Assembly (NCBI RefSeq): GCF_014839805.1
Contig: NC_051119.1
Coordinates: 4,829,245-4,893,244 of the forward strand
DNA from: Manduca sexta
Lineage: Eukaryota > Arthropoda > Insecta > Lepidoptera > Sphingidae
Length of the DNA: 64,000 bases
Direction of reading: 5' to 3'
Shown piece after piece: positions 1-64,000 of this stretch. Both the position numbers and the translations under genes were made by a program. The notes under the pieces are model-generated. The model was not told the origin of the DNA. It saw nothing but the letters and a program-made list of their open reading frames with translations, and searched no databases. Positions within the stretch are counted from its first letter, which is position 1. Each line of letters starts with the position of its first letter.

Positions 1-71
1 TGGTTCTCTTTTTCGTATAAATATTTTATTTTCCTTCAAAAATCTTCATAATATACTTAGTAAACTACAAG

Positions 72-434
72 TTTATTTTGACATTGCGTTACTAAAATAC
101 CACTTAATTGTCTTTTAAAATACTTTGCGATAAGTTATTATAACCGTAGATATCAAATAAAAATTTATAAGTTTCGAACAAAAACGCATCACACTTTAAT
201 GCGACTACTATTTCTCTGAGAGAACTTGCCGCAGCGGCAACATCACATTTTCAGTCTTAAATACACTAACACACACACCATACTCACTCTAAACTACAAC
301 ATATTAAAAAAAAACAAAAAAGTTTACTAAGATTTTTGACGGAAATATTCGTTATTAATGGATGTTTTTGGACTCAATATTAGCAGAGGTAAAGACGAGT
401 ACATTTAGTTTATTATCGCAAATGTTAAAATGAC
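72..434. mobile_element. MITE family M1, old copy
   Basis: Terminal inverted repeats based on TTTTGACATTGCGTTACTAAA, decayed. The interior aligns with the better copy at 16817-17204: GTTTCGAACAAA, GCAGCGGCAACATCA, AAACTACAA and GGTAAAGA appear in the same order. Confidence 0.75.
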
Positions 435-710
435 TATAATATATTATTTTTAAGCATACTCGGCTGCTATACTATTATAATATAAACAAAATAAATGTAT
501 AACAAAAAATTTAAAATTCCTAACAGAGTTGCCCTACTGTATCGACGCTACACGCAAGTATAGAGAGCAATTTTCAGCTCCAGCGGACCGTGTAATGTTA
601 TTTATCCACTGAAATGACACGGTATATAAATAAGTGAATCATTTTCAGTGGTAATGTGGAATAGATTTCTGTTATCTGCTGTTTTGGAAAAACATTTTAA
701 ATTATGTATT

Positions 711-1018
711 ATAATAATATCAGCCCTGTATTATATACTGCCCCACTGTTGGACACGGGCCTCCTCTACTGCTGAGAGGGATTAGTCCACCACGCTGGCC
801 TAGTGCGGATTGGTAGATTTCACACACCTTCGGAACTCCTAGAAAAAACTTCTCAGGTGTGCAGGTTTCCTCACGATGTTTTCCTTCACCGTTTAAGCAA
901 GCGATAATTCACAATGAATACACACATAATTTTAGAAAAGTCAGAGATGTGTGCTCTTGGGTTTTGAATCTGCGGACATTCATCTAGACAGTCCGTTCCA
1001 CAACCAACTATCATCGCT
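711..1018 (-). mobile_element. tRNA-derived SINE (family 1), near full length
   Basis: Minus-strand copy. Compared with the best plus copies (21850, 23315) it has the tail CAGCCCTGTATTATA, the body with CCACGCTGGCCTAGTGCGG, and a decayed tRNA head with the B box near 970. The copy at 49205 has the same orientation. Confidence 0.85.
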
Positions 1019-1084
1019 TTGTTTATTTAAATCAGTTCAGAAAGCTCGCATAGATGCTTTTGTCTCCCAATTCGCATCAGGTTA

Positions 1085-1176
1085 GTATGTTGGACTAAGG
1101 CCTAATGCCTCTCAGTAGTAGAGGAGACCCGTGTCCAGCAGCGGAACAGTATAATACAGGGCTGATATTATTATGA
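1085..1176 (+). mobile_element. SINE family 1, 3' fragment
   Basis: TTGGACTAAGGCCTAATGCC through ATAATACAGGGCTGATATT. Faces the copy at 711-1018. Confidence 0.75.
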
Positions 1177-1177
1177 T

Positions 1178-1955
1178 TCTACAGAAATTCTACATAATAG
1201 GAAGCCAGCAGGAATTGGATTATAATATGGAACCTTTGCTATTGCTGGTATTGGAATGTAGACAAAAATCTTGTAAAACCAAAGTTCATGCTGCATTATG
1301 GTCAGTCAAAATTACTTCTTCTTTTATAACTATCTCTTTCATTATAACTAGCAAGCATTATTACAAATTGTATTTTATTTATTACAACAGGTTATGGGCC
1401 CAGAATGTCTCATAAAGTAATACAATAATAAAATAATGATTCCAGTGATAATCAGTGTAGTTAGTTCGGGAGTAATTTCTTGATTTTAGATGTTACAAAT
1501 AAAATCTTGTAACAACATGACGACGTCTATGTCTCATGTTTTGTATTATTTTATAACTGTCTCTTTCATTATAACAAGCAATTACTACAAATCGTATTTT
1601 ATTTATAACAACAGCTAGAAGCGTTGAACACCTGGTGGAAACCAACAAGGATATGGTTGGTCTTCATTGACAGTGGTTTTTATGATGGGCAAGACGTATT
1701 CATGTTTTAGGTTCAACCTCTGTACATTGTGGTGTTTGCTTTTAGTACCAATTTGAATATGGAATGCCTTTGCAATATATAGTGAGAGTATAGAGCAACA
1801 ATGGAGTATTTACTAGTATTGTGAAATTCACAATGTAATTGATTGTAATAATTGTATGGCGGAAGTACATAGACTGGAGTCCTGAACCCGTTTCTTTGAT
1901 ATTGGTTTGAACTAATAGAGGCATAATGATTGTGATTAAATCGTACATTCAGTGA
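1178..1955. repeat. Gap with a direct repeat pair
   Basis: No gene seen. A 75-80 bp unit containing ATAACTATCTCTTTCATTAT and TTGTATTTTATTTATTACAA at about 1318-1392 recurs in direct orientation at about 1548-1617. Confidence 0.6.
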
Positions 1956-1959
1956 ATAC

Positions 1960-2067
1960 TGGTGGTAGGGTATATTTTATATCCGCCATGATAGCGAGCA
2001 TCGTACACAATTTTTTAAACCCGTCATAGTGGTCCATAAGTGTGTCGCGTTCCGGGATCAGCCTGCG
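1960..2067 (+). repeat. Family-2 repeat, partial
   Basis: GGTATATTTTATATCCGCC through GTGTCGCGTTCCGGGATCAG. Family 2 is a ~240-bp dispersed element seen about a dozen times here; the fullest copies are at 30650 and 40553. Confidence 0.75.
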
Positions 2068-3380
2068 TAAAAAAATTGCTCATAAAAAAATACTCTGTGT
2101 TATTGCTCACATTATCCACGTAGAGTATAATATTTAAAGATGGCAAAAACCCACTGATGACTGTCCGACAAATAAAAATCAATAGTACACGGCATAACCT
2201 CAGTTCTCTTACAAAATCATAAACAATATTTTGCATTATAAAGGCAGTAGCTAGTTCGATTGTATGCTCTGGTCTCCTATAATTGAAAAAGCACGTCACA
2301 TTGTTAATTGTAAAAATGCTACAACATTGTTTTTATTACATGTCGTGTATCCTTCGTTGGAAGTTAATCATCATTCTAAGTATATTCCTTATCAATTATA
2401 ATTAAGTATGTATAAGCAAAATTCTTTTCCCACGTAGTGCAAGAAAATTGAATGAGCTATCGTCACTGCTGGAAATTGACATATAATAGAGCTTGAGGAG
2501 TATTAGAAAGCAAATGAATTCTGAGGTTTGCTTTAGCACAGCCGATCGTAATTAACTTTAACATCTAAATAAATAATATTAATGACAAATAATTTTTTTT
2601 GCTGCTATATATAAATTTGCATGCTGTGCTCTCCTATAATTGAAGAAACACGTCACATTGTTAATTATAAAAATGCTGCAACAATGGCTACAACATTTTT
2701 TTTATTATATGTCGTATCTCCTTCGGTGGAGGCCCTAAAATAAATAAATCTCTGACCGATAGTGGTTAAATTTAAATCTTGCAAACCAACATAAAAGTCT
2801 CAGAGTAATCTATATACATGAAAGATATGCAACATCGAATTGGGAACCTCCATCTTTTTACAGCGCTGGAATTGAAACTTGATAGTCAATCATTTTAGAC
2901 GTCTACCTTGCTGATGGTTCTGTCACTCCCCTACATTTACAGGATGATGATACAAAAGCTCGTATACAAAACATCATTTCACAACTAACAATGAATCATC
3001 CCCACCATTATTTATCTCAAATCAACCAACACCCGCCTGATTGACAAGGATAAAGCGAACGTTGTTCTAACAAAATTATCGACAGATAGGGATGAGATGA
3101 TGTATATCGATAGTTTAATATTTTATAGAATTCTAGAAAAGGGTTCTATCCGGGCATAATTGTATCGAATGGATAGATAATATCATCACTCGTTTATCAT
3201 TGCTATTTGATCTACAATTACTGAAAAAGTAACAAAAAAATTGCTTACATGTTAAACTTACAACTAAATACAAAATATCTATAACTAGGTATAATTGTTA
3301 TAGATATTTTGTATTTAAATAAATCCTCTGACCTCTATATTTTTTTTTATTTCGGGGAAATCCGTTTACGGTTTTCTCCC
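2068..3380. other. Gap: AT-rich with a repeated LINE-like 3' tail
   Basis: No gene. Two direct copies (about 2284-2360 and 2637-2745) share AACACGTCACATTGTTAATT and a tail TATGTCGTATCTCCTTCG. The tail resembles the one at 56035 that precedes AAATAAATAAAT, suggesting old non-LTR 3' ends. Confidence 0.5.
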
Positions 3381-3382
3381 GG

Positions 3383-3490
3383 ACTGGTATAAACCGTCCT
3401 ACCGACTAAAACCGCGTCATTCGACTCTCGCTCGTTGATAACGAAGATTGCGGGGTGTTCAAGTGCATGCAACTGCAATCCTCGCAGGTG
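3383..3490. repeat. Dispersed repeat shared with 41719-41822
   Basis: GGTATAAACCGTCCTACCGA followed by CATTCGACTCT and AAGTGCATGCAAC occur in the same order and orientation at both sites, the second in a Dscam-like intron. Confidence 0.7.
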
Positions 3491-3499
3491 TCGGCAGGT

Positions 3500-5390
3500 A
3501 ACTATATACTAGGATCACTTTAACCAACTTGCTATATTTCTACATCTGTTCAACCCATGACGAAACCCTCCTCCAGTATCTGCCACTTCATTCCACCTTG
3601 TGCGATTCTAGTCCAGAATTTGACTTTTCTCATTTACATACAAACTGACTGACTGTACATTTATCTTACCTCTGCTACACATCCCATATTTTGCAGTTAA
3701 CAACTATTGCTGTACTTACAATAAACATGTACTGAAATAAACAGATTTTACATTGTATACTGTAAATAACAAACATCGATAAATAAAAATACCATATTAA
3801 ACAATTCCCTATAGGCATATCGATAGACGATACCATCCCTACGAAAAGCGAGTAATAAATCATCAGCAATATCTCCTAGTCGCCAGTTAGAGCTGAGAAC
3901 GCAATAAACGCCTGATCATTGTATTAAATTGCCACTTTGTAACAGTATTGGTAGCAAGTTCCTCTCTATTGTTACGTTCCGTTTGATTATAAGCCTTTTG
4001 TCTTATTGGAATGATTGCTATTAGAATTAATAAGGTTAGGTTTGTTTGATGTATTATTGAGACATAAAATAAATCAAGAGTACGATAAAGTGGTTCGACT
4101 GCACATGACGGTAAGTAGAAGTGGTCTATATATGAGGAATTATACAGGACCGTTCCTGTTTTATACATATTAAAGAAGAGAAGAGAAAGCCGTTCGTCTC
4201 GTGGTAAGCAACACGACTGCCTTTAAGTAGAAACATCTCTCGAACTATGAATTATAAATCACGGTATAGCATTGCATTATGCACCTCAACCCGATACTTA
4301 ATGAAAATCCCAATAATCAAACAAAAACTTCCCTTCCCTCAGAGCGTATATTTGTTGGTCTCCCATGGCCCTAGGCACACAGTAAAGTGTGTATACCTCA
4401 TGGTTGCCAATTCACATTCAGGTCTACAAGGGCACCGCGTACATTTCCCTTCGCCTTCCCTACGCCCATCCTAAAGAGAGTGTCCATTCATCCCCCACAG
4501 TTCATTCCCAAATTATTCCCTCCCAACTTTCCTCCGGACCTCTGCGATCGTTAAACCAAGGGATGCCAGTATCTCGTTCGCAGATTTCTCTCAGAGTAAG
4601 CTGCAGGGACCCTTACAAAGAAGCCTTATAATGCAACATTTCATGGGTCACAAAAATGGAGAAATGTAACGATGTAGGCATAATATCAAGGAGCATAATG
4701 TAACAGATCAAAACAAAAAAAAACACTAAAAGCATAATGCACGATGGCAGAAATATATCTCTCGCATAGTATTTACATCTTTTTCCAAAGTTTTATTTTA
4801 CATTACTCATCGTGATTGCTAAAATAAAATGTAAGCCTCGTCCAATAAGTCTTCGTGCATAATGCAGGTTCGAATCAACTGCCGTCGGCAAACGGAATTC
4901 CAAATGACGGCCATGTTTGGCGTCGCGATTGCTTTGCGCGTTGGCTTTCAGTTTCGGCTTCGACTTTGTTTTTGGATTGGAAATGGCTTCAAGTTTATTC
5001 GTTTCATTAATTACATGGGACTTAGCTGGAATGTGAGTGACGGTTTTGTTTATACGGAGATAGGCAAAGTGACTTTGGACCTGATGGTAAGTGGACTAAG
5101 GTCCAAATTAGGACCAGCCCTAGCTATGTAGGCGCTGTGAGCGTAATATTCATTTGGCGCTACTTTATTGGCGATTCTTATTTAGGTCCCAAATATATAT
5201 CCATGGTGCCCCTCTAGAGCCTTTAGCGCGTTACCTGGGGTCTCGAGAAAATGACCAGCGTGCCTTACCGTCTCTACCTAAGGTCGCAGCAAGTATATAG
5301 AAGTCTTCGCCACCACGGGTAAGAAGTCGCCCCCTGATCCTTGTGGCGCCTAGATCGGCCGCTTCATTTGGCCTATGGACGGACCAGCAC
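3500..5390. other. Gap: no gene recognised
   Basis: Short ORFs of 60-93 codons only, none with a recognisable domain. A moderately GC-rich stretch at 4330-4640 and another at 5040-5390 look like decayed repeat sequence rather than exons. A small family-3 fragment (CGTCTCGTGGTAAGCAACAC) is at about 4194. Confidence 0.5.
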
Positions 5391-5394
5391 TGGT

Positions 5395-5566
5395 CCTAAT
5401 AGAATGTCGACATAATTACTCTTCTCCAATCGACGCTATGCCGGCCTGCTTGAAGTCAAATAAACATAGGATGATCTTAGAACACGACACACTTGGGCCA
5501 TTATGGCGGTTTTTACGCATTGTATAAGGTGGATGGTATCTGGTCGGATACAAATATTTTACCACA
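5395..5566 (-). repeat. Family-2 repeat, minus copy
   Basis: TAGAATGTCGACATAATTAC, TATGCCGGCCTG, CACTTGGGCCATTATGGCGG and GTCGGATACAAATATTT occur in reverse family order. The 148-codon ORF starting at 5493 lies partly in this repeat and is not a gene. Confidence 0.65.
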
Positions 5567-5874
5567 AGCAAAGACAGTAGCAGACTCATCCCAAAAATCC
5601 ACGAAAATATTAACCACAAATTCTAATCGAAGCGCAAGAATTCTTCAAATAAGAACCTATATTTTGTTGGACATCAAACTCTTCACGACTAAACACGAAA
5701 TAAAAATCTTGCTGAAGTTTGTACAGAACCCAACAATCTATTCAGAGGTCCGTCAATGTAATGAGGGTCGCTGGCTATTAAAACTTTTCTTGTTAAACTG
5801 CATTGTAAATAAACCAGCAACTGAGGCCTTTACGACTCAGTATTTTAGAAACTTTGTGTTGATATTGACGGTCC

Positions 5875-6780
5875 TTGGGTATTATTATGTATGTATGCAC
5901 ACACTCATCCTTTTACCCGCGAAAGGTAGGCAGAGATAGGTGCAACTAATTTCGTCATATATTTTCCGACACCATGTCATAGGCTCACCCCTTTCACCCT
6001 AAAAGGACAGGCAGGGGTACAATACTTAATGCACCTAATTTAGCCATGTGTTTTTTGTACCATGATGTGATAGGGGTGCACCTATCACCATAGCGGTCAC
6101 AAATTCAAGAATCCAGATTGATACTGATCAGCGAAATGTCGATATACCCAGCTCTGGATTGAACTGAAGACTTCCAAGCAGTCGTAACGGGCAAAAGCTA
6201 CTCCAAGGCATCCTTCTTTATAATCATATTTATTCAAAACATTTTTTTTAACTAGTTTCTGTCCTCCACACAATAACTATAATATTTCATACGTTAAATC
6301 ATAATGCATTCAAAAGGTCTCTCATGCGGAAAATGAGGCAGCCATATTTTCCCTGAATTTATGCATGAGTCTTCTAAAGTCGTGTTTCGATTGACTGGGC
6401 ATGGTATATGGGAGCCCATTTTAAGGAAACTGGTAGAATCTGTCTTATGTGAGGGGCCGTTGAGGATGTGTCACCGTATAATTTCTACCACCATGCAGCA
6501 GTATGTATGTACTGTTATGTTTCGCTTTAAAGACATTGTAGCGAGCGTATAAGCTGATGCATTAAAGAAACGAATCCAAAATGGCGTCTTGTACCTGCGT
6601 TGACAGATAGTACAGCTAGTATATAAAATTTCAGGTCCAAATTTTTTTTTAATTAGCATTCAATCATAAAAATTATTATTAATGAATATTACTTTTTACT
6701 AATTTATTAATACTGCCTATGAGACGGTCCTTCACCGGGATCATCAAATTGTAGGGGTTTTCTTCCCACATTTCTTAATT
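5875..6780. other. Gap: repeat-like then nothing recognised
   Basis: 5885-6110 carries duplicated phrases (CTTTTACCCGCGAAAGGTAG, then CCTTTCACCCTAAAAGGACAG) typical of a decayed dispersed repeat. From 6110 to 6780 I see nothing. Confidence 0.4.
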
Positions 6781-6781
6781 T

Positions 6782-6836
6782 AACACCTTACGGTGGTCGC
6801 TATCTGGGCGGATATAAAATATATCCTACCGACAAT
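6782..6836 (-). repeat. Family-2 repeat fragment
   Basis: CGGTGGTCGCTATCTGGGCG then GATATAAAATATATCCTACC, the complement of the family-2 start. Confidence 0.75.
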
Positions 6837-7062
6837 TATGAGCGTGTACATTTGGTGAATGCAGAATATTCTTTAGAGGAATGTAGGCGTTCCTTATTAG
6901 ACTATACAGTCTAGATTTCCATAATACGTCTACAAACGAGATCAACGTCCGGAGAGCGTCGCAGCGATTACGTCATTATCCGCACCACTGAACCACACAC
7001 GTCCCTTGTTATAATAGTATATATAGTTTATTGTAGACAGAATAAAGTGCTTATATTTGATA

Positions 7063-7336
7063 TTAGTTGACCCGACAGACGTTGTCCCGTCTTAACTATG
7101 AAATTGCAGCGCGCATTCTGTCAATAGACGACAGTTATGTAAAGTTAAGAGTGTCGTTAATTTTTCTTAAATTTTCCAATTTTCCGCGCAATTTTTTGAA
7201 TTTATTCTTTTATAAGAACCTTCTCCTGACAATAACAAACACAACAAAAAAAAATTAGTGTTATCGGTCCAGCCGTTCACGCGTGATGGCGTGACTAACG
7301 GAAATAGGGATTCTTTTTTATATATTATATATAGAT
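7063..7336 (+). repeat. Family-4 repeat
   Basis: GACCCGACAGACGTTGTCCC through GTCCAGCCGTTCACGCG, ending TATATATAG. Related copies are at 15930 (minus) and 46856. The class is uncertain; the constant 5' and 3' ends suggest a retroposon. Confidence 0.75.
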
Positions 7337-7629
7337 AAGTGTATGTATTAATTGTTATTCATCAACTGTTACAACCGAAGAATAATCGGTTATAAACAAG
7401 TTGAATGAGAAAAGAATAACAAAAAATTAAACTGCCTTCAAAAACCACTCAAAACTAAATAATAATTTACCATAACAGGCATACAGGTTACCAATTTTGG
7501 AATCGGTGAGTAATTTATTTAACTAGTTTATCTACCATTTTTAATTTGATTAAAAAGGAACAATTTATAAGGGTTTTGAACGTCGACTGTGACGCCGTCA
7601 TGCAGCAGGAATTTAAAACTACACTCTTT

Positions 7630-7838
7630 GCTGGTGGTAGGATATATTCTAATCCTGCCAGATAGCGACCACCGTACACAAGATGTTAAAACCCGGCATA
7701 GTGGCCCACGTAAGTGTGTCGCGTTCTGAGATCAGCCTCTGTATATCCGGTTCCAACAGGCCGGCATAATTATGTCGACAGCTAAGGATTAATCATCTCT
7801 CGTCACTCGATATTCTGATGTATCCTACTCTACGTACC
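7630..7838 (+). repeat. Family-2 repeat
   Basis: Near-complete: GGTGGTAGGATATATTC, GCGACCACCGTACACAAG, GTGTCGCGTTC, CAACAGGCCGGCATAATTAT, ATCATCTCTCGTCA. Confidence 0.85.
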
Positions 7839-7967
7839 ATCGTACTTTGGATTGACCCTGGTTGCATCTCTGCCTACCCCTTCGTGGATAAAGGACTAAT
7901 TGACTAAGACTAATTGCTTCTGGTAATAAGTCCGCCTATATACTTCTGTGTATATATTGTGTACTAG

Positions 7968-8216
7968 CTTTTGCTCGCGGCTTCGCCCGTGTGACGGAGT
8001 TGTCCGGGATATTTTTTTTCCATTTACTTGGTATGTATCATTATATTATGACCAAATTACACAAAATCATTACAAATTGTAGCCTATATATTATTCTAAT
8101 GTATAACCAATATTACTGTAAAACTACATCCAAATTCGTTCAGTAGTTTTTTCGTTAAAGAGGAACAAACACACATCCATCCTCACAAACTTTCGCATTT
8201 ATAATATTAGTAGGAT
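7968..8216 (+). repeat. Family-5 repeat (GCTCGCGGCTTCGCCCG type)
   Basis: Starts CTAGCTTTTGCTCGCGGCTT and ends CATTTATAATATTAGTAGGA. The same long version lies inverted at 55658-55888. Confidence 0.85.
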
Positions 8217-9737
8217 AAGTAAATAATTACAAATGGCTATAAATAAACATTTCTGATACAAATCTAGTAGTTGAATCCAATGATAAACAACCAGACATAG
8301 CCTCAGCAAATTGGGAGCGCGGACCGGAAGTCTGTTTGCGGCTGTCCTGGCACCAATGTACACGGAAGCCAAAGGCACTGTATACCAACATAGTTTGCGC
8401 TCGTTTTAGCGATACATCGTTAGTTATAACTTCGTATTGTCATTTATCAATTCCTTTTAAACAGAAAATGTACTTTTTCTTGATAAAGATCGCATTTACA
8501 CGTTGGATGTAGCCCGCTTTCGACAGGTCCGTCTGGAAATCTGTGAGTGAGGTCTATGGTCGGCAGTGGACTTTATGTGGCTGATGATGTTGATGAACAC
8601 CACAAAAATATATTACTTATATATTGGTTACGAATATTGGGGTTAATGACTAATTAAAATTAAGCACTCTTTTATATATTTGTTCGTGTAGTTTTCTAGC
8701 TTAGTTATCATTTTTTCTGTCTCATATTGTATTGATAAAATATATTTATTTATAATAATAGGTATGATAAAAACCTAAAAATAATATAACATAAAAAAGT
8801 ATAACTACACAAAAACACTCAGTAAAAGTAATAAACTCATACAATATACATATTATATAAACATATAATAATTTATAAATTACCTATAAATACACACACG
8901 TAATATAAAAGTTATAGTAAAATAAGAAGTAAGATGAAGGTCAGCTATGGGATTCTATAAAGTAAAGGGCTCTGTAGTTTCATTCCTTTAAAGTTCAGGA
9001 ACCTTCGCGCCAGACTATCAGATCATATCAGAAATAAATTAAATTTCCTCTCGGAATTTTCTGTGTACATTGTCGTATTACGTATCGAGTCTGGGGAGTA
9101 TTCTAGCGACGTAGATATTCGTTTCAATAGCTTTTACTCGTAGCTCTGCCTGTGTTTAAGTCTAGCATCGAGATGAAAAGTATGTATAACAAAATAATTT
9201 GTTATATTTCTGAATGGCGTGTGTAGGGGACGCGGCATCGAGGTAAAAGGTAAAAATTGTTGTAATATGCAAATATTTGTAACTAAATTATACTTGTGGC
9301 GCCATCTAGTATATTGCAAGTAAAGTAGTGTCTTTGTCGTCCTCCGGGTTTTTTGGTATGTCAAATATTTCTTATCGTAAAAATGTCGTTGATTTATAAA
9401 TAATAAATAAAAAAAGGTTATAAATAAATAAAGTTTTCCTGTAGTAAACTATTCTAACAGAAATAATTAGAATGGATTTTCGGAATGCTGTGAGTATTTA
9501 AAAATTACTTCTTAATCTTTCGTCATTGATGTTTTAATATAGACAGATAAAGGAACTGTGAATTTTGGACGTTTTATAATCATTAAAAATATTAAGTGAT
9601 ATTTTATTTTATTTTATTTATGACAACAAACAATTGTGTAATATCACTTTGAATAAATACAAAATTATAGTAGTAGGCGTAACAATTATACAACCAACAC
9701 CGTTATCCACAGAGTAAATATTGGAGGTCTTACTTAA
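8217..9737. other. Gap: AT-rich, no gene recognised
   Basis: Low-complexity AT sequence around 8640-8930. A moderately GC-rich patch at 8310-8420 has no splice-bounded Ig or FN3 signature. Confidence 0.5.
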
Positions 9738-9741
9738 TATT

Positions 9742-9862
9742 AGCCCGGAGTCTGGAATTTGTACCCTATATGTCGTCTCCTATCACATCATGGGACGGAA
9801 TACGCACGGCTAAAAGTGGTTGCACCAGTTGTCTCTCTCCCTTTGGAAACAAAAGACGTGAG
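9742..9862 (+). repeat. Family-6 repeat
   Basis: GTCTGGAATTTGTACCCTAT, ATCACATCATGGGACGGAAT and CTTTGGAAACAAAAGACGTG. Same order at 10487, 14632 and 60593. Confidence 0.7.
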
Positions 9863-10486
9863 TGTGTTTCTATGTAAAATTATAATAAATATTATGAATG
9901 TGGCGTTTGCCTCACAACATGTCACATCCCTTGCAACAAAAAACGTCTAATGTTGATTTTAAGTAAAAAAAATGTGAAACGACATGTACCATTTTCATTC
10001 GACATTATATTAGACACAAATGTCTACTCCACGAGAATAACTCTCCCGAGCACCGAACCGCAAATCAGTTATACGTATTTTTTTTTTTCAATAGCGTAAC
10101 ATTTCTATTTTGAAACCGTTTTGTTGTGATTTTATTCGCGTGGTATTTCAATGCGTGTTTCTTGTAGATATAAGGTATTTATTAAAAATAATAATATAGA
10201 TTTAAAAAATATATATTTTGGGCTACTTTACCCACGTTTCGTGGGGTCGACGTCGGGTAAAAAATAATATAGATTTCCATTTTTTTGTTTTTTGGGTTAG
10301 GCTACTCAGGTGGGTTTGAAGTTAGGCAGGCTGGTCGTGAGAACGAAGCCGAATCTGCACCATGTTTGAGCAATGGTGTAGTGTTGACCCCACTTCTTTT
10401 AATCGAGGAGACGTTACGTGGACAGCGTCGCATGCAAAAACTAGTAAGAATAAATAGAAAATATACTATCTCCATACCCAACATTA

Positions 10487-10570
10487 TATCATGGGACGGA
10501 ATACACAAGGCGAAAAGTGCACTAGTTACGCCTCTGTGTACCCTTTCGGGGATGAAAAGCGTGTGTGTTA
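10487..10570 (+). repeat. Family-6 repeat, partial
   Basis: ATCATGGGACGGAATACACA and ACCCTTTCGGGGATGAAAAG. The 117-codon ORF starting at 10285 ends in this repeat and is not supported as a gene. Confidence 0.65.
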
Positions 10571-11042
10571 AAAATGCTATGGTAAGTGGCTACCTATCTG
10601 TTACAGCCACGGCTTTATTTTCTTTTTTTTTTATTTAGTACTTCTGTATGTTGTGTCCGTGACCAATCAAATATTTTTTTTTATTTTCTATATTTTTTTT
10701 AATACTTATACAATAAAATATTCTCTTATCTTTGTTCAAATTTGTGCTACGGCTCAGCAATAATTTTGATTCGGTCTTAACCCACCTTCCGAACTTACCC
10801 AACGCCCACATAACATACTTTACGAAAATATTTACGTTACCTCTCACGTAAGAGGATCGATCCTCACCTGAATAAGTCAGATGCATGAATAATGCAGCAT
10901 CGAGACCTCTCCGAGAGTGGTAGACAGTTTCCATAATCTCCTTCACATTTCGAAGTTTATATAATGTGGAAGTGAAAATTTGCTTGATAGTAAATTATAT
11001 ATCGCACTCTCAGAACTAAGGTGCTTAACTCAACTTAAAAAT

Positions 11043-11190
11043 AATAATATCAGCCCTGTATTATATACTGTTCCACTGCTAAACTAAAGCCTCCTCTACT
11101 GAGAGGGATTAGGCCTTAGTCCACCACGCTGGCCTAGCCTATTGGTAGACTCCACACACCCTCGAAATTCCTATAGAGAATTTTTCATAT
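11043..11190 (-). mobile_element. SINE family 1, 3' half
   Basis: AATATCAGCCCTGTATTATA then TCCACCACGCTGGCCTAG and AATTCCTATAGAGAA, in minus orientation. Confidence 0.8.
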
Positions 11191-11530
11191 AATTACCTAC
11201 TAACTAGCTAATTTTATATGTTGCATATGCTATTGTATCGTTTGACATCAGACTTTTTGAAGCATTTGCCGATCGGCTTACCACATGTCCCTTCCCATGG
11301 GAGATCCAGCAAGCAAGTCACTTAATATCCACACAAAGTGTCAGCGACGTCACCTAGTTCTACGTTAATTTACATAATGTGATCTAGAAGTTTCGGCACA
11401 CGATCCCCTTTTATCTTAGCTTAAGATAAAAGCGCCTTAGAATACATTAAGCGAATTCGTTAAAGAAAAATTGTAGATGAGAATGTGTAAGACATGATCT
11501 AAAAGTCTCTTATTACTCCTTTATAATGAG

Positions 11531-11695
11531 TTCTTATGTTTACGCGAATGTTAGACATTCAAATTAAAATATTTTTCGGATTTTGTCGCGGTTTTTATTA
11601 ATTTTCTCCCGACATTTCGACGACCAGCTTTCGTGGACACGGGAGGTACAAATAAAATATAGAAACCGCGATGAAATCTGAAAAATAGTTTATTC
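11531..11695. repeat. Family-7 repeat with self-complementary ends
   Basis: CGGATTTTGTCGCGGTTTTTAT and later AAACCGCGATGAAATCTG are near-complements. The lead-in TTATGTTTACGCGAATGTTA recurs at about 63165. A related core is at about 36245-36310. Confidence 0.6.
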
Positions 11696-11816
11696 TTAAT
11701 GTTCATTCCTTTATCCCTCAAGGCTAAGATAGAGGGCATACAACTATTTAAATAGAGGGCAAAGAGTCCACACCACAAATTCAAATCCCATGATGTGACG
11801 TATTTTTTATTTACTT

Positions 11817-12150
11817 TCGGCCCACGTGTGTCGCGTTCCAACATCGCCTGTGCAAATCCTTCGAACAGGGGCCTTATTCTCTATCCCGCACGTTATTTTA
11901 ACAGTGCGTAACAAGCACGTAACACAACGCATCATGTTTAGGACTATAGAAATTTGGCTTACAGAATACCATTCCACGCACATTTCTCGAAGATAACATG
12001 ACACGGCCGCGTTACGCGTTTACACTATCTTACAGAATAAGGGCCCAGCTTTGGGTCGACTGACAAGGGGTAATCATCTCTGGTCAGAGACTATTTGAAC
12101 CCTACTCCACTTAACATCAGAAGCAGTGGGGGCTTTCCCGTATCCTTATT
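11817..12150 (+). repeat. Family-2 repeat interrupted by a MITE
   Basis: Left part CCCACGTGTGTCGCGTTCC to 11867. Right part GTCGACTGACAAGGGGTAAT to CTTATTGAAAA. The missing middle is replaced by the element at 11868-12046. Confidence 0.75.
11868..12046. mobile_element. Short TIR element (GGGSCCTTATTCT) nested in family-2
   Basis: 179 bp with ends GGGGCCTTATTCT and AGAATAAGGGCCC, complementary at 12 of 13 positions. No coding capacity. The target duplication is not clear. Confidence 0.75.
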
Positions 12151-12241
12151 GAAAAAAATATCGGACACATTACCAACGCAGATTACAAACAATATTACTG
12201 TCAAATTAGATGAGTATTGTTACTTATAAATTTTATCTCTA

Positions 12242-13234
12242 ACTAGCTTCCGCCCGCAGCTTCGCCCGCGTGGATTTCGGGTTTCAAAAATGGAGAAGGT
12301 GCTCAATTTGTCGGGATGTTTTTTTTAATTTATGGTGGTATGCAGGTGGTCCGATTGTCCGGTCAGGGTCTGATGATGGGATCCTGGTGAAATCGAAGGA
12401 ACTTTTAACCATTAAGGTTGCACACGAAATGACGGAAGCTTAAAAAATGGAGTAACTTCTCCCGTTTTCCCAACATTTTCCATCACTGCTATGCTCCTAT
12501 TAATTGTAGCGTGATGAAAAGTATACTATAACCAGCTCAGGAGTATGAAAAATAATTGTACCAAGTTAAGTTAAAATCCGTCGAGTAGTTTTTGTTTCTA
12601 TAACGGTTATACAGACAGACAGACAGACAAAAATTTTACTAATTGCATTTTTGGCATCAGTATCGATCCCTAATCACCCCCATTTATTTTGGAAATATAT
12701 TTCATGTACAGAATTGACCTCTCTACAGATTTATTATAAGTATAGATATGCAAAAGTAGCTCAAAAATTGTCCATAACGAAAACATGCATTTTAAAGTAA
12801 AACAAAAGAAATAATATCGTGAAGCCAACCAAATAACTAATGATATATTAAATTTTGTGACTGTTCAATTTAGTCGGGTCCGCGATATCACTTTTGTTGA
12901 GTTTCAGAACGCGACATTACATTATTATATTCTGTGCTCCAACGCACACTGCTTTGATGTTAGGAACACACCTACATTGCTTAAACAACACTGAACTTTA
13001 TACAATAGCAATAAAGCTCAAATTGACTCTACGTATTAGTTAGAAAACGTTTGTATGGGAAATAGAAAAATGCTGTTTTGAGGATTTTCCCGGCAATTAT
13101 TCGAATTTTTCTCACCTTTTAAACCTTCCCTAGACCTCCACGAATAATTCAAGACCAAGATAAGATAAATCCGTTCAGCCGTTCTCGAGTTTTAGCGAGA
13201 CTAACGAACAGCAATTCATTTTTATATATATAGA
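12242..13234 (+). repeat. Family-8 repeat, 993-bp copy A
   Basis: Nearly identical, in direct orientation, to 45863-46854. It begins ACTAGCTTCCGCCCGCAGCT, has an ACAG microsatellite near 12614, and ends TTTATATATATAGA. The first half alone (to about 12747) matches the shorter copy at 50558-51423, so the 1-kb unit is probably composite. Confidence 0.9.
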
Positions 13235-14625
13235 AGATTTAAAATGTCCGTTGTTATATAAGTTATGTTAATTGTTATTTAGAAATAATTATAATTATTC
13301 TTATAAATTGTTTGACGTATCATAAGTGCTACTTTGTTCGCCTAGCATTTTTTTTTTGATTTTTCTATAGATGACTGGACTTATTTAGGCAGGATCAGTA
13401 CACGAAATAAAAGTAACCTCCAAACAAAATATCGATGTGTGCACATCATTCACTAGGATACGAGATTTTATCAGAAACCCGCGCTTCGAAGAGAAAGTTT
13501 GTATTAGAAAAGTTTTAGGTTAAGGAAAAACATTTTCTTTACGAAAGTGGAGGCGTACGGTGCGTAAACTCGTCCGTCTAAGCGTTTTGTATCTCTTTAA
13601 CTACGTTATCTAAACAAGGATTGGATAACTAAAAACTTTCGAAAAAAGAAACGTAACAAAACTTTAAAAAATCATTGAAAAATAATTTACTTCTTTCAAT
13701 CTACTATTCAAGTCAAATTCGTGTTCCCTGAGACTCGCCGCTTCAACGCTCAGTATCATAATACATGTCACTGCTGATCTTGGCTAAAGGAGTTGTAATA
13801 GTGGGTGTGAAAGTGAGGAAGTCTCTACTATCAGATGTCTTCTAACTCATTTGCCTAGATTTTTCTGTAGTGAAAACTTCTATCCAGTAGGAGAAAAAAA
13901 TTACTGAATTAAATAGTGTACATTTTTATTGATCCGAATAATTTCATTTCATTTTAATACCACAAAACTAAGAACACATATTGTTTATAAAAAAGAACAA
14001 GATACTTATCCCTATTGTATTTTATTTAATTTCAATAATAATTTTAAAATCACAAATTTGTTTATATTGTTTAAAGTTCTGTTTATAAAAAAATACAAGA
14101 TACTTATCCCTATTATATTTCTTTATATCCACATTAGACACACGCCAAAGGAAACCATTGAAGAATACATTGATACATCAAAACCTGAGACCTTTGTTTC
14201 GGCGAATCATTGGTCTGACAAATTTGAAAATGTAATATTTTCGTTACGATGCGAGATGCTTGAAAACGAGCGTGAAATGGAATTGAAGAGATTTATACGA
14301 ATACTGAGTGTAGCCCGCGCCTTCGCTCGTATTGCTACATTATTTGTTTTTACACTTTTTTTACACTTAAAAACAACAAAAATAAAAGTATAAAAAACAC
14401 ACACAATTAGTATTAAGTGTATGACAGATTTGTTGCATTATGTGTGGTAGAACAGCTCAGTATACTGTTAGGAAGCTGAAGCTACTATAATTAAAATAAA
14501 AAGAAATATCGCCAACTACAGAATCATTTACACAAATATTTCACGCAAATCAACCGACTAGCACGACTGTCAACGATCAATTGCTCCGTCTGTCAACGCT
14601 CCGTGTTTTTATAGCAAAAAGTATC
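13235..14625. other. Gap: AT-rich with a ~98-bp-spaced direct repeat
   Basis: GTTTATAAAAAAGAACAAGA and ATACTTATCCCTATT at about 13983-14020 recur at about 14082-14116. The 154-codon ORF at 13929-14393 spans this repeat. It is low-complexity, shows no domain, and ends in a repeat-like CCCGCGCCTTCGCTCG tail, so I do not call it. Confidence 0.45.
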
Positions 14626-14631
14626 ACAAAT

Positions 14632-14775
14632 TCTGGAATTTGTGCTCGATATGGCGATGGGCTCGCCCCCTATCACATCATGGGACGGAACATACTTGGC
14701 GAAAAGTGGGTGCCCTAGTTGCGCCTCTGCATACCCCTTCGGGAATAAATGCGTGATGTTATGTATGTAAGTTTC
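14632..14775 (+). repeat. Family-6 repeat
   Basis: CTGGAATTTGTGCTCGATAT, ATCACATCATGGGACGGAAC, CTAGTTGCGCCTCTGCATAC, CCCTTCGGGAATAAATGCGT. Confidence 0.8.
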
Positions 14776-14956
14776 ACAAATACCCTCACAAAAATATTTC
14801 TATACTGATAATACGCTGTTAAACAGCACTGATTTTTATCTGTTTAAGCTATACCTACTTATTGTTCTCACGATATTGTCATAAATCATAATTACTTCGC
14901 ATTGACGGTGAAGAGAAAAATTGTTTGGAAACCTGGCTAAAAAATTCTTTATAGAA

Positions 14957-15084
14957 ATGAGGGTGTGTGAAGTCTACCAATCCGCACTAGGCCAGCGTGG
15001 TGGACTAAAGCCTAATCCCTCTCAGTAGTAGAGGAAGCCCGTGCAGCAGTGGGACAGTATATAATACAGGGTTGATATTATTAC
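14957..15084 (+). mobile_element. SINE family 1, 3' half
   Basis: GTGTGTGAAGTCTACCAATC through ATAATACAGGGTTGATATT. Ends about 145 bp before the candidate mini-exon. Confidence 0.82.
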
Positions 15085-15229
15085 AATCTTAAGAAATGAA
15101 TCCGTACGACGATGACTTTATAAGCTATTTTTGTACGTAGACCCGATACGTACAAAAGGTACGTAGATCGGGAAATCGAATTTTCAATTATAAATGCTGA
15201 TATTAATGATTTCCATTGTTTATTTGCAG

Positions 15230-15273
15230 GTACACCGAATACTCAGAATTCGATGGCGGTTCGTCGTGTACAG
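15230..15273 (+). CDS. Dscam-like: Candidate 44-nt mini-exon, linker before Ig5
   Basis: Bounded by TATTTGCAG and GTATTT. It begins with one base completing a codon, encodes YTEYSEFDGGSSCT, and ends in phase 1. That phase fits the next recognised exon at 24499. The residues are acidic, Ser/Gly-rich and linker-like. No Ig hallmark is present, so the call rests on splice signals and phase alone; it could be a chance ORF. Confidence 0.45.
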
Positions 15274-18200
15274 GTATTTCGACACCATTGTATTGTTAAA
15301 TAAAGCGGGTTTGACGCCTACCCGTGGCAATCAGTTAATATTTTACATCAAATATATTTAAAAATAAAAGAATAAAAACTTATACTTTATCAGAATACAA
15401 ATACAGGCTGTTCCAAAAATATAATATTAAATATAATAACTTGACATAAATGGCTGGCTCATTATTACGTGGTACTTTGTAATCTCTACATAAAAAAAAA
15501 TAAGACTTCATGATGGTAAAAAAAAGAACAGCCATTAATTGATTTACCCCGTTTATTTATATTTCAGGATTATTGTTTTTTTACAAAAAGACATAGAATC
15601 ATGTGGTATATACTATTCAATTTTTGAAAAAAATATAACATTAAAATACAGTTGTGCATATATGTTCCCTATGGACTCCAAAACGGCTGAAGAGATTTCA
15701 AAAATAAAAAACGCCCCAAAAGCTGTCTGTATGTGAACGACTTTCTCGAAATCTACTGAACGATTTTGTAGTATTATTCATAATTCCAATATTATATATG
15801 GCAATCCTGCACACGGTCTAGTCGTGTACAAAATTTCATTCGATTCAGTTGTACTTACTTCAAACATACAGAAATTATAACTCGCAAAAATATTAGTAAA
15901 AGTCAAATTTTGCTTTGTTACTCCATCTATTTTGATTCCTGCCGGCTTCACGATCGTAAATTATGTAAAATCGCCTTCACGCGTGAACGACTGGACCGAT
16001 TTCACAATTTTTTTTGTTCTGTTTGTTATTGTCAGGAGAAAGGTTCTTATGAAAGAACAAAATTAAAAAAGTTGCGCGGAAAATTAGATAATTTAAGAAA
16101 ACTTAACGAAAATATTAATTTTATATAACTGTCAATTGTTTGAAATAACTGTCAGCGATTGACAGAATGCGCGCTGCAAATTCATAGTTAAGACGGGGCA
16201 ACGTCTACCGGGTCAGCTAGTTACATATAATTTGAATAATTTGCAAACATTTTTGCATATTACCTATATATGTTTTCTTAGGTTCCCTTTATTATTATTA
16301 TTTATTTATTAAAAAAAACTAACAAGTCTTTACATAATATGAGCTTATATCCCATGGTCTTCACACTAGGCAAGCCTGTATCGTGAAGACCCAAATTTTA
16401 GCCTAGTTGCTTACATTACACATTTATTCATTTATTTGACGCTGGCCTTTCAACAAACATTAGGCTTTGCCGCTAGTAAGCATTCAATTTTCCCGTACAG
16501 TATTTTAAGTGTAAAAGTCTATAGCATATCATGGCTTGAGCCACGTAATTTGGAAAATATATGCATATGTTGAGAATGGTATAAGGGAATATTTGTTTAT
16601 TTGATATAGGTTTGACATGATGTCGCGTGGGGGTGGCACAATTTTATGTACTTATTTTTTATGCCGTTGGCGTTGTATTCCGGTACAACTGCTGTGGTCT
16701 CGGGTTCGATGTTGGGTCAAAGTGAGATTGGCTTTTGTTGCTCTAACAAAGACCCTTATATAAATTCTTCATTAATATTGATAACGTACAGTAATCGATT
16801 CGTTAAAATTTTATTATACAGGGTCATTTTGACATCGCTTTACTAAATGAAACTACATACTTATCTACGTGGAAATAATACTTTACAATAAGTTACCCGA
16901 GTCTTAGATGTAAAATAAAAAAGTGTAAGTTTCGAACAAAATAAATATTAGTAAAAAGTAATTTTAACTACTACTACTCTAAGAGAATTCTTAGCAGTGG
17001 CAACATCATTCTTTCAGCCAGAAATTCAACCATGCACACGCCATATTCGCATTAAACTACAAATTGATCATAAAATCAGAAAACTAAAACTAGGATTTTT
17101 CGTGAAAATATTGGTTATTATGGATGATTTTTGGCACAATGTCAGGAAAGGTAAAGATGAGTATGTGGTTTCATTTAGTAACGCAATGTCAAAATGACCC
17201 TGTATATTATCCATCTACTATATACAACTGAAGAGTTTGTTTGAACGCACTAATCTCAGGTACTACTAAAACGATTTTTTTTTTTGTAGGAAGTTACATT
17301 TCCTGTGAGTGCTATGGGCTACTTTTATCCCGGGAAAATAGAAAGCGGAACTTTTATCCCGGAAAAAATATCTCGTGCGGGCGGAACTGTGAGTAAGATC
17401 TACTTATAATATGTGAAAAATTCTGGAGTGGCGACCACGAACTTGGAGACGTAGCGTAGACAGGCCCCCTACGAGATGGACCGACGACCTCGTGAGGGTC
17501 GTGGGAATCCGATGGATGAGGACGGCCCAGAACCGGTCCCTGTGGCGCTCAATAGGGGAGGCCTATGTCCAGCAATGGACGATTTCCGGCTGAAATGATG
17601 ATGACGATGATATGTAAAAAGATCTATATTTTCAAAACTTTAGGATATTTTTCCAAATTTATGAATAGGTGTTAGACAGTCCTTATACCCTACAAGGGGT
17701 GTTAAAGCCGACGCCATGAGTCATAACAAATGGCGCGGAACAAAACAAACATAATGCCCGCACGAAAAGTCGTCTTGCAGTCACACCGAAGCGTGTCATA
17801 CTTGCACGAATATGTGCATTATTTATTGATAAGACATCAGCGGGGAAGGATCCCCATTACCGGATTTTTATCGGCTTCACTTTTGTAATTGCTGTAAGCA
17901 AATTATTAAAATAAATGATATTATTAACTAATTTATAGCATGGTGGGCTAAAATCGAATTATAATTAGTATTAGTCTTTATATTTGTGTCGGCTTCCCTT
18001 TCTAAATACTTCGCCACCGTAAGACTTCCCTATATATTAAAAATACTGATAAAAAACAGCTCGTTCAACGGATTTTGCGATTTCAAAAGGTAATCAAAAC
18101 CCATAGGGTACTTCCTTTTGCCCGTAATCAAATTTAGCAAGAAACAATGTTTCACAGCACATATATGTATTATGCGATATACAGAAACCGTCCGCTCCGT

Positions 18201-21200
18201 TCCGCTCTTAATGCCGTACATCGAATGGTGACCACTGTAGTGTGTGTACTTAGTTTATAAGTCATGTAATGTTTAGTATATTGAGCGCAGTCAAATACAG
18301 TATCTTAAACCATTAACACATCTTAACATACATCCTTCCATTACAACCACAATCCTATCATGAGGGACGGACTACAGAGAGAGAGACAAAAAATATAATT
18401 TACAAAAGAGAAGCCGATAGGAATCGGATTATACCCTTCGCCATTGCTAAAAAAGAAAATATTTAACCGAAAATCTCCGACCAGCACGGTGTCCAAGCCA
18501 GCCATTTGCAGTGACGCGAAGCCCTCTACACGGCCGATGTCAGTGCCAGATTATTTATTGCCATTATTTATCTGCCGCTTGAATTGAGTGCCTGCCGTGT
18601 ATAGACCTTAAATTTACATATTGGATTCGATGCTTGGTGAGGTATTTTTATTTTTAAGGTCCTGAGCGAGTGAAATTACAATATGGCGGCTTAGTATTGA
18701 CTAGCATTTGAACAAACTTAAAGAAGTGGCAATAGCCTAAATGGTTGTGGAACGGACTGCTGAGACGAATGTCCGCAGGTTCGAAACCCAAGAGCATACA
18801 CCTCTAACTTTTCTAAGTTATATGTGTATTCTTTGGGAATTATCGCTTGATTTAACATGATTAATTATAATCGATATAGAAACTGCAACTCTGTCTATTA
18901 TTTTTGCCTAACGTGGGTTTATATGTATTTTAATTCGTGAAGTTAATGGATTTTCCCCAGCGGCCCCTATACTGCGATAAATATTTGTTTGGAAATAATT
19001 GCTTCGGTTCGCATGGAATTATAGTCCCTCGTAGTTCCTCCTACCGATGATATATAGTTTCGTGTAAATAAAAAATTTGTATGTGTTTTGCATATCTATA
19101 TATATAAAAGAAAGTTGTGTTATTAGACTATTCATAACTCAAGAACGGCTGAACCATCATCATCATCAGCCTACAACTGTCCACTGCTGAACATAAGCCT
19201 CCCCTAAAGCGCGCCACGCTGTTCGGTCCTCCGCTCTCCTCATCGAATTGGCTGTAATACGGCTGAACCGATTTGGCTGAAAATTGGTAGGGAGGTAGCT
19301 TAGAACCAGGAGACGGACATAGGATACTTTTTATCCTGTTTCCATGGGAACGAGACGTGACATATCCCGAGAAAATATGTATATAGCCGGACTTTTATCC
19401 CGGAAAACACTTGCACGCGGGGGAAGCCGCGAGCAAAAGCTAGTAATAAATAGATTATAAAATATATTTGCATTACCTTATCCTATTAAATTGCTTTAAT
19501 TTTAAGGTAACATAACTATTAATATCTATGAATTTCCTTTAGCCTTCCTTTAAAAATATACTCACGCCTGTTCACGTAGAGGGCAACTAGAACACTAATT
19601 TCCCCAAATCTGTTCTATCCCATTATATCAAAAGGAATGAGCCCATCATCACAGCGAGCACTAATTTCAGACTTCAAGCTAATACTTAGTTGCTGTATTG
19701 TGTTTGTAAAAATAACACATGCTACGATTGTATTTTTTTTTTATTAAATGCATCTAGGCTACCATATATTGTATTCTTAAAATAAAAATATACAAAATAA
19801 ACATTAACACTCATAAGTATATTTTAAAAATAACTAGACATTTCGCAAAACAACTTCTCTCTACTCTCTCCGCAACATCTATGGTCAGCCTGCAATTACG
19901 TATCTCCCTCACACCTGATGGCAAGTCACCGCACCGGACGCCGCCCGAATGGTATTCTGCGGGTTATTGCTTTGCGTTGACTAGGCTTTACCCGTGACTC
20001 CGCGTCCCACATCTATCAGAAGGAATAATATTCGACTAATAAATATAATTTTTACTGGATATATTTTATATCCGCCCGAATAGCGACCACCGGACACAAG
20101 GTGTTAAAATCTAACATAGTGGCCCACATATACCACACATGCATAAACCACTAAATTGATTTCGACGATGGTTTCCTTCACCGTTAAAGCGAACGATAAA
20201 TTCACAAATCATGTGTGTATTCTTTGTGAATTTACCGTTCGCTTTAACGGTGAAGGAAAACATCGTGAGGAAATCTGCACATTTGAGAAGTTCTCTATAG
20301 GAATTTCGAAGGTGGGTGAAGTCTACCAATCCGCACTAGGCCAGCGTGGTGGATTAAGACCTAATCCCTATCAGCAGAGGAGGCTCGTACCCAGTAGTGG
20401 GCAAGTATATAATACAGGGCTGATATTATTTTTATTATACACTCTTACCAAGGTTTGGATAAATAGGCTTTAGTTTATAACCGGAAAACTATGTTAGAAA
20501 TTAAAAAAAAAATAACACGAACGGAGCGAAAGACTATATTTTTATATTACTAGTCGTTGCACGCATCTTCGCCGCGTTGAAGTTTTTTCACATATTATCT
20601 CCACACCAAATTTCATCGAAATCCATTCAGTAGTTTTTGAGTTTGTCGCGTTCAGATAGACAGACGCACAGAGAGACTTTGTTTTATATGTAAGAACTAG
20701 CTTTTGTCTTCGGCTCCGTATGCGTGATAAGTTTTTACAATAATGAAGCCTCCTATTAGTGAAAGTACTTTCAAAGATAATTTAGTAGTCCCTGAGATTG
20801 GCGCGTTTAAACAAACAAACTTAAACTTTATATAAAAGTATAGATTATACGGAATAAAACAAATTTTTATTTAGAGAAAAACAGCGAGCTTGTTCTATCT
20901 CTAAACAACGGTCACTGCCTACCCCCCGAGATAGCGTGATTACCTACAACAAATTGCCTACACGTCTATCACGGCATATTACATTCAGTAATTATATTTC
21001 CCATCGAAGCAAATTGCTCCTAAAGTGGAGTTGCGTAATGAACAGTAATTATCATACGGCGCCGAGTTAGTTGTTATATATATTAGTTTCTACACGTTTT
21101 AGTATATATTGACGCTTGAAATTTCTATGAGACAATTTAAAAAAAATGTAAAGTGATTTAAGTTTTGTTTTGAATAAGAACTTTCATAATTAACTATTAA

Positions 21201-24200
21201 TTTTATACACAAACTATTTTATAAAACTAATGTTTAATATAGCTGTATTTGTAGCTAGTGTAACTACTGTATATAATAAGACTTAACATCTCATGTCTCA
21301 GGATGGCGAGCGCAGTGGAATACCAAACAATACTTTGTAATTCAAGATGTTGGATGGTGTTTCTACTGTTTATGGGCGGTCGTGTTTACCATCAGGTGAA
21401 CGGCAAGCTGGTCTCGTCATTCAAAGCAGAAAAAAAGGGCCACTATATATTTTTCCGGGACAGATAACCTAAGTCCTTCCCAGGGTCTCTACCAAATTTC
21501 ATTGCAATTTGTTAGGTAATTGTTGAGTTTATCGTGTTCTGACAGGCGGACAGATGCGGCTGGGAACATTGTTTTATAATATATTTTTTATAACTTTTTA
21601 AGAGGAACGAGTAACTTTCTAAGAAGCAATGAATTTTCCCCGTTTTTGCAACATTTTTCACTGATATTTTGCTCCAATTGGTCATGGCGTGATGTGATAT
21701 AGCCTATAGATTCTCGATAAATTGGCTATCCGACACTTAAAGATTTTTTTTGTACGAGCAACTAGTTCCTGAGATTAGCTCGTTCAAACCATCAAATAAG
21801 CAAATAAACTCTTCAGCTTTATATAATAGTAACATAGATTTTATGCATGAGCGGCGATAGCCTAGTTGGGAGTGGTACGGACTGCGGAGACGAATGTCCG
21901 CGGGTTCATAACCCAAGGGAACACACCTCTGACTTTTCTAAAATAAATTATGTGTGTATTCTTCGTGAATTATCGCTTGCTTTAACGGTGAAGGAAAACA
22001 TCGTGAGAAAACCTGCATACCTGAGAAATTCCCTATAGGAAATTTGTGTGTGAAGTCGACCAACCCGCACTAGGCCAGCGTGGTGGACTAAGTCCTAATC
22101 CCTCTCAGTAGTAGAGGAGGCCCGTGCCCAGCAGTGGGACAGTATACAATACGGGGCTAATGATGATGAGATGTTATGCTGTTGGTGTATCAATATAAAT
22201 AAATGTACATGCCTAAATCTCCACTCTAGGTTCTAATCTACCTGAGTACGAATCTATTTGGTTAACAGCTTTGGAATCTGTAATCGATGAGACGCTCCGA
22301 GACGTTTGCAGTCAATTAATATTCTAGATTTACACTGCGGGCCATAAAACTTTTTGTTAGTAAATACCTAAATTTTTTAAATTTTTTTTCTTAGTCATTT
22401 CGACAGAGTGGCTGGTTTTTTTAAGAGCACGGAAAAGAGATTCCATTGTCACTGGTAACTCCAGTGTAAGCCAAACATATTATCGAGTAACGAGACGTGT
22501 CTCGGCTAATAATTACGCTGGCCACGGTTTCCTTCAAATTAGAATACAAATTGCTTGCATAATGCTCCTTGTAGCCAGTGGCCTAACACTATAGAGCGCA
22601 CCATGATATGCGCCGCAGTTTTTTAAAGTATAGTAATTAATATGAAATATCAAAACAAATTGAATGAATATTATTATTATTAAAGCTATTTTGCGCATGT
22701 TACAAGGATAAAATCCGCTAAATAGTTTTATTTAAATGTCTAATATTGCCGTAAACATAAGAAATCATTATAAGTCAATTTTACGGTTAGCTTCGGGCAG
22801 TAAAAACCCAAGCTTAACCATTGTTTGTGATAATTTATTCCAACAAAGTAAAATCATTGTATCTTGGCTAATCATCACTAGGACTACGATCGTCACAATT
22901 GGCCTATAACATAACACTAATTACGAATAGTTTATTTAATTTTACTATTACTTTAATTAGAAGATTTGTGCCAATGTTTTTTTATAGGGACACGAAAAAC
23001 GGTCATCATCACACATGAATTTACTTTTGTATGAGTATAAAGTTTGTGTTGTGACAACTCTTTTAGCATTTTTTCTTATACGGGCAAGGAGAAATATCTA
23101 TAGCACCTAGTGGTAATCGGAGTAGGGCCCCAATAGTGTCTGACGAGAGATGATTTCCTCCAGTCGATTCAATGAAATATTATTAGAGTTATATATTAAA
23201 AAATGTCTAACCATACCTGATGGTATATGAATTAGGTTCCAGATGATATCGACTGACGAGAGATCATTACCCCCAGTCGATTCAATGAAATATTATTGAG
23301 GTAAATATATTAAAAAAGCAGCGATAGCCTAGTTGGGCGTGGAACGGACTGCCGAGACGAATGTCCGCAGGTTCAAATCCCAAGCGCACACACCTCTGAT
23401 TTTTCTAAAAAATTATGTGTGTATTCTTTGTGAATTATCGTTTGCTTTAACGATGAAGGAAAACATCGTGAGGAAACCTGCATACCTGAGAAGTTCTCTA
23501 TAGGAATTTCGAGGGTGTGTGAAGTCTACCAATCCGCACTAGGCCAGCGTGATGGACTAAGGCCTAATCCCTCTCAGTAGTAGAGGAGGCCCGTGCTCAA
23601 CAGTGGGCAAGTATATAATACAGGGCTGATATTATTATTATTATTAAATACATTATAATAGATGCCACCTTCCCCGTGCCCGCAATGTACGCGCGCCAAA
23701 GACCTAGTTACCAGACTCTAATCAGCGCTTTTACGGTCTGCCACCTCCAATGCGAGATCGCATTCAATCAGATTTACCTGCACATTACATAATATGACGT
23801 AGCTCGCAATTTGGATGGATATTTCAGCCAATTATCGGAACGGGGAATTCCCCGTTTATAATGAGAAGTTAAATAATATTATTAAATTTAACAATTTATA
23901 AGAATTATATTATCTACTTTAGATTGTGACATAGCTGGTAATAAATATTTTTGATTCCTTAACACAAATCTACCGAAACAGGCAATATTTCAAGGAAGGG
24001 TTAAATAATACAAACTTATGAAATTTAAGGGTGGTTAAATAATATATTATTAAATTTAAATGTTGATAAAAATTAAATTTATTTTCAATGAAATCGATCA
24101 AAATCCTTTTTGTTTCCTTAGGACAAAACTACAGGTAATTTTTTTGCTTTGAATGACGAGACGAGCTTTCCGTTCGCTTGATGGTAAGCGATACGACCGC

Positions 24201-27200
24201 CCATAAACAGTAGAAACACCATCCAACACCTTGAAATACAAAATATCGTATGATATTCCACTGCGCTCGCCATCCTGAGACGTAAGATGTTAAATCTCAT
24301 TGTGTCCAGTAGTTACACTGGCTACAATGTCCTTCATACCGGAACACAACAATGACTACACACTATTGCTTGGCGGCAGAAATAGCCATTGCGGTGGTAC
24401 CTACCCAGGCGAACTCTCACATATGAGAGGCCTACCACCAGTAATTAAACTGTTTTGAGTAAAAATAAAAATGGTCATATGTACCCCTCTGTCCTCAGGT
24501 CTGGATAGGAGAAAAAGACTGGCCGACAACAGAGTTCTGATCACGCAGCATTTCACCGAAAGAACAGTCACTCCTGGGGGCGATGTAAGTATTCCAGTAT
24601 TTTTTGTGTTTACATTTTTTGCCTTTATTGATTAACAAAGGCTCACAATATTAAGAAAGTATTCCGTATTGGTGTTGTTACAGTACCTGGGGCAAGAACC
24701 GCTATTTGGTGCCTACCTACCCCCGCTCCCCGTCAATAGTAAATATAGCTACTAAAACTAAGACAAACAATCAATAAAACAATGTAAGAACGGTAGTGGT
24801 AAAAGAACGAGGAAAATAGGAGTGTTGGGGTGGGGGCAGGTTCCACCATTTTTACGTGCCTCCCTTCTTCCAGTAAGATACAGTTACTGTGATCATAGAT
24901 AAATTTGATACATAAAACTTTAGATTATGCCAGCAGAAGGAAACAAGCAAGGATGTTCAATATTAGTTCAGATTCAGATACCTTTCAGAACTCTGAACTG
25001 TTGTGTAAAAATAAAACGCTTCGACAATCACTAATTACGGAATATTGAAACAGCAAACTCTAGTTAAATATTAGTAGGTTATACAGGCCGTAAGAGGTTT
25101 TATGTAGTTTATCAGCCAGGCATCGTGTATCCATCATAGTATAGCGGTTTGAATGATATTAAAGCCAATATGATGAATGAATTAGTCCCTCCTTGCCGAA
25201 TTTCGGCACAGGGATGCACTCTCTGTTCCTTCACTCTCATAGTGAGACGGTAATTCGACATGACCGGAAAGAGATCAGGCGCAGGATCAACGGCTTTACG
25301 TGTTGTCTGAGGCATAGGGGTTTCACACCGCCATCTTCCAGACTCCGAGCTGCGATTGAGCAATTTTTAAGATAGAAAAACCCAGTCACAATTATCTTTG
25401 GCCCGATCCGGGATTCATACCCAAGACCTCAGCGCCATAGTCGTACTCGTACCGTGTACGCGTTACACTTAGATAGACAGTCAAAATTTAATGGCTATAT
25501 GTCAATATGATACTTTATTTATATGAAACTTTATATCACATATTAACGAACAAAATCATATTTGCTCTGAGCGCCTGATCGACTTCTTGCTCGTCCTTTC
25601 CGGCGTATTTGATATGCCTATTTCGGGAATTGTGTTTTGAAACTCCATAAATAGTATATGTTTATTCATCGTGGCTTCAATCGCGAATATCTTTAGGTAT
25701 ATATTTCTTTGAAACACCAATTAAGTTTCTGATCTTATCGTAAGCAAATATGCTTACAAATAGTCTACAATTTCGAACCTTATTTCTTAGTTAAGTTATA
25801 TAAATAAAATACTTTCTTCATCACGTAGGCGAACATATTTGCGCTTATGATAAGTCAAGGTACATGAGAATATTTAATTATTATTAGAATTAAGTCACTT
25901 ATAATTACAGACATTTTATATTGGACATATAAAAATTAAAAAGTACAAAATAAATAAAGGCCAACACGGCTTGACAGGAAAGAAGAAATAAAAGATAAAT
26001 TCATGGTCCCCCTTTAATTATCTTAAGGGATTATTTTCGTTTTTACTAAAAAGTACATAGAATCATGGTATATAATATTGTAGTAAAAATAATGAAATAC
26101 TATACGTGAAATGAAAAATACGGATAAATTCAGAGAATGTTTTTTTATCATTGAGCACTTGTTTTACATGAGTTGACATAAGACATTTATGTTTTTAATT
26201 TTTAAATTATATTCGAACAAGAGGTTCTACAACATATCCTCCCTTAATAAATTAAAAACATAAAATAACAACATAGTAAAATACAGTTTCTTATAAAACT
26301 AATATATAACTATATATTAACTCATACCCATGCCTTTCATGCATTTTACATGCTTTATTGGACCCAATGGCTTTGTCAACAAATCTGCAGGTAGCTCATC
26401 TGTAGGCATATACATTAATTCTACAACCTTGTCATTAACTTTTTCCTAACAAAATGAAACTTTACATCAATGTGCTTAGTCCTATTGTGATGGACTGGAT
26501 TCAATGCAAGTTTTTGCGCACTTTGACTATCAGAGAAAATAACAACATTTGGTGATCTACCAGTTACTTCAGTGACAAAACGTTTTTATAAAAACAAGCT
26601 TCTTTAGTGGCTGAAGTTAAAGCCATGTATTCGGCTTCTGCCGAAGATAAAGCAATAGTAGGCTGCTTCCGTGATTCCCAAGATATTGGACCACATGCGA
26701 ACTCGAAATAAAATCCAGTGTATGAACGTCGATCAACTGAACAATTTGCCCAATCTGCATCTGCATAAGCTTGTAGTTTAAAATCTTCCACTTTCCTATA
26801 AGTTATACCAACATCTTTAGTGGCACTTAAATAGCGAAGACACCGCTTAGCAGCACGCCAGTGACTCTGATCGTTGTTTGTATTAAATTGGCTCAAATAG
26901 CTTACTGTATAAGCTATATCTGGTCTCGTATTAACAGCCAAAAACATGAGAGATCCAATTAGAGCTTGATATGAATCATTAGACTCACCTGTACCAGGTT
27001 CTAATTTCTTTAATGCAAGTGGTGTTGAAATACCTTTGCAATCTTGCATATCATATTTCTTCAACAACTTTTCTATATATGTTCTTTGATATAATTTTAT
27101 AGAATTTTCTTGCGAACATATATTTATTCCCGTAAAGAAACTAATTATACCTAAATCTTTTGTTGTAAAATATTTTCCAAAATCACATTTAAACTTCTCA

Positions 27201-30200
27201 AACGTCACATTGTCTTTATAAATAACAACAATGTCATCTACATAAACTGCCAGTATTAAACAGTTTTTATTCGAAATCTTTTTGGTAAAAACACAAGGTT
27301 CAGAAGGAGTTTGAATAAATCCAATAGCTAACAAAGTTTGTTTTAACTTTGTATTCCAGGCTCTTGGTGCCTGTTTCAGACCATACAAAGATTTTCTTAA
27401 TAAACAGACTTTATTCTCATCACCTTCACGAACAAAACCTTCAGGTTGTGTCATATATACTTCCTCTTCCAAGTCACCATTTAAGAAAGCTATGTCGACA
27501 TCCATATGCCGAACTTTGTACCCTTCCTGCACTGCTAAAGCTAGTAGGGTTCGCAGTGATGAGTTGCGTATAACCGGTGAAAAGGTTTCATGATAATCTA
27601 CACCTTCTATTTGTGTGAATCCCTTGGCAACTAATCTAGCCTTGTACTTCACTACGTTACCATCAGCATCTCGTTTTAGCTTATAAACCCATTTACATGG
27701 AATGCAGGATTTATGACTTGGTTTATTTACCAAAATCCAAGTTTCCTTTTTTAATAAGGAATTATATTCTTCCTTCATTGAAGAGATCCAATTATCTTTA
27801 TCGTCTCTAGATATTGCATCATGAAACGTTTTCGGATCATCATTCAGAATATCATCGACAAGAGCACTATATGAAAAATAATCTGGAGGCTTACGTTCTC
27901 GTTGAGGATATCTTGACTCAGACCCACCATAAGGTTCATCATTAGTACCACTTGATGGCAATGAAGATGAATGATCTAAATCACCTGAGTTGTCATCAAT
28001 ATCATCAACAGCATCCACAAAGTCATTTTGCTCTTCCGGCAACAAAGATGGATTTACATCAGATGATGAAATCTGCGATAACAAATTAATAACATTGGGA
28101 TTAAAACTAAGGTTTAAATTATTTTCAGGCATCTCTTTCAGTCCTGTAAAATTATTTTCGAAAAATGTAACATCCCTTGACTTAATTAAACTTCGTGGCG
28201 TTTCCACGTTACGAAAATAATAACTTCTTGGATCATCTGAATATCCAACAAAGATGTGTTCCGTTGCTTTCATGTCTAACTTAGTTCTATGACATGATGG
28301 TACATGAACTAAACATCTACATCCAAAAACCTTTAAATGAGACAGGTCAGGTTTGCTCCCATACCACATTTCGAATGGTGTTTTACCTTCAATTGCGCGA
28401 TGAGGAGACCGGTTTTTTAAATAAACACTAGTTTCTACTGCATCCTGCCAATATGCCTTAGAAAGCGAACCATGTGACAGCAAAGCGCGAGCCTTTTCTA
28501 TAATACTGCGATTACAACGTTCACTAACACCATTTTGTTGAGGGCTATATGGAACCGTTGTTTGGTGTTGGATTCCTTGAGAATCTAAGTAGGCCGCCAT
28601 CTCTTTATTGACATACTCAGTACCATTATCCGATCTCAGTATTTTAATTTTCGCACCAGTCTGTCTCTCAACAAGTGATTGAAATGTAAGAAACTTTGAC
28701 ATGACTTCTGTCTTAGAATTCATACAATAAACAAATATAAAACGCGTTAATCATCTACAAAAATAATAAAATATTTATTGCCTTTGAATGAAGTAGTTGA
28801 CATCGGTCCACAAACATCTGTGTGAACTAATTCCAGTGCTGATGTAGCTCTCTTATACTTCAGCCTCTTGAAGGGCTTCCTAGCTTGCTTACCTTCAATA
28901 CAAGGTATACATGGTTCTTTGTCAACTTCTACGTACTTCACACCAACAGCAAGACCCTTTCTGAGTAGGTCCATACCAATACGGCAGAGATGTCCAAGAC
29001 GCTTATGCCAAAGCTGAAACTTTGAAAGCTCTGAATTAACAATGTACGCTATATTTTGTGGTAAACGAACAGAACAATCTAAATGAATCAGTCCACCACT
29101 ATAAGAACCATGAAAAGCAGCATTATTTAAATAAGATACATCATCAGTTTTATAAAAATTACAACCATTTTTATCAAAAATTACTAAAAAACCTTTTTCA
29201 ACAACCTGCTTTACCGATAGCAAATTGCAGTTTAGGCGTGGAACATGTACGACGTCAGCTATTCTGCAGACTCCATTATTCGTATCAATAGATACATCAC
29301 CAACGCCTATAGCTGCCAACTTCTCTCCATTTGCCACAGTAATTGTACCTTCATCTATAGGACGATAGTTGATAAACCAATCTGCACGGGGAGTCATATG
29401 AACTGTTGCACCTGAATCCACAATCCATCTGTTAAAGTCTTTACTTTCTAGTGCAGATAAAGACATTTCAGTGATAACTTGCTTCGAATTCGTTACCCGT
29501 TCTTCCTCATTATTCACAACAAGACCCGTTTCACATTTTGCTTCCTTTTTATTATAAACAAAACTTGGTTTATCCTTTTAAGAGGACAGTTGGGAGACTT
29601 ATGCCCTGGTTTTCTGCATTTATAGCATATTATACCCTTCTTATGCAATGAGCGCAGTGCTGGTACATCACGTTCAGTTTCTCTACTCATTTCGCTCAAT
29701 AGTTTAGTTTTCACCATTTCGCTAGTGACTTCTATATTACTGTGCTCTAGAGCCATTATCAGGGGCTCATATCGTGATGTAAGACCACCTAGAATGATTG
29801 CAGCAAGCGAACTATCTTCAATTTTCTTACCGATATCAGCTAGATCCTGCGCGGTCGTTGTTATAGCTATTATATAGGATTCTAAATCTGCAAAATCTGA
29901 TAAAGTATACCTATATAACTTCCGCTCTAGTGCTAACTTTCGGCCTAAGCTTTTATCTTCAAACGCTGTTTGCAAAGCATCCCACGCTATTTTCGCCGTT
30001 GTAGCTGTTCTGACATGCGTGATAGCACCACCGTCAACCGTTAGGCATATTTTTGAAAGAGCCTTTTGGTCATTACGGAAACGTACCTCAGGAGGCGTTT
30101 TGTCATCGTCAGCATAGCCACTTACAGTACTCCACAACTCTTCATGGATCAACAACATTCTCATTTTAAATTTCCAAATTGCATATCCTTCACGATTTTT

Positions 30201-33200
30201 TAACATAGTAATTCCATTCAATATTCCTACAGGTCCTGCCATTATTATCTTCTTCTAAATAAGATAACTTCGTGCAGATAACGATTTGTAGTAAAAATAA
30301 TGAAATACTATACGTGAAATGAAAAATACGGATAAATTCAGAGAATGTTTTTTTATCATTGAGCACTTGTTTTACATGAGTTGACATAAGACATTTATGT
30401 TTTTAATTTTTAAATTATATTCGAACAAAAGGTTCTACAACAAATATAACTCAATTTGTGCAAAAAAATAACATAAAGCCTTCTTATAATGAACCATAAA
30501 ATATCCTGCTACCAGCACTATTACTTCTTTATCAAACCTTTTCTTTTCAGATAAGCATGCAGTGTGCGGCGACAGCTGATAAGCCACCGCAATTTGTGTG
30601 GGAGAGAGACGGCATCATCGTGTCCAGTAATACGGATCCAAGGTATTTTTTTTATAAGAGCACGATTTCATCCCACTGCACCTGATGGTAAGTGGAGTGG
30701 GATCCAATAGAATGTCGACTGATGAGAGATGATTACCCCTTGACAGTCGACACAATTATGCCGGCCTATTGGAACCGGATATACTCAGGTTGATCCCGGA
30801 ATTGGATACAAGTGGGCCACTATTGGTTTTAACACCTTGTGTACGGCAGTCGCTATGCGGGCGGATATAAAATATATCCTACCACCAACGAAATTACATT
30901 ATAGTATGAGAAACGAGCAAGTTGCTTGCCTGATTATAAACATCACTACCGCCCAGAGGAACACCACCTTTTTTTTTTTTTTTTTTGGTTTCGCGAAGAA
31001 AGTCCCTTATTACTACCGCCCAGCCTTCGTGGGGGGTGACTGAGCGGTTATGCTGGGGTAGCCGTGCCTTACGGGCCGGCGTTCAGCCGCCCGGATTTGA
31101 TGACGACCTTCGGGCGACCGCCGGGCCGAGTCCCTAACCCTATATACAACTTAACCTATGCACGGCCTACCAGCTAATACTCCGCGGTGGCCCTCTTCGG
31201 CGCATTAGGGACGGCTGCGGGCTTCCTCTGACGTTGAAGTGTCTAGTCTGCGACCGCAGCCGCCCCTGCGCGGTGCCGCCTTGCGGCCCGTCTCCTATGG
31301 GTGGGGGGCTCAGAAGCCCCCGCGCACCGAAGGACGCCCTCGGCGTCTACGGCAGCATGAGGCCAACTACACACTGCCGTCCATCCCGGGGGTCACCACA
31401 ATGTGCTAAGCGTGCACAACCTTCACCAGCGGCCGACAGCCCCCTGCTGCCCGCCGGCGACCCCCCGATGGCCCCTATTAGTCGCCTTTTACGACAGGCA
31501 GGGGATACCGTGGTGGAATTCTCCAAACGCCCCCAGTCCACAGGGTGGAGAGGAACACTACCTACAGTTTTATAAGTGATTTTATCTCTGATTTGATTAC
31601 AAGTCTTATTACGTTCTAATAAGAATGATATTATATTCATTTTACAGGTATGCTATAGGCCAAATCATGACAACAGACAACTCAGTGGTAGCGCAACTGA
31701 ACATCACCAGGGTGAGGGTCGAAGACGGAGGACTCTACTCCTGTACGGCCAAGGAAGGCGAGCATTCAGCCAGCCACGAGAACAGACTTGATGTTTATGG
31801 TAAGCAAAGATATTCAACAGTACAGTAATACGGTATATTTTTATGGGAAGTAATGTCTATTTTTTAATACTGGCATGATAAAATGAACCTACTGTACCTG
31901 ATGGTGAATGAAATAGTGTCCAGAAAGATGACTACTTCATAGGACAAAGTCATACCTGATTTAAAACCAAATATACACAGACCCTGGAACGCGACACTTA
32001 CATGGGTCACTGTAGCAAATTTTACGCCTTATGTGCAGTGGTCACCATTAAAGCGGATAATATATCCTACCACTAGAAAATACCATCGCTTAATTGCTAA
32101 CACAATCCGCTTTACTAAAAGAATATACATTTGTTGTTAGCTGATAGATTGTTTAGGGTTATAGCTGTGTTTACAGTTACCAGATATGTGTAACTTATTC
32201 ATCATTGTTTTGATAATGCTGCATTATAGTAATTAATGCATACATATAATGAATGAACTGAGGAATTTCAACGATGTTTTATAATAATGGATGGATAATG
32301 GATTTTATGGGATGTAGTGTAAGGTTGAAGGTCCTTTGAAGATCGCCATAATAATTCAAGCAATTAAAAATTGAACACAACGCATTCATGCTTCTTTTAT
32401 TATGAGGATAGACGAAGGTTAAAATTATACATCTACATATCACCAAGCCTCATCTTCTGTTCATCTAGGTTCACCATATATCCGATCTCTGTCACCAATT
32501 AATAAAAATTGAATACAGTGCATTCATATTTCTTTCCTAAAGGGGATAGTTGAATGTAAACATCATGCGTCTTCATATCACCAAACTTCATCTTCTGTTC
32601 TTACAGGTCCGCCATACATCCGATCTCTACCACCAATTAAAGTACAGAGTGGAGAATCTGTAAATTTAAGATGTCCATTCTACGGATATCCCATAAGGTA
32701 AGCGTTAAAAACAGCTTTAAAAATAGGGGTCATAACGATGGTCGCAGGAGGTCGCTGGATGCGGGCCGCTTCCATTAACTCATTCTAGAAATCTTTGGGG
32801 GAGGCCCACGTTTATTTTTATTTAATAAAATTAAGACGCAAAACAGATTACAATCAAAATTAAAGCTAATTAAAAAATATACAAAGATAAAAACTAGATT
32901 TTATTCCTAAACATTGCGCCCTTATACTAGTTAATTACTTAAAGTGCGGACTAAAATAAATTAAGACTATTCAGTACTGTGTATAGTTAAAAAAAATTGC
33001 AGTAGACATCCTACGGCTGATGATGATAATGAATCCATGCTCATGTACTTAAAATTCTTGCTAACTCATAAAACCACATCTTAAACAAAACGCTATATTT
33101 GAACATTAAGAACTAATTCCTGAAAACTCATTCATAAGTTGAAATGCTAAGATAAAATTCGCCTTCTACAAATTTCTTCCTAACCTAGGCTGTACATTAG

Positions 33201-36200
33201 AAAGATTTTTTGTAGTTCTTAATATGCGGGCGCAAATATAATAATGTAGACTTAAAATGCATTATTATTTACAGCAAAATCGACTGGGAATACCAAGGCA
33301 AACTTCTTACTACAAACAGCCTTTTCCAAACACGTTACAAAAGATCTAAACACAAAACCAGAAGGAACGCCCCGTTAGTCAACATCAATGGAGTGCTCAC
33401 CATCCCAGAAGTAACTAAAGAACAAAACGGGGCTATATACACTTGTATTGTGACCAGTCCTTCTGGTGAGATGGCAAGACGAGCCTTCGAAATTCAGGTG
33501 ATAGAAGCGCCGGTCCTTGATGATTTGCTACTAGGAACTAATCTTCAAGAAGGTCAGATCGTGAATATATATTGCAATGTCAGGACTGGAGACTTGCCGA
33601 TACATTTCGAGTGGTTGAAGGATGGGAAACGGATTCCGAGTAATTTGAAGGTAGGTTTTGGAGTATTCAAATATTTGAGTTTCAATGTATACATAACCTG
33701 TTGAAGAGTTAACGCAAACATAGTGTAAGAAGTTTGTGCCTATAAAAGTAGAACCAGAAGATTACTTGTTAGTAATATCATAAAAATAAATGGCCATAGA
33801 AGATGTGGTCATAGTGTGATTGACAAAAAATCGTCTTAATTTTTTTTAGAATGCATGAATGTTACTAAATTGTATTCTATTTTTATTTTTCAGGTTGTAG
33901 AACGAAATTCAGAGTTATTCAGCGCTTTGGTAATTAAGAAAGTTTCATTAGAACATTGTGGAACATATACGTGCGTGGCATCGAACCACGTGGCTAAAGT
34001 AAACCGTTCTACCGATCTCTATATCAAAGGTAAATGATTGTTCCAATGTCAGATTTCTTTTGATTCACAATTATACATTTTAATACATCGGCATAGCATT
34101 GGATTTTACTCTTCAATATTAGTCTGAAAGCTGGCCCCTTATTACATGTTACCTAACATGAGGTTGTCTTGCTCCTCTGCCTACCCCTAAAAAGTAAAAT
34201 TCATCATTATAACTCAATTTGGGATTTGGCTTCAAATACATTGGGAGAAATATAATTTTCAATAACGGAAGATTTTATTTTTTTTCAGTTGCACCTAAAT
34301 GGCTCGAAGAGCCTGCCAACTCCTCACTTCTCCTGGGCAGAAGAGGAGCGGTCTCCTGCAGCGCCAGTGGATACCCTCAGCCTCAAGTGCACTGGATGAA
34401 GAAAGATGGTAAAACATCGTCACATTATCACATTTTTAGTTATATTTCTTTTATCATGTTGCAGAAAAAAAACGTTATATAATTTGTTTAGAAGCAAAAT
34501 TCGTATCCGCTTGGACCTTAGGTACCCTATATTCCTTAAGAAATTAATTTACTCTCATTGAGATTAGAGACCTTTACTTATCATGAAAAGCTTAAAAGTT
34601 GAGATCTAATCTCTCATTGAGATTAGATCTCAACTTTTTGACACTTATCACTCCTAGCCGGCAAACGGCACAGGACAAGTCTTGGGCACAGATGAACAGT
34701 GGTGGATGAGATTGCGTATGTACAAAATGTGTTAAAGTGTATAGTAATTGGATTGCAAATGTAAGAAAACAGTCAACAAGTATAGATTGAGGAACTAATT
34801 TCGCGAAACATCGCCGTATTATATGTCAAATCGACTAATCACGATTGTGCTCACGACTCGTGCCTCTAACTGTACGATGCTATTTTGAACATGTAAGTCA
34901 AGTACTTCATACGATTTGCAGCGCTTCTAGGCACCTGGCAACCGGTGTTGGAATTGGCAGGTGGAGGCATTCTCAGTCTTCCTAACGGGACCCTTGTAAT
35001 CGAGGAGGTTTCCCTAACTGATGAAGGCCTCTACTCTTGCAATGTAGAGAATGGAGTCGGACAGCCACTGAGCAAAACTATTTGGATGAGTGTAAATAGT
35101 AAGTATTTTTGTTACGTCTTTGATACATATAATAAAACTGTGACGGACCGGATATCTGTATATTATAGATATTGAAGGAAAACTAATATGGTGGGCCTTT
35201 ATTATAGCAATAGAAGCCAAAACAACAGCTATTAGTATTGTTTATTTGGCATATAACAATATTCAATATGATCACTTATGATTAATGTCGGACGTCCAAA
35301 AGGTGGACAAACTCGGTGGTCGCAGAATGCGGACCACTTCTTAAAGATCGATGTGGAAATTTTTAGGGGAGGCCAGTTCAGAAGTGGACATTCTGCGGCT
35401 AATGATGATTATTATGATTCCAGAACCAGTACACTTCGAGTCTTCATCAGCTAACGTGACGTCACAATTAGGACACCCTGTACGTCTCGAATGCAAACCT
35501 CTCGGAGACGATCCCATCAGAGTCGCGTGGTCGCATAATGGGAATGTAGTGGATATGCAGAACCAACGGTAAGTGTAACAAAATCAGTACTGGAGCCATT
35601 GCTAGGATGCCTCTTTACAACCGTTGCCGTTAATAGAAAACAGGGTAATTAAAATTAAAGATAAAGATAAAGATATATTTATTCTGCAAATATGGGTAAA
35701 TAACAATGCCCAAACATGAGATTTCAGAGCAACCATATTTAACCAAAAGATGGTATGTAACATTACAATTTCTTCAAGAGTATAATATAAGAATTTTAAT
35801 TTTTATAAAAAATATCGTTGTCTAATCTTAAGTAAGTATTATATAAGAAAATTAGAAAAAATAATAATTAAAATTAAAACATATTCCACAGTTCAACAAC
35901 TAACATTACAAAAGAGAAGTATAAAAGTATCTTTGGGCTACTACATAATTATTATCAATTCTGTACTATTAAAAACTCCGTTAAACTATAATCTATTCTT
36001 CGCATTTTATTCCAGGTTTTTACAAGACTGCAGCTTTCATAGTCACGGGGGCACTGAGGTGTTGATCGTCTGAAAAGTCGAAATTATAATACCTACCTAC
36101 ATTTTTTTTTCATTTTACAGTTTGTACACATGGTATACGACGGACTAAATGCCGCTATTATACAAGTATTTTCTTAAGTGTAGAGGGATATTGTAACTTT

Positions 36201-39200
36201 GTCTTTTCTTACGAACAACACTGATCTCCGCCGTGGCAATGAAGGCTGCAAAGTCTTCGAAACGTTAGGAGAAAATTATAATAAAAAAACCGCGGTCAAA
36301 TCCGCAAAATAGTTTAATCACCGTTTTAATTGTTTTTAACGTTAAAGATAAACGTATTAAATAACATTAATTTTGATAAAAAAAATAAATATTTACATGT
36401 ATTACATCTGTATTTGACTCCACATTTTATACTTTAAATGTCCTCTCCTCAGCATCAAGTTCTCAGAAGCCAAGACATCCCTCGGCTTGACAAGTACCAT
36501 TAACATCCAATACTCGGAGACCAGAGACGCTGGTTACTACCAATGCCGAGCCAGCAACCCGTACGGAGCTGCTACCTTTAACGTCGAACTTACTATATTG
36601 GGTAAATGAGATATTTTATAATATAAAATAATATCAGCCCTGTATTATATACTGTCTCATTGTTGGGCATGGGCCTCCTCTATTACTGAGAGGGATTAGC
36701 CATTAGTCCACCACGCTGGCCTAGTGCAGGTTGGTAGACTTCACACACCCTCGAAAATTTCTAATAGAGAATTTCTCAGGTATGTAGGTTTCCTCACGAT
36801 GTTTTCCTTCACCGTTAAAGCAAGCGATAATTCAAAAAGAATACACACATCAGTCTTACTTATAAACTTGTTTTAGCGTTAAGAGATGATTAAAAATTGC
36901 TTAAATAGCTGTCAAAACCATCACCGGTTTCCTAGTTTAAACCTTATTAAGAGGCAATATGGCGGGTTTTGACTTATAGCTGATCGAGTAAATTTGTGTT
37001 TTAACTAAGCAGAGCTTTGGGAATTTTTATAAGTAAGACTGTACGTTCTTTGCACTTACACAAAAAAATTTTAGTTATAATAAATGCGAAAAAATTATGA
37101 TTGTTTGGATGTTTGTTAGAAATAGACACAGAAAACGCTTTATTACACATCCTCAATAATCATAATAAGGTTTGCTTTTATCCCGAAAAAGGTATAGAAA
37201 CTTTATACCAGCGTGGGTCTTTCACACATCAGTAACGAACAATAAAAAATACATGATTCCCATTACAGAACCACCAACTCCGCCATCAGACCTTCGTGTG
37301 GAATCTGTCCGGCCCAGGGCAGCTGTCGTCTCCTGGAGAGATACCCTGCGGGCCAACGCGAGACACTACTCTCTCCAGTACTCGACTGGCCACTACGCTC
37401 ATACGTGGGATCATGCTGTCACCATGAACGTTACGAGGTAAATACTCAATTGTCATTCTCACACGAGTAAAATAGCTTTTGCTCGTAGCTTCGCCCGCTT
37501 GAAGGAGATTTCCGGGATAAAATTGACCTATAACCTTTCCAAGGTCTTAAGCTATCTCCATACCAAATTTCATAAAAATCCCTTCAGTAGATTTTGAGAA
37601 AATCGATAACATACAAACAGACAGAAAAGAGGATTTTTTTTTATAATATGTACAGATTGGTGTTCAACTGGTGCATCCACTATTCGATGGGTGCATTCCA
37701 TTACTTAATATTATAGGAGGCGAACTTACCGCTAAAACCTCATAGTTAACATCTTGAGTATATTGAGTTATAAAACCTATAAGACGATAGATTTATACTG
37801 AACTAGTATTACTTTAAATTGTTTTCAAATCCGCTCAAAATTAACTTCGATTACATGTTTAGGTACTTGAATATATAAAAAAAAACGTTTGCATTAAGAA
37901 ATTCCGTCTTTTATAAAATCGGTTCAAGTGTTTTTTATATTTTCAGGAAAGACACAGACGTCCGTCAGTCAGTAGAACTCCAAAACCTTCGACCAGCAAC
38001 GGCGTACATAGCCAGAGTGGCGACAGGCAATCAGGTCGGAATCAGCCAGTTCACTGCACCGGTGCATTTCACTACACATGAAGAAGGTATATCTACAAAA
38101 ATACTAAACTAAGGCGTTACTCAGACGCTTTTAACTTGATACTGAGAATCATAAATAGTACAAAAATGACAGTTGTTGAAGTTGCCATAGTTATTGCTGC
38201 AGTTTAACCTGTACAATCTTACTTATAAAAATTATGCAAAACTATGCTTAGTTAAACACAAATTTACTCATTCAGCTGTAAGTCAAAACCGGCCATCTTG
38301 CCTCTTAATAAGGTTTAAACTAAGAAACCGGTGATATTTTTGACAGCTATTTAAGCATTTTTTAATCACCTCTGAACGCTAAAACAAGTTTATAAGAAAG
38401 ACTGATATTGGCTAAAGCTATTGAAGCTTTTGTGTTTTTCAGAAAAAAGTGACAGCGTCTATAATAGGTCTAAATAGATTCAAAACACCTCGAAGTTTTA
38501 TATTAGTTATTTAACTAAGGGCACATCCCTTGTATATTTTTGGACAACCATATAAGAGTAAATGTCATATGTTTTTTAGCCCCATCTTCACCCCCTACAA
38601 ACGTGCAAGCAGAACAGACAGAGAACCCAGGAGAGTTGCAGGTATCATGGATGTCGCCTCTCAAGGAAACTCATAACGGAGTCATCATAGGCTACCATGT
38701 TAAGGCCGTTGCACAGAATTCTGGAGCAGGTAAGATTTATTTAACAGTATAATCTTGTTTCACTATATTTTATAAGTCTCCACTACTTTAGAGTCACGAA
38801 TGGTGACCTTTTTTTGTACCCAATGGCTAGGCAAGCTATCCGCACAACCGATTTCAAGCGACATGACTACCCTATAAAAACTCATCACTTTGAGACATTA
38901 AGTTTTTAGTAAATAATGCCTAAAATAGATGGCTACATGTGGGAGTGATACACTCCTGCCTACCTTCTAAAAGAGAAACAGGCTAAACATGTATCTACGT
39001 ATTCGTTTGCAGCTATCTATGAAAATAGAAAATTAAGCGTGTATGTATTTATATATTTGTTTGCAGATGATTCCGATTCGAGGACGTTAAAGGTATCACA
39101 ATTGTCTGGAAAGCAAGAAACTTTGCTTAGCGGACTCTTGAAGAACACCAAGTAATTAACTTCTAACATTTTTAGTACAGACACGAATAAATTGTCGATT

Positions 39201-42200
39201 TGAAACACTAGTGTTTACGTTTGAAACTAAATTGTTATAATTAGCATCATAAAATTTTTAATGTTCATTATTCCGCTGATTGACATTACTACCATTTACA
39301 ATTGCCATTGCATTATAATCATCATCAACATCTATAACCTTAGTATCATTACCAATTGCCATTTGATTATAATCATCACCAACATCTGTTTTCAATGAAC
39401 GCCAGTTTTTAAATTCATTAAAATCTTCAGATATGTAATCAATTGCTGCTCGTGATTGTCACATTATCCCTTCCAGATATGCAGTATCAGTCTCAGCCTT
39501 TACCAGTGCAGGATCTGGACCATTCTCGCTGCCAGTATTCCAAGACACAAGAGAAGGCGGTATATTATTTTGATCAATATTCTTTAGAAAATAATACAAC
39601 TATGTTTCACTATACTAAAAAGACGATACCAGTATTTTGAAAGAGTGGACGTAAAGCTACTAAATTAGATGTACTGAGAAATTTCTTTAACCATATAGAC
39701 AATCTGGGAGAACTTTGTCCTTATCGAATATTACTTGGATGCTAGAATTACAATCATTTTGCACTTTCGAGGTAAAAGTAAACTCAATTTTCTGTTCATA
39801 AAAAGCGTTCAAACTAATGGCCTCTTTCAATATAGAAAATTAAAAATGATCATTATCTTCCAGCCCCTGAACAAGCCCCGTCATCAGTAGAATGTACTGC
39901 CACCTCATCAACTTCCCTCAGGGTTGGCTGGCAGCCTATAGCACTGCCTGGTCAGGGCAGTTCTCTTGTTGGATACTCCGTACTTTACGCTACGGAAGGT
40001 AAGAGATTTGTTTGACTAATACATACATAAGCATGGGTATTTATCTCGGAGAGTTATGCAAGTACCTGACCAGTGTACTCAAATTTTATCGAATCTATTA
40101 ATTCCATGCTGTGATATGGAATGAGCATATTCAACTGTTACATCTAAATGCATTTTTTCACGTCCTGTGTCTAATCGAAAGACTTTGTTACCTTATTAAC
40201 CTAATAATGAACCCATATTTGCAAAATAATTTGATTGAAACAAAACACCCAATTTATAGTTATTGCTTCTTCTACAATGGTATTCTTCTCTATTGTATTT
40301 CGTAAGTATCAAGAATGTAACCATGGATATCTCTAACAGACATGAAGTTCTTTATACTGTTGTAGTTCTTCCATATTTTTTTTCCCAGATGGCGCCTGGC
40401 ACAACCAAACAGCACTCCACACGGAACTCTATCTGCAGAACTTACAAAAGTACACAAATTTCACCATCAAAGTGGCGGGATTTTCCAATTTTGGCACTGG
40501 ACCATATTCATACCCAATTATCTGCGCTACACTTCAAGATGGTAAGTAATTAATGATCGTGATAGGATATGTTATATCCGCCCGGATTGCGACCACCGTA
40601 CACAAGGTGTTACCCACCATGGTGGCTTTCGTAAGTATGTCGCGTTCCGGGATTAGTCTGTGTATATCCGGTTCCGACAGGCCGGCATAATTATGTCGAC
40701 TGTCTCTCGTCAGTCGACATTGTATTGGAACCCACTCCACTTACCATCAGGTGCAGTGGAATCACTTTGCCTTACACGTATGGAAAAAAATATTTGATCA
40801 AAAAACAGTTTAGAAAATTAGCATCGAGATAACAACCACTATATCGCAGTTAAACATTAGGAAAAATATCATACATATGACCCTTGAATAGTAACTATAC
40901 TATCAGAATAACTAAACAATTGTTATAGAGTACTGCTCTTGACTCACCACCCTAGAATTGTAGATATGATTTAGCTCGCCATCGGCTACACTAATTTCAA
41001 CTTTATTAATATTGCAATAAAATTGTCTTCCAGTTCCTGGACCGCCTGCGGACATTAAAATGTTAGTTCTGTCGTCAACGTCACTTCTCGTCAGTTGGAA
41101 GAAGCCAGATCATCCGAACGGGGAGATATTATACTATACTGTATATGTGAAGCCAGCTGCTAGGTAATTAAATCGAATGATGTACATATAACCTCGAAGG
41201 GATAGGCAAGGATGCCATAAAATTTTAATGACCACTTTAAAATTGTAATCGAATCGTATATCACAATTAAATAAACGATTATATAACAGTTATTTTTATT
41301 AAGCATTGAATGTCTATTTAAAATTGTTAACGCAAAATCAAGCAGTGTTAGAGGTAAACGAATTTGAACCCAATCAAGCAATCGAAATGTACCAATCTCT
41401 TGTAGGCAAGCATGGTCCATCATCGAGGACATCATCATTTACCATCAGAGATCATCAAACGCAAGCAAATATGTTGTAAAAAAAACCATAATTCCAGTGG
41501 TGGAACAGCAAGACGCGTGCGTGCCGAAGGGACCCGGCGTAGTGCGGAAATCCGCGAGGTGACTGCGGGCCGCGCGTACGACGCGTGGGTGCGCGCCGCC
41601 ACCGCCGCCGGCGAGGGCGCGCCCTCACGCACGCTCACCAAGGCGCCTGATCATCGAGGTAGTGACCTTGCATCGACACGGGGACATTCGTTTACGGATT
41701 TCTGTTCTATCGAACTAGCCGGTATAAACCGTCCTACCGACTAAACCCCGCCATTCGACTCTTTCTAATATGGCCGCGTGGTACGCAAGTGCATGCAACC
41801 ACAACCTTCGCAATCGATGTAATGATCTGCCACAGACAAAATGTTTTTAAACGAAGACACTGAGTAATAATCAAGCGCGGTAGACCAAGCTTAGAACTTG
41901 TTATGTTTCTGTTAACTCGAAACACCTCCCTGCCTTTTATGGTAGCACCACACTTGGCGTATTTGAACGTATGATTTCGTTAACCAGTCAATCCAACATC
42001 AACTTTATAATTAATGAACACGAAGTCAATATTACTTTTTCTAAAAGACGCAAATATTTTGACAAATCGGTGTAATACCAGCATTAAAGAAACGATTCTT
42101 GGGAATGGGTCCAATCCAAGGCTGGCTCCATTTCTGAAGCTGATTTCGTTTACTGGCCTAGCTCATTTATGGAACGGGGTTCATATCTGGCACTATCTCT

Positions 42201-45200
42201 GCATATAGGGTGGACAACATTCCTAGGATAGTCTCTGAAATTTCCATTAAAACCGTCCCTGAGACTGACCTCATCCCCTAAGTCTGACCAAATATAATGA
42301 TTTTCTTTCAGTGGTAGCAGGAGTAGCGTCTTTAGGTGGAACGATATCAGTAGGCGTGGGTCGGTCGGTGCTGCTGGTGTGCCAGTGCGTGGGCGCGCCG
42401 CCGCCGCGCACCGTGTGGTACCACCAGCACAACATCATCACGCACCACCCGCGCTTCACCAGGAACCACGACGATAGTCTGCTGATTAATAGTGAGAATT
42501 TTAACAAAATAACACTTTCGCCTAATGAGTAATAGTGTTGGTAAAGCATACTGAATTTGATAGGAACCTGAATGTGGTCTCTGACTGGTATTAAAGTAAG
42601 TTTTATGTATATATACTGATCTGGTATATATTTCTAATTCCCAAGGTTTATGATAAAGTACGTCTAGAAGGTAATACTCTCTTCAAAAATTTTATTGTGA
42701 TTGTCCTTTAGTTTCACAAATAATTTGTGATCTTATTAGTTAGTTCCCTTTGTAGATTTTTCATTACAAAATTAGCAAATTAAACAATATTTATCCCAAC
42801 TTTCTGTATTATCGAAACTATGTATCGTAAAATTCAACCTATTTCAGACATAGATCAGTCCCTCAGCGGGAACTACACTTGCCTCGCCAAGAACCTCTAT
42901 GGTTCTGATTCAGTGGAATACAACGTGATAGTCCTCCCGCTGCCTGAGTCCCCAGTCCTCCGAGCCACTCCGTACAAGGACTCGATCCTGGTGGAGTGGG
43001 AACAGCCGTTCTATATCACCAACAGAAGCTCTAGCCAAAAGATAAGTTAGTATAATATTGGAAATAGAGAATCTTTCAAATACTTGCGAAATTACAATCT
43101 TTGCCTTTTTTCTCTTCACATCTTTTAAAAACAACTGTGGCAAAATTTAATTAGATGACTATTAATCTACGATAAATACCTACACGTACTTTTTTGAATA
43201 GTGAAATATACGGCATGTTAAGTCGTCCTTTCAAGTCATTCTCACATGCGACGTCATTATAATTGGAGTTATTAATTTAAAATTATACTTCAATTTACTT
43301 CAACTAGTGCATTAGAAGATCATAACATATCCGAAATACAAAAAAATATGACTACATGCAAGTATAAAACAAGACGACGAAATACCTCATAATATTTCTT
43401 TAAAGAACGATCAGCTCAACTTTCCAGGTTACAGCCTAACTTGGAAGGAAGCGAACGGTCCATGGCAAGAAGCCTGGCCGTCCAATAAGTTGCCCAACAT
43501 GTCGGGAGTCCAGAAACACACGCTAACCGGCTTGAAGTGCGGGACCAAGTACTCGTTGAGAATCACGGCTACCAATAAGGTTGGGACTTCCCAACCTGCT
43601 TACATGGACGTCAGTACCCTGGGAGGAGGTAAGAATATTGCTAGTCTAGTCTAACAATACTCTACAGGTCTTACCTACGTAGGAAACGACACAGAAACTT
43701 AGTTTGTACTTATGTTTTATGAACATCCAACAAACCTAATAAAGTGTAACCATATGATAGCTCCTATCTCTAAGGAATTACCATCCTAAAGCTGAGGAAA
43801 TTCAAAAGTTTAGTCAACGACTTCCGCTTTAATGTAGATAAAATACTATTACTTAATATCCCTCAAATAACAGTAACGTTATCAGGAATGGAAGCGACTG
43901 AGGATATAATAATAAGTGAGAGTTTTATTCAATACATTTTATTTTTTGCGCTCGTTATAATTTCTTACCGCCATTTTCATTAAATGATTCTAATCGATTT
44001 TTCGATCTATGTTGAAAATGGACCAATCAGCACAAAGCTTTTTTTAAATATTTACAAATGATTTATTTTGATTCATTTTCGAAATCAAAAGCAAAGCATT
44101 ATGTAACTAAAAAAGGTAGTTCAGGCTGGTAGGTAAGAGTAGAAAATATACACATATTATATTTTAATAAATAATCTCAAGAACCATACTAGCCTTTCAC
44201 TAGCACATTCATGAATTATTCATTAAATCTGTAATTCACTGCTTCCATACAGCTTCTAACAAGTTTGTCTGGAAGTCTTCGGGGATGGTCAAACAGTGTT
44301 CCTACGGGTGATAATGGAACTAAACTTTACAGTACCAATCCCACCATCAACGAACGAGTGGTTGTGGAGCAACTGCACCCACATCTACGTGCAGCTAGCG
44401 GGATGGGATGACGCTGGCTGCGAGCTGAGAGGATGGGATGTAGAGTACCGTCAGCTTGGAAGCCGAGTATGGACCCGGGCGCATAATACTATGGTCAGTT
44501 GGGTTTGCATTGTATTACCACAATTTTAAATGCTAATTATAATATCAGCCCTGTATTGCTGTCCGACTGCTGGGCACGGGCCTCCTCTCCTACTGAGAGA
44601 GGTTATTATAATGATTTTGCATATTCTAGTTTCATCAAAATCTGAAGATACACATGAGTAAAGTAAAAAAGATTTATAACCGACTTCAAAAAAGGAGGAG
44701 GTTCTCAATTCGACTGTAGGTTTTTGTTGTTTGTTACGCGATTACTCCGTCATTTGTGGGCCGATTTTCAAAATTCTTTTTTAGTTCGAAAGGAGATGCT
44801 TCTGAACTGATCCGACTCCAAAATTGGTAACCAGTATATTGGTAAGGTTAAATTATTTTTTGGTTTTTAATGGTTTTTGAACGCGGTTTTATTTTTTATA
44901 AGACGCTGAATGGTATTAATAAAAAAAGTCCTTCGAGAGAATAAATTTATTCATAGCATTTAAGAATTTTGTAAATATGATCTTTCTTAGAAGTAAACGC
45001 AGGTACCGCTGAGCAGATTTAGTAAAGCAATACAGATAGACCATGTCCTAGAATATAAGCTATAATTTGTCCAGGCTTAGCACACAGGCATTTCCTGAAA
45101 AGTCTTTCAACTGGTATTTCAACCAACATCTAATAAATCTATAGCGATGGTTGAAACGCCAATTGACTAAAGCGACATTTTTTGCAGCACTAAGTTTTAT

Positions 45201-48200
45201 ACATAATTAAAACTTGTACTATGTTCTATTTTTTTTAATTACTTAAAATTTTTCGAAAACATATGTCGCTTAAGTCAATTTCATACATATTAAAATCAGC
45301 ACTTTTTTCTTAGTTTTTTTAACTTAGTTACAAAAAATGTCGCTTAAGTCAAATATCCATTCAACCGACGATATAATCTGTTACAGGCTTACTCAGACAT
45401 ACCGTCGTGGAGCCTAGCGCCACTCTACCAACCCAAGAGTCCGTACCGACCAGGGTCGTTCGCGATAGGCGATCTGCGACCAGCCACGTGGTACCAGTTG
45501 CGGATGACAGCTTCCAACGAAGCTGGGAGTGTCACTACAGTATATAGCTATGCTACTAAGAATGAGGATGGAAGTAAGTAATGGGGTAGTTTCTTATGTT
45601 TAATTTAGTTTATTATTATTAAACAGAAAATAATATGAACAAGAAATTCTTCTGTGAAATCAGCATCAAAATTGGTTTAATAAAGCAGTTATGCATATTT
45701 GAAATATTGTTGTGAACAATAGTGGGCACGTGGTGGGGATAACGTGCTGTCCTTTTCTCACTCACGCAGCGTTATGGCAGGTGACGCTGGGTGACGTCAC
45801 ATTTCAATAGTACTCTAATTTGTTATTTTCCCTTTCCACCAAATTTCAAAGCTTTATAAGTTACTAGCTTCCGCCCGCAGCTTCGCCCGCGTGGATTTCG
45901 GGTTTCAAAAATGGAGAAGGTGCTCAATTTGTCGGGATGTTTTTTTAATTTATGGTGGTATGCAGGTGGTCCGATTGTCCGGTCAGGGTCTGATGATGGG
46001 ATCCTGGTGAAATCGAAGGAACTTTTAACCATTAAGGTTGCACACGAAATGACGGAAGCTTAAAAAATGGAGTAACTTCTCCCGTTTTCCCAACATTTTC
46101 CATCACTGCTATGCTCCTATTAATTGTAGCGTGATGAAAACTATACTATAACCAGCTCAGGAGTATGAAAAATAATTGTACCAAGTTAAATTAAAATCCG
46201 TCGAGTACTTTTTGTTTCTATAACGGTTATACAGACAGACAGACAAAAATTTAACTAATTGCATTTTTGGCATCAGTATCGATCCCTAATCACCCCCTGA
46301 TAGTTATTTTGGAAATATATTTCATGTACAGAATTGACCTCTCTACAGATTTATTATAAGTATAGATATGCAAAAGTAGCTCAAAAATTGTCCATAACGA
46401 AAACATGCATTTTAAAGTAAAACAAAAGAAATAATATCGTGAAGCCAACCAAATAACTAATGATATATTAAATTTTGTGACTGTTCAATTTAGTCGGGTC
46501 CGCGATATCACTTTTGTTGAGTTTCAGAACGCGACATTACATTATTATATTCTGTGCTCCAACGCACACTGCTTTGATGTTAGGAACACACCTACATTGC
46601 TTAAACAACAGTGAACTTTATACAATAGCAATAAAGCTCAAATTGACTCTACGTATTAGTTAGAAAACGTTTGTATGGGAAATAGAAAAATGCTGTTTTG
46701 AGGATTTTCCCGGCAATTATTCGAATTTTTCTCACCTTTTAAACCTTCCCTAGACCTCCACGAATAATTCAAGACCAAGATAAGATAAATCCGTTCAGCC
46801 GTTCTCGAGTTTTAGCGAGACTAACGAACAGCAATTCATTTTTATATATATAGACTAGCTGACCCGACAAACGTTGTCCTGTCTTAACTATGTATGCACG
46901 CGCGCATTCCGTCGATCGCTAACAGTTATTTTAAACCACAGACAGTTATGTAAAAGTAATATTATTGTCGTTAAGTTTTCTTAAATTTTCTAATTTTCCG
47001 CGCTATTTTTTCTTTCATAAGAACCTTCTCCTGACAATAAAAAATCACAACAAAAAAATAGTGAAATAGGTCCAGCCGTTTACACGTGATGGCGTGACCA
47101 AGGGAAATAGGGATTCAATTTGATGTATATAGACATTTATTAATGCATGGATTTTAAAAAATATTTTTCCGATAGATTTTAGATAAAAAGCAGTTGTGAT
47201 AAACGTATTTTTAAAACGTTGTCAACTACCATATTGTAGAGCTGATTTATAGCCACTTATATCTATAACATAAATTATATCAAGAGTTTTTTCCTCGCAA
47301 AAAAAAGCGTTTATAAAAATGCAACTTGGCTATGATTCCAGGTATCAACCATATAACTAAGTGCATATGATTGAGTTTCCAACGTTACTTAATATATTTT
47401 TGCTGCTATTTAATTCGTACTGATCGTTAGACCCACATTGCATATCATTTTCGATTAAGAAATACTACTTCATTTCAGGCGAAGTTGGTCCACCATCAGA
47501 TTTGTTTGACTTGAACATGCTGGTGATCATCTGCAGCTCTATTTTGCTGACGCTATGTTTGTTGAGCTGCGTGTACATACTCGTCAAAAGGCAAAGGTGC
47601 GGTTGTATATTTATATATCTATCTATACATATAAAACAAAGTCCCCTTTTCTGTCTACCTTTATGTTATCGATTTTCTCAAAATCTACTGAACGGATTTT
47701 TATGAAATTTGGTATGGAGATAGTTTAAGGCCCTGGAAAGCTTATAGGCTACTATCTATCCCGGGAAAATATATAGCGGGACTTTAATCCCGGAAAACTC
47801 CATCACGCGGGCGAAGCCGCGAGCAAAAGCTAGATGTTTGAAAATTACTAACACTGCTTGTAATGGAAATTTTATGTGATTACCTTCTTAATACATTGCG
47901 AGTTTAGAGCGAATATTTTTTAAAATCAAATGTACTTTCAGAGAGTTCTGAACCTTATGTGAGTAATAAAAAATCATGTAAATAAAAGGTGTATTGAACT
48001 TTCGTAACGAATACATCAACTAAATTAATATTATACGGCTTACTTTATATATTTGTGAGAATACTTTGATTCATAATGGAAATATTATAACTTATTGGGA
48101 TTTCCGTATACTATTTATATGGAAGTTATTAAATAATAGTATGTCACATGAGGTAAAAGCATGAATTAATTTAGCCAACGGCTTTGTCAAATACGTCATG

Positions 48201-51200
48201 CTGTTGACCATATTTATTGCATTGCAAAATCACCCCAATATAAATTGTAATACGATTGACTTTCATTTCTCTTAAGCTAAGTTTAGGTTAGCAAGTTCTC
48301 ATAGTCAGCTTCTCATGACTGTTGCACGGTAAAAATGGTTTGGGGAATACAAATTCAACCAATCTAAACCATGACTTAAAGGATGTAAATGTATTTTATA
48401 CGCGTCGTCGTTTTTAAAACGAAACGAAGTTGCAAGATTGTTCGCGCCCATTCTAGATATATACTTCGATAGAAAAAGCCCTGCGCTTACTGGGTCCTCG
48501 CGTGGTGCAGGTCTTTCGTTGAATTCGGCGACCGTTTTATGCTCCTACTAGCTCTACCCCCCCTCCTCCAATGGGAGTAAACACAATATAAACTGATTAT
48601 AATTTTCATACAATTATAGCCTCCAAAGATACGCTAGAGCACTTACCAAAAACCCTCAGCTTATGATTTACTATTAAAACCCTGTCATAATAAAAAAAAA
48701 TATTTAGCAGATTACTGCTTTGCTGAAGCTTTTCAACGAAAGTCATTATTTTATCCTATACATAGTTAAACTACTCTATTATAAATTTATTTAACTTACC
48801 ATTCCAGGGGAAACCTGACAGAGTACAGGGACTCCATAACCGTGGAGAACAAGTCAGAGAGCGGGAACGTGACAGCCAACACTTCGCACACTAACCTGGC
48901 CAATGTTAAGGAGAACTCTGTCAACCCTCAAAACAGGATATACAGCGCGCCGATACACATGATGAATAATAGTAAACATGGTAAGGAAATAGGCGCTGAT
49001 TGACTGGGAAAGTATCAGACGATCTACTTAAAAAAGGAAATCTGTAGTTTCGAACGACGTATCACGTTTTGTTACTACGAAGTGTTAGGGATCCGATGAC
49101 GGATTCGACGATGGATCCGATCCGTTCATCGCAATATTTCAGGCATGTAATTTGTAACAACTTATAGTTATACTATTTAAAACCGAGGATAAAGTTTAAT
49201 TAATAATAATAATAATATTGGCCCTGTATTATAATACTTGCCCACTGCTGAGCACGGGCCTCCTCTACTACTGAGGGGGAATAGGCCTTAGTCCACCACG
49301 CTGGCCTAGTGCGGATTGGTAGACTTCACACACCCTCAAAATTCCTATAGAGAACTTCTCAGATGTGCAGGTTTCCTCACGATGTTTTCCTGCACCGTTA
49401 AAGCGAACGATAAATTCACAAAGAATACACACATGATTTTTAGAAAAGTCAGTGGTGTGTGCTCTTGGGGATTTGACCTGCGGACATTCGTCTTGGCAGT
49501 CCATTCCACACCCAACTAGGCTATCGCCGCTATTTAAAGTTCAATTGATTTCTTAAAAAATAAATACGGGGAATGGATCCTACCACCTAGGTAAGCTACA
49601 GAATGGTGACGGATCCGAAGTAATTTGGTAGTAGAGGTAAATCCAAAGATCGTCGTTTCTTCGTTTCGAACCGACGTTCCGACGTTCGTGCTTCGAAAAA
49701 GACCCTTTGATATTGTTGTGTTTACATATCAGTTGTACTTGGAGTGATAACGGTGAGGTTCAAGCTTTCCAGATTGGAAGTATATACACCTGATTCTTTG
49801 AAATTAGCTGGTGGTAGCATATTTAGTCGCTTGAATAGCGCCCATTCTTTATTTTGCTTTGAATGACGAGACGAGCTTGCCGTTCGCCTGATAGTAAGCG
49901 ATACGTCCGTCCATAAACAGTAGAAACACCAACACCTAGAATTACAAAGTATTGTTTGGTATTCCACTACGCTCGCCATCCTGAGACATGAGCATGACCA
50001 CAACAGTGACTACACACTGCTGGCGGCAGAAATAGACATTACGGTAGTACCTACCCAGGCGGACTCTCACATATGAGAGACCTACCACCAGTAAAAATTA
50101 ATTGTGTCGTGTTACCTTTCGGAAAATTTCACCTTTCGCCACTACCAATTCGAATCTATAATAAATTTGTTTCAGAATTGTACGAGATCAGCCCGTATGC
50201 GCAGTTCGCTGTCGGCTTTAGAACATTCGGTCACGTGGAAAATCAGGACTTACCCAATCGACATAAGAGATATGACACTGGTTTGTTTCAAATTACATTA
50301 AACTCTTGGTAGCGCAGATAGCTAAGGTCGTTTTTTTTTTCTTTTTTTAAGGAGCTTGGTCGTTATTTCACGACTATGTCGCTCCGTACGTCCACTTTTA
50401 CCCGTGCCTACTTTTGATGATATCATTTTTTTTTTTTAATAAAGCCCTAGCATCTTCCGAGACAGGAACCGACCAAAAACTATGTATACTGCCCACATTG
50501 AGACTCAAAGTGTGAGGTCCAGCTAAAATCGATTTATTTATTTTATTTATTTATTTACTAGCTTCCGCTCGCAGCTTCGCCCGCGTGGATTTCGGACTTC
50601 AAAAATGGAGCCGGTCGCGAGCGTTCGAGAATGTTCGTTTTACGAAGCTACTCGCTACGTGATTTGCTAGCCTCTAGGTGCCAAACAAGCCGCCTGCCTG
50701 TGCGTTCGCGACCTTATATATATACAAAAATAATCCTTATAGCATGATTCAGTATTCACGCATGATGGCTTATTATTAGCGTATTTCATGTATAACTTTG
50801 GTGTTTCTATACCGATTTCTATGATTCTTTTTTATGGAATATTTAATAATGTTAACTTTTTTAATTAGGGATGACTGAGAGTGTTATAAACGTAAGAGTA
50901 GACAAATATAATGAGAAAGCTTTGAACTGCTAAGCTATCGGGAGTTACACGTGTTATTGTGAGTCAACCATAAAAGATAGACATATGCTGTCGTGGGATA
51001 TTTTTTACATAATTTTAAGGAGAACATTTCCGTCATACATGATTTCTGTGTAGCTTTAACCATTAAGGTTGCACACGCGACGGAAGCTTAAAAAATGGAA
51101 TAACTTCTCCCGTTTTCCCAACATTTCCCTTCACTGCTCTGCTCCTATTAATTGTAGCGTGATGAAAAGTATACTATAACCAGCACAGGAGTATGATAAA

Positions 51201-51258
51201 TAATTGTACCAAGTTTCGTTAAAATCCGTCGAGTAGTTTTTGTTTCTATAACGGTTAT

Positions 51259-51303
<45 letters not shown>

Positions 51304-52521
51304 AATTTTACTAATTGCATTTTTGGCATCAGTATCGATCCCTAATCACCCCCTGATAGTTATTTTGGAAATATATTTCATGTACAGAATTGACCTCTCT
51401 ACAGATTTATTATAAGTATAGATTTATTAAAAACTGAAAAATCATTACATATGAGCTTATATCCTATGGTCTTCATACTAGGCAAGTCTGTATCGTGAAA
51501 ACCCAAATTTTAGCTTAGTTGCCTACAGTACACATTTATTTGACGCTGGACTAATTACTAAATTAGTTTTATTTTTAGTTTTATTAAATTATATGATCGT
51601 TATTCTAAGTTACATATTTGTCTAAACTAGGTACAAAAATAAAGTAGAATTAATATATTTGATACCACTACAATATTGATCTAGTAAATTACACTGAACT
51701 TAATTGCATTAAGTCCGCCTATTACATTTTTATATTAAGTGAAATAAATAAATATAGGGATTTTCTGGTCAATGTCAGCCCAGTTTTAAAATTTACTTCC
51801 TGCACGCAATCAATAGCTAACGAAATTTGTAAAGGTAATACTTCTGCCTATCCTCGATAAGGAAATAAATAGTGATGCTATCTTCTCATTACAGAGACGA
51901 GTTTCCAAGTGTGTTCTGAGTCGGAAGACAGCGACAGCATATCCAAATCTACACTGAAGAGTGTACCTAGAAGTAAGTAGTTTAGCATCGAGTTTTGAAT
52001 GAAATTATTTTTAATTTGACCGAATTTTTAGACCACGAAAATATGTATGAAAAAGCGAATACGAAAAAAACTAAAATTTAACCTTTTTAAGTGCATATCC
52101 TTCTACAATCAGTTGATATCTGTAAATATCCAAAATGTTACAAAAAAATGTAAATTATAGTTGTTTAGATAAAACAGGTCCTATGATGATTACTATATTA
52201 AGGACCTACTTCACATCTGACCAAATGCTACGCGTCACATAAATGCATAAGCCGACCAAATACAAAAGTCACTCATCTATGCTCTCAAATAAATGGTAAT
52301 AAAATGAGTACTATCTACATAAGCCGTTTAATACGATAACTGTCCAATAAAATTTACTTAAAACTTGGAAACAGGCCTTAAGCAAGTTTATAATTTATTA
52401 CATAAATTTTATCTGGCGCTTGAAAATTTTTATCTAATCATTGAAAAATCGACCCTATGATCGTTAATTTAAAGATTCCTCTCTTTCCACAGAAGTATGC
52501 AGAACTCCGCATCACAGGTAA
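15230..52521 (+). CDS. Dscam-like: Dscam-like cell adhesion receptor, 3' two-thirds of gene (30 exons)
   Basis: Whole-gene entry; exons are listed separately. Dscam proteins are homophilic type I membrane receptors for neurite self-recognition and wiring, and arthropod Dscam1 also acts in immunity. Joining the exons gives about 1,400 residues in the order Ig5-Ig9, four FN3, Ig10, two FN3, one transmembrane helix, cytoplasmic tail. This is the diagnostic Dscam layout. Each Ig has the Cys-Trp-Cys pattern, and all introns are GT-AG with matching phases. The tail carries Dscam-like blocks ELYEISPYAQF, RTFGHVENQ and ESEDSDSISKSTLKSVPR. Ig1-Ig4 and the signal peptide are absent; full proteins are usually near 1,900-2,000 residues, so the 5' end probably lies before the window. 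No mutually exclusive exon cluster is seen, so a Dscam2/3/4-type paralogue is more likely than Dscam1; which one is not decided here. The true 3' end is also uncertain. Confidence 0.97.
15390..15800. repeat. Old dispersed repeat related to the copia insertion site
   Basis: TTTACAAAAAGACATAGAATCATG and nearby text resemble 25985-26073 just left of the copia element (TTTACTAAAAAGTACATAGA). Class unknown. Confidence 0.45.
15930..16222 (-). repeat. Family-4 repeat, minus copy
   Basis: CTTCACGCGTGAACGACTGG to AGTTAAGACGGGGCAACGTC and TACCGGGTCAGCTAG, the complement of the copy at 7063. Short ORFs inside are repeat-derived. Confidence 0.8.
16300..16450. repeat. Family-9 repeat, shared with 51425-51550
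   Basis: ATGAGCTTATATCCCATGGT, CTTCACACTAGGCAAGCCTG and CGTGAAGACCCAAATTTTAG recur with few changes at 51448-51545, same orientation. Confidence 0.75.
16817..17204. mobile_element. MITE family M1, best copy (388 bp)
   Basis: The ends are long inverted repeats, TACAGGGTCATTTTGACAT and its complement, continuing imperfectly for more than 40 bp. Flanked by TA/TTA, consistent with a TA target duplication. No transposase coding; an internal 66-codon ORF is not recognisable. Probably moved by a mariner-like transposase (inference). Confidence 0.85.
17411..17608 (+). mobile_element. RTE-type LINE 3' end
   Basis: One frame reads LEWRPRTWRRSVDRPPTRW, then TDDLVRVVGIRWMRTAQNR and SLWRSIGEAYVQQWT before a stop. 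This is the C-terminus of an RTE-like reverse transcriptase. It is followed by a GATGATGACGATGAT tail, typical of RTE elements. 5' truncated. Confidence 0.88.
17610..18725. other. Gap: no gene recognised
   Basis: Mixed-composition intronic sequence. A GC-richer patch at 18470-18610 shows no Ig-like reading frame. Confidence 0.45.
18728..18856 (+). mobile_element. SINE family 1, tRNA-like head
   Basis: A-box region ATAGCCTAAATGGTTG and B-box region GCAGGTTCGAAACCC, then TATGTGTATTCTTTGGGAAT. Truncated at the 3' side. Confidence 0.8.
19056..19443 (-). repeat. Family-5 repeat with nested insertion
   Basis: TATATATATAAAAGAAAGTT on the left and GGGGAAGCCGCGAGCAAAAG on the right belong to one family-5 copy. 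It is split by 19156-19258. Confidence 0.8.
19156..19258 (-). mobile_element. 103-bp truncated retroposon with 11-bp target duplication
   Basis: Flanked by perfect ACGGCTGAACC direct repeats (19145-19155 and 19259-19269). It begins CATCATCATCATCAGCC, the complement of an RTE-type GATGATGATG tail, and contains CCACTGCTGAACATAAGCCT. Confidence 0.88.
20050..20138 (+). repeat. Family-2 repeat, 5' part
   Basis: GGATATATTTTATATCCGCC, GCGACCACCGGACACAAGGT and CATAGTGGCCCACAT. Confidence 0.78.
20150..20436 (+). mobile_element. SINE family 1 rearranged as a fold-back
   Basis: A plus-strand 3' part (20223-20436) is preceded by an inverted copy of its own start (20165-20208). The arms are 44 bp with two mismatches and a 14-nt loop. 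The tail ends ATAATACAGGGCTGATATT. Confidence 0.85.
20547..20852 (+). repeat. Family-5-like repeats, two abutting copies
   Basis: TTGCACGCATCTTCGCCGCG, AAATTTCATCGAAATCCATT and CAGACGCACAGAGAG are the usual family-5 phrases. A second copy starts CTAGCTTTTGTCTTCGGCTC at about 20698. Confidence 0.65.
21293..21432 (+). repeat. Family-3 repeat, plus orientation
   Basis: TGTCTCAGGATGGCGAGCGC, TTGGATGGTGTTTCTACTGT and GGTGAACGGCAAGCTGGTCT. The inverse of the copies at 24139, 49857 and 62700. Confidence 0.82.
21847..22170 (+). mobile_element. SINE family 1, full length
   Basis: The tRNA-derived head has an A box in TAGCCTAGTTGGG and a B box in GGGTTCATAACCC. The body has GGTGAAGGAAAACATCGTGA and CACTAGGCCAGCGTGGTGG. 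The tail is ACAATACGGGGCTAATGATG. About 320 bp, an internal RNA polymerase III promoter, no coding. Confidence 0.9.
22180..23075. other. Gap: no gene recognised
   Basis: Intronic DNA between SINE copies. I looked for Ig-like exons with splice signals and found none. Confidence 0.5.
23083..23312 (-). repeat. Two adjacent decayed family-2 fragments
   Basis: GACGAGAGATGATTTCCTCC and GACGAGAGATCATTACCCCC each lead into CGATTCAATGAAATATTATT. The two units look like a tandem duplication about 120 bp apart. Confidence 0.6.
23315..23640 (+). mobile_element. SINE family 1, full length
   Basis: Cleanest head: TAGCCTAGTTGGGCGTGG and B box GGTTCAAATCC. Tail ATAATACAGGGCTGATATT then (ATT)n. Useful as the family reference copy. 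Confidence 0.92.
24139..24447 (-). repeat. Family-3 repeat, full copy
   Basis: GAATGACGAGACGAGCTTTC, GATGGTAAGCGATACGACCG, CGCTCGCCATCCTGAGACG, CAATGACTACACACTATTGC and CATATGAGAGGCCTACCACC in order. Ends about 50 bp before the Ig5 exon acceptor. Confidence 0.85.
24499..24584 (+). CDS. Dscam-like: Dscam-like exon: N-terminal strand of Ig5
   Basis: Acceptor CTGTCCTCAG, donor GTAAGT. It encodes GLDRRKRLADNR followed by VLITQHFTERTVTPGGD, the A strand of Ig5, and ends in phase 0 directly before the ISMQC exon. It contains RRKR, a furin-type basic motif. A family-3 repeat ends about 50 bp upstream. Confidence 0.88.
24650..25110. other. Gap: no gene recognised
   Basis: Intron between the first two Ig5 exons, left of the copia insertion. 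Nothing recognised. Confidence 0.45.
25115..25478 (-). repeat. LINE-derived dispersed repeat (likely)
   Basis: GC-richer than its surroundings: GAGATCAGGCGCAGGATCAA, GCCATCTTCCAGACTCCGAG, CCCGATCCGGGATTCATACC and CAGCGCCATAGTCGTACTCG. I recognise this phrase set as a dispersed lepidopteran repeat. The tRNA-like GGGATTCATACCC is part of it, not a tRNA gene. Confidence 0.6.
26079..26234 (-). repeat. Copia 3' LTR
   Basis: 156 bp, TG...CA ends, flanked on the left by AATAT. Matches 30287-30442 except for one G/A difference near the right end. Confidence 0.96.
26317..26563 (-). pseudogene. pol: Copia pol 3' end, frame-shifted remainder of RNase H
   Basis: In another minus frame the RNase H end continues with SDSQSAQKLALNPVHHNR and RTKHIDVKFHFVR. 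A further single-base frame change then leads to MPTDELPADLLTKPLGP and the stop TAA at 26319-26317. These are usual copia C-terminal motifs. Confidence 0.85.
26564..28745 (-). pseudogene. pol: Copia integrase core, reverse transcriptase and RNase H
   Basis: ORF of 719 codons from 28723. Integrase Asp and Glu appear in RSDNGTEYVN and NGVSERCNRSIIEKAR. Reverse transcriptase follows with ETFSPVIR and the catalytic YVDDIVV. RNase H has YADADWANC and SSAEAEYMAL. The frame is lost at KEACFYKN in an A run, before the end of the RNase H region. Apart from the single-base breaks, all catalytic motifs are present. Confidence 0.93.
28747..29570 (-). pseudogene. pol: Copia protease and integrase N-terminus
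   Basis: Contains the aspartic protease motif WIVDSGATVHM, the GAG-pre-integrase LWHKRLGHL with CIPCIEGK (HHCC zinc site), and the integrase start HTDVCGP with its first catalytic Asp. The frame ends at YFIIFVDD followed by TAA. A single-base loss there explains the break, since the next frame continues the family pattern. Its N-terminal end overlaps the gag frame. Confidence 0.9.
29514..30242 (-). pseudogene. gag: Copia gag
   Basis: 242 codons starting MAGPVGILNGITMLKNREGY, typical of copia-type Gag. A CCHC zinc knuckle CYKCRKPGHKSPNC lies at about residues 206-219. The frame is lost soon after the knuckle in an A-rich stretch near 29575. The last 20 or so codons are out-of-frame sequence, and the protein runs into TGA where the family normally continues into protease. 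Confidence 0.9.
30287..30442 (-). repeat. Copia 5' LTR
   Basis: 156 bp, followed on the right by the AATAT target duplication. On the minus strand the gag start codon lies 45 bp downstream. A promoter and poly(A) site are expected here, but I did not identify motifs. Confidence 0.96.
30551..30642 (+). CDS. Dscam-like: Dscam-like exon: first half of Ig5
   Basis: Acceptor CTTTTCAG, donor GTATTT. Encodes ISMQCAATADKPPQFVWERD and onward, with the first Ig cysteine and the core Trp. Ends in phase 2 within an Arg codon. The preceding 6-kb intron contains the copia element, and a family-2 repeat starts within a few bases of the donor. Confidence 0.96.
30650..30892 (-). repeat. Family-2 repeat, full copy next to an exon donor
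   Basis: From ATAAGAGCACGATTTCATCC through GGCGGATATAAAATATATCC to TACCACCAACG. Its poly-T end starts right at the 5' splice site of exon 30551-30642. Confidence 0.85.
30969..31548 (-). mobile_element. GC-rich retroposon with poly(A) tail and target duplication
   Basis: 580 bp in minus orientation. It starts on the plus strand with an 18-base T run, the complement of the poly(A) tail. Flanks AGAGGAACACCACC (30955-30968) and AGAGGAACACTACC (31549-31562) are a 14-bp target duplication with one mismatch. The interior, with CGCCTTTTACGACAGGCAGG and a run of C/G-rich phrases, contrasts sharply with the AT-rich intron. A truncated non-LTR element or SINE; clade not assigned. Confidence 0.85.
31648..31799 (+). 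CDS. Dscam-like: Dscam-like exon: second half of Ig5
   Basis: Acceptor TTTTACAG, donor GTAAGC. Contains VAQLNITRVRVEDGGLYSC, the classic Ig D-x-G-x-Y-x-C signature, and ends in phase 1. The upstream intron holds a GC-rich retroposon ending about 85 bp before this exon. Confidence 0.97.
31865..32087 (-). repeat. Family-2 repeat, decayed
   Basis: GTACCTGATGGTGAATGAAA, CCTGGAACGCGACACTTACA, TGGTCACCATTAAAGCGGAT and AATATATCCTACCAC in minus order. Confidence 0.75.
32361..32633 (+). repeat. Tandem duplication covering a splice acceptor
   Basis: Two units, 32361-32495 and 32496-32633, aligned throughout. Both contain CATATCACCAA and CATCTTCTGTTC, then an AG acceptor and CCGATCTCT. Unit 2 carries the real first Ig6 exon start at 32607. 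Unit 1 carries a decayed equivalent at 32469. Confidence 0.9.
32607..32697 (+). CDS. Dscam-like: Dscam-like exon: first half of Ig6
   Basis: Acceptor GTTCTTACAG, donor GTAAGC. Encodes PPYIRSLPPIKVQSGE and then NLRCPFYGYP, with the first Ig6 cysteine. Phase 1 to phase 2. A decayed tandem copy of this acceptor and exon start lies immediately upstream at 32469 (see findings). Confidence 0.96.
32735..33032 (+). mobile_element. RTE-type LINE 3' end split by an insertion
   Basis: ATGGTCGCAGGAGGTCGCTG to TGGGGGAGGCCCACG (32812), then AGTAGACATCCTACGGCTGA and TGATGATAATGA (from 33001). The ~187 bp between (32813-32999) is AT-rich and foreign to the RTE sequence. Confidence 0.72.
33275..33650 (+). 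CDS. Dscam-like: Dscam-like exon: end of Ig6 and first half of Ig7
   Basis: At 376 nt this is the longest exon. IDWEYQG gives the Ig6 Trp and GAIYTCIVTSPSGE its second Cys. The exon continues into Ig7 with VNIYCNVRTGDLP and FEWLKDGKR. A basic KRSKHKTRRN loop lies between Ig6 strands. In Dscam1, Ig7 is the large alternative exon cluster; here its first half is fused to the end of Ig6 in one constitutive-looking exon. Ends in phase 0. Confidence 0.97.
33894..34029 (+). CDS. Dscam-like: Dscam-like exon: second half of Ig7
   Basis: Acceptor TATTTTTCAG, donor GTAAAT. LEHCGTYTCVASNHVAKVN supplies the second Ig7 cysteine. NRS is a possible N-glycosylation site. Phase 0 to phase 1. Confidence 0.97.
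34289..34408 (+). CDS. Dscam-like: Dscam-like exon: first half of Ig8
   Basis: Acceptor TTTTTTTTCAG, donor GTAAAA. Encodes APKWLEEPANSSLLLGRR, then VSCSASGYPQPQVHWMKKDG with the Cys and Trp of the Ig core. Phase 1 at both ends. Confidence 0.97.
34553..34638. repeat. Perfect intronic hairpin
   Basis: Arms 34594-34613 and 34619-34638 are exact 20-bp complements around the 5-nt loop TCATT. A partial third copy, CTCTCATTGAGATTAGA, lies just upstream at about 34553. Confidence 0.92.
34922..35098 (+). CDS. Dscam-like: Dscam-like exon: second half of Ig8
   Basis: Acceptor CGATTTGCAG, donor GTAAGT. Encodes GGGILSLPNGTLVIEEVSL and DEGLYSCNVENGVGQ, with the second Ig8 cysteine. Phase 1 at both ends. 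The intron just upstream contains a perfect 20-bp hairpin. Confidence 0.97.
35284..35420 (+). mobile_element. RTE-type LINE 3' end abutting an exon acceptor
   Basis: GGACGTCCAAAAGGTGGACA, TGGTCGCAGAATGCGGACCA, AGGGGAGGCCAGTTCAGAAG and GACATTCTGCGGCTAATGAT match the RTE C-terminal and tail region seen at 17411. The tail runs to within a few bases of the acceptor at 35423. Confidence 0.78.
35424..35568 (+). CDS. Dscam-like: Dscam-like exon: first half of Ig9
   Basis: Encodes KPVHFESSSANVT, LGHPVRLECKPLGDDP and VAWSHNG. The acceptor ATGATTCCAG has a weak pyrimidine tract and directly abuts the GATGATTATTATGAT tail of an RTE-like LINE fragment. Donor GTAAGT. Phase 1 to phase 2. Confidence 0.96.
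35640..36440. other. Intron within Ig9: AT-rich with a family-7 fragment
   Basis: 36240-36310 has TCTTCGAAACGTTAGGAGAA and AACCGCGGTCAAATCCG, related to family 7. The rest is low-complexity, with (AAGATA)n near 35660. Confidence 0.5.
36453..36601 (+). CDS. Dscam-like: Dscam-like exon: second half of Ig9
   Basis: Acceptor CCTCTCCTCAG, donor GTAAAT. Encodes STINIQYSETRDAGYYQC and RASNPYGAATF, closing Ig9. Ends in phase 1, so it could also splice in frame to the exon at 38580. Confidence 0.97.
36627..36850 (-). mobile_element. SINE family 1, truncated by a MITE
   Basis: AATATCAGCCCTGTATTATA to AATACACACAT in minus orientation. The tRNA head is replaced by the MITE starting at 36851. Confidence 0.85.
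36851..37041 (+). mobile_element. MITE family M2, copy A (191 bp)
   Basis: The terminal inverted repeat CAGTCTTACTTATAAA is perfect at both ends (16 bp). The interior contains TTAAATAGCTGTCAAAA, AGTTTAAACCTTATTAAGAG and GGGTTTTGACTTATAGCTG. No coding. It lies 227 nt upstream of the first FN3-1 exon. Its inverted partner is at 38214-38404. Confidence 0.9.
37269..37437 (+). CDS. Dscam-like: Dscam-like exon: first half of FN3-1
   Basis: Acceptor CCCATTACAG, donor GTAAAT. Encodes EPPTPPSDLRVESVRPRAAV, VVSWRDT and HYSLQYSTG, the early strands of a fibronectin III fold. Phase 1 to phase 2. It lies 227 nt after one MITE of an inverted pair. Confidence 0.96.
37470..37645 (+). repeat. Family-5 repeat inside the FN3-1 intron
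   Basis: TAGCTTTTGCTCGTAGCTTC, TCCATACCAAATTTCATAAA, CAGTAGATTTTGAGAAAATC and a CAGACAG tail. Confidence 0.85.
37947..38086 (+). CDS. Dscam-like: Dscam-like exon: second half of FN3-1
   Basis: Acceptor ATATTTTCAG, donor GTATAT. Encodes LQNLRPATAYIARVATGNQV, the L-x-P-x-T-x-Y signature of an FN3 F strand. Phase 2 to phase 1. With the previous exon it forms a 309-nt cassette, 103 codons, that could be skipped in frame. Confidence 0.96.
38214..38404 (-). mobile_element. MITE family M2, copy B (191 bp), inverted
   Basis: Same length as copy A, opposite orientation, about 90% identical by eye. It lies 127 nt downstream of the second FN3-1 exon. The two copies could pair along their full length in the pre-mRNA. 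Confidence 0.9.
38580..38729 (+). CDS. Dscam-like: Dscam-like exon: first part of FN3-2
   Basis: Acceptor TGTTTTTTAG, donor GTAAGA. Encodes APSSPPTNVQAEQT, GELQVSWMSP and IIGYHVKAVAQNSG. Phase 1 at both ends. Confidence 0.96.
39067..39151 (+). CDS. Dscam-like: Dscam-like exon: middle of FN3-2
   Basis: Acceptor TGTTTGCAG, donor GTAATT. Encodes SRTLKVSQLSGKQETLLSGL, then LKNTK. The strand order fits the centre of FN3-2. The phase matches both neighbours (1 to 2). Confidence 0.9.
39289..39388 (+). repeat. Imperfect tandem duplication in FN3-2 intron
   Basis: CAATTGCCATTGCATTATAA with ATCATCATCAACATCT, then CAATTGCCATTTGATTATAA with TCATCACCAACATCT; spacing about 57 bp. Confidence 0.8.
39477..39559 (+). 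CDS. Dscam-like: Dscam-like exon: end of FN3-2
   Basis: Acceptor TCCCTTCCAG. Encodes YAVSVSAFTSAGSGPFSLPV, the F-G strands of FN3-2. The chosen donor is GTATAT after REG. A GC-type donor three bases earlier would also keep phase and remove only one Gly. Confidence 0.93.
39864..39998 (+). CDS. Dscam-like: Dscam-like exon: first half of FN3-3
   Basis: Acceptor TATCTTCCAG, donor GTAAGA. Encodes APEQAPSSVECTATSSTSLR, VGWQP and LVGYSVLYATEG. Phase 1 at both ends. Confidence 0.96.
40389..40541 (+). CDS. Dscam-like: Dscam-like exon: second half of FN3-3
   Basis: Acceptor TTTTCCCAG, donor GTAAGT. Encodes LYLQNLQKYTNFTIKVAGF and SNFGTGPYS. NFT is a possible N-glycosylation site. Phase 1 at both ends. 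A family-2 repeat starts just after the donor. Confidence 0.97.
40553..40790 (+). repeat. Family-2 repeat, full copy
   Basis: ATAGGATATGTTATATCCGC, GCGACCACCGTACACAAGGT, GTCGCGTTCCGGGATTAGTC, CAGGCCGGCATAATTATGTC and CATCAGGTGCAGTGGAATCA, in order. Confidence 0.87.
41034..41163 (+). CDS. Dscam-like: Dscam-like exon: first half of FN3-4
   Basis: Acceptor TTGTCTTCCAG, donor GTAATT. Encodes VPGPPADIKMLVLSSTSLLV, SWKKPDHPNGEILYYTVYV and KPA. Phase 1 to phase 2. Confidence 0.97.
41498..41658 (+). CDS. Dscam-like: Dscam-like exon: second half of FN3-4
   Basis: Acceptor ATAATTCCAG, donor GTAGTG. Encodes IREVTAGRAYDAWVRAATA and AGEGAPS, the FN3 F-G strands. It is strikingly GC-rich for this window and codes an Ala/Arg-rich stretch. 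Phase 2 to phase 1. Confidence 0.93.
41719..41822. repeat. Dispersed repeat shared with 3383-3490
   Basis: Same ordered motifs as the left copy; sits in the intron after the FN3-4 exon. Class unknown. Confidence 0.65.
41830..42300. other. Intron before Ig10: nothing recognised
   Basis: AT-rich; only short chance ORFs. Confidence 0.4.
42312..42491 (+). CDS. Dscam-like: Dscam-like exon: first part of Ig10
   Basis: Acceptor TTCTTTCAG, donor GTGAGA. Encodes VGVGRSVLLVCQCVGAPPPR, TVWYHQHN and HDDSLLIN, giving the Cys and Trp of the Ig inserted between FN3-4 and FN3-5. This insertion is a Dscam hallmark. GC-rich like the FN3-4 exon. Phase 1 at both ends. Confidence 0.96.
42848..43045 (+). CDS. 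Dscam-like: Dscam-like exon: end of Ig10 and start of FN3-5
   Basis: Acceptor CTATTTCAG. SLSGNYTCLAKNLYGSDSVE closes Ig10. LPESPVLRATPYKDSILVEW opens FN3-5. The donor GTTAGT after KI keeps phase 1 with the exon at 43428. Confidence 0.95.
43428..43628 (+). CDS. Dscam-like: Dscam-like exon: rest of FN3-5
   Basis: Acceptor CAACTTTCCAG, donor GTAAGA. Encodes YSLTWKEANGPWQEAWP, LTGLKCGTKYSLRITATN and KVGTSQPAYMDVSTLGG. Phase 1 at both ends. Confidence 0.97.
43640..44320. other. Intron between FN3-5 and FN3-6: nothing certain
   Basis: AT-rich. An acceptor-like CATACAG near 44252, followed by a short open stretch, was considered as an exon and rejected on phase. Confidence 0.4.
44333..44493 (+). 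CDS. Dscam-like: Dscam-like exon: first half of FN3-6
   Basis: Acceptor AACTTTACAG, donor GTCAGT. Encodes VPIPPSTNEWLWSNCTHIYV, LAGWDDAGCELRGWDVEYR and a short tail, ending in phase 0. The Gly-Cys at this strand position is characteristic of the membrane-proximal Dscam FN3. Confidence 0.96.
44538..44610 (-). mobile_element. SINE family 1 fragment
   Basis: AATATCAGCCCTGTATTG, CTGGGCACGGGCCTCCTCTC and CTACTGAGAGAGG. Confidence 0.72.
44670..44870. repeat. Dispersed lepidopteran repeat (ACCGACTTCAAAAAAGGAGG type)
   Basis: TAACCGACTTCAAAAAAGGA, GGAGGTTCTCAATTCGACTG and ATTACTCCGTCATTTGTGGG. I recognise this as a common lepidopteran dispersed sequence; class not certain. Confidence 0.65.
45163..45352. 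mobile_element. MITE family M3 (190 bp)
   Basis: TTGACTAAAGCGACATTTTT at the left and AAAAAATGTCGCTTAAGTCAA at the right are near-perfect inverted repeats. An extra internal ATATGTCGCTTAAGTCAATT is at about 45262. Ends 34 bp before exon 45387. 53860-53905 carries a similar AAATGTCGTTAAGGCAGTTT phrase. Confidence 0.8.
45387..45573 (+). CDS. Dscam-like: Dscam-like exon: second half of FN3-6
   Basis: Acceptor CTGTTACAG, donor GTAAGT. Encodes AYSDIPSWSLAPLYQPKSPY, IGDLRPATWYQLRMTASNEA and SVTTVYSYATKNEDGS. Phase 0 to phase 1. A TIR element ends 34 bp upstream. Confidence 0.97.
45863..46854 (+). repeat. Family-8 repeat, 992-bp copy B
   Basis: Lies in the Dscam-like intron before the membrane exon. 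Only a handful of substitutions and small indels separate it from copy A, for example one in the ACAG run and CATTTATT against TGATAGTTATT. Directly followed by a family-4 repeat. Confidence 0.9.
46856..47133 (+). repeat. Family-4 repeat after family-8 copy B
   Basis: CTGACCCGACAAACGTTGTC through GTCCAGCCGTTTACACGTGA, ending TGATGTATATAGA. Confidence 0.8.
47479..47596 (+). CDS. Dscam-like: Dscam-like exon: transmembrane segment
   Basis: Acceptor ATTTCAG, donor GTGCGG. Encodes EVGPPSDLFDLN and the hydrophobic helix MLVIICSSILLTLCLLSCVY, then the basic stop-transfer ILVKRQR. Only one copy of this exon is seen; in Dscam1 the membrane exon exists as two alternatives. Phase 1 to phase 2. Confidence 0.97.
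47612..47833 (-). repeat. Family-5 repeat just after the membrane exon
   Basis: AAAACAAAGTCCCCTTTTCT, CAAAATCTACTGAACGGATT, GGGAAAATATATAGCGGGAC and GGCGAAGCCGCGAGCAAAAG. Clean minus copy starting about 15 bp after the donor. Confidence 0.9.
47840..48790. other. Intron after the membrane exon: no gene recognised
   Basis: AT-rich with a slightly GC-richer patch near 48400-48560. No second membrane exon seen. Confidence 0.5.
48808..48980 (+). CDS. Dscam-like: Dscam-like exon: juxtamembrane cytoplasmic region
   Basis: Acceptor ACCATTCCAG, donor GTAAGG. Encodes RGNLTEYRDSITVENKS, a Ser/Asn-rich middle, and IYSAPIHMMNNSKH. Polar and low in hydrophobics. Its phase fits the membrane exon before it and the ELYEISPYAQF exon after it. 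Confidence 0.94.
49205..49533 (-). mobile_element. SINE family 1, full length, minus
   Basis: Tail GCCCTGTATTATAATACTTG, body CCACGCTGGCCTAGTGCGGA, head with CCCAACTAGGCTATCGCCGC, the complement of the A-box region. Confidence 0.9.
49857..50098 (-). repeat. Family-3 repeat
   Basis: GAATGACGAGACGAGCTTGC, CGCCATCCTGAGACATGAG, CAGTGACTACACACTGCTGG and TATGAGAGACCTACCACCAG. Ends about 75 bp before exon 50176. Confidence 0.85.
50176..50280 (+). CDS. Dscam-like: Dscam-like exon: cytoplasmic YEISPYAQF / RTFGHVENQ block
   Basis: Acceptor TTTGTTTCAG, donor GTTTGT. Encodes ELYEISPYAQFAVGF, RTFGHVENQD and LPNRHKRYDT. The tyrosine motif and the RTFGHVENQ stretch are, from general knowledge of the family, conserved in insect Dscam tails and probably bind signalling adaptors. 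Phase 1 at both ends. Confidence 0.96.
50558..51423 (+). repeat. Family-8 repeat, shorter diverged copy
   Basis: CTAGCTTCCGCTCGCAGCTT, then diverged text, then ACGGAAGCTTAAAAAATGGA to TTATTATAAGTATAGAT. It lacks the second half present in the 1-kb copies and has an expanded ACAG run at 51251-51301. Confidence 0.85.
51251..51301. repeat. (ACAG)n microsatellite
   Basis: About twelve tandem ACAG units inside the family-8 copy; the two 1-kb copies carry only two to four. Confidence 0.95.
51425..51550. repeat. Family-9 repeat
   Basis: ATGAGCTTATATCCTATGGT through ACACATTTATTTGACGCTGG; directly adjoins the end of the family-8 copy at 51423. Confidence 0.75.
51895..51972 (+). CDS. Dscam-like: Dscam-like exon: cytoplasmic ESEDSDSISKSTLKSVPR block
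   Basis: Acceptor TCTCATTACAG, donor GTAAGT. Encodes ETSFQVC and ESEDSDSISKSTLKSVPR, a conserved acidic-Ser/basic block of Dscam tails with several possible kinase sites. Phase 1 at both ends. Confidence 0.96.
52493..52521 (+). CDS. Dscam-like: Last recognised Dscam-like exon, either terminal or 25 nt spliced
   Basis: Acceptor CTCTTTCCACAG. It reads KVCRTPHHR and then an in-frame TAA at 52519-52521. A good donor GTAACT starts at 52518, so the exon may instead be a 25-nt micro-exon (52493-52517) spliced on, giving a longer tail. No convincing further exon was found downstream. Confidence 0.75.
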
Positions 52522-53605
52522 CTAGCCAAAGAATTATCATTCTAAATGATAATACAAAAAGGAATTTCTTTTCGTGGACCATCTACGTCTAGTGTATAAC
52601 CGTTTCACTATATCTAAGGGCTGTTTCACATCTGAGTAAACAATCATCATATTTAGATTTTAGCAAAGTTCAAGCTAACAGAATGGCGAGCAGTACTGTG
52701 TGTTAGCGGAATCATTTGGAGCCACTTTTGACTTCATAACTCAAAAAGCGATTTTACATAAACGTGTCAAATTTGGCTTATATATTAAGATTTGCGAGAT
52801 TCATATCGATGGTTAGCAGCATCCGCCACCTATGGACTTAAGCAATGCCAGCGGCATAGCCAAGCCGTTGCATACCAGATGGTGAGCACTTTTTTTAAAG
52901 AATGACAAGCGATCGAGAAATACAGATGTAAGGAGATCAATCCAAAGTTTGCATTACATTGTGAAACAAGCCCGTATTCTTACTGCCATAATTGTAAAAT
53001 TTTAGTAAACCCCATGATAAAATTATAAACATTTCAAACCACACAGATTTGAGTCATAATACCATCGAATTGGGATTCATATTTCTGTGTAGTATTGTTT
53101 TAATGAGCGATGAACTTGTCATACAATAAATAAACAATTGTATTGTCTATAATGATCGATTGATGTCAATAAAAGATCCTAATTTCAATCTTATATCTGA
53201 TAGGGAAAATTAACCAACCAAAATAAGTCATTATTAAGCATGTCAAAAAAAATGTCCTGATTGTTTGATTTTCGCAATGGATTAAGAAAGATGATTGAGT
53301 TCATTTATTTAAAATTTTGGTTGATTGATGTGTGTTTAAAGCTTGTTTAATCGCAAAAAAAGTATCGTTATAGTCCAACATCGATTTAAAAACGATTGGA
53401 GCACGCAGAATCGATTCGTATATATGTTTCAACATGTCTTGTACTATCAGGTGCAGTGAAGCCACTTTGCCATAGTATCGATAATAAACAATTAACACGA
53501 GATAATTCGACTTGTCACGGCAATTTCAGACGTCAGCAAAATAAAAGCAATTTGTTTTTCCTCAAATGACAAATTGACGCCGGGGCTTAGGCGCCGCGGG
53601 AACGT

Positions 53606-53613
53606 TATAAATA
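53606..53613 (+). promoter_or_regulatory. TATA-box-like sequence (weak)
   Basis: TATAAATA preceded by the GC-rich GGCGCCGCGGGAACG. An ATG in good context lies at 53716 and starts a 21-codon ORF beginning MATSAWRFIYYF. No evidence of transcription. Confidence 0.2.
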
Positions 53614-54265
53614 GAGGTCGTATAACCGAGGTCCAACAAACTATAATATAGGGTTTAAACCGAAGCAAACCGTCAAATTGTTCATATTGCTCCAAAAAAC
53701 TAATTTCAGCAACAAATGGCAACGTCTGCGTGGCGCTTTATTTATTATTTTCTGTTTACATATCGACGGTTAAAAGGCTAATTTACATAACCAACATTTT
53801 TTCGAAAAAAAAAAACTAAGATAAAAAAACATAGGAAAATGAGCTGATTTTAAATATGTATGAAACTTTGTGTCGAAAACAAATGTCGTTAAGGCAGTTT
53901 GGTTATCAACTGTGGATATAAAGTATTTTTTATAACAGGTCTAAACAAGTCAGTTTGGTTATAAAAAGTGCATGTAATAGCTCATCCAAACATGAGAATG
54001 ACTAATCCTTTCGATTGAAAGTGAATCAATAACAATTTTCACAATGTATTGTATAAAACAAACTTTTGGATTACATCATTTCAAGTTACATATTTAATAT
54101 TACTCGGGAAGAGGTTATACAAATTGCTGATTCACTATTACAAGGTACTCTGATATTTGCATTTGAATTATTACTCACATTGAAGAAATGGGATTTCAAA
54201 ATTTTATATTTCCCTATTTATATTTCTTTCGGTTTTTTTTACTGAAAAAGTCAGATGTGATTTGT

Positions 54266-54325
54266 TGGTGGTAGGATATAATTTATATCCGCCAGAATAC
54301 CGACCACCGTACACAAGCGACCCCC
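54266..54325 (+). repeat. Family-2 repeat fragment
   Basis: GGTGGTAGGATATAATTTAT and CCGACCACCGTACACAAGCG. Confidence 0.8.
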
Positions 54326-55439
54326 CGTTTTGACGAAACTATAAGTGATATGTTTAGTATCAAATCGCGAAGTTATATTATTTCTGGCATTTTCTTAAAA
54401 GATATAACCATTTCTTTCTAATAATCAATCAATTTCTATCGAACATTTAACGAATTTATTGTAATTTTTTAATTTATTTAATTCGATAATTGTTTTTTTC
54501 TGTATAATATTGTATATAATTATACCAGTACACTGGATGTGTAGATACAATTGTAAAATACATTGTAATGTTTAACATTTATTAAATCATCTACGGAATC
54601 GGAATTAGTGGCAAATTAACTATACTATAATCAATAATTATGTTAACTATAATTCTATAATCAGTCATTTTAGTTGGCCTAGAAGCTTTTTCGTAATCAA
54701 GTAATAGCTATTTGTATGATTTCATTTCGGGACTAAGTCTTTAAAGATTGCAAAGTTCTGTGTATTTCTGGAGATGTTACCCCAAATCATGACATGATTA
54801 TGTTTAGTGTGATGATTAATATTATTCATTATTATATATTTTGACACTGATTCTGATTCCGCCTTTTAATTAAGATTCTTAAGTCCAAGTTTTAATGTAA
54901 GTAGAAATATGTACGTTATATATCTACACGAAAGACTGATTTATCCTTTAAATTGTTTCGTTCTATACAATTTTGATCTAGAAATTACCAATAAATGTTA
55001 GATAAATAGTGGTGTTTTATTGATTCCCCAATACAACCAAACATACATACACGCACACACGCACACATTGAAACACAAATTTACAGAAGCAATGAAAAGA
55101 TCTATTAGGTGTAATTAAAAAAAATAATAAAAAGAAAATATATACGTGCATATAACATATTGTTAAACGCTCTTTTTACAGTAAACATTATATTAGCAAA
55201 ATAATTACAGAATACAATTTTAGACATTTTTGACAACGTCCAACCACAGAGAATAATAGAATAGTTGCCGCGTGACATATCTTCACTTCTGACAGTCTGA
55301 ACTCTGAGGTCCGAACGAATACTTACCGTAATCAGCCGAATACATCCGGAAACGCCCGATATCATCGGCTACGATAATCGCGGCGCGTAACAATATACCT
55401 AATATAAGTATTGAGTATTTAATTATAGTTTCTCACTCT

Positions 55440-55562
55440 CTTGAAATTTTACCGTGCTCGACTGAGTCCACATTTATATCACGTGTTAAATGTAACATCG
55501 TATGTATAAAATGATTGTGGGGTGCAATAAACTTTGAATTTGAATTTGAGAATTGACAATAA
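55440..55562 (+). mobile_element. LINE-like 3' tail
   Basis: CTCGACTGAGTCCACATTTA, GTGGGGTGCAATAAACTTTG and a (AATTTG)n end. The same tail recurs at 60060-60155. This looks like the 3' end of a non-LTR element with a hexamer tail. Confidence 0.65.
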
Positions 55563-55657
55563 ACGAAAATAATTCTGAATGGATAATTAATAAGGGAATC
55601 CGACATAACATATAGAAAGTAACATGCCTATATACAGTCCGCAAATTCTAATTATAA

Positions 55658-55888
55658 TCCTACTTATATTACAAATGCGAAAGTTTGTGAGAATGGATGT
55701 ATGTGTGCTTGTTCCTCTTTCACGAAAAAACTAATGAACGGATTTGGATGAAACTTTACAGTAATATTGGTTATACATCAGAATAACACATAGGCTACAA
55801 TTTATAATGATTTTGTGTAATTTAAACGAAAAAAAAACTATCCCAGGAAACTTCTTCATGCGGGCGAAGCCGCGAGCAAAAGTTAGTT
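55658..55888 (-). repeat. Family-5 repeat, minus copy
   Basis: AATCCTACTTATATTACAAA, CTTGTTCCTCTTTCACGAAA and GGCGAAGCCGCGAGCAAAAG. Same long version as 7968-8216. Confidence 0.87.
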
Positions 55889-56029
55889 AGATATACATTA
55901 CGAAAGAGAAGCCGATCAGAATCGGGCTATTTGGCTACTTTGCCATTGATGAAGAGACTGATGAAGTATGTAACCCTACTTTAATACGAATTACTTATAA
56001 TTACTACTTATAATATAATAAAGCCTACG

Positions 56030-56095
56030 ACATTGTTTTTATTACATGCCGTGTATCCTTCGTTGGAGGTCCTTAAATAAATAAATAAATAAAAA
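56030..56095 (+). mobile_element. LINE-like 3' tail with (AAAT)n
   Basis: CATTGTTTTTATTACATGCC, GTGTATCCTTCGTTGGAGGT and AAATAAATAAATAAATAAA. Similar phrases at 2320 and 2700. Confidence 0.6.
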
Positions 56096-56099
56096 CTGT

Positions 56100-56760
56100 G
56101 TGCTGGATTAAAATTCTTAGGTTTTCTAATCGTTGACGATTTGCTGGGTTAAATGAAAATAAGTTTTTGGAAAAATAAATTTTAATATCCAATTTGGTTA
56201 ATCATTTTTTTGTCTTTTTTATTTGCTACATATTTTTTAACCTCATTTCGAAACTTATATAGATTATTTTGAACATAAAGTTTAATCAACAATAAAATGA
56301 GTATTGAACATTGTTACATCTTTGTATGATCGAAACATAAAACAAATTCAGTTAAATCAAACTAAACGAAGCGCCTTTAATATTAGTAATAATAATAATT
56401 TATTTCCTTCTTAATCTTTGGCACTCTGGCATATTCAGTCTCTTTGACTTTTAAGAATCCGTTTATTTGTAGTTTTTTTACCTCAAATAAACGGATGTCT
56501 AAAGCCATTACATTCTCAATTACGTTCTCTTGCATTTAACTTGATGCCTAACCTGTTTTTACATTATCTTAAAAGTAAAGCTTGAAGTTGAAATCATTAT
56601 ACAATTCTATAGTCAAGTTCAATATTACCCTTTATCTTATTTTCATATTATCTTCCATGTCCAAATTGAAGCTTCGATCCGCATCTCTTTTTTGTATTAC
56701 GTCGGCATTAATTCCAAGTTCCTGAGTATCTATATTACTTAAAAATACATTTGAGGTCAT
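56100..56760. other. Gap between convergent genes: AT-rich
   Basis: Nothing recognised. The CAAATAAACGGAT text near 56485 is complementary to nearby ATCCGTTTATTTG, giving a 13-bp hairpin around a short loop. Confidence 0.5.
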
Positions 56761-56766
56761 TTTTTT

Positions 56767-56772
56767 TTTATT
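56767..56772 (-). promoter_or_regulatory. Likely polyadenylation signal of the serine protease
   Basis: AATAAA on the minus strand, about 25 bp after the stop codon. This close spacing is common for secreted insect protease genes. It sits next to a poly-T/A run, so a chance match is possible. Confidence 0.5.
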
Positions 56773-56797
56773 TTATACTCCTTCCACTCCATCTTAT

Positions 56798-57186
56798 TCA
56801 GTTAGACGCACTGACTTCCTGGATCCAATCCAAATAGTCAATTACTTTTGTATAAATCCCAGGGGAGTCCTTGGTCCCGCAATGCGTGTTTCCGAAGCTG
56901 GTCACCCCCCATAGCTCGATCCTATAACGGACCCAAGCGAGGGGCCCCCCGGAGTCTCCATTGCAGGTATCCACCCCTTCCTCACCACCAGCACAGATGA
57001 CTCCGTCAGGAAGGTCGATGCTTGAATAAGCTGCCTTGCATTCTGCAATGCCCCAGTTGGGTAGGAGTAAGATCTTCTTGGTGTCACTGTAGTGGCCATT
57101 GAAGGGGATGACCCCCCATCCTGATGCTGTGAAGGTGGCTGTTGGATCCAGATCGCCGGACGGCAGGCATACCGGTCGAATGAAGT
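56798..57186 (-). CDS. Serine protease terminal exon (catalytic Ser)
   Basis: Read on the minus strand from acceptor CTTTACAG. Encodes DFIRPVCLPSGDL, TASGWG, VICAGGEEGVDTC, NGDSGGPLAW, ELWGVTSFGNTHCGTKDSPG and IYTKVIDYLDWIQEVSASN, then TGA at 56800-56798. It holds the active-site Ser, the Asp specificity residue and the C-terminal helix. The length is normal for the family. 129 codons including the stop, phase 1 start. Confidence 0.96.
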
Positions 57187-59357
57187 CTGTAAAGAGAATT
57201 TTGATTATATCAAGGTCTGTTTGTTTGATATGTTTAACAACCAAGATTGCTTACGGAGTTTCAGTTATATGACTTAGATCAGAATTGTAAGCAAGTGAAG
57301 ATGAATGAGGGCTTTGCGTAATAATTGTAGCTAAGCCCGCAACTGTACGAAAGATTTTATACGAAATTCAAGTAGTCTAGAACTAAGTCTTCTTATTATA
57401 TTCCATCCAAGTTAATACAGCAGTTTCTAGACGTTCTTCTACCTCGAACATCAGTGTGTATAATACAGGACCATTTGGACATTGCTTTTATAGATGGAAT
57501 AAAAATGGCGATCTGATTTCTATTATTATTACTCGACATTGGCAAAATCATCGATACATAAATGGTGGCACCCATAATTTAAACGAAACAGAAGAATATA
57601 CTTATCTTCTTGAAAACAATACTTAACCATACTTTAGATTAAGTTGTAAAATAAAATAGTATAAGTTTCTAACGAAGTAATAAGACATTTTAAGTTACAT
57701 GCCAATAATACACAAAGAAAATTTGATGGAGCGGCAACGTCACATTTTCAATACAATACACTCAGAATACATACAAACCATATTCGCAATAAACTACAGA
57801 ATGATTAATAAATCAGTAAACTAAAACCGGAATTTCAATGAAAATATTCATTACTCATGAATGATGTAACGACAAATGTGTGGTTTCATATAGTACCGTA
57901 AAAGAAAAATTACCACGTATAAATGGGATAAGCCACGTATATTCTATAGACACGAACGTCCCTAGAAACTATTTGTTCAAAATCTGAACTGAAATGCCAA
58001 CCAAAACGTCACTATTATAACCTATTTATTCACTTGAACAACAAATAATTTTATTTATTTGACTGATATTTTTTTATTCCAATCCCGGTCAACAATTAGA
58101 CTCGAGTTTTTGTTTTATGAGCGCCACTCTATACACAACCACAAGCTGTCAATATTGACCATACTAAGTCAGTTTGAATGGATTGCAGTACAATTCAATT
58201 GAACACGGTGAATGTTCGGAACGCCTAATCAAGTACGTAGTTCATATATATCGATGGGATTAGCCAATATCATCGCAATTACAAATAGACGTAGAATGAC
58301 TTACCGGTGTACGGAGCGTCCTCAGCTAAGACTAAGACAGCGATATCATGCTGTCTCCCATCGTAGCCTGGGTGGCCAATGATCTTCGAAACGGCTATTT
58401 TCTTTAAGGGATCCGCACACAACCCCCGAAGGCAGTCCTGTTCAGTCCTCGTGTCATATTCCCCCAGTCGAGCTACAAGACTGTAAAAGAATTGCTGACT
58501 TTACTAAACGAAGGTAGAAATGACAAAGTGTCCATACAATCCCATTCCTCCCTATTTCCCTTTTAGTTTCTTTACGTTTGTCTTACTTTTTTTTCTTTTA
58601 TATTGACCCCGATATTTTAACAGGCAATTTCTTTGCCTCGGATTACCTTTAAAACAATTTCCCGCTTCGCTGTTGGCCATTTTTATGGCAGGAGCTTAAA
58701 GGCAAGAATAGCTACGAAATCAGTACTCGGACCTCTAAAGGTTTGTCTGAATCAAGCCTAGAACATTTCACTTGATAATATAGAAAAAATATAAAGGCAT
58801 GAGAATCGACATTTTACCAAGATATTAGAGCTGGATTAGCCACTCGACGTTAAAAAGCGTGTCGATCCTGTTATTCAGACAGGTAGGACAATATGGTTTG
58901 AATCTTCATCTAATGGAAAGGTAAAGGATTCTTCTGACTGTCAGTATAGTTTCTAATTCCGGTGGTAAGATATTTGTATCCGCCTGGACAGCGACGGCAT
59001 ACACAAGGTATAAAATCTGCCATACTGGCCCTTTATCGAGCCAGTCTATATGTTCTGATAGACCGACTGAAGATAATCATCTCTACACTCTGTCTAAACC
59101 TTACTCCACTTACCTTCAGCTGCAGTAGGGTCACAGCCGAACGTACATAATAAAAATAACTCGTCTTATTTGAAGAACTTACTGCGAAAACCTGGTCTTC
59201 TTAACACAGTGGGCGGCAGTGACGACGTGCTTCGAGCTGATGAGGGTGCCAGCACACCTGATCTCTGTAAGGTGCTGATGCCTGTAATATTCTATGTACA
59301 CCAGCCAAGGGTTGTGGTGGAGGAGATGCGGGCTTGCTTCAGCACCACAAGGTTTAC
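56798..59357 (-). CDS. Clip-domain-type serine protease, C-terminal catalytic region (3 exons)
   Basis: Whole-gene entry. Three exons (59183-59357, 58305-58480, 56798-57186) join in phase to give about 246 residues of an S1 trypsin-fold domain: TAAHC (His), HDIAVL (Asp) and CNGDSGGP (Ser). Asp in VDTC, six residues before the Ser, predicts cleavage after Lys/Arg. The LGEYDTRTEQDC segment and the extra disulfide resemble insect clip-domain proteases of extracellular immune and developmental cascades. The usual Ile-Val-Gly-Gly start of the mature chain is not seen: CGAEASPHLLHHNPWLVYI stands there. The signal peptide and any clip domain would be in upstream exons that I did not find. Orientation is convergent with the Dscam-like gene. 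Confidence 0.93.
57464..57919. mobile_element. MITE family M1, third copy in protease intron
   Basis: Starts TACAGGACCATTTGGACATT and ends in a decayed complement. The interior shares GCGGCAACGTCACATTTTC and CATATTCGCAATAAACTACA with the other copies. It is longer (456 bp), so it probably holds a small insertion. Confidence 0.7.
58305..58480 (-). CDS. Serine protease middle exon (catalytic Asp)
   Basis: Acceptor CTTTTACAG and donor GTAAGT on the minus strand. Encodes LVARLGEYDTRTEQDC, LRGLCADPLKK, IIGHPGYDGRQHDIAVLVL and AEDAPYT. HDIAVL carries the active-site Asp. Two extra cysteines fit the clip-protease disulfide pattern. Phases match both neighbours. Confidence 0.95.
58957..59150 (+). 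repeat. Family-2 repeat in protease intron
   Basis: GGTGGTAAGATATTTGTATC, GCGACGGCATACACAAGGTA, TCATCTCTACACTCTGTCTA and AACCTTACTCCACTTACCTT. Confidence 0.8.
59183..59357 (-). CDS. Serine protease exon with catalytic His
   Basis: Acceptor CGTCAACAG, donor GTAAGT. Encodes KPCGAEASPHLLHHNPWLVY, IEYYRHQHL, IRCAGTLISSKHVVTAAHC and VKKTRFS. TAAHC holds the active-site His. The N-terminal part lacks an R-[IV]-[VI]-G-G activation sequence. The element at 59376-59563 begins only 19 bp beyond this acceptor, in the intron. Confidence 0.93.
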
Positions 59358-59375
59358 CTGTTGACGATATCACTA

Positions 59376-59563
59376 CATAGTATAAAACAAAGTCGCTTTC
59401 TCTGTCCATATGTGTGCTTAAATCTTTAAAACTACGCAACGGATTTTGATGCGGTTTTTTTAATAGATAGAGTGATTCAAGAGGAAGGTTTATATGTATA
59501 ATAACATCCATTAAATAGTGAAGAAATATTGCACCCGTGCGAAGCCGGGGCGGGTCGCTAGTT
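59376..59563 (-). repeat. Dispersed repeat (CCCGTGCGAAGCCGGGGCGG type)
   Basis: TATAAAACAAAGTCGCTTTC, AAAACTACGCAACGGATTTT and GCACCCGTGCGAAGCCGGGG. A family-5 relative. Confidence 0.8.
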
Positions 59564-59569
59564 ATCTAT

Positions 59570-59851
59570 ATAAATAAAAATGAACCACCATAATGTTTGT
59601 ACGCGCTTTCCAAACGGCTGCACCAAATTGGATAAATCTTTTATGTGTTCGTTATAGTTGGAGAAGGTTTGTATGAAAAATAGCAAATATTTAAAAAAAT
59701 CAGAAAAGTGAGTGTGCGAATGACACAAAAGACTATGAGATACTATGAGATCATGGGAAGGTAGGCTACGTTCTATCCCGAGAAAATATATAGCGAGATT
59801 TTTATCCCGGAAACCTCCTTCACGTGGGTGAAGTCGTGAGCAAAAGCTAGT
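59570..59851 (-). repeat. Family-5 repeat
   Basis: TCCAAACGGCTGCACCAAAT, CGAGAAAATATATAGCGAGA and GGGTGAAGTCGTGAGCAAAA. Confidence 0.8.
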
Positions 59852-60059
59852 TTAATATAAATAAATGGCGGAACTTTCTCCCGTGATTGTAAGAGACCAA
59901 ACTGTGATAAAATTGCATTAAGCTCGTACGAAATGAAGAGAGGCCGTTCAAGTATAACGTGAGTAGAATTTTAGATTTTAATAAATTACTTTCGTTGCTT
60001 TCGACTCGAACGACGTGAAAATCTTTTGCCGGAATTAAAGTACTGAAATTTTGCCGTGG

Positions 60060-60155
60060 TCAACAGAGTCCATAATTATGTCACATGTATTCAAATGTAA
60101 CATCTTATGCATAATGATTGTGGGGTGCAATAAATATTGAATTTGAATTAATTAT
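60060..60155 (+). mobile_element. LINE-like 3' tail, second copy
   Basis: GTCAACAGAGTCCATAATTA, TGATTGTGGGGTGCAATAAA and ATTGAATTTGAATTAATT. Parallels 55440-55562. Confidence 0.65.
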
Positions 60156-60159
60156 TCAA

Positions 60160-60590
60160 GTTAAAAGAAATAAAGTCTTATAATCTTCGCACTAGCTCTA
60201 AATATTACACAAAAATACAAACTCGAGTGTTTTATAATGTTAATATTATACATAAAAACAAAAACAAAAACGTAATTTGTCATAACATTCAATGACGTTA
60301 GGTCATTACAAATTAACAATAAGGCATGACGCTAAACACAATAACTGACCATAACTCAAAAATGAATCATTATAATTCAAATAAATATGAATATACGGTC
60401 GTTATTAAACCTGTCATAACTTAAATATTTGAAAAAACTTGATAATAACCGTAAAATCTTTTTATTACTTATGCAACGTAGGCGTGTCTGACTCAAATTA
60501 TTTAACATTAGGAAATAATAGATGTTTGCTTAGAAACTGGTTAATAGTGTAAGCGTGAGTGATATTGAGTTTTTCTACTGAATCAGCATG
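60160..60590. other. Gap: AT-rich, nothing recognised
   Basis: Low-complexity with (ACAAAA)n near 60258. Confidence 0.45.
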
Positions 60591-60592
60591 GA

Positions 60593-60716
60593 GCCTGGAA
60601 TTTGTACGCTATATGGGATAGGGTGGCGTCCTATCATGAGACGGATATATACGGAGGAATGAGTGCGCCTATTGCGCCTCTTCCTCTACGCTCTGGGGAT
60701 AAAAAGTCCCACGCGC
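60593..60716 (+). repeat. Family-6 repeat
   Basis: GCCTGGAATTTGTACGCTAT, CCTATCATGAGACGGATATA and TGCGCCTATTGCGCCTCTTC. Confidence 0.72.
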
Positions 60717-60760
<44 letters not shown>

Positions 60761-60779
60761 CTATCTGTGTGTGTGTGTG
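60717..60779. repeat. (CT)n and (GT)n microsatellites
   Basis: About 20 CT units from 60718 to 60757, then about six GT units at 60766-60778, directly after a family-6 repeat. Confidence 0.95.
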
Positions 60780-61082
60780 CATGTGCGTTAATTCATAAGG
60801 AAAAAATACCTATTAGGTAGCTAAAACTCGTCAACATCATTTAATTATTATTTTTCTTAACGTGGTGCTAATTTATATAAAATAATTGAATTGAATTGTT
60901 TCATTTACTAATACAATATTTTATATATAGCATTTACCTTCTATATCCTTTACTATGAGGTAATTCCTAGGAAAAACCATGTACGTCACACATGCTTTAA
61001 ACTAGATACGTAGAGAAATCTACAACCGTATTAACTCTACATAAGAATTTCGAACAAAGAAGGAAGGTTATTATTGTTGACT

Positions 61083-61152
61083 GAGGCGTAAACTCTCTCA
61101 ATAGTAGAGGCCCGTGCCTCGCAGTGAGAAAGTATATTAAACTCCGGCCCAA
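61083..61152 (+). mobile_element. SINE family 1, decayed fragment
   Basis: AACTCTCTCAATAGTAGAGG and CCCGTGCCTCGCAGTGAGAA. Confidence 0.55.
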
Positions 61153-61244
61153 TACTAATATAGAAACAATATCATACTCTAAAACCAAATATTAATATCT
61201 AAATATATTAAGGAAACATAATATATGTATGGCTATAATTAACA

Positions 61245-61810
61245 TTACCGACTACCTCGAAGCTGCGTCCGCATAGCGCGTAGCATGAAAAAGATATTGC
61301 AGAATGAAAAACCCGCTTTATATTTTCCCGGGATGAAAAGGAGCCTATGTTTTAAGTTAGATTTCTAACAATAGATCGGTGAAAACTGCATTCAATTCTA
61401 TGTAGTGGTTTTTGCGTGATATATAAACATACAGACAGACAAAACTTCTAAAAACTGTTTTACTTTTGTTGCTCTAATAAAAGCTACTATATTAGTTTTG
61501 TTCAAAATCAATGATGTACAGATATCGGCCTGTTATAATTTATTATGTTACTAGGTTTCGCTCGCGTGCGATTCAGTGTATCACAAAGTTTTGTCCCGCG
61601 TAAATCCCGACCCACGAGATACCACCACGCGACCTCGTCAAAAGTAATCGTTATATTTCAGTCAAAAAACCGTAATGTACTATTAAAGTAAACCTTCCTA
61701 AATAATGGCACTACCTTTTAGTAAAAACCGTACAAAAATCCGTTCAGTAGATTTTGAGAAAATCGATCACAAACAGACAGCTTTTGGGGCTTTGTTTTAT
61801 ACTATGTATA
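61245..61810 (-). repeat. Two decayed family-5 copies
   Basis: CCGACTACCTCGAAGCTGCG with ATTTTCCCGGGATGAAAAGG and ACAGACAGACAAAACTTC. Then TTCGCTCGCGTGCGATTCAG with CCGTTCAGTAGATTTTGAGA. Confidence 0.55.
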
Positions 61811-62224
61811 GGTATCTGTATATTGTTATTTAGTAAAGGCGTAAACGGGGATAGTAAACATATTTGTTTGAATAAATACGTCAACTAACCACAATGTTCA
61901 TTGTATAATTTCTGTGTGACGCGATTGAATGAGTTGGTTTATAGCGAAAAGTATCTAAAGTATTACTGTCTAAAATAACCAAAATACAAACAATACCACA
62001 TTGAAGCAAGCTTTCATCCATTTGAATGTATTTAATGAATCACTTATCTAAGATTTATGTAAGGGCTTATTTCAAAATCTTCATCTCCAAGTGAGTTAGT
62101 TGGCACTTAAGGTTTTTTGATTTTCGATAATATGGCTGACGGGGGGGAGGTCTGATCATTAATTACGTTAATATGTATTAAATTATTTTTTGATAAATAA
62201 AAATAAAGATCTAAATTACGCCTT

Positions 62225-62388
62225 AAATAAGATAATATAAATTCCAGCCTGTGTGTATCCGGTTCTAACAGGCCGGCATAATTGTGTCGACTACCGAGGA
62301 GTAATCGTCTCTCGTCAGTCGACATTCTAATGGACCCTAAACCACTTATATCGTATGCAAAGGTCACTTCACCATACACGTAAAAAAA
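62225..62388 (+). repeat. Family-2 repeat, 3' part
   Basis: GTATCCGGTTCTAACAGGCC, GGCATAATTGTGTCGACTAC, CTCGTCAGTCGACATTCTAA. Confidence 0.82.
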
Positions 62389-62699
62389 GCACAGCTTAGT
62401 TTAAACACATGCATCACACCTTTAGAATTACAATGACGCAAGAATTTCAATTAGGGCAAAGGTATAAGGAATAAATTTAGTCTTAATGTAATTTGGTGCT
62501 TAAGTATTCTTTATAATGATTGTGTTCTGTGTTATGCCTTTTGTTAAATAATATAAAAAAAAAAACCATAAAAACCATTAAATTGACTTTATAATCCAAA
62601 ATATTTGAAAAGTGACAAACTATCCATTCAACATTGACTTTCATATCAATTTGATGGTTTTTAAACATGTGTCAATGTAATTCTGAATTATTTTTTATA

Positions 62700-62915
62700 T
62701 TGCTTTGAATGACGAGACGAGCTTGCCATTCGCCTGATGGTAAGCGATACGACCGCCCATAAACAGTAGAAACACTAACATCTTGAATTACAAAGTATTG
62801 TGGTATTCTACTGCGCTCGCTATCCTGAGACATGATAAACAGTAACACCATCCAACACCTTGAATTACAAAGTATTGTTTGGTATCGCACTCGCCATCCT
62901 GAGACATGAAATGGT
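62700..62915 (-). repeat. Family-3 repeat with internal tandem duplication
   Basis: GAATGACGAGACGAGCTTGC, then CTTGAATTACAAAGTATTG and CCTGAGACATGA each occur twice about 80 bp apart. Confidence 0.82.
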
Positions 62916-62950
62916 ATGAAAGATATCTCACATAGAGTTGATAAACTCAC

Positions 62951-63003
62951 CTAGCTTCGTTTGCAACTTTAGTTTTGCCATTAAATGGTTGTGGTATATA
63001 CAT
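62951..63003 (-). other. Possible first exon on minus strand (weak)
   Basis: A good minus-strand donor, AG|GTGAGT, follows two in-phase-possible ATGs. One reads MAKLKLQTKL (62981), the other MYIPQPFNGKTKVANEA (63003). It lies upstream of the protease exons in the right direction. Nothing links it to them, and neither peptide is a clear signal sequence. Confidence 0.2.
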
Positions 63004-63161
63004 CGTGATACGAGAGGAAATCCCTAAAGGTCAACGCATCAGGAAATACCCGTTTGTGCGCGTGCCATTGTATTATATATTTTCCTCAAACAAATATGTA
63101 ATAAAATTGTAACAAGCCGATGTCTTTTTAAAAATAAAAACGAATATATGTTTTAATGATT

Positions 63162-63350
63162 TCTTATGTTTACGCGAATGTTAGACATTAAAATTTAACT
63201 ATTTTTCCAGGTTTTATCACGGTTTTTTATATTTAAATTTTGTCCCGCTGTATTGGTTGTAACTTTCACTTTGCGGATGACTAACATCTCAGTTCGTCCT
63301 GTGACCACGAACGTCATAGTTTTAGGAATACAATTTTATTCCTAAAACCA
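63162..63350. repeat. Family-7-related repeat
   Basis: TTATGTTTACGCGAATGTTA then GGTTTTATCACGGTTTTTTA parallels 11531-11590. TTTTAGGAATACAATTTTATTCCTAAAA near 63320 is a short palindrome. Confidence 0.55.
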
Positions 63351-64000
63351 TGATAACGAATTAAAATATGACCAAATATAATAAAAAAATTGATGTTAAA
63401 TTATTTATGACCCCGATGAAACATCGACGAATCCACAACTTTTATTGGGTTTCGATCGTTTTTTATTGAAGTCATATTAAGTAACTGTCAATAAAAGTAT
63501 AACTATTTCTAATAGTTGATTGCGAAAATGAAGCCAATTAGAACCAGGCAAGGTTTAAATTCTATTATCAATACAACTCAAAACAGGATACATCAACAAA
63601 TATTCAAACGGGTTATCCCCTTAGTCATAATGAGGATAAGCAGCGGCTATAAATACAACTAAATGCAAAAAAATACATTTCGGGTATTAAACCGATTGAG
63701 ATGAAACTTTGGTAAATTGTGCTTACATCAAAGGATAACAGTTGATGCGTGTATCGCTCAATGACTCTTCTATGAATTTTGTTTAAAAAAACAATTTGCT
63801 AATGACGTCAATTTGATTTATTTTATGGCCTATATTCCTGTTCGTTTAATCATGCTATTTTTTAAATAACAGTATAAAAAAAGTTTAAAACATTGATTTG
63901 TTATCTAACGGCATTTAAACTATTGATATTATAAATATAGCTAAGAATAAAATATTATGTTGGTCTTAATTGCAGCACAATCGAATGATTATATTATATT
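63351..64000. other. Right edge: AT-rich, no gene recognised
   Basis: No coding signal or clear repeat. Upstream exons of the protease may lie further right. Confidence 0.45.

Follow-up and report, generated by a model that had tools for sequence, protein, structure and literature searches.

The window, a 64-kb stretch of DNA, covers positions 4829245-4893244 of contig C5 in a 470-Mb genome, and its protein homologies are lepidopteran. By protein homology, the host gene is a lepidopteran Dscam-family gene that matches moth proteins named 'Dscam1-like' and 'Dscam2': the Choristoneura 'Dscam1-like' protein shows 76% identity with 100% of the query covered, and the Spodoptera litura 'Dscam2' protein 80% identity with 95% covered. 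The Dscam architecture consists of ten Ig and six FN3 domains, with one Ig domain placed between FN3-4 and FN3-5, and the family is known for its neuronal roles. Homology-matched exons of the gene span 24486 to 43008. The exon match at 42311-42508, which comes after FN3 exons, is Ig-like by eye and is followed by more frames; those beyond 43008 resemble further FN3 exons and a membrane segment, again by eye. The gene model used for the comparison of introns contains 24 introns, with the exons from 43415 onwards and that at 24486-24593 being approximate.

Several other elements surround or interrupt the gene. The 6-kb intron 24594-30550 contains what by eye is a Copia-like retrotransposon (26078-30445, minus strand), with 160-nt terminal direct repeats that are 99% identical and a coding frame in three pieces. 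Downstream of the gene, the minus strand at 56798-59565 carries frames which, viewed by eye, resemble parts of a trypsin-type serine protease. Across 12320-12983 and 45940-46603 there are two blocks, each of 300 nt, with 99-100% identity and 33.6 kb between them, and a third, partial copy lies near 50968. An Rfam search over 30000-50000 returned no matches at the gathering score.

The region of interest lies around the first FN3 domain (FN3-1), and its features are as follows.

36453-36601, plus strand: preceding exon, encoding the end of the last Ig domain before FN3-1 (borders, homology, Pfam I-set)
36602-37268, plus strand: upstream intron, 667 nt, carrying MITE copy 1 (from exon borders)
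36612-36850, plus strand: another abundant repeat, ending exactly at the start of MITE copy 1 (matched at E 1e-3 by 12 further places in the window, of which several are short)
36851-37041, plus strand: MITE copy 1, 191 nt, in the upstream intron of FN3-1 (16-nt terminal inverted repeats without mismatch; divergence from the family consensus 4.2%)
37269-37437, plus strand: FN3-1 exon A, 169 nt, starting after a phase-1 intron and ending in phase 2 (AG/GT borders, open frame, moth Dscam homology, Pfam fn3)
37947-38086, plus strand: FN3-1 exon B, 140 nt, starting in phase 2 and ending in phase 1 (AG/GT borders, open frame, moth Dscam homology, Pfam fn3)
38087-38579, plus strand: downstream intron, 493 nt, carrying MITE copy 2 (from exon borders)
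38214-38404, minus strand: MITE copy 2, 191 nt, in the downstream intron of FN3-1, inverted relative to copy 1 (7.3% from the family consensus)
38580-38729, plus strand: following exon, encoding the first half of FN3-2 (borders, homology)

A first-pass annotation of this DNA had proposed that exons A and B form a 309-nt block, running from phase 1 to phase 1, that encodes FN3-1. This description holds. The exon borders are AG/GT, the neighbouring borders at 36601 and 38580 fit as well, and the frame is open when the block is joined to both. A Pfam search with a 202-aa piece containing two fn3 stretches matched fn3 with an E value of 8.1e-18 for the whole piece; the best stretch comprises residues 54-147, and the block of exons A and B residues 50-152. 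Since the block begins and ends in phase 1, skipping both exons would preserve the reading frame. As evidence for a splice module, this in-frame property was rejected: in the part of the gene from 30551 to 40541 the frame is likewise kept by 7 of the 14 two-exon blocks, as it is by 6 of the 15 single exons. Genes built of Ig and FN3 domains usually have phase-1 borders. The flanking introns measure 667 and 493 nt, where the 24 introns of the model have a median of 501 nt, so that the long flanking introns which are a usual, though optional, mark of loci where reverse complementary introns drive circular RNA are not found here. It should also be noted that a crude consensus count gives the donor at 36601 a score of 6 of 9, which is the lowest value among the 13 correctly placed donors listed.

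The two MITE copies are 90.1% identical over 192 aligned columns. This confirms, together with their coordinates and orientation, the earlier reading of two 191-bp elements facing each other at about 90% identity, and the distances given there between element and exon, 227 nt from copy 1 to exon A and 127 nt from exon B to copy 2, follow from the coordinates. The complementary stretch as a whole joins 36849-37044 with 38211-38406 (197 columns, 90.4%), and the terminal inverted repeats of copy 2, read from the sequence, agree at 14 of 16 positions. The 64-kb window has no third long copy of the MITE, all remaining matches being at most 26 nt in length; the pairing of copies 1 and 2 therefore reflects real homology and not a chance match. 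The arms have G+C fractions of 0.33 and 0.31, compared with 0.36 for the window.

The element has the structure of a MITE, being short (191 nt), non-coding and bounded by 16-nt terminal inverted repeats, and it occurs in many dispersed copies with the same ends. A genome search with copy 1 gave 2344 unconfirmed first-look candidates in the 470 Mb; the 40 that were scored all match and lie on many contigs. Copy 1 itself is the first of these 40 and the other 39 lie elsewhere, while the 2304 unscored candidates are not confirmed copies, and the repeat counts are to be read as lower bounds. The ends are common to most of 29 aligned rows, with few rows truncated or altered. Measured against the majority consensus of these rows, copy 2 has the highest divergence of all (7.3%), and the 4.2% of copy 1 leans low because the consensus was built from the best matches to copy 1; both values are percentages from the consensus, with no rate applied and no conversion to years. 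The first-pass annotation had called the copies recent, a claim that these divergences do not support, as neither copy is young for the family.

The sequences flanking the copies hint at a 3-bp target duplication: of 28 copies, counted after omission of one of two rows that had the same flanks, 9 have identical 3-bp flanks, where 2.4 would be expected. Among the same 28 copies there is no comparable excess of flank identity at 2 bp or at 5 to 9 bp, and at 4 bp the flanks are identical in 2 copies against 0.7 expected. Copies 1 and 2 have no exact target duplication themselves (flanks CAT/TAC and TAT/TAC). Judging by the length of the duplication, we presume that the MITE could be of the CACTA or the PIF/Harbinger type. 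Viral contigs gave 0 matches to one exact 35-base pattern of the element. On contig C18, two copies in opposite orientation (L013 and L014), some 83 kb apart, have the same 25 nt on both sides, and to judge from these flanks they are probably part of a duplicated stretch. Intronic MITE families are described in the silkworm (PMC2997013) and Helicoverpa (PMC9033116), and the present family is like them in being short, A+T-rich, intronic and present in many copies with terminal inverted repeats; its terminal repeat, however, does not occur in the material compared, namely part of a family table from one of these sources and the main text of the other.

How the two copies came to lie on either side of FN3-1 can be approached through their flanks and their substitutions. 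The repeat at 36612-36850 stops at the left end of copy 1, and 4 of the 5 other copies of this repeat that were inspected continue with the same sequence beyond the junction point with the MITE. The right flank of copy 1 does not resume the repeat. A simple empty-site insertion of copy 1 into the repeat is hence not demonstrable, and either the insertion or a later change must have been less than simple. An inversion between the two MITEs is also unsupported: at E 1e-3 the window has no other match to the sequences on either side of copy 2, so the missing half of the repeat is not there.

Copies 1 and 2 depart from the consensus at mostly different sites, each having many private changes, and they share 2 derived states, where the mean in 325 other copy pairs is 0.47 and at least two states are shared in 20 of those pairs. 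Because the changes are mostly different and so few are shared, with 20 of 325 pairs sharing as many, we read the copies as probably independent insertions, though there is a small chance that they are more closely linked. That both instead arose in one event, through a local hop or an inverted duplication, would agree with one substitution which the two copies have in common and which is absent from all 26 other copies compared (0/26), and with the second shared state, also present in 8 of the 26, but the many private changes, flanks that do not match each other and the fact that sharing two states is not rare make such an origin highly improbable.

The frequency of such arrangements was estimated from further copies of the family. 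Among 20 further MITE copies taken with 4-kb flanks, an inverted neighbour occurs once (L048, gap 912 nt) and a direct, partial neighbour once (L041), and 7 further copies with 1.5-kb flanks have no neighbour; the 20 are among the best matches to copy 1 and not a random sample, with L033 and L034 being copies of one stretch. In the L048 pair, the MITE lies at 4001-4192 and 5100-5279 of that sequence, in close inverted orientation. A count of inverted pairs of any repeat, with arms of at least 80 nt and a gap of at most 3 kb, made anywhere without regard to exons, gave 11 pairs in 227.8 kb, of which L029-L048 contribute 163.8 kb and the window the rest. Four of these pairs lie in the window, and of the 5 pairs that score above 200 bits 2 do. 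Two L044 pairs among the 11 share an arm and the L048 pair is the same MITE again; furthermore, the sampled stretches were chosen around MITE copies, and the rate is therefore rough. On the assumption that every one of the 2344 candidates is a copy and that their places are random, the genome would be expected to contain about 8 inverted pairs at such close range. A close inverted arrangement is thus to be expected many times in the genome, and the existence of such a pair somewhere is not beyond chance.

At the RNA level, the two arms are predicted to pair strongly. The first-pass annotation had put forward a fold across the MITE pair as a check, and the result supports pairing of the arms: in the minimum-energy fold of 36602-38579, arm 2 is the partner of 175 of the 191 arm-1 bases. 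This fold has an energy of -602.0 kcal/mol, compared with a mean of -448.1 kcal/mol for 10 versions in which arm 2 had its bases shuffled. On average, a base of arm 1 has a probability of 0.91 of pairing with arm 2. The same stem appears when 36950-38380, with part of each arm, is folded separately. All of these folds are thermodynamic predictions, which take no account of the order in which transcription and splicing occur. In the comparison of introns, the reverse-complement match between the two flanking introns scores 263 bits and is the best of the 276 intron pairs in the gene model. The next-best pair, 30643-31647 with 40542-41032, scores 172 bits, and none of the rest reaches 60. The gene contains a second inverted repeat at 30670-30885 and 40559-40762 (220 columns, 77%), which encloses about 10 kb of exons, including the MITE pair.

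The conservation of FN3-1 was examined in homologue models. A piece of the protein from Ig9 to FN3-3 found 37 matches among the first 60 of 118 proteins, and 21 of these span both flanks of FN3-1; both FN3-1 exons are present in 19 of the 21. The other two are P0018, in which part of exon B is missing, and P0029, a Leptidea sinapis model, in which most of exon A is missing. The P0029 alignment can be read as passing from the end of Ig9 to the later half of FN3-2, without FN3-1 and half of FN3-2. The 16 matches without both flanks were left out of the count; several of these 16 (P0010, P0011, P0023, P0031 and P0041) also match little or nothing of exon A. The homologues are database models, some of them paralogues or from other arthropods; they show that FN3-1 is conserved, without speaking for or against any isoform.

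Taken together, these observations make it likely, in our judgement, that the locus holds a chance pair of insertions from an abundant MITE family in the short introns around FN3-1, which would be at most a weak substrate for circle formation, skipping and editing. Under this reading, two members of an abundant non-coding family would have inserted separately, in opposite orientation, into the short introns on either side of the exon pair. The pre-mRNA could then form an imperfect stem of about 190 bp in silico, with both exons in a loop of 1.17 kb. Both introns would mostly be removed in the ordinary way, and FN3-1 would therefore be retained in most of the mRNA. The stem would at most give rise to A-to-I editing of intron RNA and to low levels of a 309-nt circle or of a transcript lacking FN3-1. 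The whole arrangement could be explained without any selected function. In favour of the chance pair are the abundance of the family, the commonness of close inverted repeats in the stretches sampled, the mostly different changes of the two copies, the divergence of copy 2, the 7 of 14 blocks that are in frame and the 19 of 21 homologues with both exons. Against it stand the rank of the intron pair as the strongest of 276, the lack of a competing copy in the window, the strong fold and the closeness of the arms to the exons, and also the lowest-scoring donor at 36601, the low G+C of the arms and the one substitution that the two copies share and the 26 others compared lack. Together with the C. 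elegans precedent described below, these points make a real effect quite possible. From the published cases below, the intron lengths of 667 and 493 nt and the donor count, which leans towards an effect, we expect splicing to be mostly normal; the chance of a detectable circle or skip would be modest, and that of editing in the arms fair.

The first of the alternatives is that the MITE stem drives sizeable amounts of an exon-pair circle, of a receptor isoform without FN3-1, or of both. With the introns paired, the donor after exon B would come to lie beside the acceptor before exon A, yielding the circle, and the 36601 donor would likewise meet the 38580 acceptor, yielding the skip. The anatomy of the locus fits this candidate mechanism, in which complementary intronic repeats would promote back-splicing and skipping: the predicted pairing of the arms is strong and the intron pair is the best in the gene, the 36601 donor is the lowest in the crude count, and a skip from phase 1 to phase 1 would be in frame. 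There are also precedents. In C. elegans, when one complementary match was deleted, circles of six genes fell to very low or undetectable levels, and skipped transcripts became fewer in the three genes described (PMC8330042). For zip-2, matches of 13 nt support both back-splicing and skipping. Like zip-2 and the other genes described there, the present locus has complementary introns on both sides of a block that is open to circularising and skipping. However, the C. elegans products were measured and fell on deletion of one match, whereas the present case consists of sequence and folding alone, and the conserved 13-nt match of zip-2 contrasts with the transposon arms of about 190 nt found here (PMC8330042).

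A second precedent comes from fly neurons, where ELAV binds reverse complementary matches and favours circles, and where the matches around neuronal circles are reported to be low in G+C (PMC12404201). The present pair resembles those of the ELAV-dependent circles of Drosophila in being a repeat-derived, complementary intron pair of low G+C. It differs from them in that their introns are typically long, while those here are of 667 and 493 nt and contain no TTTKTTT motif (a rough count of a motif that we chose ourselves). A count of ELAV-like motifs in the two introns gave nothing notable. The fly paper also notes that a systematic role for these matches in flies is disputed by several studies (PMC12404201).

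Introns flanking circles tend to be long in bee and fly (PMC6347836, PMC12404201), which the short introns here do not match. In the honeybee, complementarity is generally better at circle introns, yet the scores largely overlap those of controls once length is considered, and the authors doubt that pairing has a direct effect on circles (PMC6347836). For two aminopeptidase genes of the moth Helicoverpa armigera, complementary stretches of 4-5 nt near the junctions are reported in 8 of 20 circles, from a scan that covered just 20 nt at each junction (PMC6722899). The mutually exclusive splicing of insect Dscam1, in which pairing introns select exons (PMC8042237), is similar in that exon choice in a Dscam-family gene is controlled by RNA secondary structure; the structures there serve variable exon clusters, in contrast to a transposon pair around a seemingly constant domain here. 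Among titles in the open-licence literature on Lepidoptera or Dscam circRNA, Dscam2 skipping, Bombyx MITE circles and repeat editing, no inverted MITE pair around Dscam exons was found.

Two further points weigh against a sizeable circle or skip. The upstream intron would be complete about 0.95 kb before transcription of the second arm begins, and both exons are found in nearly all of the homologue models that span the domain, though these are silent on the isoforms of this species. We consider sizeable stem-driven products unlikely.

A second alternative is that the stem serves mainly as an ADAR substrate: A-to-I changes would cluster in both introns, and splicing would be little affected. 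That ADARs edit the long intramolecular double-stranded RNA of inverted repeats is established, and the locus offers nearly 190 bp at about 90% pairing within one intron-exon-intron stretch. On the other hand, by title, no directly relevant paper on inverted-repeat editing was found in the open-licence literature, and as the main outcome of the stem this appears to us quite unlikely, somewhat more so than the previous alternative.

We return to the chance pair as the preferred reading. The earlier annotation correctly saw an ordinary arrangement of two transposon copies, and their predicted effect on RNA processing, while plausible, is probably minor. The boldest reading, that the MITE pair would act as a lineage-specific splice switch setting a regulated ratio between a neural 309-nt circle and a receptor lacking FN3-1, is in our view very unlikely. 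Were it to hold, a cell-recognition receptor would have gained both a new in-frame isoform and a circle from transposons in one step, a clean example from nature. As things stand, the pair is an example among many inverted repeats lying close together in a moth genome rich in repeats, and is mainly of use as a candidate for a search of sequencing reads.
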